From NCBI GenBank assembly GCA_963924555.1, contig OZ004585.1, positions 819,488 through 883,487 on the forward strand: a stretch of 64,000 nt of DNA. Reading direction: 5' to 3'. Position 1 is the stretch's first letter. Each line of letters begins with the position of its first letter. Made by a program: the position numbers and the translations under genes. Source of the stretch: Crambe crambe (lineage: Eukaryota > Porifera > Demospongiae > Poecilosclerida > Crambeidae). Of this stretch, positions 1 through 64,000 are shown piece after piece. Below the pieces are notes generated by a model, which saw only the letters and a program-made list of their open reading frames with translations, was not told the origin of the DNA and did no database searches.

Positions 1-271
1 TAGCTACTCTACTACCTGCATATGAAGTAATTACATACTAAGTAGAAAAACAACAACAACAAACAAAATGACGTAATTAATTAATAATGAATTCCACTGC
101 TTCCCAGAACTAGCTACGTGTCGAATTCTTTCACAACTGCACTCTACTATGGCTACTTACTACCAAAAATTTCTTTGTCTTCAATGCATTCTGAGCTGCA
201 GCTTGATACACTCTTCCCACTTTGCCATTTTTGCTTTCTGTGACGTATGTAAGTGACAATCCTTACTTTTT

Positions 272-505
272 TCAGTAGAGCTCCAATGAAAAATCATCAA
301 GCAATTTGCTGAATTCCCATTTTATTTCTTCTGTTCTTTCCCTCATACGTGCTAAATAGCTTTGTTTAGGAGGCCAGTTAAATGCACCTTGGTTTATCAA
401 TTCAGAAAATGGGTGGCTTAATTTTTTCACTTCTTCTTGGGGGAGATAACATATTTCATCTTCTTCTATGTTGTATGCTCCAGATGGAGTGTGGTGATCT
501 GTCAT
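272..505 (-). pseudogene. Eroded conserved-domain exon of gene A
   Basis: This stretch is clearly paralogous to the N-terminal part of the exon at 49559-50250. Both read HHTP, then CYLPQEEV, then QGAFNWPPKQSYLAR, then a charged helix ending LLDDF. After LLDDF the similarity stops, where the paralog continues for about 150 residues through a helical domain. This copy is therefore truncated or interrupted, and its low end could continue past the window edge. It lies on the minus strand downstream of the Death-domain exons of gene A, matching the order in gene C. I do not recognise the domain by name; similar helical segments occur beside Death domains in invertebrate immune-type proteins. No function is assigned. 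Confidence 0.5.
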
Positions 506-2025
506 TGTTAGATAAAAACGAGTTTGAGCTTATGGTTGATGGTCAAAATAACAAGTGCTTGACAACACGGTAAATTAAGGCATGGGTCAAGCTTTGCTGC
601 AGAATTTTTGTACTAATAAGTGACAAGATTTGAGAAAGGTAAAGTAAAAATGGAGTTATTAGTACCACTTTATAGATCATTTTTAGAAGTATATTGATAA
701 CTTTGCTTTACTGTGTAATCTTTGAGCACTTTGGTTATCTAAGGCATGTAAAACGTGGGAACAATGATCAGATAAAGTTTTGGGTAGATAAGTGCTTGAA
801 AAGTTGTAGTGTTCGACTTGTAAGTTTTATCGTATGTTTAAGCTATTTGATTCCTGTGGAAACTGTGCTAGCCTGGGTTGGAATCTAAACACTGGCTGTG
901 TTTTAATGAACACTTAGTCCTGGGGTCGAAAGAGACTAATAATATTCATCCAGCACCTCCAAAGTTGGATGGCCCCTACCACATCCTCTTCCTATCTACA
1001 TGTAGCTAAGTTGTATTCGGTAGAAATCATCAATATTAATTTTTATTATTCTATGGGGAATTTCCCTTATTCCTGTACACTATGCTTAAATGCCCTCTGT
1101 AATTGAACATTGAAATTTGGGAACGTAGTTCCGGGTGAGATAGCTCACTTCAACTCAAGCACTTTCCCACTTCAAAGTTTTCCCACTTCCTGAAATTTGG
1201 CAGGAAGTTAGACAAAGGACCGAAGATACTGTGGAGGCAAAGAAACAAAAAATAATTTTTTTTTAAAAACCCATCTGTGAGATTGTACCTTTTCTCAAAT
1301 CTTGTTGCCTATAGTATATTGTTTTTGCTATGGGTATATGTACTAACTACATGACATGTTGTAGTCTTGTATATCTAGTACATTATCTTCTTTTTCAGTT
1401 GAGTGTATTAAATTTGACGGTTTGGCGGTCCGTCTTGAAACCGCCAATAATAATGTCTGCCAATATCCTAGGGCTAGGGGCGGGGTCTCGAGCTCATGGA
1501 ACAATGAGCTGTGTGTGCAAGACTGTATATAATAGTAGGCTTTTAAGCTTATGTGCTTGGAATAATGAACTAAGCTATTTTCACTATCTCTTCGATACCT
1601 TACTTGACTCTAGCTCTATAGTTCAAGACTCAGCCCATTCATATCCACACTACTGCGCTGACCGCACAATCATAATTATGTGCATGCACAGTGACTGCAT
1701 GGCATGGGTCTAGCCACTTAATAACAAAATTACATGATATGCAAGATCGTCCCCAGAAAAAAAAAGTAGAGAGGAAACTCTTCTTTTCTTGAAGATTCTT
1801 CCTCCGTGTCACGATCTTCCATTTCTTCTCTTGCAGATTCTTTTTCTTCTCTTGAAATTTCGACTTCAAATACTTCCTATCAAAAAGCAGCTAGCCTAAC
1901 TAGTGAAATACACGTGGTCAAAATATATGCGATGTTGAAGTCAAATTTCTTTATAATAAGTACATGTACCGTACTCACATCATATAAGCATATGCACTCA
2001 TATAAAGAAATTTGACTTCAACTTA
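506..2025. other. No recognisable gene
   Basis: The longest open frames here are about 60-130 codons, without domain-like composition or convincing splice signals in series. The stretch is AT-rich non-coding sequence, probably intron or downstream spacer of gene A, and ends at a MITE. Confidence 0.5.
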
Positions 2026-2245
2026 TCAGAGAGTACGATAGTACTCTCTAAGTAGGGATGGCACAGAAGCTCCATTGGAGTAGTACTTAATATTTTCTTT
2101 CATAACTCCAGAATACTTACCTCTTGCAGTCAGCAACTCCTAACTTGAAGACAGAACACCTTCAATGTGCTAGGACTCAAATATGAAGAGCAGAGAATAA
2201 AGCAGTATCATTTTACAGCGACTTCAAAAAATCGCCGTTTTCATC
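2026..2245. repeat. MITE-like repeat, AGAGAGTAC hairpin end
   Basis: It begins with a hairpin (TCAGAGAGTACG..CTCTCTAAGTAGGG) and continues through a segment that recurs in reverse complement at 57410-57645, including the block AGACAGAACACCTTCAATGT. The same terminal hairpin type (CACTCTCTGATA with CTACATAGAGAGTG) appears near 21980, 53100, 53500 and 56310. This is a non-autonomous family with several members in the window. Confidence 0.6.
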
Positions 2246-2796
2246 TGGTCATTCATCATCATCATCAAAAAACATTTCAGAAATGGTTCATTCAAATGCT
2301 ACAATTCTTATACCAATCTACTCAGAAATGACTGCGCTATAATCCTTTACCTTTAAATCGACATGTTCAAAAATAGCACGTCATTTTCCAACTTGTTAGC
2401 TTTCAACCTACAACGAAGCAGACATTTTTATGCCCTGCCCCGTACACATGATTCTTGGACCTTGACCTCGCAACTGACTAGTGAATCTGTTATTAGCTTT
2501 CTCGGTCTCTCGATGCTCGGAGCGTAAACCCTAGCAGGCACTAGTCTGGTTATGAATCAACCCTTGATGCAACAGTATATCAGGTACATAGCTATCAGTA
2601 AAAGCCTTAAAAATTATATACAAAATTAGGTCAATGGCAATCTTATTATAAACTATATAGATCTTCCAGATCAGATTCATTTCGGCTCATACAATATTAT
2701 GATGAAATCTCCAATGAACTACATAGCTACAACATGTGAACTTCAACTTTTGATAAAATAATAGAGCATTACATCAAAAAAGAAGATGAACAAGTA

Positions 2797-3095
2797 ATAT
2801 TTATTCTAAATAAAAAAGAGAAGTAGGGATGGCTGTGTGCGTTCAAAAAAGTTCAGCAACAAGAGAGTGAACTTCAGTCAAGTAACCCCTTACCCATCAC
2901 CAACTACGAGCCAACTATTCCTACTTCACTCCCTTAAATTATTATGTCATGGGACTGAAGAGTAGGAATAGTTAGCTCGTCGCTTGGTAATATTGGTGAT
3001 GAGTATGGGGTTACTTGACTGAAGGTCACTCCTTTGTTGCTGAACTTTTTTGAACCGCACACGGCCATTCTTTTTAATTAGAATAAATATTTTTC
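2797..3095. repeat. Palindromic MITE (arms about 100 bp)
   Basis: The left arm (ATATTTATTCTAAATAAAA, then GTAGGGATGGC, GTTCAGCAACA, AAGTAACCCCTTACCCATCA) is matched by its reverse complement in the right arm up to AGAATAAATATT. The centre contains ACTATTCCTACTTCACTCC and its complement. This is a long hairpin of the foldback/MITE kind with no coding capacity. Confidence 0.75.
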
Positions 3096-3679
3096 TTTAT
3101 TTGTACGATTATTATTGATTCATTTTGCAGGTATTACACTGAAGATTGAAGATCTGATTTTTGCTGTCTGTTTTTTTTGTTAATGTTATTCATAGTTATT
3201 TTTTCAGTTATTTTTTAAGTGAGTGAGCTTTTATGGTGGTCATAGCTATAGCTTGGCTCTCTTTCAACTTTCTCAGCCTACTTGTGACTCTGTAGCTTCT
3301 GTTCTTGCTATTAAATTTTAAGGGCTTTCTTGCAGGCTCTCTTGCTAGATGATCTTGAGCTTTATACCCTCTGCTCTTGGCTTTCATGTTGGTTTCCTTG
3401 CTTGCTTCTAACATCCAGCTTGTCTCTCTTTCTGCTTTCTCACAACTCAAAGTCTTAAAGGGTAGGTTGAATGAAAAAATTTTTTTTAATATCACCAAAA
3501 CCCTTTCAAGGTAGTGTATAAACTAAATATATTACAATTTTAATTCACACTACAGCATAACACCCACAAAAAATCATTCTTTTCAGCTAGAAATCGACAT
3601 TAGACATTTACTTCCTGTTGTGGGCGGGGCTTAATGATGACGCAGACGTAGGGATTCATTTGGCCACATGCTATAAATT

Positions 3680-3994
3680 ATGGCAACAGATGGTAGTCTA
3701 GGTGACCATAGTTCTGGAGAAAGCACTTTAGACTCAAGCTCTTCACTAGGAAGTAGTTCAGGTGACAGCTCTCTAGCACTTTCATATGCATCTTCTGAGT
3801 TTGAAGGTGCTGATGAGCCAGAAGGAGTGCATCCATTTCTCTATGAGCCTGTACAAACAGCTTACAATGGTGAAACTGAAAACATACAGCTGGACTCACT
3901 TGCTTTATGTCTGCTTGCAATCTCTTCAGCTTTAATCATTAATAGATTCAAGCGTGAATGGACCAAGAGACAGACTCAGACAGCGAGAAAGTAA
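3680..3994 (+). CDS. Possible first exon or element ORF, Ser/Asp-rich
   Basis: An ATG follows CTATAAATT closely. The frame opens with an acidic, Ser-rich stretch (DSSSSLGSSSGDSS) and then GVHPFLYEPVQ. A low-complexity Ser/Asp leader followed by a PY-FEP-type motif is typical of transposon-associated ORFs in invertebrates that carry a P2X7-C-terminal-like region downstream; that is a family-level resemblance only. From about 3880 the DNA is not this gene but the 3' end of a Death-domain exon on the other strand (see 3880-3945), so the last third of the frame is probably fortuitous. The first 65 codons may be a real exon 1; no continuation was found. Confidence 0.3.
   Translation: MATDGSLGDHSSGESTLDSSSSLGSSSGDSSLALSYASSEFEGADEPEGVHPFLYEPVQTAYNGETENIQLDSLALCLLAISSALIINRFKREWTKRQTQTARK
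3880..3945 (-). pseudogene. Relic of a Death-domain exon 3' end
   Basis: On the minus strand this reads AEEIASRHKASES and includes the splice donor context GCAAGTGAGTCC. It matches the 3' ends of the Death-domain exons at 6649-6939 and 33892-34182. The rest of the exon is absent. It looks like a leftover of another module copy. Confidence 0.6.
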
Positions 3995-4236
3995 CGGACA
4001 TAAACAGCAGAGACGGCAGTCTAGGCGAATTCATGATCTTCATGATCATGATCGACAAGTGAACATTTCAACAAGGTAGTGTACATCTGGCACGATTAGC
4101 CAGGCTACAGGAAAGCCAAGAGACCAACTACATGCCCAGAAAGCAAAGAACAGTAACAGCAGAGAAGCAAAGAACAGTAACATCTAATCATGAAGAAAGC
4201 TTAAGACAGGCCAGCTGGCAACAGGAAATCCAAGAC

Positions 4237-4240
<4 letters not shown>

Positions 4241-4324
<84 letters not shown>

Positions 4325-4425
4325 AGGAAAGGCAAGAACAATGATATTGACTACAGGCCTTGCATGGAAGAGAGATCAGGAAAGGCAAGAACAATGATAT
4401 CGACTACAGGCCTTGCATGGAAGTG
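4241..4425. repeat. (GA)n array and 52-bp tandem duplication
   Basis: A (GA)n tract of about 80 bp is followed by two adjoining copies of a unit of about 52 bp, beginning AGATCAGGAAAGGC and ending CCTTGCATGGAAG. The Arg-Glu open frames over the tract are artefacts. Confidence 0.85.
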
Positions 4426-4459
4426 AATATTTGATTTGATGTTTATATACATGAGCACA

Positions 4460-4965
4460 AAAAATTTCTTCTAAATAAAAAGTGAAGTAGGGATAGCCAT
4501 AAAATTCAGCTGCATTCCTATCACTCCTAGCCCTCCTAATTTCAATAACCACGCCTCCCAACTTAAATCCCTACTCTTCATTCCCCCTTCAGCAATAAGT
4601 GAGTCAAGTAACCCCTTACCCATACCCATCACCAAACTCAAGAATCACAGCAATAATATTATTACAAAACTACTATTCCTACTCCACTCCTAAGGAGGCC
4701 TAGGAGTGAAGTAGGAATAGTAGTTTTGTCAACAAAAATCAAAATTATGCTGCCTTCAATAATAATCCCTACATCACTACCTAAACCAAGCAGAACACTT
4801 TTATACTGACATGAACAATAATTATTAGAGCAGCTTGGTGGGAGGCAGTGATGTAGGGATTATTACTGAAGGCAGCATAATTTTGATTTTTGTTGATAGA
4901 AACTGTACTTTAACAGACTAACCCTACATGGCCTTTTTATTGAGCATAATTTTTTTTCCTTTCAC
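4460..4965. repeat. Composite MITE block
   Basis: The left part carries GAAGTAGGGAT and CCTATCACTCCTAGCCCTCC, shared with the repeats at 12890, 32860 and 39600. Nested in it at about 4725-4912 is a palindrome (ATGCTGCCTTCAATAATAATC..TGAAGGCAGCAT) of the same family as the full hairpin at 51450-51745. It ends with the AACCCTACATGGCC terminus. Confidence 0.7.
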
Positions 4966-5432
4966 TTGTACCATATAGCTCCCTTGATGCATACATCCAT
5001 TATTTGATTTTGCTTCAAGTATTCTTGACTGGGGCATCTCTTCTTTCAGTGACTTCCACTGAAGTTTGTAATGGGTCAACATAATTGAAAATGCCACAGT
5101 TCAGCCATACTACCTGGCAGCTGGAACAATATGGCCAGTAGTCTATTCCTTCACTGTTCATAGCTTTCTCTCTGGCTTCTTAGTCAATGAGTAAGGGATG
5201 ACCTACAAGCTATCTTAGCTGCAAGCTAAGTAGTTGTTTGGCTGTGTTCTAGTTCTTCAGGTACTTCTTAGTGCCGTTGAACTTGGCAATGTGTCTGTGC
5301 TATTATTCGGAACAAGGAGTGGCTGGAAAGCAGGCATACTTTTCTAATCACTTACTGGATAGCAAAGCTTTATACCCTGGTAAATTTAAGCCTTGAAAAT
5401 TTTCTAGCTATAATTAGCTACTTCATACTCAC

Positions 5433-5480
5433 CAGCAGCAGGTTCTTTCGGAGGTTGTTCTGAATTAGTATCACAGTGTT
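5433..5480 (-). CDS. 48-nt linker exon, gene A
   Basis: The exon lies between an AG acceptor and a GTGAGT donor and encodes EHCDTNSEQPPKEPAAG. It starts and ends in phase 1. It differs by only a few bases from the exon at 27821-27868 in gene B. The sequence is Pro/Glu-rich and presumably an unstructured linker between domains. The identical position, length and phase in two paralogs support a real exon. Confidence 0.55.
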
Positions 5481-5521
5481 CTATGGAGAAAAAAAAATTG
5501 CAGTCAAATAATGCACGAATC

Positions 5522-5707
5522 CCTCATTCATCCAACTACTAGCTCCATCCTCACTAGCTCCATCCTCACTAGCTCCATCCTTAGTAGCTTCATCCTTACT
5601 AGCTCCATCCTCAATAGCTCCATCCTTACTAGCTCCATCCTTAGTAGCTCCATCCTCACTAGCTCCATCCTTACCAGCTCCGTCCTTTACACTAGTCTGG
5701 TCATGTT
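5522..5707 (-). CDS. Pentapeptide-repeat exon (K/E-DGAS), gene A
   Basis: A 15-bp minisatellite encodes about ten repeats of the pentapeptide KDGAS or EDGAS after the lead EHDQTSV, and ends in SWMNEG. The acceptor (TGTTCAG) is shared with the homologous exon at 59102-59296. At the place where gene C has a GT donor (AATGAAG/GTATGG) this copy reads GA, so the exon either uses another donor or no longer splices. The charged, Gly/Ala/Ser-rich repeat suggests a flexible spacer. Confidence 0.5.
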
Positions 5708-6401
5708 CTGAACATTAAAGTCAAAAATGCATCCAGTTGAAAAATTATATAATTATGAAGATACAGGTTTTTGCAATACTATAACACATGCAGGGTCATG
5801 GCCTTCAGTAGCTAATACAATACTTACACACCAAGACCTAGGTATGTATGCATGGTAGTCAGCACTATGCCTCTCCACTCCAGAGCCATGGCTTTTAAAA
5901 AATATCTTGTGTAGATATTTCTGCACACTGTGAAGAAATCTTTTGAACCTTCCTCCCCCGGGATAAGTATGTGTTCTCCCTAAATTACTCTATAAAGTGA
6001 AATCCTTCTATGTTTTGGGACACCTCCTTTGAACACATCAATCCCTCAATTTCTAATTAAAATTTTTAAGCCCTATAGCCATTTTATTATAGTCCCTTGA
6101 AAAGATGCGTACACGATTCTTTTAGAGAAGAACTATATATTCATACCAAGTGAAAAATAAAGTAAATAATGTGCCCTTACAGATACTCATCTTCTAGTTC
6201 TAAGAAAAACACAGATAGGTCAGTGAGGCTAGCAGGACACCATTTTTTTCTTTTCTACATAGGCAGCTACATAGATTGACGTTGCACAATTTGAACTAAT
6301 AAAGTTATAGAGCTGAGACTAAAGTAGAAAGGCTTCAAACATAGTCATGAAAATTTCATACACAGAGAGTCATGTGGTAATCATATAACCTTATGCTTTA
6401 T

Positions 6402-6490
6402 GCTACCTTCGGTATCTTGTTGCTCTTTTCTGGGCTTAGTTGGCACTTTGTAGCACCAGGAAGCAGTTTTTAGTTTAAAACTTTGTCTAC
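6402..6490 (-). pseudogene. Degenerate WHYKVPTKP linker exon, gene A
   Basis: The minus strand preserves YKVPTKPRKEQQDTEG before a GTAGCA donor, but the upstream half carries extra sequence and an in-frame stop relative to the intact 69-nt exon at 60534-60602. Gene B has a similar degenerate copy at 30452-30534. The Pro/Lys/Glu-rich peptide is a linker. Confidence 0.45.
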
Positions 6491-6648
6491 TGATTTATGC
6501 GTAGGTGTGACTGTTCACGTTACTTATTCAGCTTTTCCCCCATTTTTTTTTCCTATTTAGTATGCAGTTGCTCTTGGGGGTAAAAAATTACATATACACT
6601 GAAAGCTGAGACAAATAGCTCATGACAATGAAATACAGCTGGACTCAC

Positions 6649-6939
6649 TTGCTCTATGTCTGCTTGCAATCTCTTCAGCTTCAGCCCTGTTATTCCCTCC
6701 AGCAGGGTGTTCAACAGCATCAATCAGAGCCTTCCACGTTGGAGGACCGAATCTATTGACATCATAATTCTTTTTAAGCCACTCCGTAATCACCTCATCC
6801 ATAGTTGCTGCTGCACTCAATCTTTGTCCACGAATTTGTTCTAGCTTGTCACCCGTCAGATGGAGTCTCCGACCAATTTCATAATAAGGTTCTAGGACAT
6901 TCTTCAGCTCATCAATTACATCATCAATATCATCCTGAA
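6649..6939 (-). CDS. Death-domain exon, gene A
   Basis: This 291-nt exon has a TGCAG acceptor and GTGAGT donor, phase 1 at both ends. It encodes a six-helix Death-fold domain: DDIDDVIDELKNVL, then IGRRLHLTGDKLEQI, then VITEWLKKNY, then PPTWKALIDAVEHP, then AEAEEIASRH. The order of IG..L.L....L..I, then W, then TWxxLxxAV, then A..I is the Death-domain signature. Death domains form homotypic oligomers in immune and apoptotic signalling. The module lies next downstream of the micro-exon and 2A exon. The exon at 33892-34182 is its equal-length paralog in gene B. The module assignment is firm; the identity of the whole protein is not. Confidence 0.8.
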
Positions 6940-7129
6940 CTGCATTGGGGGAAGGGGGTGGAGCACGAGAAGGCTATGAACTCACTACATATTATATCAA
7001 GTTACCTACTGAACATGCTCAAATTGAAACTGAGCAAGAGGTTTTGTAGTTCTACTTGTTGGGCAGCAGCAAGCCCAGGGGCAAAAATGGATATTCAACA
7101 TTTAAGAGACATCTTACCCATAAGCCGGC

Positions 7130-7370
7130 ACAAAATTAAAATGGGAGGCAATTATTATTGAAGGCAGCATAATTTTCACAGAAACTGCTACAGGTAAAAG
7201 TACATTTAAGAGACATCTTACCCATAAGCCGGCACAAAATAAAAAATGGGAGACAATTATTATTGAAGGCAGCATAATTTTGATGTTATTCACAGAAACT
7301 GCTACAGGTAAAAGTACAGACTAACCCTACATGGCCTTTTTATTTAGCATAAAATTTCCCCCTCCACTTA
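7130..7370. repeat. Tandemly repeated MITE arm
   Basis: Two consecutive copies of a block ACATTTAAGAGACATCTTAC..GAAGGCAGCATAATTTT..CACAGAAACTGCTACAGG occur here. The unit is one arm of the palindromic family seen whole at 51450-51745. Confidence 0.6.
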
Positions 7371-7484
7371 GGATTATAAGTAGCAGCTAGCCAGGGGTGT
7401 GAAAATGGATGCTCATCTTTGGACAAGATTTAATAGAAGTGGCACAGCTCTCGCCCTAACTGAGTACTGAGGTAATTCACATAC

Positions 7485-7514
7485 CTAAAATGGTAGTATC
7501 ATCAGCATCAATAC
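7485..7514 (-). CDS. 30-nt micro-exon, gene A
   Basis: The exon sits between an AG acceptor and a GTATGT donor, phase 1 both sides. With flanking bases it encodes GIDADDTTILG. Identical-length copies lie at 34434-34463 and 62619-62648, each just downstream of a 2A-like exon. The acceptor is directly preceded (on the coding strand) by a (CT)n tract of about 124 nt, which acts as or replaces the polypyrimidine tract. After 2A recoding, this peptide would lie near the N terminus of the downstream protein. Confidence 0.7.
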   Translation of the reverse strand, partial: VLMLMILPF

Positions 7515-7515
7515 C

Positions 7516-7643
<128 letters not shown>

Positions 7644-7712
7644 TTTTATCATGAACCATTGTTTTTGTTCTGGTGTTTAGGGGCTTCAAAAATAGCTGAT
7701 TGAAGACCATAG

Positions 7713-7713
7713 A

Positions 7714-7786
<73 letters not shown>
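7713..7786. repeat. (CA)n then (CAA)n
   Basis: About 40 bp of CA dinucleotides run directly into about 35 bp of CAA trinucleotides inside the intron between the 2A exon and the micro-exon. Confidence 0.95.
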
Positions 7787-7861
7787 ATATTCTTAAAGAA
7801 AAATACTGTAACTGTGCAAAATGGAACTTAATTACACATGCCTAAAAAAAGGAATACTCAC

Positions 7862-8182
7862 CAGGACCAGGGTTAGTTTCAACATCACCAGCCAATATCA
7901 ATAACAAGGAAGTCACCACTTGATGATCAGAATAGTGAACAGTCCTAAGAACTCTTCTTCTTCGATAACACTTCCAGTTGTCTCTAAGAGGTAAAATCAT
8001 CATGGAAACATTTCCCCTTGCAATAGTGCAGCCATTTTGATGATTAGTACACATGGTACATGAGCAGTGTGGGCCATTACGAAAACGAGTCTTGGTCGTC
8101 CCTTCAGATTCAGTCACTGCAAGCTTCCACCACAATATAGTCAGCAAGAAGTTCAAATAAAGCTCATATCTCAGGATTTCAC
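7862..8182 (-). CDS. 2A-like recoding exon, gene A
   Basis: This 321-nt exon is phase 1 at both ends (TGTGTAG acceptor, GTGAGT donor). It reads EILRYELYLNFLLTILWW, a Cys-rich patch (CSCTMCTNHQNGC), a basic stretch (KCYRRRRVLR), then VVTSLLLILAGDVETNPGPG. The end matches the class-1 2A consensus DxExNPGP; such peptides make ribosomes skip the last Gly-Pro bond, releasing the upstream peptide and continuing with Pro. 2A-like sequences of the same kind are known at the start of sea-urchin NLR proteins, where the hydrophobic 2A can double as a signal sequence. The upstream product would be about 115 residues. Recoding activity is inferred from the motif. Confidence 0.85.
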
Positions 8183-8392
8183 CTACACACACAACAGGAA
8201 CAATAATTACTAAACACAAAGAACCCATTCACACAAAATTAAAATTGCAAAATACATCATGTAATAAATTATGTAATAAATCGCTGGAAGACACCATCAT
8301 GTTGGATTGGTTGTTCTTCTGATAATTCATCACACAATGAACGACTAGTTCAAGACAAACTTGGAAAGAGACAGCAGCCAAAATTATTATAC

Positions 8393-8426
8393 GCAAGTGT
8401 TGACAAGTGACCATCTTGGTTCTCAC
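8393..8426 (-). CDS. Candidate start exon, gene A
   Basis: An ATG opens MRTKMVTCQHL, and a GTATAA donor in phase 1 would join it directly to the phase-1 2A exon. The same start and donor occur at 35192-35225 and, from the second Met, at 63372-63393. An alternative reading runs on without splicing for 65 codons to a stop. The matching phase and threefold conservation favour the spliced form. Confidence 0.45.
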
Positions 8427-9287
8427 TCAACTTAGAGCTCAACCATGATCAAGATATATTAGCTATAGCAAAACTATTTTGCAAAATTGTTCGCCTACAC
8501 AATGTAAAATCAACTGTATCAACTGTGGTTTGAAGCTACTCAAGTGTGAATGACCACCACTTAGTGGTATGCAGTGGTATGTAAACAGCTGAATTCCTTG
8601 TGTTTGGCATGTAAGTGTATATATTTTGACAAACAATTTTCCATGCTATATATCTCAGTCATGGTTGGACTTAGGGTTTTTTTTGAATAGACCATTGGAA
8701 AGCTCTTTTAAAAAGCTGCATTTTGGTGGTAAAAAAGGTTCTAGGGGCATGTATGAAGGCGCCTAGAAGTTCGACAAAATATTTTTGAAAACCATCGGTA
8801 CCAACCCCTTAAGAATTTGGGAACTTAGTAGGGGTAAACATTTTCTTCAGGCTTATGATTTCCATTTTGATCCTTCAACTTTGAATCCTAGTAGTTCTTT
8901 GGAGTTACAGTAAATAAGGCAAAGCAGATTCAAAATGGCAAGTAATTAAGAATTTGTTCAATTATTTCTGAGACTTCTGAGCTCAATGTTGGAGGATATA
9001 ATCTACTATTCAAAGAGAGCTCGAGTGTATGCAAAGGAAGCACAAAAAATACATGTTAATGTTGACGTAATTAAATCACGTGCACATCAGGTAATAAAGC
9101 TTTGATGCTGGAAGGCACCATCATGTTGGATTTGTCTGCTGGTTGTTCTATCAAGATTCTATTTTCACAAGTTCCAGTGATAATTCATTACACATGATAA
9201 GAAATATGGTGAAGGTCACATGAGGGGAGGGAGGGGTAGAACAGTTAAGCATTTGTTATACCTGGACACAAGAAAGACCTAGTAAGC

Positions 9288-9455
9288 TAGTTGCTAGAAA
9301 GCAAACCAGTTTTTAGTTGGGCTTTGAAATTCAAACCTTTTCTAAATGTCCAAACAGGATGGGTTCAGTCATCTAGTTGCTAGAAAGCAAACCAGTTTTT
9401 AGTTGGGCTTTGAAATTCAAACCTGTTCTAAATGTCCAAACAGGATGGGTTCAGT
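9288..9455. repeat. 83-bp tandem duplication, copy 1 only
   Basis: Two units starting AGTTGCTAGAAAGCAAACC lie head to tail. The second segmental copy has a single unit (36093-36180), so this duplication or its loss came after the 14-kb duplication. A diverged unit is also at 13930-14040. Confidence 0.8.
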
Positions 9456-9687
9456 CATTTTTCCAGAGATCTACCTGTTCTATTTGGGTCCGCTCAAAAC
9501 GTACAAACCTCAAGGAATGGCACCTTCAAAAATGTACTGGAAGTCACCTACTCAATAATTGAGGATGTCCGACCTCCCCCCCCCCCCGAAGGTTACATGC
9601 ATGAATTAATGAGTGTGAGGCCAGACTTCCCCTATAAAATCCAAAACCTTCCCCTTTCCCCAGATGAGAAGTCTAAATCTAATCTCA

Positions 9688-10390
9688 CTAGCCAGACTCC
9701 TTTTTCCCTCACTATACTTTGCACACACACTTGCTTGCATGTGCATGCAGAAGGGAGGAAGAAAGGAGTCTGGTGGTTTTCTGGACCCTCTGGAATGTTA
9801 GTGGTCAGAGATGCATGTGATAAAAGGGCTGACAATCACAAAGATGGGGCGTGTCTCTTCCACATGGTAATTTGTGTAGCGCGCAATGAGACCTTTTTCG
9901 AATGATTCGAGGCAGATCTCTTTGGCGTAGTGAGTACTGGCTATGCGAGACAAGTGAGTGCACAGCCTGCTTGTTCAGTGTGGAGGCAATAGATCAGTTT
10001 ATTTTGCTAGGCAGTTGTTTGCTGACAATCAAATGATTGGATGACAACAAAATTGATGCTTACAAGATGAAGTCAAGCAGAGAGTAGCTGATGATAACCT
10101 AGTTTCTCTGTAGCTAGCTAGCACTTACTATAGTGTAGCCTCTGACATTGAAATAGCATGCCAAATTTGCGGAGAAGAATTTCATGTGACAATTTATAAT
10201 GATTATGTGACTTATTTATAGCAAGGGATCTGATTGGTTCTGCCTACATTCCTGCAGGGATCCAGAAAGCCTATTTACACCAGACTCCTTTCTTTCTTTC
10301 TTCCTCCCTTCCTTCTGCGTGCGCGTGCAAGAAGTGTGTGTGCAAAGTATAGTGAGGGGAAAAGGAGTCTGGCTAGTGAGACTAGTCTAA
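9688..10390. repeat. TIR element of about 700 bp
   Basis: The left end (CTCACTAGCCAGACTCCTTTT..GCAGAAGGGAGGAAGAAAGGAG) is the inverted match of the right end (CTCCTTTCTTTCTTTCTTCC..AAAGGAGTCTGGCTAGTGAG). The interior has no transposase frame. The same element is at 36402-37103 in copy 2. A non-autonomous DNA transposon is the likeliest reading. Confidence 0.65.
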
Positions 10391-10661
10391 ATCCTGGATG
10401 ATGTTATAGAAAGAAGAGTCAAGGTGTACAAATTAAGAGATACACTGCTAAAGGTCACAACAGAACTTCACATCACCATGTGAGTCATGCTAAAACAACA
10501 TGTCAAAGGTGTGTAAAAAGCATAAAAATTCTCATGAAAGAGAGAGAGAGCCGGCAAGCTGTTAGTCTGTAGTGTACTCTCTCCACCAGCTAGTAAGAGA
10601 CATTAATTTTAGTGACAGAAGTAGCTACAACAATTAAACTACAACTGACACTTCCACCCAC

Positions 10662-10872
10662 TTTTAAGGTTACCATGGCAAATATCAAGTCATCATCACA
10701 AAAACATTAAGCAATTAAGATGGCACACTTCTCTACTTGTCATGTCAAGCTTAAATGAAGGAGCCACTTTAAGGTTACCATGGCAAATATCAAGTCATCA
10801 TCACAAAAACATTAAGCAATTAAGATGGCACACTTCTCTACTTGTCATGTCAAGCTCAAATGAAGGAGCCAC
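10662..10872. repeat. 105-bp tandem duplication
   Basis: Two near-identical units beginning CACTTTAAGGTTACCATGGC are head to tail here and again at 37374-37585, so they predate the segmental duplication. Confidence 0.85.
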
Positions 10873-12889
10873 ATACACACATTAATGGAGGGAAGGGTTT
10901 AGCAGCGAGATTTTTTTGGGGTGGGGTGGGGGGTCATGCTAAATCATGCAATCATGTGATTGGCACATTTACATGATTCTTTACCAGTTTGAGATCTCTT
11001 TTGTTGTTTTTGATAGTGTTATTCCCCTTAAATGTAACTGGGTGCAGTGGTTGATGTGCTAAGTGTGTGCAACACATTCAGTTCTCTTGATACACACTCC
11101 TAACTAAAGCAGCATTGGGACCACAACTGCATTAGTTACTAATGAGATAATGTTTCCTAACATGAACACTCTATCTAATATCTGTCTTTTCATTCCTGTT
11201 GGAACTTCATCTGCTGAGTACACAACATTGATGAAGATGTCACTTCTGGAATCAAATATAGGAGACTTAATGACACTGGAATCACCAACAAAAATTAGTA
11301 TTGTGTGCTTCTAAGTTATTTCCAAGGGGGAGGGAGTGCTTCTAAACCCACATGTCTGGACTATAAACACAAGGACACTAGTGGTTCACAACATGACAGG
11401 TGTATCCTAGTGATGTGGCTTGCCACACCTCTTTTTCTGGAAATTAAATACAGGCTAGCTGCATGCCATCTCCATGAAACATCACAGCTGCACTGAGCAT
11501 GATAGGAATAATAAAGTGATCTGGCTAGCTGTTACTACACCAAGAGGATCTTGTACTGATTACCTAAAGACTCGTAGCCTGAGCACAGAAATGCAAATAC
11601 AGTAACAATTGTCTTGCATCAGGCAGGGATAGGTGGTGGCCTTGAAGTATTTGTGGCTTGGGAACAATAAAATGTTTTCATAGTCCTAAGCCACTAGCTA
11701 TTCCAGAGCTACTGCCCATCTCTGTCTTATACTTGACAACTGCAAACTACTGTAGCATTTAACTCTTATGAGAGAGAGCTTGCAAGGGTTGAAAGGCTCT
11801 CAGTCTGTAGTATGTTAGATGAAGAGGCAGGCACAACAACCACTACTGACAGATCAGATACACTTGCCATGAAAACACTGTTATGATTATGGCAGATAAC
11901 ACCATCACACTCCAACTGAAAAAATAAAACACCCCTTAGATGCAAGCCTGAATCACAATAACTACTAGAGAGCCAAGTATTATGTTTGGGGTGGGTTCAG
12001 ATCAAGAAGTATCTGCATGTGAGCAAGCCATTTCTCTATTGCAGCTGTGAGCATAGCAAGCACACATTAGGGAGTCAAATGGGATATTTGAGATGTATTG
12101 TACATTCTTACATTGCAGCTTTTTTCGTGATGACCTTGGGTAAACTGAGCATGCCATAATGCTTTGCATTTCCCTAGTAGCTATACAACCATTAATGCAA
12201 TACACGTTTGTTTATCAACAGTGAGGTGCTGCAGGTATGTCCATGGTAGCTATGAAACACTTTGAGATGAGGGAGGGTGGTGCTCCATCTGGGAAGAGGG
12301 GGAGGGGAAGGGGTTGAGGACCTGAGTGCTTCTAAACTCCATTAGTGAAGACTATAAACACAAGGACACACTAGTGGTCACAACATGACATGTTAACAGT
12401 GCAGATGAGGATAGACCGTTTTTGTAATTAAAATGGGATATCACACCCCATTTTTGCAAGTAGTTGTACCATCTACACACACACACACACACGTATTCTA
12501 GCTGACTACAAATCTCCAACTTTTTATCCTTAAGGGTGGTCTGACAACCCTGCCCATTATGGTTGCCAAGGAAGCCAATCTCTATAAAACTCCACAAAAC
12601 TACGATTTTTACCCAAGATATGGCAAGAGATAAAACACTATTTCTCATCAATCACTCAAATTCAGTAGCTGATTTTTGGTCAACTATTTTTTATCCCTAT
12701 TCTCCACAAGCATTAATTTGTTGATCCCTAGTTACTTTTTTTATATTCACAATCATAACATTCACAACACAGCTTGCTATTAGGTGAGATATGACCCTAT
12801 GTAATTTTGCAGGAAAAATATTTGGCTTGTGTAATAATTTTTAATTGAACTCACAATATCTTGGTAGCTATAATAATAATGAGTGCAAA

Positions 12890-13250
12890 AACTAAATAAA
12901 AAGTGAAGTAGGGATAATCATAAAATTTAGTTGCATTCCTATCACTCCTAGCCCTCCTAATTTCAATAACCACACCCATATATATCACCCAACTTAAAAT
13001 CCCTACTCTTCACTCCCCCTTCAGCAATAAGTGAGTCAAGTGACCCCTTACCCATCACCAAACTCAAGAATCACAGCAATAATATTATTACAAAAACTAC
13101 TATTCCTACTTCATTCCTAGGGGGAAATTGACATAAACCCTACATTGCTGCAAGGTGTAGCCAAAAAGGATAGTATGGCAGCAGCAATGTAGGGTTTATG
13201 TCAATTTTATGACAGTTAGCAGAGCAGTCCATGCAGCGATGTAGGGTCAG
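12890..13250. repeat. MITE pair, copy 1
   Basis: The first part (AGTGAAGTAGGGATAATC..CTACTATTCCTACTTCATTCC) belongs to the family at 4460, 32860 and 39600. It is followed by a hairpin ATTGACATAAACCCTACATT..AATGTAGGGTTTATGTCAAT. Copy 2 is at 39605-39960. Confidence 0.7.
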
Positions 13251-14459
13251 TACATAGCAAGCACCTTGTTTCCGTACTTTTTATAGTCATGTACTCAAGC
13301 CTACATCACTCTTTCATTTAGAAGAAATGTTTTTACTCTCATATCATTATGTAAGTGTTGATTTTCACCCCCTCAACAGGTTCAATTTTACCAGTTTCAG
13401 GTGTGGATCATGACACAAGCAAGAACTCATTAAAACTCATAGATGCGAGGAAGAAGAAGTGACTGTTATGGTACATTCGAATTCTATAGTAGTTTTATGT
13501 CAATAGACATTCTTTCATCTTGTCTATGCACATTACATTATCAGTTTGATTTAAGACAAAGGTGGGACTGCCCCCCACCCCCCCAATGTAAAATTGTTTT
13601 CCAAATCACTCCAAGATAATTTTTTTCCAGCTTTTATTACGTGATGCACATTCATTATTTATGCTACTTAATGGAGAGGGGAGGCATATCCTGTTTCACA
13701 GGGTCTCAGTCCTCCCTGTAAGCTTTACTCTCACTGTAACTGAAATAGTTTGAATCTCTTGCACTAGCATCTAATACAGAGCCCATATCTTCACAGCTGC
13801 TGTGGAGAGATGACCTCAGAAACCAATGTGGTAGAGATAATAGTGGAATATGGTCAGACTTCAGGATAAGCTAAATCAAATTTGGTGAAGGTCACATGGG
13901 AGGGACAGTTAAGTGTTACCTGGGCACAAGAAAGATCTAGTAAGCTAGTTGCTAGAAAGCAAACCAGTTTTAGCTGGGCTTTGAAATTCAACCTTTTTTG
14001 AGCCTCCAAACAGGATGGGGATCAATTGGGTTCAGTCACTTCTCCAGAGATCAATCTATTTGGGTTTGCTCAAAGCATACAAACCTTGAGGAATCCATGG
14101 CACCTTCAAAAATATACTGTGAATAAAAAGTGCCTACTCAATAATAATTGAGAATGTCCAACCCAACCCCTCCCAAGGGTCACAAATGAATGAGTGGAGG
14201 GAGGGGGCATCCATTACATAGTCCCTGTATCCATCATTCCTACTAACAACTTCTAGTAGCAGGACACTCAGAGAGGGTAGGGCAGTCCTGTTTCATGTAA
14301 TGTTTGTGATTAAAGTACATGGCTGAGAGTTTTGTAGGCATGAAAACTTAAATTTGTGTCTTAAAAAAAGAACGTGGTATGGTGGGACTTCTACGTGGTA
14401 TGGTGGGACTTCTACGCATCAGTATGGTTAGTCATTGGTCAGTCAAGGTTAATAAGAGG

Positions 14460-14800
14460 TAAGTCCTTTGATAAGGGGCTAAGCCACATCCCGAGGCTAA
14501 GCCACAGTTAAGTCAAGGCTATGTAAATTTTGGTTTTGCTGTTCTGGATTTGGTGTGTGCGAAAAATGCAGGGCTGGGTATGAGGCTATGTGCATGCGGT
14601 TTACTGCATAAAAGGATTTAACTGTGGCTTAGCCTCTTATCAAAGGATTTAACTGTGGCTTAAATTTTGGTTTTGCTGTTCTGGATTTGGTGTGTGCGAA
14701 AAATGCAGGGCTGGGTATGAGGCTATGTGCATGTGGTTTTACTGCATAAAAGGATTTAACTGTGGCTTAGCCTCTTATCAAAGGATTTAACTGTGGCTTT
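14460..14800. repeat. Tandem repeat of about 130 bp with inverted ends
   Basis: Two units from TTTTGGTTTTGCTGTTCTGG to GGATTTAACTGTGGCTT lie in tandem. The outer motif TTAACTGTGGCTTAG is matched by CTAAGCCACAGTTAA to the left, giving inverted termini. It is present in both segmental copies (second at about 41215-41555). Confidence 0.75.
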
Positions 14801-15038
14801 GTACTTGAAAGGAGGCTATGTAAATATTTGGTTTTATTATACTTGCAAGATCACTGTAAATGTGGCCATGGGTGGCTGCAGCTGTGGTCTAGGTAAAGCT
14901 TCCAAGAATACATCCATATTGTGTAAAAAAAATTTTCTCAAAAATCCAATTTCTATTGGAATTGATTTGCCATGCACTAGTGCAAAGGGCATCTTTAGTA
15001 CTGTACATGAATTAGTTTTTACAACAAATGTGGCATGA
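14793..15038 (+). pseudogene. Possible SWIM zinc-finger relic
   Basis: The plus frame reads KITVNVAMGGCSCGLGKAS and continues open to about codon 81. The pattern of a short beta strand followed by GGCSCGLG recalls the first half of SWIM fingers (CxC..CxH) of transposase-derived proteins. The expected CKH second half is not recognisable. Copy 2 is at 41581-41793. Confidence 0.2.
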
Positions 15039-15416
15039 TCCCATTTTGTAATCTCTGGCAGTTTCAGACAATGGTTTGTTTTTTCACACACAATTATTGA
15101 TAAAGGGTCTGGCTCAAGACTAGTTTACACACTACAAGGTCCTGCATGCTTAATAATAATATTTCCTCTGTGCAGACCAAGTGTAATTACTTTCCAGTAT
15201 AGTCTCACAGTTATGAGCTGCCTGCCTGGTGGCTATACTAAATTCTGGAATGATAAGGCTCCTCTGCCAACAGGAAACAAGGAATATGCTAATCATTCTA
15301 CCCAAATGTAGCCAAATGAATTAGCTACCTGCAGCAGAAAAATTTCGCTTTGGTGCTAAACACTGTCACTTCTTTCTAGAATTACACTGTGACCAAAATT
15401 GGCCTGCTGTTTGGAA

Positions 15417-15690
15417 CTATCCTACCTTAGGTACATTATAGTTAGCTAGCTGGTAATTCACACCTGTGCTCAATAAATGCTCCATCTTGAGAGTGTATAA
15501 AAAGATGACAGCTATCAACAACCACCATAAGGTCAATATCAGAGGAATGAACCAGACATGGCGGGAAATGGTCGGGAAGCTTCTCTGCTTTGGCTTGTGT
15601 CCATGGAAACAGTAATACTGCTTCAGGTGCTGGACCCGAGACTTCCACAGGTCTGCCAGTTGAGACCTCAGCATCCTCCTAAAGTGATAA
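15417..15690 (-). CDS. Unrecognised candidate exon upstream of CLASRP
   Basis: The minus strand has an open frame after a TTTAG acceptor at about 15690: RRMLRSQLADLWKSRVQHL, then a hydrophobic stretch VWFIPLILTLWWLLIAVIF. A second overlapping frame (PEAVLLFPWTQAKAEKLPD) is also open, so the true frame is uncertain. It could be the downstream exon of the LAGE3/Pcc1-like gene at 16196-16322, whose family ends in a helix with an LLR motif, or a separate small membrane protein. The second copy (42172-42445) is nearly identical, which says little at this level of divergence. Confidence 0.25.
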
Positions 15691-16195
15691 AGAGAGATCA
15701 AAACCAGAATACGTAAGCTTATGCTAGCTAGATCTTACCCGTGGAAGGCTTATCACTCCTTTTTCTCTTTCTTTAGTTGCTTAAAAGACTGACAACAAAA
15801 CTTTGCACGAATCTGCCCACGATCACGAATTATGTAGCCTCGTCCCCAGGCCCTCCCTTTTTACGCGTATACGACGAGGCTTACCTAGTACCTTTATGCG
15901 CATGCGTTCAAACCTTGAACTTTGAACTCAGTTCAGGGTGTGGAAGTGGAGATCAAGGATGAGGAAACAAGGAAAGAACCCACGTAACACCCGGGCTTCC
16001 TATGCTGTGCAAAGTAGTTCATGATGGACACTAATCTGGCGTAGCCATTAGATGGACACCTGACACTCTGAAGTAAAATGCTATCATGAACACCTTCATT
16101 ACAGAGTCAGCTACAACATGTATGGGGATGATCATGGGAACAATATGGAAGGTCAGTATGAGAAAAAACAAAACCAGAGTGAACACCACACCTAC

Positions 16196-16322
16196 ACATG
16201 TAGCGTGTTTCCTTCCATTCGTAAAACCTGGGTGACCTCTGACCTCCCGGATGTAGGATCCACTGCCAGGCTGTTGTAGACGATCTCAGCCTCCTGATTA
16301 CTACCAAAGGGAATACTCAACA
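16196..16322 (-). CDS. LAGE3: LAGE3/Pcc1-like exon (KEOPS subunit), copy 1
   Basis: One minus-strand frame reads LSIPFGSNQEAEIVYNSL, then AVDPTSGRSEVTQVLRM, then EGNTLHV. This matches the first beta-alpha-beta half of Pcc1/LAGE3 proteins (human LAGE3: LSVPFPTPLEAEIA..), the small subunit of the KEOPS/EKC complex that makes tRNA t6A. Boundaries are a GTGAG acceptor and a GTAGGT donor; 127 nt. The start codon and C-terminal exon were not found with confidence. It lies divergently next to CLASRP. In copy 2 (42950-43076) it reads VCNSL in place of VYNSL. The family call is fairly sure; completeness is unknown. Confidence 0.55.
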
Positions 16323-16332
16323 CTCACTGCAG

Positions 16333-16436
16333 GAAGATGAGCCTTCATGTGGAACCAATTCGTTTTACATGCAGGAAGCTAGGGGACCCCCACCAGTTGC
16401 TGAGAAGAAAGTGCAAGTTGTATTTACCTGATGTTG
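16333..16436 (+). CDS. Possible upstream CLASRP exon, copy 1
   Basis: The exon lies between CTGCAG and GTGAGT. One frame reads KLGDPHQLLRRKCKLYLPD, loosely like the DPxQFL..RxxKLHLD stretch that precedes the WQGD motif in CLASRP. Copy 2 (around 43088-43200) has 11 extra bases near the 3' end, which changes the frame. Support is weak. Confidence 0.25.
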
Positions 16437-16699
16437 GTGAGTGTAGTTTAGATTCCTCCACTCTATTATGTTCAAATGACCTATCCATCCATATTCACTG
16501 AGTTAGAGTCGTTGGCTTGACTCCACCCATTTTAACTGATGGCCTAATTCAATCCATTGGTTAACCCTATGTACTCACACAGTACATACTGTATCTCCCA
16601 ATTACTGTGATGACCCTTTACCTTCTATGTTGCCAAAGACTCCTGCTTTATAAGAGCCACCTCTAAAATTTATCATTTCCCATCTTACTGCCTTTTGTG

Positions 16700-17240
16700 T
16701 GTTTCCCTAAGATTCTGTGGCAGGGAGATGCATCCAATGTGATTATCTCCTATTTATTGTGTTGCTTCTACCAGGGGGATGCATCTAATATCCTTGAATC
16801 ATTAATTTAACCTCTTGTCTCCCATTTACTGCCTTTTTACTTCAGGATTCTGTACCAGGATGATGCATCTAATGTCCTTGAATCATTTAAATGATTCAAG
16901 TGCATCCCTTACCATGGTAACCTGACGGCACAGTAACACAACAAATGAGAGACAAAGGGTTAAACAACTCAAAGATATTGGATGCATCCCCTTGCCATTG
17001 TATCCAGTGGTAACACACACAGACAGACACAGTACCACAACAAATGGAATAAGAGATTAACCCCTTGTCTCCCATTTATTGTGTTATTGTGCCGTGTGTT
17101 ACTGCAGGTTACCATGGCAAGGGGGTGCATCCAATATCCTTGTTTAACCTCTTGTCTCCCATTTGTAGTGTTACTGCGTCTGTTTGTGTGTCCTTACAGG
17201 ATACCATGGCAAGGGGATGCGTCCAATGTCATATCCCAAT
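16700..17240. repeat. Array of splice-acceptor/exon-start copies before the CLASRP WQGD exon
   Basis: The acceptor plus first codons of the exon at 17200 (CAGGATACCATGGCAAGGGG, then ATGCGTCCAATGTC) recur imperfectly upstream at about 16715, 16772, 16848 and 17104, and inverted at about 16895 and 16975. The copy at 17104 has a perfect CTGCAGG acceptor and CCATGGCAAGGGGGTGCATCC. Copy 2 of the segment has one more forward unit (43858-43945). Confidence 0.7.
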
Positions 17241-18023
17241 ATGATGTGAGGATCCACTTGGACTATATCCCTGACTACTCAAAACTACCAGAAATCAAGT
17301 AAGTCAGTGCAGTGGATGCCATCACAACTTGTAATTGTTTTTCTATTGGTTATCATATGACTGGTCATATGACTACTGATCATTCTTTGAATTAATATTC
17401 TATTTATATTGCTGGGTTAATGTAGATGATCACATGACTGGTCACATGACTGGGCACAAATTTGAGGGGTAGAAACATTAATTATCAAGACAATTATCTG
17501 TACTGCTGGGTTATAATATAGTACTAAATTATAGATGATCACATGACTGATCACATGACTGGTCACCAAAACTTGGGTTGAGCAACTTTGAGAACAAAAA
17601 TTAATTATTGATGATCACAGGACTGGTCACATGATTGTGCTGTCCTCAGACTGAGGAGTTAAATCCACGCATCTGTTTATATCATGTATATGATGAATCA
17701 AGGTTTGAAGCAACTCAGAATGAACATTTTCTCAATTTTTGAGTACAGTCCAGAGTGGCTGAGAGATGCATGTAAGAGGTCTATTTTATAAGTGGATACT
17801 CAATACCCTATAGATAATACTAAAAACAATTCAGTCAGTCATTGGTTGGAAGATGAACAGCTATCAGTATTCATTATGTTCCATTCCTTTGGCTGTTAAG
17901 GTCTGAGCAAGGAGCGGCCATTGGGTACTCGTATGGATATGGTGAGGACTCCAATAAGAGCCAGCAGCAATGTGATGAACTACTGGCATGAGAAGGCATT
18001 TAGCAGTGAGAGTGAATATGGTG

Positions 18024-18028
<5 letters not shown>

Positions 18029-18078
<50 letters not shown>
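18029..18078. repeat. (GA)n in CLASRP copy 1
   Basis: About 50 bp of GA lies between the IGYSY exon and the IDMDVDSF exon. The same tract, of similar length, is at 44838-44886. Confidence 0.95.
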
Positions 18079-18079
<1 letters not shown>

Positions 18080-18295
18080 AGTAACAACTGCACCTCCCCC
18101 TTTCTCTTACCTTAGAAATTGATATGGATGTTGACTCCTTCAAGACTTATGAAATGGACCAACTGAATGTCCTGGCCCTTGACTATGGCATGCAGGCAGG
18201 AGCCTTCAGCAGGTATGTATGTAACCTGTCAAGACGTCCCTAGGTGCTCACAAGGTCTGCCAATGTGAACACATCCTTGTGTATATGATAGTGAA

Positions 18296-18620
18296 CTACA
18301 GTGAACCCTCACTAATCCGAACCCCTTTAATCCGAACCTTCACATATATGAGTAATCTTTTTAATGAGCTATTTTGAGGTGCATTAATATGGAAACTAGA
18401 AAGTGCCTCATTCAAATTGTATGAGACAGGGGACAATTATAACAGTCTGACAGGACAAATGTCCAGGCAAACTGCAGTTGGGTCAGTCATTTCCCTGTAG
18501 GTCAACATTATATGTAATAGAAAGAAGTATACGTAGTAGGTGATTAAAATATAGAAATTCAGTGCTCTGTGATTGTCAACTGTGATTTGGCCCTGTCCGA
18601 ACATGCACCCTTAATATTAG
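18296..18620. repeat. Pogo/Tigger-like TIR remnant in CLASRP intron
   Basis: It starts CAGTGAACCCTCACTAATCC and ends near GTCCGAACATGCACCC..AGTGGGGA. Ends of the CAGT-GAACCTC-TTATCCG type also occur at 51815, 53140-53240 and 56378-56610. The intron of copy 2 holds the same element (45112-45435). No transposase frame is present. Confidence 0.5.
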
Positions 18621-20958
18621 TGGGGAATGGATCATGATGTATTTCCATGGACCTTACATATTATTGTACTGACACTTCAGGTCTCTAAGAGCTGAAAAAT
18701 CAGAGCTGAAGGAGCAAAAGATAGCCAGAATTGCAGAACTAGAGAAGTCTGCTCTCTCCGTGAGTCATATAATTCTTAGAATTTGGATCCAAGAATAGCA
18801 GTGTGTCCAACCTCATGACTATTGGATCCAAGAATTATTATAGATGTGGAATTGGATCCAAGAGTAGGAATGTGCTTTATAACTAGTGTGTTTAGTTTCT
18901 TGTCCTGGTTGTTTCAGGGGAGGAAGTCTCGAAGGGAATGTTGAAATTGGAAAGAAAACCACCCACCAGAGCTACGCCTCCCAACTCCTCCCAGTTATGC
19001 CCAGAGGGGGACCTATGTACGAGACTTATGAGGGAGACAGGGAAAGGTATCCTTGGAAAGGGGACATAGAATTCTAAATAAGGCACACCTTAAATTCTAA
19101 ATGATGCACACCTTAATGTAATCTTCTAACTTCAAGAGATAATTGTTGCACTTGTGTTTCACTCTCATTCACACGGATCCAGTTCCCATTCCACCAGTCC
19201 AGAACCAGATGGCAGGGTGGAATTCATCACTGAATTCGGTGGTGGCGATGACACAGTGGAGGATAAAAGAAAGAAATCTCTGGAGAATATTTCCAGATCA
19301 CAACCAAAAGAAAAGTCAGAATCCCATGCCAGTAATGACCATGCCCACAGGAAATCAGACGACAGGAAACGAGTACGGGAGAGGGATAGATATCGAGATG
19401 AGTCATTGTCGTCGAGGAAGGAGAGGAGAGAGGAAGAGAAGTCCAGATCCAGTAGGAATCACCACTCCTCCCATCGGCGTCGGTCTCGCACACCCGAGAG
19501 GTCACGTGACCGATCCTCACGGCATAGACGATCATCCTATTCCAAATCTCGTTCAAGATCCAGGTAAGAAAAAGTAGAAGTTGAATATAGTGGAATTTCT
19601 CTTTGGGATGAAAAAGTGAGGGAAGACTAGAAAGTGGGGGTTTGGATTTCAGGGACTCCACATTGAGCTACCTTGTAATTGTACTTGTGACTTTACATTG
19701 GGCTTTTTCTCTGTTGGTTAGGGACAGATATTATTCCTCAAGAAAGCGATCCTATCGATCACGTTCCAGATCTCGAAGCCGGAGAAGAGATGATTATAAA
19801 GGTAGGAACAGAGAATGGGAACGAGATCACAGTAGAGATTGGAACCAGAGTAAGAGGAAGGGAAGATACTCGAGGAGTAGAAGTAGATCCGTTCCAGAAG
19901 TAGGGAGGACAAAATTCATTCTAGAGCAGAGAGAAATATCACTCAGGAAGGAAGTCTCATTCTCGTTCCAGCAGTAGAAGTTCAGAACGAAGTCCTCCAA
20001 GAAAACACTTGTGTTCAGATTCCAGTAGAAGTCCATCAGTGAGGTCTCGTTCTGGTTCCAAAAGCAGGAGTAGGAGCAGAAGTTCATCTCCTCCTCCAGT
20101 TAAGAAAAATGATGAGTCAGCAGAATCAAAGTAGGGTAGAGTGGTGTGGAGTGTAAAGAAAGAGTGTATGTTGTTCTTACTGGATAGCACATTTACCAAT
20201 TCCATTTACTTATTGTAGCTCCAAATTTTGTAAACCTTACATTTCTCCCTCCTTACCTTCTTTGAACAGATCTGTGAAGAGTGTTACTAAGTCACAAGTG
20301 ATATCTGATATGGTACAACAGTTGGATGATTACGTAATGCTGTGCTGGTAATGATTAGCTGACGCACAGGGAAAGAATGATGAAGAAGATGCAGGCACAG
20401 CTCAATAAGCAATGTAAATTTTTGAATGATGAATGCATACAAGCAAGAAGTTATTCTTAACGACGTATGTGTTGTCAAGTATTCATAATTATTCTTGTAG
20501 ACAAACTGGACAAAAAGGTACAGAAAGCAAAGGAGAAAGTAAAGAAAGTAGAGAGACTGGTGAGTTTCATCATGCAGTGGTGATTCTTTTCATGCTTTGC
20601 TAAAGAAATTCCCTTATTTGAAACCAAAATCCATGAAACTTAATTTCTACCTGTGCAGGAGAGGGAGGAACGTCTCCAAGACCAACAAAGAAAGATGAAG
20701 GAGCTTGTAGTGAAGTATGTGGAGAATAAAGTGTTGCTAGCATATGTTAAAAGAGCATGTATCACTGCATGTGATTGCAGGGAAGAAGTGACAGAACCAG
20801 ACTACACCTTTACCAGCTCAGCCTCACTCTATAAGGATGAAAAGGCAGAGAAGGAGAGAGAGAGCCGTTCTTCGACCCCTGATAGTCCTCATAGGATCCT
20901 CACTCTTGGGTTAAATCGCAAATCTAAGGATGATGGTAGACAGACTAATAATAGTTAA

Positions 20959-23137
20959 CGTACTAGAGGGTGTGGTACAGTGGGCTGGGTTTTGTTCCTA
21001 TGGGGATCATGTGTATTGGCCAGCTGGCCATCTCTGATGTAAGTGTGTTGACATGTAGCTTATTATGTATGAACTAGGCATGTTTCCAGAGGTCCAGTGA
21101 TACATTTGTTAACGTATAGTGTTGAAGATGTTTCTGTTTTATGCAGATTACTATTTTGGGAGATTCATGTGATTTTGAAGGAAGAACAAGTATTGGAAGA
21201 CGTTTGTACTATTCTGTATACTAGATGATCTTCATGCATTCTGAATTTAAATGTTATGGTGGTTTTGAAGGGAAAAAATGTTGTGTAGCTATAATAGATG
21301 GGTAGTATAGTAATGCACAGCTCAGCTAGTCAATTTCATGAGCCAGCCAGCTTCCGAGAAAACACTTTTATTCTGATTACAGTAGAAGTCCTTCACTTCA
21401 GTGAGATTTCGTTCTGATCAGGTTTCAAGAGCAAGAGTAGGAGCAGAACTTCATCTCGTAGATGAACTTCTGTTGCTTTTGAAACCTAAGACTCCTCCAG
21501 TTAACAGGGTAGAGTTTTGTTTGAACGTAGTGTAATGAGTGGGTTCTAGTAAATAGATACTGTACATAAAATAGATTATACATACTGTACCTTGAATAGT
21601 GTTGAAGATGTTTCTGTTTTGCTATTTCAGATGTGTGATTATTCGTTCTATAGTGTGAGTTCCAGGATGTGGTAAACTTGACTTCCTGTTACTTTTATGA
21701 GCATGCTCAGTTAAGTCTATTCTTTATTACTGTTGTTTTTTGTGAATAGCTTGTGTACAGAGGGCCTCTGCAGTGTCTGCACTGAGAGATTATTGTAAAT
21801 CCTTACCATTTGCTTGATCTATAACCATGAGGGGAGGAAAAATCCACTAGATTCTCCATGAAAACCGACATGTATAAGCATGCTCAGTACAGATACCAGT
21901 TATCCAAATCAATTTTTGATGTCTAAAGTGTTGCTGAAAATGTATTTCAAGTGAAGAAGTTAAAAGCATAATGCAAAATCAGAGAGTGCGCTAGGCACTC
22001 TCTATGTAAACACTTTTCATTGGCTTTATCTGAAATGAATAGATGTGTACCATCTGTTGCTATACTCCTCTGGGACATACCTTTTCCTTCCACCAGTTTG
22101 AAGGACTTGGACCATTTTTTTAAAGTTCAGAATTATATACATGAAGAACTTCACATATGCATGTGTCAGAATCCCCCACTGTTATTATTGTATTATCAGC
22201 AGTCACTGCTAGCGTATTGAGGTAAACAAAACTCAATATTAGTATAATAGAGTAGCTACTTGTTATTATCACTCTCTATTTAGCTATTTTGTCATTGTTA
22301 GAGCATGGTATACCTGCTAATATTCTTCATCCTCTAACTATGCATAATGGTCTTGAAAATGGTAGAATAAAAAAAAAAAGAACTATAGCTCAAAAAAAAA
22401 ATATGACATGGAGTTTTCATGTAGCTAATTAACTAGGCCATGAAGAGGAAGTGGCAGTATACATGCTTCATAGTAAAAATTTCAGAAAATGTTTGCACCA
22501 CAATTTACCTATATTATAGCTAGCTAACTACAGCAGTGGTCTGTAATAATTGCCCCATGTGCACTTCATCACACACCTTATTGGTATATTCAACTCAGTC
22601 TCTGGGTTTCAAGACTTTGACCTACCTAAATCTGAGAAGCTTGTAGTAAAGTAGTTGTTAATCTTGGCCTCTACGTTCCTGACTAACCTGGAGAGCTCCG
22701 AAGTCCTAGTTTCTCTTCTGTTCATCTTTCATAATGGCATCCAGAAGTAGAGAGTTCAAGGGTTCACTTGTAGGAGCCCCATCCCATCATGTGACAAATA
22801 TTATCAATCATGCTATATACTCACAGCAATGTGTTGGGGTGGTGTACTTCAAAACAATTGCTCTTCAGTTTCACTCTTAACCCGAACAAGTTTTCAAAAT
22901 GAACTTAAAAGGAAGAAAATTGTTGCAATCTGGCAGGTGTGCAGGTGATTAGTTCATAATAAGATTACAAAACAGCTGGTAGCTACATTAAAATATTTCC
23001 AAATGATTTTTGTTTAATAAACTAGCATAAAGTTTCATAATTGAAAAATGGATGTTCATGTGGAATCTCTAGTTCTTTATTTTCTCCTCTTGCTGGGAGG
23101 AGGGTCCTCACATGAAGGCAATTTGGAGCAATCACAT
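20959..23137. other. CLASRP 3' flank and spacer
   Basis: No gene is recognised. At 21345-21500 lies a shuffled fragment of the CLASRP RS exon (GAGAAAACACTT, CAGTAGAAGTCC, GAGCAAGAGTAGGAGCAGAA). Copy 2 carries the matching fragment inverted (48168-48395). The segmental duplication ends near 21973, and a CTCTCTATG hairpin end follows at about 21980-22010. Confidence 0.6.
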
Positions 23138-23345
23138 TCACATGCAGTGGGATCTGCATATATTATAGTGGCAAGTATTAATGATGCAACTAGTAAGACT
23201 GTGATCAAACGTACGTTTCTTTTCAAGGACTTCACAAACAGCCTGAGCACACTGACTCCGTTTAGCCTTTACAAATACTTCCAGTAGGTTCTTGTATGTA
23301 GCCTGAAGCAAACACTTACTCTTCCATGTCCTCAATGCTGCTTGC
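23138..23345 (-). CDS. C-terminal half of the Death domain and end of gene B
   Basis: The acceptor TTCAG leads into QAALRTWKSKCLLQATYKNL, then LEVFVKAKRSQCAQAV. This is the last two helices of a Death domain (ALRxW..ATYxxLLExF). It joins in phase 2 to the exon at 23399-23606. The frame reaches a stop at 23138; a GTACGT donor at about 23214 offers an alternative ending. Confidence 0.7.
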
Positions 23346-26300
23346 CTGAATGAAATTAATAATTAATAGATAAGTCAATCGATTTTCATGATCCACACCT
23401 TTGTAATGGAGGTTTGTCCTGATATTTCTCTCTGATATCATAAATATCAGTTGGAGTCAGTTCCAAGTGAGAAGCAATCTCTTCCCAATTAGTTAAGTGT
23501 TCTGCTATTTTAGAAAGGTCCTTTTCCACCCCTTCATGACCCCAGTCCAACTGCCGCTCCAAGTAGGGGCGTACACAGGGAGGGAGGGTTGCTTGTAATT
23601 CTTGAGCTGAGAAAATAGCGTATAGTTACATTTAAGCTATATAGCTACTTTAGTTACTAACTCACAAGACTTAGTGTAGCCAAAACTAGATTGCCTATTT
23701 TCCTCAATGGACTGTGTCTGTAACAAAAATTACTGATTTTCATTTAAAGTTTGAAATTAGTGCCTTACTGTGGTCTCTGACATTGCTGCAGCATCTGCAC
23801 AAGCTTCAGGATTTCTGGTAGGATAATTTTTTCCTGTAATTCATGGATCAAAGGTTACAATCACCCCTTCATAATATAAAAGCATTAATTATCATGCATG
23901 CATGCTTACTTATGATCTGCATCCAGTGTTGCTTTTTATCTGATTCAGTATGTATTCCATGGCTTGTGTTAATTGAGCAGGTTTCATATTTACCACATTG
24001 GGAGATAATAGATTTATGCTTGCGATCAGTAGCAGTGCAGTTACAAAAGAAGGCTGCCTTGAAGGAGATATCACCAGGATACAAAACTTTCCATGATGCT
24101 TCAAGACCATTCTTGACATCATCAAATACTCTGTGGCAAATGTCAGCTAACTCTGATTCGAACATGCAATCAATGTGGATCTCGATACATTCAAATGAAG
24201 CAATTAGTGTGACACTTCCTGGCACTCCTCCTGGAATTGAAAATTCAACACAATTTCGATAAAGGCAAGCTGGTTCCTCATCAATGAGACTCGGAGACCA
24301 ATTATGATCATTGTTTAGAGCAGCAATAAGTGAAGTAAATAGGCCATTTGGAAGGCATCCACCATCCAAGTAGAGAAGCAGAGGCGACAAGAGTTTGGAA
24401 TTACAACGGTAACTCTGTACTTCACTCTCACTTAATTCTTTCAAAAGAGAAGGCATAAAATATATTTCATTTTTCATATCTGCGATAGCTAATAATTCAC
24501 GAAGAATATCCAAAAAGTTCTCAGGAGTAAATATATCAGAGTAGAATAAAGGGAATTTACGAAGGAATTGAATGTTTATAAAACCCTTATTTGTAAACAT
24601 CAATTCTTCATAGGTAGGGCCAATAACATCTGTTCCTTGCAACTTAAAGCTATGCTGTACTAATTCCGTAAGCTTCAGAAGCACAACTTGTGTATCACAG
24701 AAAATTAATTCAGGTAGGCTAGAATAACTGCGGAAAATGTTGAGCTTCAGTAAATGATTAAGAGCAGCTTCAAAGATTCTGTCACTCATATTCAGTTTCT
24801 TGCTAATTTTTGAACATGCACTTCGTGTGACATAAAGCATGTTTTTCTTGGCAGCATATTGACGAATATGCTGTTCTAACACAAACCAAGCTAAAGGGAT
24901 CGATTCAGGTTCCATACAGTTTTTCATAACACATTTTCTGAATTCAGATACTACAATTAGATCTTTCTTTTCTGGCTTCTTGCAATTTAGAGGAAATATC
25001 AAACTATCTCGTTTACGAAATACCAGGTTTGACGTCAGGATTGGACCTAATTTGGTTCTCAGTCTTGAGTTTTTCATTTCTAAAGTTTCTGCAGGAGGAT
25101 TCTGCTCATATTCATCATGATGAGTGCCAACTATCATAAAACTAGGAGATCTTTCCGAAAGAAGACAAGATTTGGAATGAATTGTACGAACACAGCCTTC
25201 CATAATTTGTAAATTGGAGTGCTCTGATTGATACGGTGAACCACACTGCTTGCCAGATTCATCAAAGAAAGCTATCATAGGCTTTTCATCGAGACTTTCA
25301 TTTAACTTGGCAAAACAAACACATGAGGAGATATTCTTAACAAAAGCAGGTAGAAGCTGGAGAAATTGAGGCTGTCCTCCCGTATCAATTATGTACACCC
25401 AGTGGACGTCAAACAAACGTTTAGAGCCCTTTGATCGACTTATGAGTTGCAAGAGGTTATCATCTTCCAATTCAAACTCATCATTAGAATTATGAGAGTT
25501 CACGTTAGGTTCAGATAATTTTGTATCAGGATCTGGTCTATCAGGATTACTAGAATCTGACTGATTGTAACTAGTTGAAAGAAAAGGGTTTTGAATATGT
25601 GAAGGTTGATTTGATTTTGATGATTCTTCTGCTGTTTGATCAGATACTCCTACCTTTATGGCATCAGCTAGCATTGTTAAAAGTTGTTCAGGGGTCACTA
25701 CTTCCCATTCCACATTATCTGAATCACCATCGATAATAGCTCTAGAAATGGATGCACTACGTATGGCCGCTTCCGCCAGAGGAGTACTCACACGTTTATC
25801 TTGTAAGGGTAGATTAAGAGCGACACGTTTAAAACTTGATTTTCCTGATCCAGCAACACCAACAAGTAGAATCACTACTGATTGAGATGTAACGTAGCCT
25901 TTCTCCATTGCATTGCTAAATAATTCTTTCACTGCATCATCTAACATGAGAGAATACAATAAAATATTTCCGTGAAATGAAAAAAATGTAGGGATGATCA
26001 TTACTCAAAAACAAGGGTAGGGATGAAGGATGGAAATGGGATCAATCTTTGTTCTCTATATCCAGCCAACAATCCCTACATATACGTTGGGTAGACGTAT
26101 ATGTAGGGATTGTTGGCTGGATATACAGAACAAAGATTGATCCCACTTCCATCCTAACCGGTTGCAATTCCTCCATTACAGTCTGGTAGACAGTGCCTGC
26201 TCTCATAGTCATTGTAAGTTTGCTGGGTCTCAACACTGTCTTGCTGACTGCTGCCACCAGAAAACCCCAATAAAAATGTTTTATTAGCAAGAAGTTTTAA

Positions 26301-29300
26301 CCAGGAGCAGGTGAAGCTCAAAGAGTTAATATTTTTGTGGAATGCAATAATCAAAATAGTTTGTGGGGGAAATAATTGTGGTCATAGACTGTGCACCCCA
26401 TCAAGTATGTGCATGCACGATTGATAATGGCTAACTCTAGTTCTATGGTTCTCTTTGACTGGCCCTGCCCACTGGATAAGTTTTTTTTTGGCTTAACCAT
26501 AGATTGTATAGACTACGTAACCAGGATTGGAAATGCAATATAAACTACCCAGCCACTCCTTATTGCGCATGCCCGCAAAAAAACATATTATCAAATTTGG
26601 GTATCAAGTGTGCAGCCATTGATCCTGGGCATGGCAGTGATGGCAGTCAGAAAGAGGGGCATGACGGCATGGCCAATGGGCGAGAAATGGCAGTGGAGGA
26701 GATGGTGAGAGTAATGATAGAAGACAGACGTCGACATGAAGTGGAGCTGACATTGGAGTAATGGCAATGGGAGGAGAGAAAGCAATGGGAGTGGGAATTT
26801 AAGGAAAGATATCGACATGAATAAGAATTGAAGGAGATGGAGGAAAGTGGCGCAATTGAGCCATCTCATAGTGAATGGGCTTCACCAATTGTGGTAGCCA
26901 AAAAGAAAAATGGGAGGACATTAACATATCATTGTATTATTTTATTAAGATTATCACTGTGATATTTATTGTATCACTGTGACGTTTATCATTTGTGATA
27001 TTATTTGGTTCATGTAATCCTTTGACCCTTTGAGAAATAAAAAGTTGTGCTCTTGACTTGACTTGTCATAGTATGAACTAGCTTCTCTCTAGTTGGGAAC
27101 CCCACCCTTTGTGTGGCATGGTTCACATATATAAAACAAAGACAACAACAACAACCATAGCTAAGACAATGTAAGAGTTCAAAATGAACCATTCATGATT
27201 CATCAAGCGGATTCTGCTACCTGCACTAAGTTGCCCAAGAGTGCCAACTAAAGCCTAGGAAAGAGCAATAAGGTATCAAAGGTAGCGCACAAGTGTATAA
27301 ACTAGAAAGCCAAATACCTTAGTATTTGGTGATTTTCCATATATGACTCTCTCCTATTGGATTCCCCATGCACGAAGCTTTTGTGGCTGACTAGCTAGCT
27401 TTAGTAAGCCCTCCTAAGCTGTAGGCCTCAGTGAACTCTCAGCAAACAAGCAATGACATGGATAAGGGTCTCCGATATTACACGTTAGTATGTGAAGTCA
27501 AATTACATAGCTAGGCGTTTTGTTCCACTAGCCTCACAATACTAGCTGAGCAATGGCTGAGAAAGATATGCTGGAATTACTGCACTCTTACCTGAAGCTA
27601 CCCAAAGTATGTAGAGATTGTTGGCTGGCAAAGATTGATTCCATTTTCCCTACCCTTGTTTCCTTACTTTTTTGAGCTATTATTTGGAAAAGGAGTAACT
27701 GGAATACTTTTGTATAGCTAGCTGGTCAAAAAAATCAGCTAGCTGGATAGCCAAGCTGCATACCCTGGTAAATTAAAGCCTTGAAAATTTTCTAGCTATA
27801 ATTAGCTACTTCATACTCACCAGCAGCAGGTTCTTTTGGAGGTTGTTCTGAATTAGTATCACACCGTTCTATGGAAAAAATAATTTACAGTCAAATAATG
27901 CAAGCATAATTATAGCTGCATCTGTAAATTGGGAAATTTTCTTTGATAATAATTCATGTTAAAACTTTCATGTTTTAATTTATTTTCGTTGTTACTTTAC
28001 ACTATTTTTTACACAAGGTGATTAATTAACCCTCTGCTGCATGGGCAAGGGTTATAGTACTCAGTCTGTCTGTCTGTCTGTCTGTCTGTCTGTTACAACT
28101 ATTCCGGAGCCAGTGGATTTTTGGAAAAAGGCAAAGAAGGGCACAATTCCAGCTCAGTACTATACTACTATAGCCTATACTCCATATAATGTACACTCTG
28201 TGCTGCCGACCATTACCTAGGCTACACTATAAGGTGAGTTGATTAGAGAAACAGTGTAAATCTCATAGCTAGCTGGAGTGACAAGTCTACGACGGCATTT
28301 AGCTAGCTGCTGCTGTCTTACCTGCATGCAAAATCATATCTGTGCATTTCTCCAAGCAGTATATTTTTTACATGCAGGCACTGATAATGAGAATGTGGAG
28401 TCTATAGTACAGACACTGCTAGCTAGCTCAACAGTATGCAATGCTTTATAGATGATTGATTCAAAATAAGATACTCTTCCTCATTGGTGATCTGCTCAAT
28501 ATCTGCAAACACGGGCACAGAGTTAGTGCTTTTCATTTTCATGTAATCAATTTTCCGGTTGTTGAACGAGACCATGAAACTTTAACCTAACTTTAAAGTA
28601 ATGGTTTAACTTTAACCTGGTCTCAAAGTTTGAAACTGCCTTACTTGAGGGAAAATCAGAGAACCTTTGCAACCAGCAAGCCCCCATTAACCCACAAAGG
28701 GATAATAACATAACTCATTATACCTCTTATTAAATGAGCAAGTACGTTCAGTCCAATATCTTCAAGCACAGAAATCAGAGTCACCCAGGACACAGGTTGC
28801 CTCCCATTCCCGTGCAGCCATTCTTGAAACACACGGTAATTAATGTCTTGTGCGTTCTTCATCAGTTCTCTCTCTATGGCACTGATACGTGCTCCAGTCT
28901 GGTCTTCCAAAAGGAGAATCCCAAAGTGAAGGTACTTTGTTCCAACTTCTTTAGTCAAGTCCACTTTAGAGTCTTGCAAAGGAAAGCAGATGATGTCCAT
29001 CATGGTTGGCACTATAGAATCAAAATAATGATAGAAGACCATTCACACTTGAGTTCTTGGACATGAAAGGAGTAAAACTGGCTCCCTCTAGCATCAACTA
29101 CTTGACGCCCGCATGATTCTTTAATGAAGAACTTCATATACATACCAAGTGAAAAATAAGCAAAGGGGGGAGGGGGGGTAAACCAACTTCTTAGAAGTGG
29201 ATAATAATAATAACAAAAATGATCAAGATTCCATTTGTGTAAGGAATGGTCTCGGCAAGGGCTAAATGAAATGAAAAATATAAATGAATAGTGATTAACA

Positions 29301-32300
29301 AGTAAGATTAAGAAGGGGTTGAGAGGCATTCCAAGCTACTTCTCTCCTAGCCATAAAAACACGCTGTGAAGTGGAGATGGTGATTTTCCCTGAAGGATCT
29401 AACAATGATTTGAATGCATCTTTGGGAACAGTTTGTGTAAGCAGGACAGAGTTCCAGGTTGGTGGTGGCCCAAAGCACCAATTTCCATTGCCAGAAACTT
29501 GGGAGCATAACCTTGGGCCTCTAAGTCACTTAGAAGAAGTTCGTCTTGAGGTCGTGGGCCTTCTTCATGGACTCCAGTGAGTTGAAGGGGACGGCAAATT
29601 CTAGTAGGAACACCTCCTTGTTGTCTCCCACAAATACGATATCAGGTCGGGCTGAGGTCATTAGAATATTCTGGGGGGCAGATTGTCTGTGGCCCTGCAT
29701 CCATCTAGGTCACCATATAAGTGAACCCAGCCGAAAGATGTCAATGACAGAATCTTCTGCAGTACACTATTATGTCGCCAAGTGCAACGACCTTGTGAAA
29801 GAGCTGTTGGACAGGCATTCTAAATGTGTAATGTTGTTGGTGCTGGTGAGGAGCAAAGGTAGCAGCCTTATATCTCCAGCATGCAAGGTGGGGAGAGCAG
29901 CTCTGATAATAAAGGACAGCTGTCCAGCTGGTAGGCCTTGGACTATTCTTGACCAAACCTACATGCATTCAAAGACTTCAATGCACAGTGAGCTCGCTCA
30001 AGTTGTCATTCCAATGTTCCCTCTCGGCCTTCGGTTGGATGGCTTTGGTGGTCCTTGGTAAAGTCGACCAATTTGGTTGGGTGGGAGCAGAGGGATTGCA
30101 GGATTGGATTGAAGGCAATCAGAAATAGGAGTGACAGAGTGTCACCTTGAACACTCCCCTCTTGATTGGGAATAAAAATTCTTTGGTATGTTTTTGCTCT
30201 TATGACACTTATTCTTCTAGTTCTAAGAAAGGTCAGTGAGGCTAGAAGGATGCTATTTTTTCCCTTCTCTATAATTATAGGTAGCTACGTAGATTGATTA
30301 AACAGCTTAGACTAAGGTAGAAAGGCTTCAAACAGTGCTAGTCAGTCTTGAAAGTTTTCATACACAGAGAATCCACAGCAGAGTCATGTGGAAAATCACC
30401 AGAACTAAGTCCAGCTTCTTATAAGCTTACGCTTGAAAATATCTACGCTACCTTCGGTATCTTGTTGCTCTTCTCTGGGCTTAGTTGGCACTTTGTAGTG
30501 CCAGGAAGCAGCTTCTAGTTTGGAACTCCACCCACTGATATTATGTGTAGATGTGACTGTTCATGTTGCTTATTCAGCTTTTCCACTAAACTATTTAGCA
30601 TGTAGTTGTTCTTGGGAGAAAAAACTACATACAAAATAAACAAACCAAAAAGCCCATCCCAGAGCTACTACTCTCTGATCTGGTTTGCTGATACTTTATT
30701 TCTTGCGAGAAAACTCACTATCATCGGATCGTCTGCTGACTATCTTTTTCTTGTGAGAAAGCTCACCATCATCTGATTCATCATCTGGTTTGCTGACACT
30801 CTTTCTCTCAGGAGAAGCAGTGATAGTCTGTGCAGAGGGAAGGGAATGAAAACACATGCAGTGAATAGCAATTTTTGAGTCAATTTCTGGCCTTTGAAGT
30901 GAGAGTCTGAAATGGTTAAAGGCTAGCTACAACACACATGCCCAGTATACTGACTCCAGGTCCAGCATGTATAGTTTGGTGCAAAAGCTGATGGTGTAGC
31001 TGATCTTTACTTATCTACTTATATCGACTCCTAGTTTTGCTCTAATCACCTAACTAAATAAGTGGTGATTTGCTTTCTGTGGAGATAAAGTGCCTACGTC
31101 TAGTAGCCCATAACCTGATGGACTATAGTTTCTAACCCCCTTCTTCCCCCTCCCACAAATTCTTCTATACCCAACATAATGAGTCTTTATCAAAATCGAT
31201 AAAGCAAAAACATGCCATGAGGAGACTGAAAGAATGAAAGATTGGAGGTGAAATAAGGAAAACTTACATTCTCAGATTTTCCTCTTGATTGCTCCAAACT
31301 CGTGTAAGTACTTGTCACCAGTTCTAATTAAATAATAAATTTAATTTTTACTTCAATTGGTCCTTGGTTGTATAATGAATTAGTCATTTTGTTATAGCGA
31401 AACAGCAAGAAGTTCTTCTGAACGTCATCCCTAGCCTCATCCTCCTTTTTAATTATGATTGTGGAGGGCCTGGTACGCGAAGCCACGTGGGGATAGAACC
31501 AACTTAATTGGGCGTGGGCAGTACACAAGAGCATTATGACCCTGCCCACACATTTGGGCTACTTGGACTGGAGTCTACTGGATCGACTCAAGGCACCACG
31601 CCAGCGCACACTGCATATAGACTAGGGTAACATATTCAATTGGCGAGCGAAGCAGTTGGTGAAAGTCATTTGTACTTCAACTTCTTAGGCTAAGATATTG
31701 CAGTCAGGATGAAGTGGTGGTGCAGCTGCATACACAAGAGGCTGTATAATGCTTACCACAAGTACTTAGAAAGCCAAGCACATACAATCCACTTAGGTAA
31801 GCCTAACACCTCTATGACAAAATGCTGTAGAAAGTAATAAGCTCTAGCTGTTTGTTGCTAAGTGATGTGGGCGTGTTTCATTTGTGGGGTCAAAGGTCAA
31901 AAGAAGGTATGTGCATGAATAAGGAGTAAGCTCCGCTTACCAACTAATACTAGCTAACTTCCCCCACTTAGACTTCATAGAAGCTACTGTGAATGATTAT
32001 CCAGCCTACTAGAGCCTACTACAAAGTGCAGGCCAAGTTTTAAGACCAGGGAGCTTACCGTTTCAGAACTATGGCAAGCAGGTAAGTCGCTAGATTCTTC
32101 TTCTTCTTCTTCTTCTTAGATAACCATATCTTGCGAACCACTCAAGCTATTTCAGGATAAATCCATTCCAAATTCTACCAGCTACGATCTCTAATGGTTC
32201 ACAAAATATGGTTGTCTAAGAAGAATAGTGAGTGAGCGAGTGACTCTCAGGTTATGACTCATTGAAATTATATATATATATATTGTGGCAAGTATTACAA

Positions 32301-35225
32301 CTTTCTATGTATGTAGCTGCCTGCCAGTTACACAGATCAGAAGCACAAATGAATTAGAGCCATTACTTATCAGCTCTAGAAATCATGTATAGGAATACTA
32401 GCTCGCTCGCTCACTGTCAAATGTTGCACATTGCCTTAGTATAGAGAAGAAGAATCCAGCGACTTACCTACTTGCCATCAGCAAACAAGTAGGTATTAAC
32501 TACAAGGAAAATCATACAGATCTAGTAAGAGTACCACAGTATACCTTTCTTAGACCAGTACTTAGGGCAGTACTTTTCCTGTATTTGCTTTGCTATTCCT
32601 GACTCATCCACGAAAGGGTCGTTAAGAACTGTGACCACAGATTCCCAGGATACTGGAATATTTGTATTCCCATCCAACCAATAACTCACAGTTGCCAGGA
32701 AACGTCTGGGAGTAGAGGGGTGATCACGTTCGAATGTTGCAAGTTTGTTTCTTTTGATGCCCAACTGGATGCCTATTTCAAACCATTTGGTTTGCACTTT
32801 AGCTAGTTCACTTAGCAGAGTCTTTACATCAATATCTATGAAAACAAAGATTAGATTTTAGAATACCCTTACAAAACTACTATTCCTACTTCACTCCTAG
32901 GCCTCCTAATTTCAATAGCTACACCCATTTAGGAGGCCTAGGAGTGAAGTAGTTTTTGCTCTGGGTACGGGTAAGGGGTTACTTGACTCACTTAGGGGGA
33001 GAGAAGTAAGATATAGGTGTGGTTATTAGGAGGGCTAGGAGTAATATTAATAGTAATAATGCAGCTAAACTTTATGGCTATCCCTACTTCAGTTTTTATT
33101 TAGAAGAAATTTTTTGCGCTCACTTGTACTTAGTACATGCAGGGAAATCAGCTGTTTACATACCACTAAGTGGTGGTCATTCACACTTGAGTAGCTTCAA
33201 ACCACATGTTGATATCCCTGCATACATTGTGCAGTGTTTCACATGTACTAAACACATAAGTTATATTTTGAGATATCAGGCGGACAACTTTCCAAAATAT
33301 TTTGCTATCTTGGTCATGGTTGTACTTAGGTTTTTTTTGTTGTTTTTTTGAATAGACCGTTGGAAAGCTCTCTAAAAAAGCTGCATTTTGGTGGTAAAAA
33401 AAGGTGGTATGAAGCCTAGAAGTTCGACGAAATATTTTCGAAATCACCAAAAAATTGTGGGTACCAACTCCCTTACATCTCCACAAAAAGTAAGGCACCA
33501 CTTAAGTAAAGGCATGAAAGATTGGAACCACAAATTTGGTAAACAAAAGTGAGATAGGGAAACTTACATTAGATCTTTTTCTTGATGGCTTCAAGGCTCT
33601 CATGTCAGTACTTATCTCCAGTTCTAATTAGACAAGTAAAATTACCAGCTTTCAAAAAAAATTTTTTTTTACTATCTGTGAAACTTTTATACCTCGAAAT
33701 ATACCCACCATAGCTATCCTTTTAATGACTTTCACTCTTTCGTATTTATAATTATGATTATGTTTTATTACACTTTTTTTTCCTTTTGTAGGCAAGGAAT
33801 CTTGTTGGATCTCTATACGTATGTACATTACATACCGTACGTGAAAGGAAAATGCTTAATAGTGAAACTGAAAACATGCAGCTGGACTCACTTGGTCTAT
33901 GTCTGCTTGCTATCTCTTCAGCTTCAGCAGTGTTATTCCCTCCAACAGGGTGTTCAACAGAATCGACCAGAGCCTTCCAAGTTGGTGGCTTAAAACAACT
34001 GGTAGGATAATTCCTCTTTAGCCACTCCGTAATCACTCTCCTCATAGCTGCTGCTGGACTCAAATGTTGCTCACAAATTTCCTCTAGCTTGCCATTTGGT
34101 ATATCGAGCCTCTCACCTATTCCCTCATAACGTGCCAGGACATTCTTCAGCTCATCCATTACTTCATTAATATCATCCAAATCTGCATTTGGGGGGGGGG
34201 GGGGGGGGGGGGGGGGATCAAAACAGTTATAGAAATTCTTGCCTATCACTTGGGCATGCTAAAATAGAAACTGAGTTTGGGACCCCATAAAAGTCCAATG
34301 GAAGTCTTCTAGCTCTACTTGTTATAGCTATAATGGGCAAAGAGATGGAAATCCATGGATGTTCATCTAAAGAACCCACAAGAGTGACACAGGTTTCACT
34401 ACAATAGTGAATTTTACAGAGAAGTACACTTACCTAAAATGGTGGCATCATCTGCATCAATACCTGCAAAAGAGATAGAGAGTAGTGATTGTCTGGTGCT
34501 TAATTTCACCACAAATCATTGTGTTAGGGTTTCTAACACAACCCAAGATACAACTCATGCAAAATAGATCTAGCTTTCTTGAAAACTCTTAACAGTGCTT
34601 GACTCCACTGGCACATGCCTCAAATACCCACTAAATTGAAGGAAAAAAATATTTACCAGGACCAGGGTTAGTTTCAACATCACCAGCCAATATCAATAAC
34701 AAGGAAGTCACCACTTGATGATCAGAATAGTGAACAGTCCTAAGAACTCTTCTTCTTTGATAACACTTCCAGTTGTCTCTAAGAGGTAAAATCATCATGG
34801 AAACATTTCCCCTTGCAATAGTGCAGCCATTTCGATGATTAGTACACATGGTACATGAGCAGTGTGGCCCATTACGAAAACGAGTCTTGGTCGTCCCTTC
34901 AGATTCAGTCACTGCAAGCTTCCACCACAATATAGTCAGCAAGAAGTACAAATAAAGCTCATATCTCAGGATTTCACCTACACACAACAGGAACAATAAT
35001 TACTAAACACAAAGAACCCATTCACACAAAATTAAAATTGCAAAATACATCATGTAATAAATCATGTAATAAATCTTTGATGCTGGAAGATACCATCATG
35101 TTGGATTGGTTGTTCTTCTGATAATTCATCACACAATGAACGACTAGTTCAAGACAAACTTGGAAAGAGACAGCAGCCAAAATTATTATACGCAAGTGTT
35201 GACAAGTGACCATCTTGGTTCTCAC
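23138..35225 (-). CDS. Gene B: 2A-like / triple Death / Roc-COR / Death protein
   Basis: Exons in coding order: 35192-35225 (start), 34657-34977 (2A-like), 34434-34463 (micro-exon), 33892-34182, 32545-32835 and 28724-29011 (Death domains), 27821-27868 (linker), 23910-25940 (Roc-COR), 23769-23833, 23666-23717, 23399-23606 and 23138-23345 (Death domain split by an intron). Phases match at every one of these joins. Extra linker exons may lie at 30.5-30.8 kb. If the 2A motif works, a short peptide of about 115 residues is released and a multi-domain cytosolic GTPase with four Death domains follows. Roc-COR proteins act as nucleotide switches and Death domains as oligomerisation adaptors, so an immune or cell-death signalling role is inferred. 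It could be two genes, split between 28.7 and 25.9 kb. Confidence 0.6.
23399..23606 (-). CDS. N-terminal half of the C-terminal Death domain, gene B
   Basis: The exon encodes a linker (LPPCVRPYLERQLDWGHEG) and then DLSKIAEHLTNWEEIASH, LELTPTDIYDIREKYQ and DKPPLQR. WEEIASHLELTPTDIYDI is a canonical helix 2-3 region of animal Death domains. It is 208 nt, phase 1 to 2, and the domain is completed by the next exon. Confidence 0.75.
23910..25940 (-). CDS. Roc-COR-like GTPase exon, gene B
   Basis: This single 2031-nt exon (677 codons, phase 1 both ends) encodes a P-loop GVAGSGKS after VVILLV, a Ser/Asn/Asp-rich insertion, the G3-like motif DTGGQPQFLQLLPAF, a G4-like VGTHHDE, and FPLNC in the G5 region. 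A COR-like part follows: a winged-helix segment (IPLAWFVLEQHIRQ), then LLLYLDGGCLPNGLF, CLYRNCVEFSIPGG and FECIEIHI. Order and spacing fit the ROCO class, although THHDE replaces the usual TKxD and no kinase or LRR is seen. The 5' boundary is set at CATGTTAG/AT because sequence further upstream belongs to a MITE. The longest frame runs 20 codons past it into that MITE and is not used. Confidence 0.8.
25975..26155. repeat. Palindromic MITE abutting the Roc-COR exon
   Basis: GGATGGAAATGGGATCAATC..ATATCCAGCCAACAATCCC is followed by its reverse complement, around ACGTTGGGTAGACGT. The left outer part (GAAATGAAAAAAATGTAGGG) reaches to within about 35 bp of the exon acceptor. The full-length relative is at 52030-52355; fragments are near 27610 and 61260-61480. 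Confidence 0.8.
26500..26935 (+). mobile_element. Ty3/Gypsy-like fossil fragment (broken)
   Basis: The right end encodes a stretch like the entry to a Ty3/Gypsy reverse transcriptase (SGAIEPSHSEWASPIVVA, then KKKNG). A charged helical region precedes it. The fragment is short and broken, with no LTRs or other domains recognised, and is clearly an old remnant. No matching copy was seen elsewhere in the window. Confidence 0.5.
27821..27868 (-). CDS. 48-nt linker exon, gene B
   Basis: The exon encodes ERCDTNSEQPPKEPAAG between CCATAG and GTGAGT, phase 1 both sides. It is nearly identical to 5433-5480, and flanking intron sequence (CCTGGTAAATT, CTAGCTATAATTAGCTAC) is shared as well, so the two belong to one duplicated module. 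Confidence 0.55.
28724..29011 (-). CDS. Death-domain exon 3, gene B
   Basis: This 288-nt exon (CTATAG acceptor, GTATAA donor, phase 1-1) reads LTKEVGTKYLHFGILL, then LEDQTGARISAIERE, then YRVFQEWLHGNGRQP, then SWVTLISVLEDIGLNVLA. This is the Death-domain pattern with the conserved W in helix 5 (SWxxLIxxLE). It is more diverged from the other modules than they are from each other, which suggests an older origin. Confidence 0.75.
29345..30185 (-). mobile_element. LINE reverse-transcriptase 3' remnant
   Basis: The minus strand reads QGDTLSLLLFLIAFNPIL, which fits RT block 4 (GxxQGDTLSPLLF), then further down SARPDIVFVGDNKEVFLLEF and LLSDLEAQGYAPKFLAMEIG. The latter is the C-terminal region seen after RT in some sponge and cnidarian LINE-type elements. 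Several stops and frame changes interrupt the frame, and the N-terminal RT and endonuclease are missing, so it is a dead 5'-truncated copy inside a gene B intron. Confidence 0.6.
30452..30830 (-). CDS. Linker exon region, gene B
   Basis: At about 30700-30830 the minus strand encodes SVSKPDDESDDGELSHKKK, an acidic/basic repeat also found at 60705-60830 (VSKPDESDDGEQKKR, VSKPDDESDDGS). At 30452-30534 lies a degenerate copy of the WHYKVPTKP exon of gene C. Whether these are spliced into gene B is unclear because the second one is out of frame. Confidence 0.35.
30840..32540. other. Intron or spacer with dispersed repeat
   Basis: A repeat at 31975-32230 (GGAGCTTACCGTTTCAGAAC, GCAAGCAGGTAAGTCGCTAG, then (TTC)n) recurs in reverse orientation at 52835-53030. 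A possible small exon at about 31270-31325 (ELVTSTYTSLEQSRGKSEN) has a weak relative at 33560-33620. Nothing else was recognised. Confidence 0.4.
32545..32835 (-). CDS. Death-domain exon 2, gene B
   Basis: The 291-nt exon (TTCATAG acceptor, GTATAC donor, phase 1-1) encodes DIDVKTLLSELAKVQ, then KWFEIGIQLGIKRNKLATF, then ERDHPSTPRRFLATV, then SWESVVTVLNDPFVD and IAKQIQEKY. WFEIGIQLGI..KL and SWESVVTVL fit helices 2-3 and 5 of a Death domain. It is the same length as the exon at 33892-34182, suggesting tandem exon duplication. Confidence 0.8.
32860..33500. repeat. MITE and dispersed repeat
   Basis: The first part (to about 33130) is the CCTATTCCTACTTCACTCCT family in palindromic arrangement. 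The second (33150-33480) is a repeat with GTGGTCATTCACACTTGAGTA, CATTTTGGTGGTAAAAAA and GTGGGTACCAACTCCC, whose relatives lie at 8480-8820, 35290-35625 and, with an additional inverted end, 63640-64000. Confidence 0.65.
33892..34182 (-). CDS. Death-domain exon 1, gene B
   Basis: This 291-nt exon, phase 1-1, encodes DLDDINEVMDELKNVL, then YEGIGERLDIPNGKLEEI, then VITEWLKRNYPTS, then PPTWKALVDSVEHP and AEAEEIASRH. It is the direct paralog of 6649-6939. Its acceptor follows a run of 26 C on the coding strand. It sits next after the micro-exon, so after 2A recoding this would be the first folded domain. Confidence 0.8.
34191..34216. repeat. Homopolymer G26
   Basis: Twenty-six G on the plus strand form a pure C polypyrimidine tract directly before the Death-domain acceptor (CAAATGCAG) on the minus strand. 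The homologous position in gene A has an interrupted C-rich tract. Confidence 0.95.
34434..34463 (-). CDS. 30-nt micro-exon, gene B
   Basis: The exon encodes GIDADDATILG with phase-1 boundaries (TTTGCAG acceptor, GTAAGT donor). It is the paralog of 7485-7514 and 62619-62648. Confidence 0.7.
   Translation of the reverse strand, partial: VLMQMMPPF
34657..34977 (-). CDS. 2A-like recoding exon, gene B
   Basis: Exactly 321 nt, phase 1-1, and nearly identical to the gene A exon: EILRYELYLYFLLTILWW, CSCTMCTNHRNGC, LLLILAGDVETNPGPG. Its donor is GTAAAT rather than GTGAGT. It marks the lower limit of the second copy of the 14-kb segment, so gene B's first exons share recent history with gene A while its downstream exons do not. 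Confidence 0.85.
35192..35225 (-). CDS. Candidate start exon, gene B
   Basis: ATG opens MRTKMVTCQHL with a GTATAA donor in phase 1, as in gene A. It fits the 2A exon without loss of frame. Confidence 0.45.
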
Positions 35226-38200
35226 TCAACTTAGAGCTCAACCATGATCAAGATATATTAGCTATAGCAAAACTATTTTGCAAAATTGTTCGCCTACACA
35301 ATGTAAAATCAACTGTATCAACATGTGGTTTGAAGCTACTCAAGTGTGAATGACCACCACTTAGTGGTATGCAGTGGTATGTAAACAGCTGAATTCCTGT
35401 GTTTGGCATGTAAGTGTATATATTTTGACGAACAATTTTCCATGCTATATATCTCGGTCATGGTTGGACTTAGGGTTTTTTTTGAATAGACCATTGGAAA
35501 GCTCTTTTAAAAAACTGCATTTTGGTGGTAAAAAAGGTTCTAGGGGCATGTATGAAGGCGCCTAGAAGTTCGACAAAATATTTTTGAAAACCATCGAAAT
35601 TGTGGGTACCAACCCCTTAAGAATTTGGGAACTTAGTAGGGGTAAACATTTTCTTCAGGCTTATGAGTTCCATTTTGATCCTTAAACTTTGAATCCTAGT
35701 AGTTCTTTGGAGTTACAGTAAATAAGGCAAAGCAGATTCAAAATGGCGAGTAATTAAGAATTTATTCAATTATTTCTGAGACTTCTGAGCTCTATGTTGG
35801 AGGATATAATCTACTATTCAAAAGAGAGCTCGAGTGTATGCAAAGGAAGCACAAAAAATACATATTAAATGTTGACATAATTAAATCATGTGCACATCAG
35901 GTAATAAAGCTTTGATGCTGGAAGGCACCATCATGTTGGATTTGTCTGCTGGTTATTCTATTGAGATTCTATTTTCACAAGTTTCAGTGATAATTCATTA
36001 CACAGGAGAAGAAATATGGTGAAGGTCACATGAGGGGGAGGGGGGAGGGATAGAACAGTTAAGTATTTATTATACCTGGACATAAGAAAGACTGTTGCTA
36101 GAAAGCAAACCAGTTTTTAGTTGGGCTTTGAAATTCAAACCTTTTCTAAATGTCCAAACAGGATGGGTTCAGTCATTTTTCCAGAGATCTACCCGTTCTA
36201 TTTGGGTCCACTCAAAACGTACAAACCTCAAAGAATGGCACCTTCAATAATGTACTGGAAGTCACCTACTCAATAATTGAGGATGTCCGACCTCCCCCCC
36301 CGAAGGTTACATGCATGAATTAATGAGTGTGAGGCCAGACTTCCCCTATAAAATCCAAAACCTTCCCCTTTCCCCAGATGAGAAGTCTAAATCTAATCTC
36401 ACTAGCCAGACTCCTTTTTCCCTCACTATACTTTGCACACACACTTGCTTGCATGTGCATGCAGAAGGGAGGAAGAAAGGAGTCTGGTGGTTTTCTGGAC
36501 CCTCTGGAATGTTAGTGGTCAGAGATGCATGTGATAAAAGGGCTGACAATCACAAGGATGGGGCGTGTCTCTTCCACATGGTAATCTGTGTAGCGCGCAA
36601 TGAGACCTTTTTCGAATAATTCGAGGCAGATCTCTTTGGTGTAGTGAGTACTGGCTATGCGAGACAAGTGAGTGCACAGCCCGCTTGTTCAGTGTGGAGG
36701 CAATAGATCAGTTTATTTTGCTAGGCAGTTGTTTGCTGACAATCAAATGATTGGATGACAACAAAATTGATGCTTACAAGATGAAGTCAAGCAGAGAGTA
36801 GCTGATGATAACCTAGTTTCTCTGTAGCTAGCTAGCACTTACTATAGTGTAGCCTCTGACATTGAAATAGCATGCCAAATTCGCGGAGAAGAATTTCATG
36901 TGACAATTTATAATGATTATGTGACTTATTTATAGCAAGGGATCTGATTGGTTCTGCCTACATTCCTGCAGGGATCCAGAAAGCCTATTTACACCAGACT
37001 CCTTTCTTTCTTTCTTCCTCCCTTCCTTCTGCGTGCGCGTGCAAGAAGTGTGTGTGCAAAGTATAGTGAGGGGAAAAGGAGTCTGGCTAGTGAGACTAGT
37101 CTAAATCCTGGATGATGTTATAGAAAGAAGAGTCAAGGTGTACAAATTAAGAGATACACTGCTAAAGGTCACAACAGAACTTCACATCACCATGTGAGTC
37201 ATGCTAAAACAACATGTCAAAGGTGTGTAAAAAGCATAAAAATTCTCATGAAAGAGAGAGAGAGCCGGCAAGCTGTTAGTCTGTAGTGTACTCTCTCCAC
37301 CAGCTAGTAAGAGACATTAATTTTAGTGACAGAAGTAGCTACAACAATTAAACTACAACTGACACTTCCACCCACTTTTAAGGTTACCATGGCAAATATC
37401 AAGTCATCATCACAAAAACATTAAGCAATTAAGATGGCACACTTCTCTACTTGTCATGTCAAGCTTAAATGAAGGAGCCACTTTAAGGTTACCATGGCAA
37501 ATATCAAGTCATCATCACAAAAACATTAAGCAATTGAGATGGCACACTTCTCTACTTGTCATGTCAAGCTCAAATGAAGGAGCCACATACACACATTAAT
37601 GGAGGGAAGGGTTTAGCAGCGAGATTTTTTTGGGGTGGGGTGGGGGGTCATGCTAAATCATGTAATCATGTGATTGGCACATTTACATGATTCTTTACCA
37701 GTTTGAGATCTCTTTTGTTGTTTTTGATAGTGTTATTCCCCTTAAATGTAACTGGGTGCAGTGGTTGATGTGCTAAGTGTGTGCAACACATTCAGTTCTC
37801 TTGATACACACTCCTAACTAAAGCAGCATTGGGACCACAACTGCATTAGTTACTAATGAGATAATGTTTCCTAACATGAACACTCTATCTAATATCTGTC
37901 TTTTCATTCCTGTTGGAACTTCATCTGCTGAGTACACAACATTGATGAAGATATCACTTCTGGAATCAAAATAGGAGACTTAATGATACTGGAATCACCA
38001 ACAAAAATTAGTATTGTGTGCTTCTAAGTTATTTCCAAGGGGGAGGGAGTGCTTCTAAACCCACATGTCTGGACTATAAACACAAAGACACTAGTGGTTC
38101 ACAACATGACAGGTGTATCCTAGTGATGTGGCTTGCCACACCTCTTTTTCTGGAAATTAAATACAGGCTAGCTGCATGCCATCTCCATGAAACATCACAG

Positions 38201-41200
38201 CTGCACTGAGCATGATAGGAATAATAAAGTGATCTGGCTAGCTGTTACTACACCAAGAGGATCTTGTACTGATTACCTAAAGACTCGTAGCCTGAGCACA
38301 GAAATGCAAATACAGTAACAATTGTCTTGCATCAGGCAGGGATAGGTGGTGGCCTTGAAGTATTTGTGGCTGGGGAACAATAAAATGTTTTCATAGTCCT
38401 ATTATTCTTAGCCACTAGCTATTCCAGAGCTACTGCCCATCTCTGTCTTATACTTGACAACTGCAAACTACTGTAGCATTTAACTCTTATGAGAGAGAGC
38501 TTGCAAGGGTTGAAAGGCTCTCAGTCTGTAGTATGTTAGATGAAGAGGCAGGCACAACAACCACTACTGACAGATCAGATACACTTGCCATGAAAACACT
38601 GTTATGATTATGGCAGATAACACCAATGTTCATCATCACACTCCCACTGAAAAAATAAAACACCCCTTAGATGCAAGCCTGAATCACAATAACTACTAGA
38701 GAGCCAAGTATTATGTTTGGGGTGGGTTCAGATCAAGAAGTATCTGCATGTGAGCAAGCCATTTCTCTATTGCAGCTGTGAGCATAGCAAGCACACATTA
38801 GGGAGTCAAATGGGATATTTGAGATGTATTGTACATTCTTACATTGCAGCTTTTTTCGTGATGACCTTGGGTAAACTGAGCATGCCATAATGCTTTGCAT
38901 TTCCCTATATAGTAGCTATACAACCATTAATGCAATACACGTTTGTTTATCAACAGTGAGGTGCTGCAGGTATGTCCATGGTAGCTATGAAACACTTTGA
39001 GATGAGGGAGGGTGGTGCTCCATCTGGGAAGAGGGGGAGGGGAAGGGGTTGAGGACCTGAGTGCTTCTAAAGTCCATTAGTGAAGACTATAAACACAAGG
39101 ACACTAGTGGTCACAACATGACATGTTAACAGTGCAGATGAGGATAGACCGTTTTTGTAATTAAAATGGGATATCACACCCCATTTTTGCAAGTAGTTGT
39201 ACCATCTACACACACACACACACACACGTGTTCTAGCTGACTACAAATCTCCAACTTTTTATCCTTAAGGGTGGTCTGACAACCCTGCCCATTATGGTTG
39301 CCAAGGAAGCCAATCTCCATAAAACTCCACAAACTACGATTTTTACCCAAAATATGGCAAGAGATAAAACACTATTTCTCATCAATCACTCAAATTCAGT
39401 AGCTGATTTTTGGTCAACTATTTTTTATCCCTATTCTCCACAAGCATTAATTTTGTTGATCCACTAGTTACTTTTTTTTATATTCACAATCATAACATTC
39501 ACAACACAGCTTGCTATTCCCTATGTAATTTTGCAGGAAAAATATTTGGCTTGTGTAATAATTTTTAATTGAACTCACAATATCTTGGTAGCTATAATAA
39601 TAATGAGTGCAAAAACTAAATAAAAAGTGAAGTAGGGATAATCATAAAATTTAGTTGCATTCCTATCACTCCTAGCCCTCCTAATTTCAATAACCACACC
39701 CATATATATCACCCAACTTAAAATCCCTACTCTTCACTCCCCCTTCAGCAATAAGTGAGTCAAGTGACCCTTTACCCATCACCAAACTCAAGAATCACAG
39801 CAATAATATTATTACAAAAACTACTATTCCTACTTCATTCCTAGGGGGAAATTGACATAAACCCTACATTGCTGCAAGGTGTAGCCAAAAAGGATAGTAT
39901 GGCAGCAGCAATGTAGGGTTTATGTCAATTTTATGACAGTTAGCAGAGCAGTCCATGCAGCGATGTAGGGTCAGTACATAGCCAGCACCTTGTTTCCGTA
40001 CTTTTTATAGTCATGTACTCAAGCCTACATCACTCTTTCATTTAGAAGAAATTTTTTTACTCTCATATCATTATGTAAGTGTTGATTTTCACCCCCTCAA
40101 CAGGTTCAATTTTACCAGTTTCAGGTGTGGATCATGACACAAGCAAGAACTCATTAAAACTCATAGATGCGAGGAAGAAGAAGTGACTGTTATGGTACAT
40201 TCGAATTCTATAGTAGTTTTATGTCAATAGACATTCTTTCATCTTGTCTATGCACATTACATTATCTGTTTGATTTAAGACAAAGGTGGGACTGCCCCCC
40301 ACCCCCCCCCCCCCCCCCCCCCAATGTAAAATTGTTTTCCAAATCACTCCAAGATAATTTTTTCCAGCTTTTATTACGTGATGCACATTCATTATTTATG
40401 CTACTTAATGGAGAGGGGAGGCATATCCTGTTTCACAGGGTCTCAGTCCTCCCTGTAAGCTTTACTCTCACTGTAACTGAAATAGTTTGAATCTCTTGCA
40501 CTAGCATCTAATACAGAGTCCATATCTTCACAGCTGCTGTGGAGAGATGACCTCAGAAACCAATGTGGTAGAGATAATAGTGGAATATGGTCAGACTTCA
40601 GGATAAGCTAAATCAAATTTGGTGAAGGTCACATGGGAGGGACAGTTAAGTGTTTAATAATTTTACCTGGGCACAAGAAAGATCTAGTAAGCTAGTTGCT
40701 AGAAAGCAAACCAGTTTTAGCTGGGCTTTGAAATTCAACCTTTTTTGAGCCTCCAAACAGGATGGGGATTAATTGGGTTCAGTCACTTCTCCAGAGATCA
40801 ATCTTTTGGGTTTGCTCAAAGCATACAAACCTTGAGGAATCCATGGCACCTTCAAAAATATACTGTGAATAAAAAGTGCCTACTCAATAATAATTGAGAA
40901 TGTCCAACCCAACCCCTCCCAAAGGTCACATAAATGAATGAGTGGAGGGAGGGGGCATCCATTACATAGTCCAGGCTGTATCCATCATTCCTACTAACAA
41001 CTTCTAGTAGCAGGACACTCAGAGAAGGTAGGGCAGTCCTGTCTCATGTAATGTTTGTGATTAAAGTACATGGCTGAGAGTTTTGTAGGCATGAAAACTT
41101 AAATTTGTGTCTTAAAAAAAGAACAACGTGGTATGGTGGGACTTCTACGTGGTATGGTGGGACTTCTACGCATCAGTATGGTTAGTCATTGGTCAGTCAA

Positions 41201-42171
41201 GGTTGATAAGAGGTAAGTCCTTTGATAAGGGGCTAAGCCACATCCCGAGGCTAAGCCACAGTTAAGTCAAGGCTATGTAAATTTTGGTTTTGCTGTTCTG
41301 GATTTGGTGTGTGCGAAAAATGCAGGGCTGGGTATGAGGCTATGTGCATGCGGTTTACTGCATAAAAGGATTTAACTGTGGCTTAGCCTCTTATCAAAGG
41401 ATTTAACTGTGGCTTAAATTTTGGTTTTGCTGTTCTGGATTTGGTGTGTGCGAAAAATGCAGGGCTGGGTATGAGGCTATGTGCATGTGGTTTTACTGCA
41501 TAAAAGGATTTAACTGTGGCTTAGCCTCTTATCAAAGGATTTAACTGTGGCTTTGTACTTGAAAGGAGGCTATGTAAATATTGGTTTTATTATATACTTG
41601 CAAGATCACTGTAAATGTGGCCATGGGCGGCTGCAGCTGTGGTCTAGGTAAAGCTTCCAAGAATACATCCATATTGTGTAAAAAAATTTTTCTCAAAAAT
41701 CCAATTTCTATTGGAATTGATTTGCCATGCACTAGTGCAAAGGGCATCTTTAGTACTGTACATGAATTAGTTTTTACAACAAATGTGGCATGATCCCATT
41801 TTGTAATCTCTGGCAGTTTCAGACAATGGTTTGTTTTTTCACACACAATTATTGATAAAGGGTCTGGCTCAAGACTAGTTTACACACTACAAGGTCCTGC
41901 ATGCTTAATAATAATATTTCCTCTGTGCAGACCAAGTGTAATTACTTTCCAGTATAGTCTCACAGTTATGAGCTGCCTGCCTGGTGGCTATACTAAATTC
42001 TGGAATGATAAGGCTCCTCTGCCAACAGGAAACAAGGAATATGCTAATCATTCTACCCAAATGTAGCCAAGTGAATTAGCTACCTGCAGCAGAAAAATTT
42101 CGCTTTGGTGCTAAACACTGTCACTTCTTTCTAGAATTACACTGTGACCAAAATTGGCCTGCTGTTTGGAA
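35226..42171. other. Gene-poor spacer, copy 2
   Basis: It has the same contents as 8427-15416: TIR element 36402-37103, tandem duplication 37374-37585, MITE pair 39605-39960, C21 run 40302-40322, tandem repeat 41215-41555 and a SWIM-like relic 41581-41793. No supported gene. Confidence 0.7.
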
Positions 42172-42949
42172 CTATCCTACCTTAGGTACATTATAGTTAG
42201 CTAGCTGGTAATTCACACCTGTGCTCAATAAATGCTCCATCTTGAGAGTGTATAAAAAGATGACAGCTATCAACAACCACCATAAGGTCAATATCAGAGG
42301 AATGAACCAGACATGGCGGGAAATGGTCGGGAAGCTTCTCTGCTTTGGCTTGTGTCCATGGAAACAGTAATACTGCCTCAGGTGCTGGACCCGAGACTTC
42401 CACAGGTCTGCCAGTTGAGACCTCAGCATCCTCCTAAAGTGATAAAGAGAGATCAAAACCAGAATACGTAAGCTTATGCTAGCTAGATCTTACCCGTGGA
42501 AGGCTTATCACTCCTTTTTCTCTTTCTTTAGTTGCTTAAAAGACTGACAACAAAACTTTGCACGAATCTGCCCACGATCACGAATATGTAGCCTCGTCCC
42601 CAGGCCCTCCCTTTTTACGCGTATACGACGAGGCTTACCTAGTACCTTTATGCGCATGCGTTCAAACCTTGAACTTTGAACTCAGTTCAGGGTGTGGAAG
42701 TGGAGATCAAGGATGAGTAAACAAGGAAAGAACCCACGTAACACCCGGGCTTCCTATGCTGTGCAAAGTAGTTCATGATGGACACTAATCTGGCGTAGCC
42801 ATTAGATGGACACCTGACACTCTGAAGTAAAATGCTATCATGAACACCTTCATTACAGAGTCAGCTACAACATGTATGGGGATGATCACGGGAACAATAT
42901 GGAAGGTCAGTATGAGAAAAAACAAAACCAGAGTGAACACCACACCTAC

Positions 42950-43076
42950 ACATGTAGTGTGTTTCCTTCCATTCGTAAAACCTGGGTGACCTCTGACCTC
43001 CTGGATGTAGGATCCACTGCCAGGCTGTTGCAGACGATCTCAGCCTCCTGATTACTACCAAAGGGAATACTCAACA
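42950..43076 (-). CDS. LAGE3: LAGE3/Pcc1-like exon, copy 2
   Basis: This is the second copy of the exon at 16196-16322: LSIPFGSNQEAEIV, then CNSLAVDPTSRRSEVTQV, then LRMEGNTLHY. It differs from copy 1 at a few residues, including Tyr to Cys in the helix and Gly to Arg in the turn. Gene completeness is unknown for both copies. Confidence 0.5.
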
Positions 43077-44014
43077 CTCACTGCAGGAAGATGAGCCTTC
43101 ATGTGGAACCAATTCATTTTACATGCAGGAAGCTAGGGGACCCCCACCAGTTGCTGAGAAGAAAGTGCAAGTTGTATTTTGACTGCATCCACCTGATGTT
43201 GGTGAGTGTAGTTTAGATTCCTCCACTCTATTATGTTCAAATGACCTATCCATCCATATTCACTGAGTTAGAGTCGTTGGCTTGACTCCACCCATTTTAA
43301 CTGATGGCCTAATTCAATCCATTGGTTAACCCTATGTACTCGCACAGTACATACTGTATCTCCCAATTACTGTGATGACCCTTTACCTTCTATGTTGCCA
43401 AAGACTCCTGCTTTATAAGAGCCACCTCTAAAATTTATCATTTCCCATCTTACTGCCTTTTGTGTGTTGCCCTAGGATTCTGTGGCAGGGAGATGCATCC
43501 AATGTGATTATCTCCTATTTATTGTGTTGCTTCTACCAGGGGGATGCATCTAATATCCTTGAATCATTAATTTAACCTCTTGTCTCCCATTTACTGCCTT
43601 TTTACTTCAGGATTCTGTACCAGGATGATGCATCTAATGTCCTTGAATCATTTAAATGATTCAAGTGCATCCCTTACCACGGTAACCTGACGGCACAGTG
43701 ACACAACAAAATGAGAGACAAAGGGTTAAACAACTCAAAGATATTGGATGCATCCCCTTGCCATTGTATCCAGTTGTAACATACAGACAGACACAGTACC
43801 ACAACAAATGGAATAAGAGATTAACCCCTTGTCTCCCATTTATTGTGTTATTGTGCCGTGTGTTACCGCAGGTTACCATGGCAAGAGGGTTTATTGTGTT
43901 ATTGTGCCGTGTGTTACCGCAGGTTACCATGGCAAGGGGGTGCATCCAATATCCTTGTTTAACCTCTTGTCTCCCATTTGTAGTGTTATTGCGTCTGTTT
44001 GTGTGTCCTTACAG

Positions 44015-44834
44015 GATACCATGGCAAGGGGGTGCGTCCAATGTCATATCCCAATATGATGTGAGGATCCACTTGGACTACATCTCTGACTACTCGAAAC
44101 TACCAGAAATCAAGTAAGTCAGTGCAGTGGATGCCATCACAACTTGTAATTGTTTTTCTATTGGTTATCATATGACTGGTCATATACTGATCATTCTTTG
44201 AATTAATATTCTATTTATACTGCTGGGTTAATGTAGATGATCACATGACTGGTCACATGACTGGGCACAAATTTGAGGGGTAGAAACATTACTTATCAAG
44301 ACAATTATCTGTACTGCTGGGTTATAATGTAGTACTAAATTATAGATGATCACATGACTGATCACATGACTGGTCACCAAAACTTGGGTTGAGCAACTTT
44401 GAGAACAAAAATTAATTATTGATGATCACAGGACTGGTCACATGATTGTGCTGTCCTCAGACTGAGGAGTTAAATCCACGCATCTGTTTATATCATGTAT
44501 ATGATGAATCAAGGTTTGAAGCAACTCAGAATGAACATTTTCTCAATTTTTGAGTACAGTCCAGAGTGGCTGAGAGATGCATGTAAGAGGTCTATTTTAT
44601 AAGTGGATACTCAATACCCTATAGATAATACTAAAAACAATTTAGTCAGTCATTGGTTGGAAGATGAACAGCTATCAGTATTCATTATGTTCCATTCCTT
44701 TGGCTGTTAAGGTCTCAGCAAGGAGCGGCCATTGGGTACTCGTATGGATATGGTGAGGACTCCAATAAGAGCCAGCAGCAACGTGATGAACTACTGGCAT
44801 GAGAAGGCATTTAGCAGTGAGAGTGAATATGGTG

Positions 44835-44886
<52 letters not shown>

Positions 44887-47799
44887 AGTAACAACTGCAC
44901 CTCCCCCTTTCTCTTACCTTAGAAATTGATATGGATGTTGACTCCTTCAAGATTTATGAAATGGACCAACTGAATGTCCTGGCCCTTGACTATGGCATGC
45001 AGGCAGGAGCCTTCAGCAGGTACGATGTAACCTGTCAAGACGTCCCTAGGTGCTCACAAGGTCTGCCAATGTGAACACATCCTTGTGTATGCGGTAGTGA
45101 ACTATGTACAGTGAACCCTCACTAATCTGAACCCCCTTAATCCGAACCTTCACATATAATTATGAATAATCTTTTTAATGAGCTATTTTGAGGTGCATTA
45201 ATATGGAAACTAGAAAGTGCCTGATTCAAATTGTATGATACAGGGGACAATTATAACAGTCTGACAGGACAAATGTCCAGGCAAACTGCAGTTGGGTCAG
45301 TCATTGTCCTGTAGGTCAACATTATATGTAATAGAAAGAAGTATACGTAGTAGGTGATTAAAATATAGAAATTCAGTGCTCTGTGATTGTCAACTGTGAT
45401 TTGGCCCTGTCCGAACATGCACCCTTAATATTAATGGGGAATGGATCATGATGTATTTCCATGGACCTTACATATTATTGTACTGACACTTCAGGTCTCT
45501 AAGAGCTGAAAAATCAGAGCTGAAGGAGCAAAAGATAGCCAGAATTGCAGAACTGGAGAAGTCTGCTCTCTCCGTGAGTCATATAATTCTTAGAATTTGG
45601 ATCCAAGAATAGCAGTGTGTCCAACCTCATGACTATTGGATCCAAGAATTATTATAGATGTGGAATTGGATCCAAGAGTAGGAATATGCTTTATAACTAG
45701 TGTGTTTAGTTTCTTGTCCTGGTTATTTCAGGGTAGGAAGTCTCGAAGGGAACGTCGAAATTGGAAAGAAAACCACCCACCAGAGCCACAACTCCCAACT
45801 CCTCCCAGTTATGCCCAGAGGGGGAGTCCTATGTACGAGACTTATGAGGGAGACAGGGAAAGGTATCCTTGGAAAGGGGACATAGAATTCTAAATAAGGC
45901 ACACCTTAAATTCTAAATGATGCACACCTTAATGTAATCTTCTAACTTCAAGAGATAATTGTTGCACTTGTGTTTCACTTGGATCCAGTTCCCATTCCAC
46001 CAGTCCAGAACCAGATGGCAGGGTGGAATTCATCACAGAATTTGGTGGTGGCGATGACACAGTGGAGGATAAAAGAAAGAAATCTCTGGAGAATATTTCC
46101 AGATCACAACCAAAAGAAAAGTCAGAATCCCATGCCAGTAATGACCATGCCCACAGGAAATCAGACGACAGGAAACGAGTACGGGAGAGGGATAGATATC
46201 GAGATGAGTCATTGTCGTCGAGGAAGGAGAGGAGAGAGGAAGAGAAGTCCAGATCCAGTAGGAATTACCACTCCTCCCATCGGCGTCGGTCTTGCACACC
46301 CGAGAGGTCACGTGACCGATCCTCACGGCATAGACGATCATCCTATTCCAAATCTCGTTCAAGATCCAAGAAAAAGTAGAAGTTGAATATAGTGGAATTT
46401 CTCTTTGGGATGAAAAAGTGAGGGAAGACTAGAAAGTGGGGATTTGGATTTCAGGGACTCCACATTGAGCTATCTTGTAATTGTACTTGTGACTTTACAT
46501 TGGGCTTTTTCTCTGTTGGTTAGGGACAGATATTATTCCTCAAGAAAGCGATCCTATCGATCACGTTCCAGATCTCGAAGCCGGAGAAGAGATGATTATA
46601 AAGGTAGGAACAGAGAATGGGAACGAGATCACAGTATAGATTGGAACCAGAGTAAGAGGAAGGGAAGATACTCGAGGAGTAGAAGTAGATCCCGTTCCAG
46701 GAGTAGGGAGGACAAAATGCATTCTAAAATCCATTCCAGAAAGGAATCCCGTTCTCGTTCCAGGAGTAGAGAGAAATATCACTCAGGAAGGAAGTCTAAT
46801 TCTCGTTCCAGCAGTAGAAGTTCAGAACGAAGTCCTCCAAGAAAACATTTGCGTTCAGATTCCAGTAGAAGTCCATCAGTGAGGTCTCATTCTGGTTCCA
46901 AAGCAGGAGTAGGAGCAGAAGTTCATCTCCTCCTCCAGTTGAGAAAAATGATGAGTCAGCAGAATCAAAGTAGGATAGAGTGGTGTGGAGTATAAACAAA
47001 GAGTGTATGTTGTTCTTACTGGATAGCACATTTACCAATTCCAGTTACTTTTTGGATTTTCCAATTTTGTAAACCTTATTACATTTCTTCCTCCTTACCT
47101 TCCTTGAACAGATCTGTGAAGGGTGTTACTAAGTCACAAGTGATATCTGATAAGGTACAACAATTGGATGATTACGTAATACTGTGCTGGTATTATTGCT
47201 AAATTGATTACACAGAACAAGCTGATGCACAGGGAAAGAATGATGAAGAAGATGCAGGCACAGCTCAACAAGCAATGTAAGATATTGACTGATGAATGCA
47301 TACAAGCAAGGAGTTGTTCTTAATGACGTATGTGTTGTCAAGTATTCATAATTATTCTTGTAGACAAACTGGACAAAAAGGTACAGAAAGCAAAGGAGAA
47401 AGTGAAGAAAACAGAGAGACTGGTAAGTCTCATCATGCAGTGGTGATTTTTTTCCTTTATTGGGAGATTTCATGCTTTGCTAAAGAAATTCCCTTATTTG
47501 AATCCAATTTCTACCTGTGTAGGAGAGGGAGGAACGTCTCCAAGACCAGCAAAGAAAGATGAAGGAGCTTGTAGTGAAGTATGTGGGGAATTAAGTGTTG
47601 TTAGTGTATGTTAAGAGCATGTATCACTGCATGTGATTGCAGGGAAGAAGTGACAGAACCAGACTACACCTTCACCAGCTCAGCCTCACTCTATAAGGAT
47701 GAAAAGGCAGAGAAAGCCGTTCTCCAACCCCATAGGATCCTCACTCTTGGGTTAAATCGCAAATCTAAGGATGATGGTAGACAGACTAATAATGGTTAA
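44015..47799 (+). pseudogene. CLASRP: CLASRP, copy 2
   Basis: It has the same exon series as copy 1. The GRKSRRE exon is intact here (GRKSRRERRNWKENH, then PPSYAQRGSPMYETY), matching the family's GRRSRRQRREF and PPSYARRDSP. The RS exon is longer (SRSRSRSREDKMHSK, HSRKESRSRSRSRE). Lesions differ from copy 1: the WQGD motif reads WQGG, four bases spanning the donor after SKSRSRSR are missing so that exon runs to a stop at 46379, and one base is lost in SGSKSRSR, shifting the RS tail. The C-terminal coiled exons (LMHRERMMKKMQAQLNK, then YKLDKKVQKAKEK, then EREERLQDQQRKMKEL) and the stop (GRQTNNG) remain. Sequencing error or alternative splicing could explain part of this. Confidence 0.7.
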
Positions 47800-48167
47800 C
47801 TTACTAGAACTTACTAGAGGGTGTGGTACAGTGGGCTGGGTTTCGTTTCTATGGGGATCATGTGTATTGGCCAGCTGGCCATCTCTGATGTAAGTGTGTT
47901 GACATGTAGCTTATTATGTATGAACTAGGCAGAGGTCCAGTGATACATTTGTTAATGTATAGTGTTGAAGATGTTTCTGTTTTATGCAGATTACTATTTC
48001 GGGAGACTCATGTGATTTTGAAGGAAGAATAAGTATTGGAAAATGTCTGTATACTAGATTATCTTCATGCATTCTGAATTTAATGGTTATGGTGGTTTTG
48101 AAAAAAATGTTATGTAGCTAGTTATAATTGATGGGTAGTAGCTATAGTAATGCACAGCTCAGCTAGC

Positions 48168-48395
48168 AAACCTAGATTCTGTTGTTAACTGGAGGTTTCA
48201 AAAGCAACAGAAATTATCTCTGAGATAAAGTTCTGCTCCTACTCTTGCTTTTGAAACCAGACCAGAATGAGACCTCACTGACTTCTACTGTAATCAGAAT
48301 ACAAGTGTTTTCTCGGAAGCTGGCTGGCTCATGAAATTGACTAGAATGTTGCTTTCGAAACCTCCAGTTAACAGCAGAATCTAGGTTTGAATGTG
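48168..48395. repeat. Inverted RS-exon fragment with inverted flanks
   Basis: A CLASRP RS-exon fragment (seen as CTGCTCCTACTCTTGC on the plus strand) sits between inverted repeats CTAGATTCTGTTGTTAACTG and CAGTTAACAGCAGAATCTAG. In copy 1 (21345-21500) the fragment has the opposite orientation and only one flank is recognisable. Confidence 0.65.
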
Positions 48396-48810
48396 GTGTA
48401 ATGAGTGTGGCTTCTAGTAAATAGATACTGTACATAAATAGATTATACATACTGTACCTTGCAGATTACTATTTCAGGAGATGTGTTGTAATCTGTGATT
48501 ATTGCATTTTAATTGGCTCTATAGTGGGAGTTCCAGGATGTGGTAAACTTGACTTCCTGTTACTTAGTTATGAGCATAGTCTATTTTTTTGTGAATAGCT
48601 TGTGTACAGAAGGCCTCTACACTGAGTAAATCCTTACCATTTGATCTATAACCATGAAGGAAAAATGGGAGGAAAAATCCAATAGATTCTCAAGAAAACT
48701 GACGTATGAGCATGCTCAGTACAGATAAGGACAGTTATCCAAATCAATTTTTGATGTCTAAAGTGTTGCTGAAAATGTATTTCAAGTGAAGTAGTTAAAA
48801 GCATAATACA

Positions 48811-49558
48811 ATATTATATAAAGTGGGATAATAGTGAATAATAATTCAAAGCATAGCTAATACAATAATAATGTTATACAAAATGGGCTAATAAGTGGGA
48901 TAGCTAGTATATAGCTGCTAACGATTAAATATTTGCACACAGCCATTACTAAAATCAGCTGTATATATATCTTCCCATCACTATCTACTGCTATGCCAAA
49001 AAGATCTAATTTTCATATTCCCCAAATAAATCAACTAACTCTCCATTGGGATTGAACATACACACATGAAATGCAGACAATTGACCAGGAAATGTCCTGT
49101 GACTGACTGTTATTGTGAACCCTGTAAGATGAACGATGAACTTTCTTACTGAATGATGCAGCATAGTCCTGCCAATTCCATCGCTGTTAAATCAGTGTTG
49201 CCCTCAGATCTGAACAAGTATTGTTTGTGTACTCTTTGTAAAAAACAATGTAGCTAAGTATTTGAATGCATGTGAATATTCTGGCCTACAACTAGCCAAT
49301 AGAGCTAGTTCTTATGTTTTCTCTGTACTGGGCTTTGGTAGCTCAGCTTCAGGAAGATTTTCAGCATAAGCAGACAGCAACTGATTCATGATAGTTATGT
49401 AAACCTCAAACAAGTTGTACAACAGGCAATTGTGTGAATGCACATTATTTTATTGATAGCCAACAGCTTTAAATCTTATAATTGAGCTCACAAAAACTAA
49501 AAGGTGAGACAGGAAATGACATGATAATAATATTTCAGGAAATAACACAATTAAATTA
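48811..49558. other. No recognisable gene
   Basis: AT-rich unique sequence between the end of segmental copy 2 and the last recognised exon of gene C. Nothing supported. Confidence 0.5.
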
Positions 49559-50250
49559 CTACCCTCCTTCAACCCCAACTAATAATATTTTAGTGTCATC
49601 AATTCCTATATATTTGCTCAGATGTAGCCTGAAACTGAACAGATCACTAATCTTGTATTGATCTTGATTTTTGTCAATAATAAAAATAGTGCTAAAATGA
49701 TCAGTAAGAACTGACTGACACATCTCGCTGCGATCAATTACTCTGCACTTTGCATATTCTTCAAAGATCTTGGTGTAATTATCTGCATTTCTTTTGTCTT
49801 GTTCGGATCCAAACTCTTGAATGAGTTTACTTATAAGAATGTCAAAATTCATGAAAGACTGATATTCATAAACATTTTTTATGAGCTTATTCACATCGTT
49901 ACTTGCTTTTATTTCATCCCTAGTCTTAGAATTAATTGAAAGTATATCTGAGATCATATGACACCGATGGGAAAAATTCTCATCATTAGTTGTTTTTAAT
50001 AAAGTTTTACGAAAATCATCAAGCAATCCGAAGAATTTCCACTTTATATGTTCTGTTTTTTTCTTTATACGTGCTAAATAGCTTTGTTTAGGAGGCCAGT
50101 TAAATGCACCTTGGCTTAGTGAAGATTGTTCAGAAGGGTAGATCAATTTTGCCACTTCTTCTTGTGGGAGATAGCATATTTCAGGGCTTAATATGTCTTC
50201 TTGTATATCATCATCTTGTACGTCATGTGATATAGCTGGAGTGTGATGAT
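49559..50250 (-). CDS. Conserved helical domain, gene C or separate gene
   Basis: An open frame runs from HHTPAISHDVQDDDIQ through CYLPQEEVAKL, QGAFNWPPKQSYLARIK, FSHRCHMISDILSI, VYEYQSFMNFDILISKLI, FGSEQDKRNADNYTKIF and SKYIGIDDTKILLVGVEGG to a stop. A helical part (xxFMNFDxLxxLIxxFGS..Y..) followed by an LxxxIGIxxxxLLLVGVExG part recurs in many invertebrate immune-type proteins beside Death and NACHT-like domains; I know no name for it. The family normally continues after VGVExG with a short beta strand, so this copy may be truncated. The relative at 54663-55363 lies upstream in the same direction. Confidence 0.6.
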
Positions 50251-51449
50251 ATGCATAAATAAAAATTTGATGATTGATGGATAAGTGGGGGTTAAAATGA
50301 TACGTGTTTGTGGTACATTATTAGTACAAACCAAGTAGTACATAATTTGAGCTTGAAATTGTTGATTGGGGCGAGCCTGAGCAAGCCCTACACTAGTGAG
50401 TTGGTGTAGAAAAATTGTATTGAGATCTATTTAATTTTATTATAGTTGTACGTTCTAATAACATGGTTTTCGACCATCAGGTAAATCTTGTGCATACTCA
50501 CCCAATAACGGGTTCAATCTTGTTTGCTCAACTAGCTACTAAAGAATGGATCAAATTAAAGCTGACCTAGAAGGGAGGAAGAAGGACTCAGAAAGCAAAG
50601 GGTATGTTGAGATAAGGCAAAGCACAGAGAAAAGATAGGCTATGTTGGAGCACTTTAAGGAGGGCCATGCTCCAAATCCTGGGAGAGAATGCAAACCGGA
50701 GATTGTCTTCAGAGATAACAGAGGCCAAGCTCCAAATCTTGAGATAGAATGCAAACCAGACTTTAGAAACAACTGAATAAAGAGAGGCCAGGCTAAAAGA
50801 TGCCAAGCTCCAAATCCTGAGAGATATTATTAGCCTCTCCCACATTCACTGTTTCACCCTTGCTAAAGAAACATGAATTACGCTCAGGCTTGCCTCACAA
50901 TGCATTGCATTCGTCTAGTATGTTTGTATACCATACAAGTGAGCGTAAGGTAACGGGGGGGGGGGGGGGGAGGGGACCCCCCTTGACGTGTTGACTCTTT
51001 TACATATGTGTTCTAGAACTTTATGAGCTAGGTGATTTGTGACTATTGCAAAAATAGAGCTCTTGTTTTATGTGTTCTAGCTGTCATATCCTGAAACTCT
51101 ACTTCTACTAAGTGCCAAGGGGCAGTGCTGGAGGTGACTATGATCTATGGTACGTATACATCTTACTAGTAGCATGCGCAAACACATGTGCATGATCATG
51201 GCCTTACAGCTCAGCCAGCCAGTTAGCTAGCAGTCTAAGCTGTGAGAGCAGCCAAGTTAACGATCGTCAGAGAAAGTATACTGGGAGCAAGAAAGCCGAC
51301 ATAAAAAGTCCTGAGAAAACTATGACCACCATACTAGTCTAAAGGGTTGGCTACACACTACATATTAAAATATTAACTTAGCTAGCCTGCTATAGCAGCA
51401 TAGAAAGTCACTGATGATTATATCAAATTATAAAATGAAGGGGAAAAAA

Positions 51450-51745
51450 TTTATGCTAAATAAAAAGGCCATGTAGGGTTAGTCTGTACTTTTACCTGTA
51501 GCAGTTTCTGTGAACAAACGTCAAACTATGCTCCCTTCAATAATAATCCCTACATCACTGCCTAAACCAAGCTGCTTTTAATTCATGTCAGTGTAAAAGT
51601 GTTCTGCTTGGTTTAGGCAGTGATGTAGAGATTATTATTGAAGGTAGCATAGTTTTGACGCTTGTTCACAGAAACTGCTACAGTAAAAGTAGCTACAGAC
51701 TAACCCTACATGGCCTCATAATTTTTTTCCCTTTCACTTGTTTGT
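51450..51745. repeat. Complete palindromic MITE
   Basis: Outer arms read GGCCATGTAGGGTTAGTCTG and CAGACTAACCCTACATGGCC; inner arms CAATAATAATCCCTACATCA and its complement. The loop contains GCTGCTTTTAATTCATG. It is the intact form of the fragments at 4725-4960 and 7130-7370. Confidence 0.85.
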
Positions 51746-52029
51746 TTACTTTTTATATGACCTTTACTTACTGTAGCAACTCAAGACATGTGTAGTTATT
51801 AATGACACTTACTTATGATACAGTGTAACCTCACCTCATTTATCCGCACCTCATTTATCTGGAACCTCATTTATCCGGATTAGGAAATAGTGATTAATAC
51901 ATGCACTACAAGCATGTGTGTAATGGATTTTAACGTTATTTTCTGAGAGTGCTTCAACTGCATAACAACAAGCTACACTGTTCTAAGCTGTTAGTACCAG
52001 CTTTAAACAGCCAACATAACCTCAACACT

Positions 52030-52355
52030 ATTATTTTAACAAGTAAGGGAAAAAGCATTTCGTGAAATGAAAAAAAGATGTAGGGATGACCACTGCTCAA
52101 AAAAGTAAGGAAACAAGAAGGATGGAAATGGGATCAATCTTTGTTCTGTATATCCAGCCAACAATCCCTACACATACATACATTACTACACTATAATCTG
52201 AAGTTACCCGACGTATATGTAGGGATTGTTGGCTGGATATACAGAACAAAGATTGATCCCATTTCCATCCTTCTTGTTTCCTTACTTTTTTGAGCAGTGG
52301 TCATCCCTACATCTTTTTTTCATTTCACGAAATGCTTTTTCCCTTACTTGTTCCT
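52030..52355. repeat. Complete palindromic MITE
   Basis: The arms AAGTAAGGGAAAAAGCATTT and AAATGCTTTTTCCCTTACTT bound a near-perfect hairpin that includes GTAGGGATGACCACTGCTC and ATGGGATCAATCTTTGTTC with their complements. The 26-kb element is a shorter relative. Confidence 0.85.
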
Positions 52356-52862
52356 GGTCTTTTTTCCTCTCTTTTATGGTTTTAGCTATGATTAGAGTTC
52401 ATTCTTCTATGTGTATGCAGGGACAGATGAAAGAAGTTCTCCAATAGTTCTCCAATAGCATACCAGCCCAATCATTATCGAGTCAAGGTGTTGTGTTGTT
52501 GAGCCATACTTGGAGGTCGAAGATGCTGAAATAGAGTCTACCGCGGTGAATCTAAATCCCCGAATCGATACAGTAGTCTATCATCATCATTATCCAGAGC
52601 TAGAGCTAGCTAGCTAGCTAGAGACAGCTGAGTAATATTATGATTTCGAATAATTGGATATTCAAATACATGCGCATGCGTATTATAGAAAAGATGGCTT
52701 CCTAATTGAATTAGTCGAGTGCTGTGCTCCATAGTGTCTCCTTTTTCATCGACTCTTTCGAGGATCAACGAGTAGAAAAGATCGTAGTTGGTAGAATTTG
52801 GAGTGGATTTGTCCAGAAATCATGGCTGTAGCTTGAGTGGTTCGAGAGATATGGTTGTCTAA

Positions 52863-52894
<32 letters not shown>

Positions 52895-53271
52895 GAGAAG
52901 AAGAAGAATATAGCGATTTACCTGCTTGCCGTATTTCTGAAACGGTAAGCTCCCTGGTCCTGAAACTTGGTCTGCACATTGTAGTAGGCTCTAGTAGGCT
53001 GGATAATCATTCACAGTAGCTTTTGTTAGGTCTAAGTGGGAGAACTAGAATTTCACTTTAGTATTAGTCTATAGGCGGCGCGCGCGGCCGTCCGAGTCAT
53101 CCCTACATAGAGAGTGCTACCGCACTCTCTGATACTATTTCACTTATCCAGACTAATTCACTTATCTGGACTAATTCACTTATCCGGCAGCCTGGAAAAA
53201 ATGCTTGGACAAAGGTGTCCAGATAACCAAGGTTCGACTGTAATTATCTTCGCGTGCGCAAATAATGAATC

Positions 53272-53305
<34 letters not shown>

Positions 53306-53860
53306 CTCATAAAAATTTTAGATTTAGACGGCAGCTGGTGCCGATAGTTGATGCTATTCTGGAGAAGTTTGACCAGACATATCATCTTCTGCATTGTTTT
53401 CTGCAGTTTAGTTGAGCCTGTAGCAAGAATAGAGGAGATACAGAGAGTCTAGTTTGTATTGTTCAAATGAGAGAAGTCACAGCCATTCCAGACTAACCCT
53501 ACATAGAGAGTGCTACCACACTCTCTGATAATGACATGGCAGTATAACTAATTATTTACAGCCTATTTTAGTGTGTAGGATTTGTTCTCAGATTGGAGCA
53601 GATTTGCACAGAACATGTGAATGCACTGTTAAGAAATTTTTACTTTACTCTCTCTCTGATTAGCCAAAAGTGAATGATGACCATTTATCATGTGAATCAC
53701 AATTATAATGATTAAAGTGTACTAAACATTCCACCGGCCAAGACCAGAAAGGTTTTTAACAATGAAAGTCAATGAAGATGAATACACGTAGCCTTATTTA
53801 GGCATTGTTATCACCTGACCAACTTCCTGGGTTGTATCAATATCACCCTGCGGTTTAGCC

Positions 53861-54432
53861 TCGTCCGCAGGCTCTCGCGCGCACACGGAAGGGAGAAGAG
53901 AAGAAAAAGAGCCTGGTACACACTGACTGTGCATGCTCAGGTTTTTCACAGAAATCTGAATTTGTAATTTTTCGGTTCATTCTACTTACAAATGCGTAAT
54001 ACAAATGATGTCATTGATTCATAATGTCAACAATGGAGTGTCTAGTGTTCCTAGTGCTAGTAGCAGTGTTAGTTTTGAAGAAGACGGACTTGGAAGGTTG
54101 ATCTCTCCTTGAAGGATGAGCAGCATCTGTCATCAGAGCCATTTACAAAGGAAGCAGCGTATTCCTACTGGCTTTGGGAAGAACCTATGTTATGAAATCC
54201 TCCCTTTTGTAATGGAACACTAGTATAACCAACTTGACGCTTCCAAGAGCTGTGCTGTTCTGGTAGTTTCTCCCTGATGGTAGATCAAATAATGTTTCTA
54301 ATTGAAGCACATCGAAGCATTATACTGAGATAACGTGGCGCCGGGTGGCAGAAGTCGCACGTGATGAAATTTATGATCACTGTTCTCTTTCTCTCCCCCC
54401 TTCCGCATGTGAGAGCCTGGGGACGAGGCTAC
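53861..54432. repeat. TIR element, CCTCGTCC-CAGGCTCTC ends
   Basis: The left end TAGCCTCGTCCGCAGGCTCTC is, apart from one mismatch, the complement of the right end GAGAGCCTGGGGACGAGGCTA. The interior of about 570 bp has no transposase. A related end occurs at about 15837-15855 and 42593-42610. Confidence 0.6.
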
Positions 54433-54662
54433 CTGTTGTTGCGCCTATAACCAAGTAGCAATGCTTTGATCTTATTTACAAGTAGTATACAAAGTACATA
54501 TTATAAATAACCTTTAGAAGAATCAGTAGGAGTGGCACTTCCATCGGACGTGGATGCACATCCAGGCATTAAGTACTGTAGCAAAGGTAATGAAATAGCA
54601 TGGGTAATCTTACTGAAGAAGGCAAGGGATTAGTTACAGCTGTTACATGCATGAATGCTCAC

Positions 54663-55363
54663 CAGTTTCATCTGATAAATGATCTTATCCTCTATCATTA
54701 TACAGATTATATCATCTTGTTTAAAGAAAGATTTTGGTGTATGCGAGCTCTTCAGTATTTGCATAGCAGATTTCGTTGGAATAAGCAAGACTACTACAAG
54801 TGATCCAATATAGATTTTTTCGATGAGATAAGAGAGGGAAGGAAGCAGGTAATTGCCAGCAATAGACCTCCAAAGCTTATCAATATAGTCAAGACTTTCT
54901 TCTGTTACCAGTACTTTGAGTTTCATAGTCAACTTAGCACAATAGTCCTCGTCATATCGTGCTATACGATCATCTGTTTTGGCAATTTTCTTATCATCTT
55001 TGCATGCATCAAAATACTCTACAATTTTAGTTGTAGCAAGAAATCCTGTCAGGTTTTCTTTGTATTCTTTCATCCATACATTGAGCTCAGCATCATCACC
55101 TCCAAATTTTAATATGATAGCTTCCAAAGGAAAATAGTTCATATAGTCCCATAATCTGTTTCTCGAAATCATTTCAAAAATCTCGACTATGCCAGCTGTC
55201 TTAGGAATGAAATCACCCGGATGAAACATATTGATAATATACATTAAAAATTCCTTCCTGTCTATTTTTTTGGATTTCAACCTCCTTGGAACCCTACTGA
55301 CAAGTAGACTAAAGTTGCTGTTTATGGTAACAAAACTTGCTTTCTTGACTATAGTAGCTGAAG
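54663..55363 (-). CDS. Conserved helical domain exon, gene C
   Basis: A TTGCAG acceptor in phase 1 opens SATIVKKASFVTINSN. The 701-nt exon continues LLVSRVPRRLKSKKIDR, LWDYMNYFPLEAIILKFGG, YKENLTGFLATTKIVEYF, then LWRSIAGNYLLPSLSYL, YIGSLVVVLLIPTKS and FFKQDDIICIMIEDKIIY, ending at a GTGAGC donor. The two-part organisation matches the exon at 49559-50250 and here includes the terminal beta part (SLVVVLLIP). The function is unknown; the domain commonly occurs downstream of Death domains in such genes. It is probably spliced to the Death-domain exon at 58585. Confidence 0.6.
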
Positions 55364-55419
55364 CTGCAAGAAATAAATGAACAATTAGCAAGTTATGTAT
55401 GTGCTTTTCTGCATGCATG

Positions 55420-56175
55420 CTCGAATACTACATTGGGTTGGTGAGTGAAGCCATTTCCAGGCTTCAAGAGACTGGTCATTGTGCTGGAGCATTTTTTTAA
55501 AACATGCAGGCAGCAACCAGGTCAAAAATCTCGAGTGATCTTCTGAAGAGGACAGATTGTTAGATTGCTACCTAAACAATTCAACCATGCTTCATGGAGA
55601 TGCCATGGAGCTAGTCTATCAGGGGTGTATCCACAGAATTTTGAGTGGTCCGGTGTGCTTGTGCATGGAAATTTTCGGATGCACCACTTTTTTGATCAGT
55701 AAAGTCATGCTAGTGTGAATTCTGCAAAAATGGATGATTAAGGTGTGTGGTGTTTCATATAAAAGTGGTCCGATGAAAACCAGACCAACCGGAGTGGTGG
55801 ATACACCCGTCTATTGACAATATTAATGTTACTATCTTGCTATTGGCTCCTAGAAGAGTTTGCTAAAGTATAGTTAGGCTTCAGAATGTACGTATAATGC
55901 TTTCCAGAATTAAATCTCCCTATTATTTTTTGCTTGATGTTCAAAAATACCAGATCTTGTCCTCCAAGAATCTTTAGCTACTCCTCAAAATAGTACCCAT
56001 GGAAGAGATCCTAATGGTTCCCCAACCAATATTGATTTTAGCTAAAGAGACTAGCTATACAGACAGGAAGAGACTGTGGTAGGAGCCATTCAATTTCACA
56101 AATGGTTATACCCAGGTCTGGAAACCCAGACTGTTGATGATGAAGTGCTCATGACAGAGTAAAAGACCACACACA

Positions 56176-56222
<47 letters not shown>

Positions 56223-58584
56223 GGGGGGTAGAGAAGTGGAATGGCATATTGTATCCCATCCTTGGGAACCTAAATACAATCCTATGAGTTAATAAGTTAA
56301 TCAGAGAGTGCAGTAGCACTCTCTATGTAGGCTTGACACGCAAAACGCCCACGCTCATTAATAATAATAATAAATAATACAGTAGAACCTCGATTATCCG
56401 AACACCTTTGTCCTCAAGAATTTATTTTGTGTACGGTTAAGTGAAATAGTCAGAATAAGTGAAATGCAATTATAATGGGTGGGATATAAAATTTGTGGGT
56501 GTGGCAATCACACGTGGCATTTCTACAGCTGCTCTAATTAAGCGAATTATATCTGACCACATGGGTCATTTTCAAATCCGGATAATCGAGGTTCCGATTA
56601 ATGCACCTGCACGAGAATGATGCTATAATGCTTGAGTGAATGTAATGCACGAGCTGAACGAGCCGAAGGCGAGTGCATTACATCACCGAGAGCATTATAG
56701 CATCATTCGAGTGCACCATGCATTAAAACACATGGAGCTAGAAAAGAGTGATCTAAACATTTTAGTGCTGATCACATGACTTGTGACCAATTAAATTCCA
56801 GTTGGTCCTTACAGGACCCTAGCCCTAGCCTAGCCCTAGTACTTAGCAAGCTCTGACACACTTTGGTTCAGTCTAATTTAATGATATTCAAAAATAATAA
56901 TAATAAATGAGGTAAATTCCTGAGGTTTTCCGGTTTGAATCCAATGTAACAGGTGAAATGCTAAAGTCTATAAAAGAAGACATTGAGATATTGAGCAGTC
57001 TCTACTACAGTGTTATTTTAGCTAGTTCTCATAAATATATACAGCTAACCACAGGAATGCAAGCATTGTAGAGGGTTATAAACCACCACATCCTAAACAT
57101 ACAAATCCAAAGTTTCAACACAATTGCAGAAGCTAACAGTTGGAGGACAGCTTGTACTGGAAGGATAGTGAATAGCTTGCACAAAGCCACAGAAAACCTC
57201 AAACTATTTATTTAAATATCTTTATTATTATCATAACTTATGTAATTAGTTATTTGCTCATTTTATTGCATCATCATAATTGTATCATGCTATATATTGA
57301 TTATAAAATCAATATATATTATAGGTGAAATTATTATTCTAGTTATAAGTTGTTGCTCAAACTAGGGTGCTGACGGCACACAACTCTGTGAGTAACGTCC
57401 ATCCAACAGAATTGTTTTTGGCTTATCCTCGATTTTTGAAGTCGCTGTAAAATGATACTGCTTTGTTCTCTGCTCTTCATATTTGAGTCCTAGCATGTTG
57501 AAGGTGTTCTGTCTTCAGGTTAGGAGTTGCTGACTGCAGGAGGTAAGCATTCTGGAGTTATGAAAGAAAATATTAAGTACTACTCCAATGGAGCATCCGT
57601 GCCATCCCTACTTAGAGAGTACTATCGTACTCTCTGATAAACTTTTGCCAACAAAAATTGTTAGCTATACCAGTCAATATGCCTTTATTGTATACAGTCT
57701 TGTTTGCTACTGGTTAGTACAGTGCTTCAGCTCTTTGATGTGGGGAGGAGCATATAATATGTAGCTAACATGGCCTGGGCAGTGCAGCTGGACAATTATT
57801 TTCATCACTAGCTACTGCCTTGTTGCCAATGCCATGTCAACAGAAGAGTGTGCATGCTCAGTAGCAGCATTGACACAACTCGTTTATGCTAGAGTTACCA
57901 GACCCTTTCCCTCCCCCAAAAGGAGGTAAAGGGTTGGTGCCGCCAGACTAAGCTTTTGCACTACCTGGCAGCTGGCATGATTTGACGTGTATTTTGTCAT
58001 AGCTTACTCCCTGGCTTCTTAGACAAAAAATCACAACGTAGAGGATGGCCTACAAGCTAGAAGTACGTAAGTTTTGTTTAGCTATGATCTAGTCGCTTAT
58101 TCTTAGTTCTGACTTCCACTATGATAATTCCGCACATTTCTCCAGAAGTTAGTGTCTGAAATATCTGCCATTTTTTCCCCTAGGAAGCTTTGCACATGCA
58201 CAATTGTCGTGCACACGCTGGTATGTACTACATACATACTGTTGCCTTCAGCACTGTGTGTTGGCACTCCGGTGCAGAGATAAATTCATACCTGGTTGAT
58301 CTATTGCCTCATACTTGTCAGGTTTTCGTTGCCTCAAACTCTGTCTTGCACTTTGCTTCCCACCATTGTTCACATCTTTGTCTCTTCCTAGAAAGAACAT
58401 TACAGTATTTAAAAATCCCCACTAAAATTATTAAGTGAGGGAGTGGAGCTAGGTCTCTACATGGCTTTGTTATGGTATGGTGGATAGTAGGAGCTAGGCA
58501 CTAGACTTTTGTGGCAAGTATTAGAGCTTTCTATGCATGCAGCTGCCTGCCATTTACAGCAAAGAATTGCCTAGTAATTCTTAC
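55420..58584. other. Intron-like, repeat-containing stretch
   Basis: No gene supported. It holds (GT)n followed by a G run (56177-56228), a TIR remnant starting CAGTAGAACCTCGATTATCC (56378-56610), the reverse copy of the 2-kb MITE (57410-57645), and sequence at about 57950-58080 related to 5110-5290 of gene A (CTACCTGGCAGCTGG, TGGCTTCTTAG). Confidence 0.6.
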
Positions 58585-58854
58585 TTTGTATCTTCTTTGC
58601 CATCATTGCATGACCACATTCTTTCAGAGCAGTAGCAAGTTTGTCCCATGAAGCTTCTTTGTTGTTAATCCACCAATTGATCACATCCATTAACACTCCA
58701 TCAGCATTATTGGGATGGTTTGTTTCAAAAGTAAAAAGTTGTCCCTGTGGTAAGTCCAGATACGCACCCAGCTTTTTAGCTTTTCCAGCAGGGAAATCTT
58801 CTTTGTTTAGGAACTGTATAACTTCGTTGACATTTAGAAATAGGCCAGTTTTGT
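58585..58854 (-). CDS. Death-domain exon, gene C
   Basis: The 270-nt exon (CTCCAG acceptor, GTAAGA donor, phase 1-1) encodes TGLFLNVNEVIQFLNKED, then KAKKLGAYLDLPQGQLFTF, then NHPNNADGVLMDVIN, then WWINNKEASWDKLATAL and ECGHAMMAKKIQ. LGAYLDLPQGQL and SWDKLATAL match helices 2-3 and 5 of the Death domain. It follows the pentapeptide-repeat exon. Confidence 0.8.
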
Positions 58855-59101
58855 CTGGAGGAAAAAAATGAGCACCATTGGAATTTCATACTAGTAGTAC
58901 CATAGGCTGGTTGCTAATAGAGAATGACCCATGCTCTATTATAAGGTGAAGTGACCTTTCGATCACTCAAAATACATGAAAAAAAGCCAAGGTGACTTAA
59001 ATATGAATTCTGAGGCTCCATGTTAAAGGGTATGCAAAAAAATATTGAGGGGTTCCGACTCTAATATTAATTGTTGTGTCTGGTAGCTGTAATTACCATA
59101 C

Positions 59102-59296
59102 CTTCATTTGTCCAATTACTAGCTCCATCCTTACTAGCTCCATCCTCACTAGCTCCATCCTCACTAGCTCCATCCTTACTAGCTCCATCCTTACTAGCTC
59201 CATCCTCACTAGCTCCATCCTTACTAGCTCCATCCTTACTAGCTCCATCCTCACTAGCTTCATCCTTTATACTAGTCTGGTCAGATATAGCATGTT
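59102..59296 (-). CDS. Pentapeptide-repeat exon (K/E-DGAS), gene C
   Basis: This 195-nt exon, phase 1-1 with GTTCAG acceptor and GTATGG donor, encodes EHAISDQTSIKDEAS and then about ten more KDGAS or EDGAS units, ending NWTNEG. The unit is 15 bp, so the array can gain or lose repeats without frame loss. It is the paralog of 5522-5707 and is intact at both splice sites. Confidence 0.6.
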
Positions 59297-60533
59297 CTGA
59301 ACATTAAAGTCAAAAAATGTCATGCATGCAGTTGAAAATTTACATACCAAGTCATATCAAGTATATAGTTTAGATGCAGGGATCGAACAACCATTTTGCA
59401 ATTCTATAACCCAGAGCCACAGCCTTCAGTATAATTAGATACCAAGGGAAGTACATATGCATGGTAGACTCTGCCTCTGCACTTCAGTGCCATGGCTTTT
59501 AGAAATATCAAGTAGAAAATTGTAAAAATCACTGAATTGCTAACCCTCAGTGCACACTAAGAGTGCTTAGTATCAATATAATTGTCAGGGTTTCATCTAC
59601 TGGGGGGATGGGGCCCCCCCCCCCCCAAATTTATTTATGTTCATAAGGTTTATAGCTATAGCTATACTTATTGAAAGAGATGTAATCCCCTCCCTAATAG
59701 AGTATTTGAATTTGTGGCAAATTAGCCAACAATGAGTCCTCCAAACATAAGTAAAATTTCTTATGCGCTCTGCGCGGGAGGGGGCAGATCCCCCTCCCGC
59801 ACCCTCCCCCTCGCCGTGGCCTATGGCCACACAATTGGTGAGCTTCCCCCCCAAAGTGAAATTCCTAGATGAAACGCTGATTGTGTATGTGTTTGCAGAT
59901 TGTATGAGCAGGAGGTATTAAGTATTTTATTTTTTTAACAATTCTATGACAGTGTTGTTCTATTCAGCCATTAGCTAGCTGCTACTGTCTTTATACCTGC
60001 ATGATTAATTATATCTGTACAACTCTCCAAGCAGTATTTTTTTTTTAAATGTGGTATGGACTCCATACCACATGGAATAAAGCCTTTTCCAAAAATCTGC
60101 TCAATTTAAACACTGGAAAGTATCATCTTGACATTCTGAAATTCAAGCGCGTTCCTGGCAGTGTGGTGGATGTAACACACACACCTTAGTATTGTAACCC
60201 TTGCACATGTGCTGAGGGTTAATAAAATGTAATTAATAGGCACTCAAGAGGTTTGTTCTTCCCATCTCAGTACAATTGCCATCTTCTATAGTTCTCAGTC
60301 ATTGCTAAAACAGAGATAGTTCAGTGAGACTATATAGCAGGACGACATTTTCTTTTCTTTATATTGGTAGCTACGTGATTGATGTTGCCAATTTGACTCA
60401 ATGCTTGATCAAACAAAGTTTTAGAGCCTAGACTAAAGTAGAAAGACTTCAAACATAGCACTAGTCAGCCATGAAAGCTTCGTGCATGGAGAATCTAACA
60501 GCATGCAGAGCCAGGAAAATTACCAGCTTCTAC

Positions 60534-60602
60534 CTTTGGTATCTTGTTGCTCTTCTCTGGGTTTAGTTGGCACTTTGTAGTGCCAGTTCGAAACCCCACC
60601 CA
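60534..60602 (-). CDS. Linker exon WHYKVPTKP, gene C
   Basis: Sixty-nine nt, phase 1-1 (AAATCAG acceptor, GTAGAA donor): VGGVSNWHYKVPTKP then REEQQDTKG. Copies in genes A and B carry 14 or so extra bases and are out of frame, so this is the intact member. Confidence 0.5.
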
Positions 60603-60704
60603 CTGATTTTATGTATTGCTCACATTTTTTATTCTGCCTTTCCTCTAAACTACTTAGCATGCAGTTGTCCTTGGAAAACAAAAAAGCCCAGCCCAGAGCT
60701 ACAT

Positions 60705-60835
60705 GTACCTTTGGTATCTTGTTGCTGTTCTCTGGGCTTCTCTGATCCGTCATCTGATTCATCATCTGGTTTGCTGACTCTCTTTTTCTGCTCACCATCA
60801 TCCGATTCATCTGGTTTGCTGACATTGTGAGGAGT
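60705..60835 (-). CDS. Acidic linker exon, gene C
   Basis: The frame reads NVSKPDESDDGEQKKR, VSKPDDESDDGSEKP and REQQQDTKG before a GTACAT donor. The internal repeat VSKPDxESDDG is shared with 30700-30830. The acceptor is uncertain; phase 0 is likely at the start, unlike the other exons. Confidence 0.35.
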
Positions 60836-60889
60836 AGTGATACTCTATGCAGAGGGAAGGGAAAGGGAGGAAGGGAATGAAAGCACATG

Positions 60890-62130
60890 TAGTGAGTGGC
60901 AGGAAGTTAATTCTGGCCTTGAAATTTATTTGTTATAAGATCAACCGTTTCAATTGGGCCTGCCCTTATATCGGTGACATTCAGAGAAGATACCACTGCA
61001 CTAAAAGTACTGATTGATTGTTTTAGATGATTTTATGAGAGTGTTTGGATTTCATTGTAGCTACAACAAGCTATTGGAGAGTTCACCGTTGTCTGTACAA
61101 CTAGGTGCTGGTATGAAATCCTACCTCTCTCTGATCCTTAGACAGCTGATGGGGAATATTGGTACCTGCATTCACATAGAAATTAACTCCTACATTCATT
61201 CATTCATGTATAGATTAAGTAAACCATTAGCTATTAAAAGATTTGGCAAAACGATTAGACAAGGAAAAAATTTAAGAATGAGTAAACAAGGGAAGGGATT
61301 ACACAAGGAAATGGGGTCAATCTGTTCCGTATATCCAGTCATCCCCACACGGTGAGGATTATAACAGGCCATTCACCGGGTCAAAAGGTCAAATGTCTGC
61401 TTTGATCTGACATCATATTGGCATAGCTACCATAGTGCAGTATAATGTATGCACATGTTGGCTGGATATACGGAATAAAGATTTACTGGATAAAACAAAG
61501 GGCTATATAACATTATCTCTGTCTATAGCACTCACCTCTATTGGATGGTACAACAAATTTGTAAAAGTATGACATTATGTACAGGTAAAGGCAATATCTA
61601 TATTTATTGTCAGCTTACAGGAGAGAGCACAGATAATCGCTAGTGATGGTAATACAATCCATATCATTGACGGATACCAGAATTGATCTAGAGTAGATGA
61701 CGATCATAAATGCAATGTATACACAGTATAGACTACAACTGTCATAACTCACAGAAAAAAGCACAGATAATTGCTAGTAATGGTATTGACAGATACCAGA
61801 ACCAGTCTGGATGATGATAATATTGAACATAAATGTAATGGTACATACTATAGTCACTTTACTCACCTCGCTTCACCTGAGAAGATGCTTGAGTGGTAGG
61901 TTGTACAATTCCTGCTCGAAAATAGAACTATTATCAATGGTTGCATGTATCAATCACTAATTGACAGGTAGGGACATGCAGGATTATAAAGTACACACTA
62001 CTTTACAAAGGTCAGCATCTTATTATGTAAACTGTCTGTTATTGTGCCGGGCTAGTGACCTAGACCTTTTTTGTAATTAGTAGAACCATATTCGACAGAT
62101 CTTCTCTATTTATAATACCAGAAAATGCTG
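60890..62130. other. No recognisable gene; MITE fragments
   Basis: The stretch 61260-61480 carries decayed pieces of the ATATCCAGCCAACAATCCC palindrome family. Two imperfect repeats with CACAGATAAT and GATACCAGAA lie at about 61620-61830. No coding support. Confidence 0.5.
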
Positions 62131-62149
62131 GACAAAATAGCTTATAATT

Positions 62150-62375
<226 letters not shown>

Positions 62376-62618
62376 AGGAGTGATGCTATGCAAGCAACCG
62401 GGAGAGAGCAGTGGATTCACCACCAAGGACACAGGCATCTGGGTAGATCACTCAACCAAGGGAGAGAGCAAAATATGTGTGCCATTGGTGAGGTTATGAT
62501 ATAATCACTATGTCTTCAAAAGTTATGTTAATTAATCTAGCCAGGGGTGGAAATGATTTTAACTCATACAAGTGACACAGATTATACTAGAAGTTGAATA
62601 CTGAGATATCCCACATAC

Positions 62619-62648
62619 CTAAAATGGTGGTATCATCTGCATCAATAC
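62619..62648 (-). CDS. 30-nt micro-exon, gene C
   Basis: The exon encodes GIDADDTTILG, phase 1-1 (TTTACAG acceptor, GTATGT donor). With the adjacent Death-domain exon gone, it would splice to a later phase-1 exon without frame loss. Confidence 0.7.
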   Translation of the reverse strand, partial: VLMQMIPPF

Positions 62649-62827
62649 CTGTAAAAGAGAGATAGAGAGAGATTGCCTGGTGCTTTCACCACAAACCATT
62701 GTTAGGTTTCTCACAACCCATCTTTAACATAACACAAAAACCACTCATGCAAAACAACTGATACACTTGACTCCACTGGCATATGCCTCAAACACCCACT
62801 AAAATCAAATTTAAAAAAAAAACTCAC

Positions 62828-63148
62828 CAGGACCAGGGTTAGTTTCAACATCACCAGCCAATATCAATAACGAGGAAGTCACCACTTGACGATCAGAATA
62901 GTGAACAGTCTGAAGAACTCTTCTTCTTCGATAGCACTTCCAGTTGTCTCTAAGAGGTAAGATCCTCATGGACACATTTCCCCTCGCAATAGTGCAGCCA
63001 TTTCGATGATTAGTACACATGGTACACGAGCAGTGTGGGCCATTACGAAAGCGAGTCTTGGTCGTCCCTTCAGATTCAGTCACTGCAAGCTTCCACCACA
63101 ATATAGTCAGCAAGAAGTTCAAATAAAGCTCGTACCTTAGGACTTCAC
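62828..63148 (-). CDS. 2A-like recoding exon, gene C
   Basis: Again exactly 321 nt and phase 1-1: EVLRYELYLNFLLTILWW, CSCTMCTNHRNGC, VVTSSLLILAGDVETNPGPG. Substitutions relative to genes A and B are few (for example Ser for Leu in the hydrophobic run), and the DVETNPGP core is unchanged. Retention of the length and the motif in three copies argues for function. Confidence 0.85.
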
Positions 63149-63371
63149 CTACAGCAACAATATATAATTATGGTACACAAAGAACCCATTCACACAAAAT
63201 TAAAATTGTGTCATGTAATAAATTATGTGCATATCAATCTTTGATGCTGGAAGACACCATCATGTTGGATTGGTTGTTCTACTGAGATGCAGTGATAATT
63301 CATCACAATGAACGACTAGTTCAAGAAAAACTACTTACTTGGAAAGAGACAGCAGCCAAAAATTATTATAC

Positions 63372-63393
63372 ACAAGTGTTGACAAGTGACCAT
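63372..63393 (-). CDS. Candidate start exon, gene C
   Basis: ATG opens MVTCQHL followed by a GTATAA donor in phase 1. The upstream MRTK seen in A and B is absent, which points to the second Met as the common start. Confidence 0.4.
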
Positions 63394-64000
63394 CTTGATT
63401 CTCACTCAACTTATTAATCTGAAGAGCTTATCTAAAGCCGTGTTTACACACACGCCCAACCCAGGTTGAGATTCAATCCGGATTCCTAATTGATGTGGGT
63501 TGGGCTACCCGGATTGGAATCTGGGTTGTTATCATTCACACGTGAAGCGAATCTGGGTCAAATCCCTGTGTAAATGGGGCTTATAATTCATACACGCAAG
63601 GAAGTGGAAGTGACTCAATTGATGCATTATTATTGTAAATTAACTTAAGGGAGTTGGTACCCACAATTTTGGCGGTTTCAAAGATATTTCGTCGAACTTC
63701 TACGCCTTCATACATGCCCCTAGAACCTGTACCAAAATGCAGCTTTTTTTAAAGAACTTATTTTTAAAAAACCCCAAAATGGTTCACCTACACAATGTGA
63801 AATCAACTGTATCAACATGTGGTTTGAAGCTACTCAAGTGTGAATGACCACCACTTAAACAGCTGAATTCCTTGCATACATTGTGTAGTGTTTGGCATGT
63901 ACTAAACACTATTTTGAGATATCATGCGAACAATATTTTTGCTATCTCGGTCATGGTTGGACTTAGGAGGTTCTTGAATACACCATTGGAAAGTTCTTTT

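Follow-up and report, generated by a model that had tools for sequence, protein, structure and literature searches.

The closest known systems to the genes described here are the 2A-led NLRs of the sea urchin and the ROCO-Death proteins of placozoans. DAPK1 is a ROCO protein with a Death domain, and 2A sequences in APE-type non-LTR retrotransposons are said to have been reported by Odon in 2013. In Strongylocentrotus purpuratus, 85 of the 241 NLRs carry an N-terminal 2A signal sequence (SpNLR2A; Roulston 2016, excerpts of PMC4981915), and the unskipped product goes to the exocytic pathway (PMC4981915, same excerpts). Placozoan ROCO proteins carry LRR, TPR, CARD and Death domains (excerpts of PMC11378527). 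For Amphimedon, a lineage-specific expansion comprising 357 Death-like/TRADD-N proteins has been described (Kaur 2021, PMC8195603, in part). The use of StopGo in cellular genes is only rare according to part of a 2026 structural paper (PMC12846837).

The window, that is, the whole stretch of 64,000 nucleotides that was analysed, corresponds to C8:819488-883487, and the genome searched comprises 143 Mb in 119 contigs. From its Death-rich gene content, the animal is probably a sponge. An initial annotation of the window had proposed a 2A-led ROCO-Death gene and had regarded such genes as not previously known; likewise, in the open-access literature we found neither a 2A-led ROCO protein nor a sponge 2A leader in print. 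Our main reading, to which we assign a probability of about 0.68, is that the locus belongs to an amplified immune-type family in which a 5' module encoding a 2A-ended membrane peptide is placed before Death(-ROCO-Death) modules, and in which the skip ratio would set the partition between soluble and tethered product. The modules, their order, their open frames with GT-AG joins, their conservation and an intact 2A in the copies read are present in the genome. With hand-picked splice sites 15 coding exons can be chained on the minus strand, with GT-AG at every join and no internal stop, to give a product of 1386 aa. The features are as follows.

42219..42429, minus strand: coding exon 1, phase 0 to 1; from homology, the splice model and 72 matches genome-wide
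34657..34977, minus strand: leader exon, phase 1-1, ending in LLLILAGDVETNPGP; 88 genome matches
34658..34681, minus strand: 2A/StopGo octapeptide DVETNPGP; skipping is predicted to occur between Gly176 and Pro177
34434..34463, minus strand: 30-nt exon, IDADDATIL, phase 1-1; matched at 23 of 46 leader loci
33892..34182, minus strand: Death-fold exon D1, phase 1-1; in 19 of 46 leader loci
32545..32835, minus strand: Death-fold exon D2, phase 1-1; Pfam Death E 0.17
31268..31323, minus strand: linker exon, phase 1-0; the C5 paralogue has an exon of the same type
30767..30827, minus strand: linker exon, phase 0-1
28724..29011, minus strand: Death-fold exon D3, which may be internal (weak donor AGAG/GTATAA) or terminal (open frame up to a stop at 28656)
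27821..27868, minus strand: short linker exon, phase 1-1, membership uncertain
23910..25940, minus strand: Roc-COR-like GTPase exon with GVAGSGKS, DTGGQPQF and GTHHDE, phase 1-1
23769..23833, minus strand: exon of the splice model, phase 1-0
23666..23717, minus strand: exon of the splice model, phase 0-1
23399..23606, minus strand: first half of the C-terminal Death domain, phase 1-2
23215..23345, minus strand: second half of the C-terminal Death domain, phase 2-1
23077..23153, minus strand: last coding exon, HPTACECDCSKLPSCEDPPPSKRRK and then stop, preceded by a 61-bp intron

In this model and in that of the C5 paralogue (see below) the exons were chosen manually, led by homology and open frames. 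The model of the locus excludes candidate exons at 33.6, 28.5 and 26.2 kb; the one at 33.6 kb resembles the linker exon at 31268..31323. For the short linker at 27821..27868 a 90% identical stretch exists in copy B, where it lies closer to the leader than to the GTPase. A phase-matched chain of minus-strand exons had been claimed before. The chain itself, with its GT-AG joins, exists, but the phase match carries little weight: seven of the 15 exons are of phase 1-1, so that phase agreement is weak evidence for one gene, and the only informative pairs are 1-0/0-1 and 1-2/2-1. Both ends of the earlier chain had to be moved. Its 3' end at 23138 is replaced by the last exon, which reaches 23077 beyond the 61-bp intron, and its 5' end at 35.2 kb is replaced by the coding exon at 42219-42429. 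The exon at 35.2 kb was tried as coding first exon and rejected because it is not conserved in frame (by eye, the copies show a one-base frame change and differing donors) and because 65 of 67 leaders pair with another first exon. A 5' UTR exon may be located directly upstream of exon 1, at about 42.5 kb.

Two diverged leader copies showed an upstream exon, and this pointed to coding exon 1. The exon opens with MLRSQLADLWKSRVQHLRQYY, an ATG and a basic N-terminus, and its hydrophobic segment WFIPLILTLWWLLIAVIFL is the strongest hydrophobic stretch of the whole protein. The leader exon encodes 108 aa, in the order second hydrophobic segment, Cys-rich basic stretch and 2A; its genome matches were collected at E<=0.01, and those spanning all 108 residues are without internal stop. 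Three of them are situated in the window (7860-8183, 34655-34978 and 62826-63149). Those with E above 6e-11 (21 of 88) were then dropped. When the remaining 67 were compared with all 72 exon-1 matches, 65 of these leaders had an exon 1 of their own, one-to-one, on the same strand and at less than 20 kb. Joined together, exon 1 and the leader would encode a membrane-type peptide of 176 aa ending in DVETNPG/P. A short N-terminal peptide had been anticipated; the short upstream product stands, but the first exon had been missed, and the membrane-type character with it. A Cys cluster, CSCTMCTN...C, at about 34.8-34.9 kb is kept in many leader copies and is possibly metal-binding. Exon 1, the leader and an SR-rich plus-strand ORF are also part of a tandem duplication that covers about 6.6-20.6 kb and 33.9-47.5 kb; its copies are mostly 26.7-26.9 kb apart and mostly 98-100% identical. 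Elsewhere in the window, tandem repeats with a 15-bp period at 5476-5748 and 59056-59343 are related to each other.

The dN/dS ratio is 0.29 for exon 1 (15 copies covering most of the exon) and, for the leader, 0.22 over all 30 close copies and 0.40 over 19 more diverged or representative copies, indicating purifying selection on both exons. The ratio is highest, 0.41, in the last third of the leader, which includes the 2A and where divergence is very low (pS 0.054). At the same loci pS is 0.101 for the leader (17 loci) versus 0.219 for D1 (18 loci); the lower value suggests that leaders have been homogenised or that D1 has diversified. Of the 20 leaders scored, 19 had a second hydrophobic segment (octanol sum of -9 or lower), and that of the locus itself is moderate (KD 1.16). 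Lysines and arginines number 8 and 11 in the flanks and one between the two hydrophobic segments. Basic flanks on either side suggest a membrane hairpin with both ends cytosolic.

The octapeptide DVETNPGP, as claimed from the start, is intact at 34658-34681 on the minus strand. It is likewise intact in all 46 leader copies read (42 DVETNPGP, three DIETNPGP, one DIEVNPGP), a sample biased towards intact octapeptides since most copies were chosen for a match that reached the exon end. Elsewhere in these leaders the identity drops to about 40%. A codon pattern for D[V/I]ExNPGP has 150 sites in the genome and none when reversed, so the octapeptide is more abundant than expected by chance; a stricter pattern, in which the octapeptide is followed by GG (the context of a phase-1 donor), gave 101 sites and again none when reversed. 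Outside the family, at least 23 sites with other codons are located on C9:306738-572049 and at least 16 on C10:4680471-4980601, with the minus strand as the coding one throughout. In the single C10 copy that was read, a short signal-like 2A leader, MTQAPGGCSKQRILKGLGVYLFVAFSITIICCLLHCAGDVETNPGP, precedes a Death-like exon and an immunoglobulin-like exon (by eye); Pfam gave no match for its Death-like exon. A viral origin of the leader was also considered: eight pattern matches occurred in viral contigs, none of which was confirmed by tblastn, and this origin was rejected.

From the sequence we infer splicing, translation, skipping, topology and a signalling role, which could be combined as follows. 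The two hydrophobic segments of the leader would insert as a membrane hairpin with cytosolic N- and C-ends. At the 2A, where separation of two products is predicted, most ribosomes would release the membrane peptide and continue to a free, Pro-initiated cytosolic Death(-ROCO-Death) protein, whereas non-skipping ribosomes would yield a Death(-ROCO-Death) protein tethered to the membrane. With the skipped product free and the unskipped one tethered, the protein would be a Death-domain assembler switched by its GTPase, and the skip ratio would determine how much of it is soluble and how much tethered, or would supply it with a membrane partner at 1:1. In the literature searched we found no translational switch acting on receptor location by skip ratio.

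We considered three other roles for the leader. It could act as in the sea-urchin NLRs, as a dual-function signal sequence that directs the unskipped product to the secretory pathway and leaves the skipped product in the cytosol. For this there is an experimental precedent (excerpts of PMC4981915), the position is the same, N-terminal and ahead of Death domains with a 2A-like octapeptide, and the one copy read of the second family, on C10, places a short leader directly before a Death-like exon. We nevertheless regard it as rather unlikely: the leader at hand measures 176 aa and contains a long basic Cys-rich stretch besides its two hydrophobic segments, and the basic flanks favour cytosolic placement of both ends. 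If the first segment alone inserts, the signal-sequence role gains. An inactive 2A, retained as a relic in a leader that remains fused as an ordinary membrane anchor, is improbable. Activity of a 2A relies on more than 14 residues (PMC12846837, in part), which leaves room for such a relic, yet the octapeptide of all 46 copies is intact next to sequence that has diverged to about 40% identity, and the C9 and C10 arrays (one C10 copy read) retain it with different codons. The lowest probability, a very small one, is given to an exonised piece of a non-LTR retrotransposon without a role in these genes. Against it, the exon keeps phase 1-1 splice sites in the copies examined, has a start-codon exon of its own in 65 of 67 cases and is followed by the small exon in 23 and a Death exon in 19 of 46 loci; a leader dN/dS of 0.22, the lack of a relative in viral contigs and the local arrays that hold many of the copies (15 of them, all minus, on C8:0.60-1.09 Mb) also speak against it. 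Its basis is that APE-type non-LTR elements are reported to carry 2As and that LINE-like debris is close by, at 29.4-30.3 kb (by eye; no Pfam match).

Downstream of the leader, the 30-nt exon was traced with a 10-residue query at E<0.5 and D1 at E<1e-3, two of the D1 matches being cut by the locus end; 16 of the 46 leader loci extend only about 1 kb past the leader exon start. Four Death-fold modules had been recognised initially. The C-terminal one, spliced from two exons, is firmly a Death domain (42.6 bits in Pfam Death versus a cut-off of 22.6), but the other three stay below the cut-off, with E values of 0.12 for D1, 0.17 for D2 and 0.022 and 0.038 for D3. In a Pfam scan of 11 of the 18 D1 copies five matched, the best at E 0.013. 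D1 is under much weaker constraint than the leader (dN/dS 0.69, 18 of 19 matches). For D2 a 30% identical stretch is found in the third leader copy of the window. That copy, 62826-63149, together with 49559-50317 and 54630-55427 (all minus), seems to belong to a gene with TRADD-N-like exons (by eye).

The motifs GVAGSGKS and DTGGQPQF were confirmed in the exon at 23910-25940, and the two sites are conserved in 12 aligned relatives, which have GxxGxGKS and D[T/S]GGQPQF there. We take the P-loop, D[T/S]GGQP and THxD of this exon to be its GTPase motifs. The exon has at least 66 matches in the genome (from the best 65 of 461 candidates scored). Among the aligned members (13 of 20 GTPase records, that of the locus included) six matched Pfam Roc, the best at E 5.5e-4, and two matched Pfam COR-A, the best at E 1.7e-4. 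A Pfam search for Death, Roc and COR, the check proposed initially, thus had a mixed outcome, the C-terminal Death domain exceeding its cut-off but the GTPase exon of the locus itself matching neither Roc nor COR. No PDB entry was matched below E 0.6 when the GTPase alignment was used for a profile search. The dN/dS of the exon is 0.24-0.40 (18 of 20 records), as is indicative of purifying selection. In the 1386-aa product no LRR or kinase match was obtained with Pfam; at E<=0.1 neither this product nor the 1400-aa product of the C5 paralogue matched NACHT or LRR, nor did either match reverse transcriptase. A relic of a C11-type GTPase was sought at 32.5-26.0 kb of the locus, and none was found at E<=1. 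Just upstream of the GTPase exon, at about 26.03-26.16 kb, lies an inverted-repeat element, ATCCAGCCAACAATCCCTACATATACG..., with relatives in neighbouring copies.

That a family with the architecture 2A leader, Death, ROCO-like GTPase and C-terminal Death exists is very probably correct, judging by two paralogues. The C5 paralogue has 11 exons in a hand model with GT-AG at all 10 introns and runs from ATG to stop over 10.1 kb. Its order is exon 1, leader, small exon, D1, two linkers, three Death-like exons, GTPase and a C-terminal Death-like exon, and an intron of 0.56 kb separates the GTPase from the Death-like exon that precedes it. The C5 GTPase is 31% identical to that of the locus, and its Roc match scores 18.5 bits in Pfam, below the cut-off of 27. 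One of the three middle Death-like exons exceeds the Pfam Death cut-off (8.7e-6, 26.2 bits) and the other two gave no match; the C-terminal one is just under it (5.9e-4, 20.3 bits). Relatives of the last two middle Death-like exons stand in the same order ahead of the GTPase of a C15 locus, near which no leader was found. In the C12 paralogue the leader, the small exon and D1 are followed, after a gap of about 1.0 kb, by a Roc exon with 39.7 bits in Pfam, over the cut-off of 27; leader, Death and Roc all lie within 4.5 kb.

The large C12 exon (C12:1887102-1889446, minus) joins TRADD-N-like and degenerate kinase-like parts, both recognised by eye, to the Roc part. It stands behind the 2A leader and the Death exon, and its frame continues past the sequence examined. 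The exons of C12 and of the third copy in the window presumably resemble TRADD-N; Pfam gave no TRADD-N match for either. In the third copy the last TRADD-N-like exon stops right after DDTKILLVGVEGG, where its C12 relative continues into the kinase-like and Roc part, and the third copy is probably a truncated one.

Across the genome a ROCO exon was found downstream of at least 40 of the 67 leaders, at a distance of 3.7-33 kb (limit 45 kb, before the next leader or exon 1), and the strands agreed in 40 of 40 cases. The ROCO set for this pairing consisted of eight close GTPase matches, 71 more and 54 Roc matches with a frame of at least 600 aa among the matches listed. A mirrored control gave a same-strand ROCO exon upstream of at least 31 of the 67 leaders, as a result of the tandem arrays, and strand agreement was therefore set aside as proof. 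No downstream ROCO exon was present for 27 of the 67 leaders among the GTPase and Roc matches listed, and no nearby leader was found for most ROCO exons on C11 and C15.

The initial annotation had placed the whole architecture in one gene of the window. As a gene family the architecture is supported, by the C5 and C12 paralogues, but a single transcript at the locus itself is in doubt, as D3 looks terminal; we put one mRNA from leader to GTPase at somewhat less than an even chance. Nearly even odds also attach to the presence of two genes. The first, leader-D1-D2-D3, would finish with the D3 exon, its GTPase having been lost; the second would be a ROCO-Death gene, located at 27.7-22.9 kb and starting from a 5' end of its own, and the family architecture would then exist elsewhere. 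The terminal Death exons of nine ROCO loci on C11 and C15 share 65-77% identity with D3 (dN/dS 0.08-0.28 versus four of them); all nine run into a stop 4-5 codons on when the frame is continued, and the possible donor AGAG/GT is common to three of these exons and missing from six. If D3 were the end of a gene, a polyadenylation signal might follow, yet neither AATAAA nor ATTAAA occurs within 0.72 kb 3' of it. Further observations favour two genes: the 27.67-22.87 kb block, introns included, was duplicated as a unit in copy C and as two pieces in copy B, which has TRADD-N-like pieces between leader and GTPase; units of the same GTPase type on C3 (two copies) and C1 have no leader that we could find; and at C8:974 kb a GTPase of this type, 95% identical, is located behind another leader-D1-TRADD-N-like-Roc unit, which ends in a Death-like stretch. 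Against a separate ROCO-Death gene, the GTPase exon begins at a phase-1 AG in 20 of 20 records (19 loci, by eye), and a possible ATG just 5' of it is absent in two of eight close copies, so that coding exons probably precede the GTPase; no alternative first exon was found for it, and the C5 paralogue keeps the whole order in one frame. Between D2 and D3, at 29399-30284 on the minus strand, there are broken frames resembling a non-LTR reverse transcriptase by eye and without a Pfam match; these possible LINE remains also favour two genes.

Returning to the amplified 2A-led family, we tentatively extend the main reading to StopGo as a standing immune device. The family studied, the 4.7-Mb array on C10 and perhaps the 0.3-0.6-Mb array on C9 would then all place a membrane- or signal-type peptide with a 2A before Death-domain genes, and in the family studied the hairpin and the 2A skip ratio would form a translational switch between tethered and free Death-ROCO protein. 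If true, with 150 octapeptide sites, of which many are arrayed, and with a 2A before Death-like exons in both families examined, 2A recoding would be routine in animal immunity beyond sea urchins. Such genes would also provide natural leader/receptor pairs for testing what the skip ratio controls, and 2A-led immune genes would be extended from NACHT-type to ROCO-type switches.

With the 2As of APE-type non-LTR retrotransposons the locus shares a 2A within a cellular genome; it differs in that multi-exon genes follow, with Death exons where found, and in that there is no reverse transcriptase match. The Amphimedon proteins have one to three N-terminal Death-like domains and then C-terminal modules that vary; the C12 copy and the third copy of the window look similar, but the C12 copy adds Roc, and the string NPGP is absent from the main text of PMC8195603. 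A Roc-type GTPase and a Death domain on one protein are common to our family, the placozoan ROCOs and DAPK1. In contrast to the former, for which the excerpts of PMC11378527 do not mention a 2A leader, Death-like exons here flank the GTPase on both sides, and the product has no Pfam LRR or kinase match. The likeness to SpNLR2A consists of a 2A-like octapeptide at or near the N-terminus, a large innate-immune family and N-terminal Death domains (excerpts of PMC4981915). The sea-urchin proteins, however, are of the NACHT-LRR type and their 2A is itself the signal sequence, whereas in the family described here Roc-COR-type GTPases or other modules follow, and a two-exon leader of about 176 aa has, as read from the DNA, two hydrophobic segments at a clear distance before the 2A.
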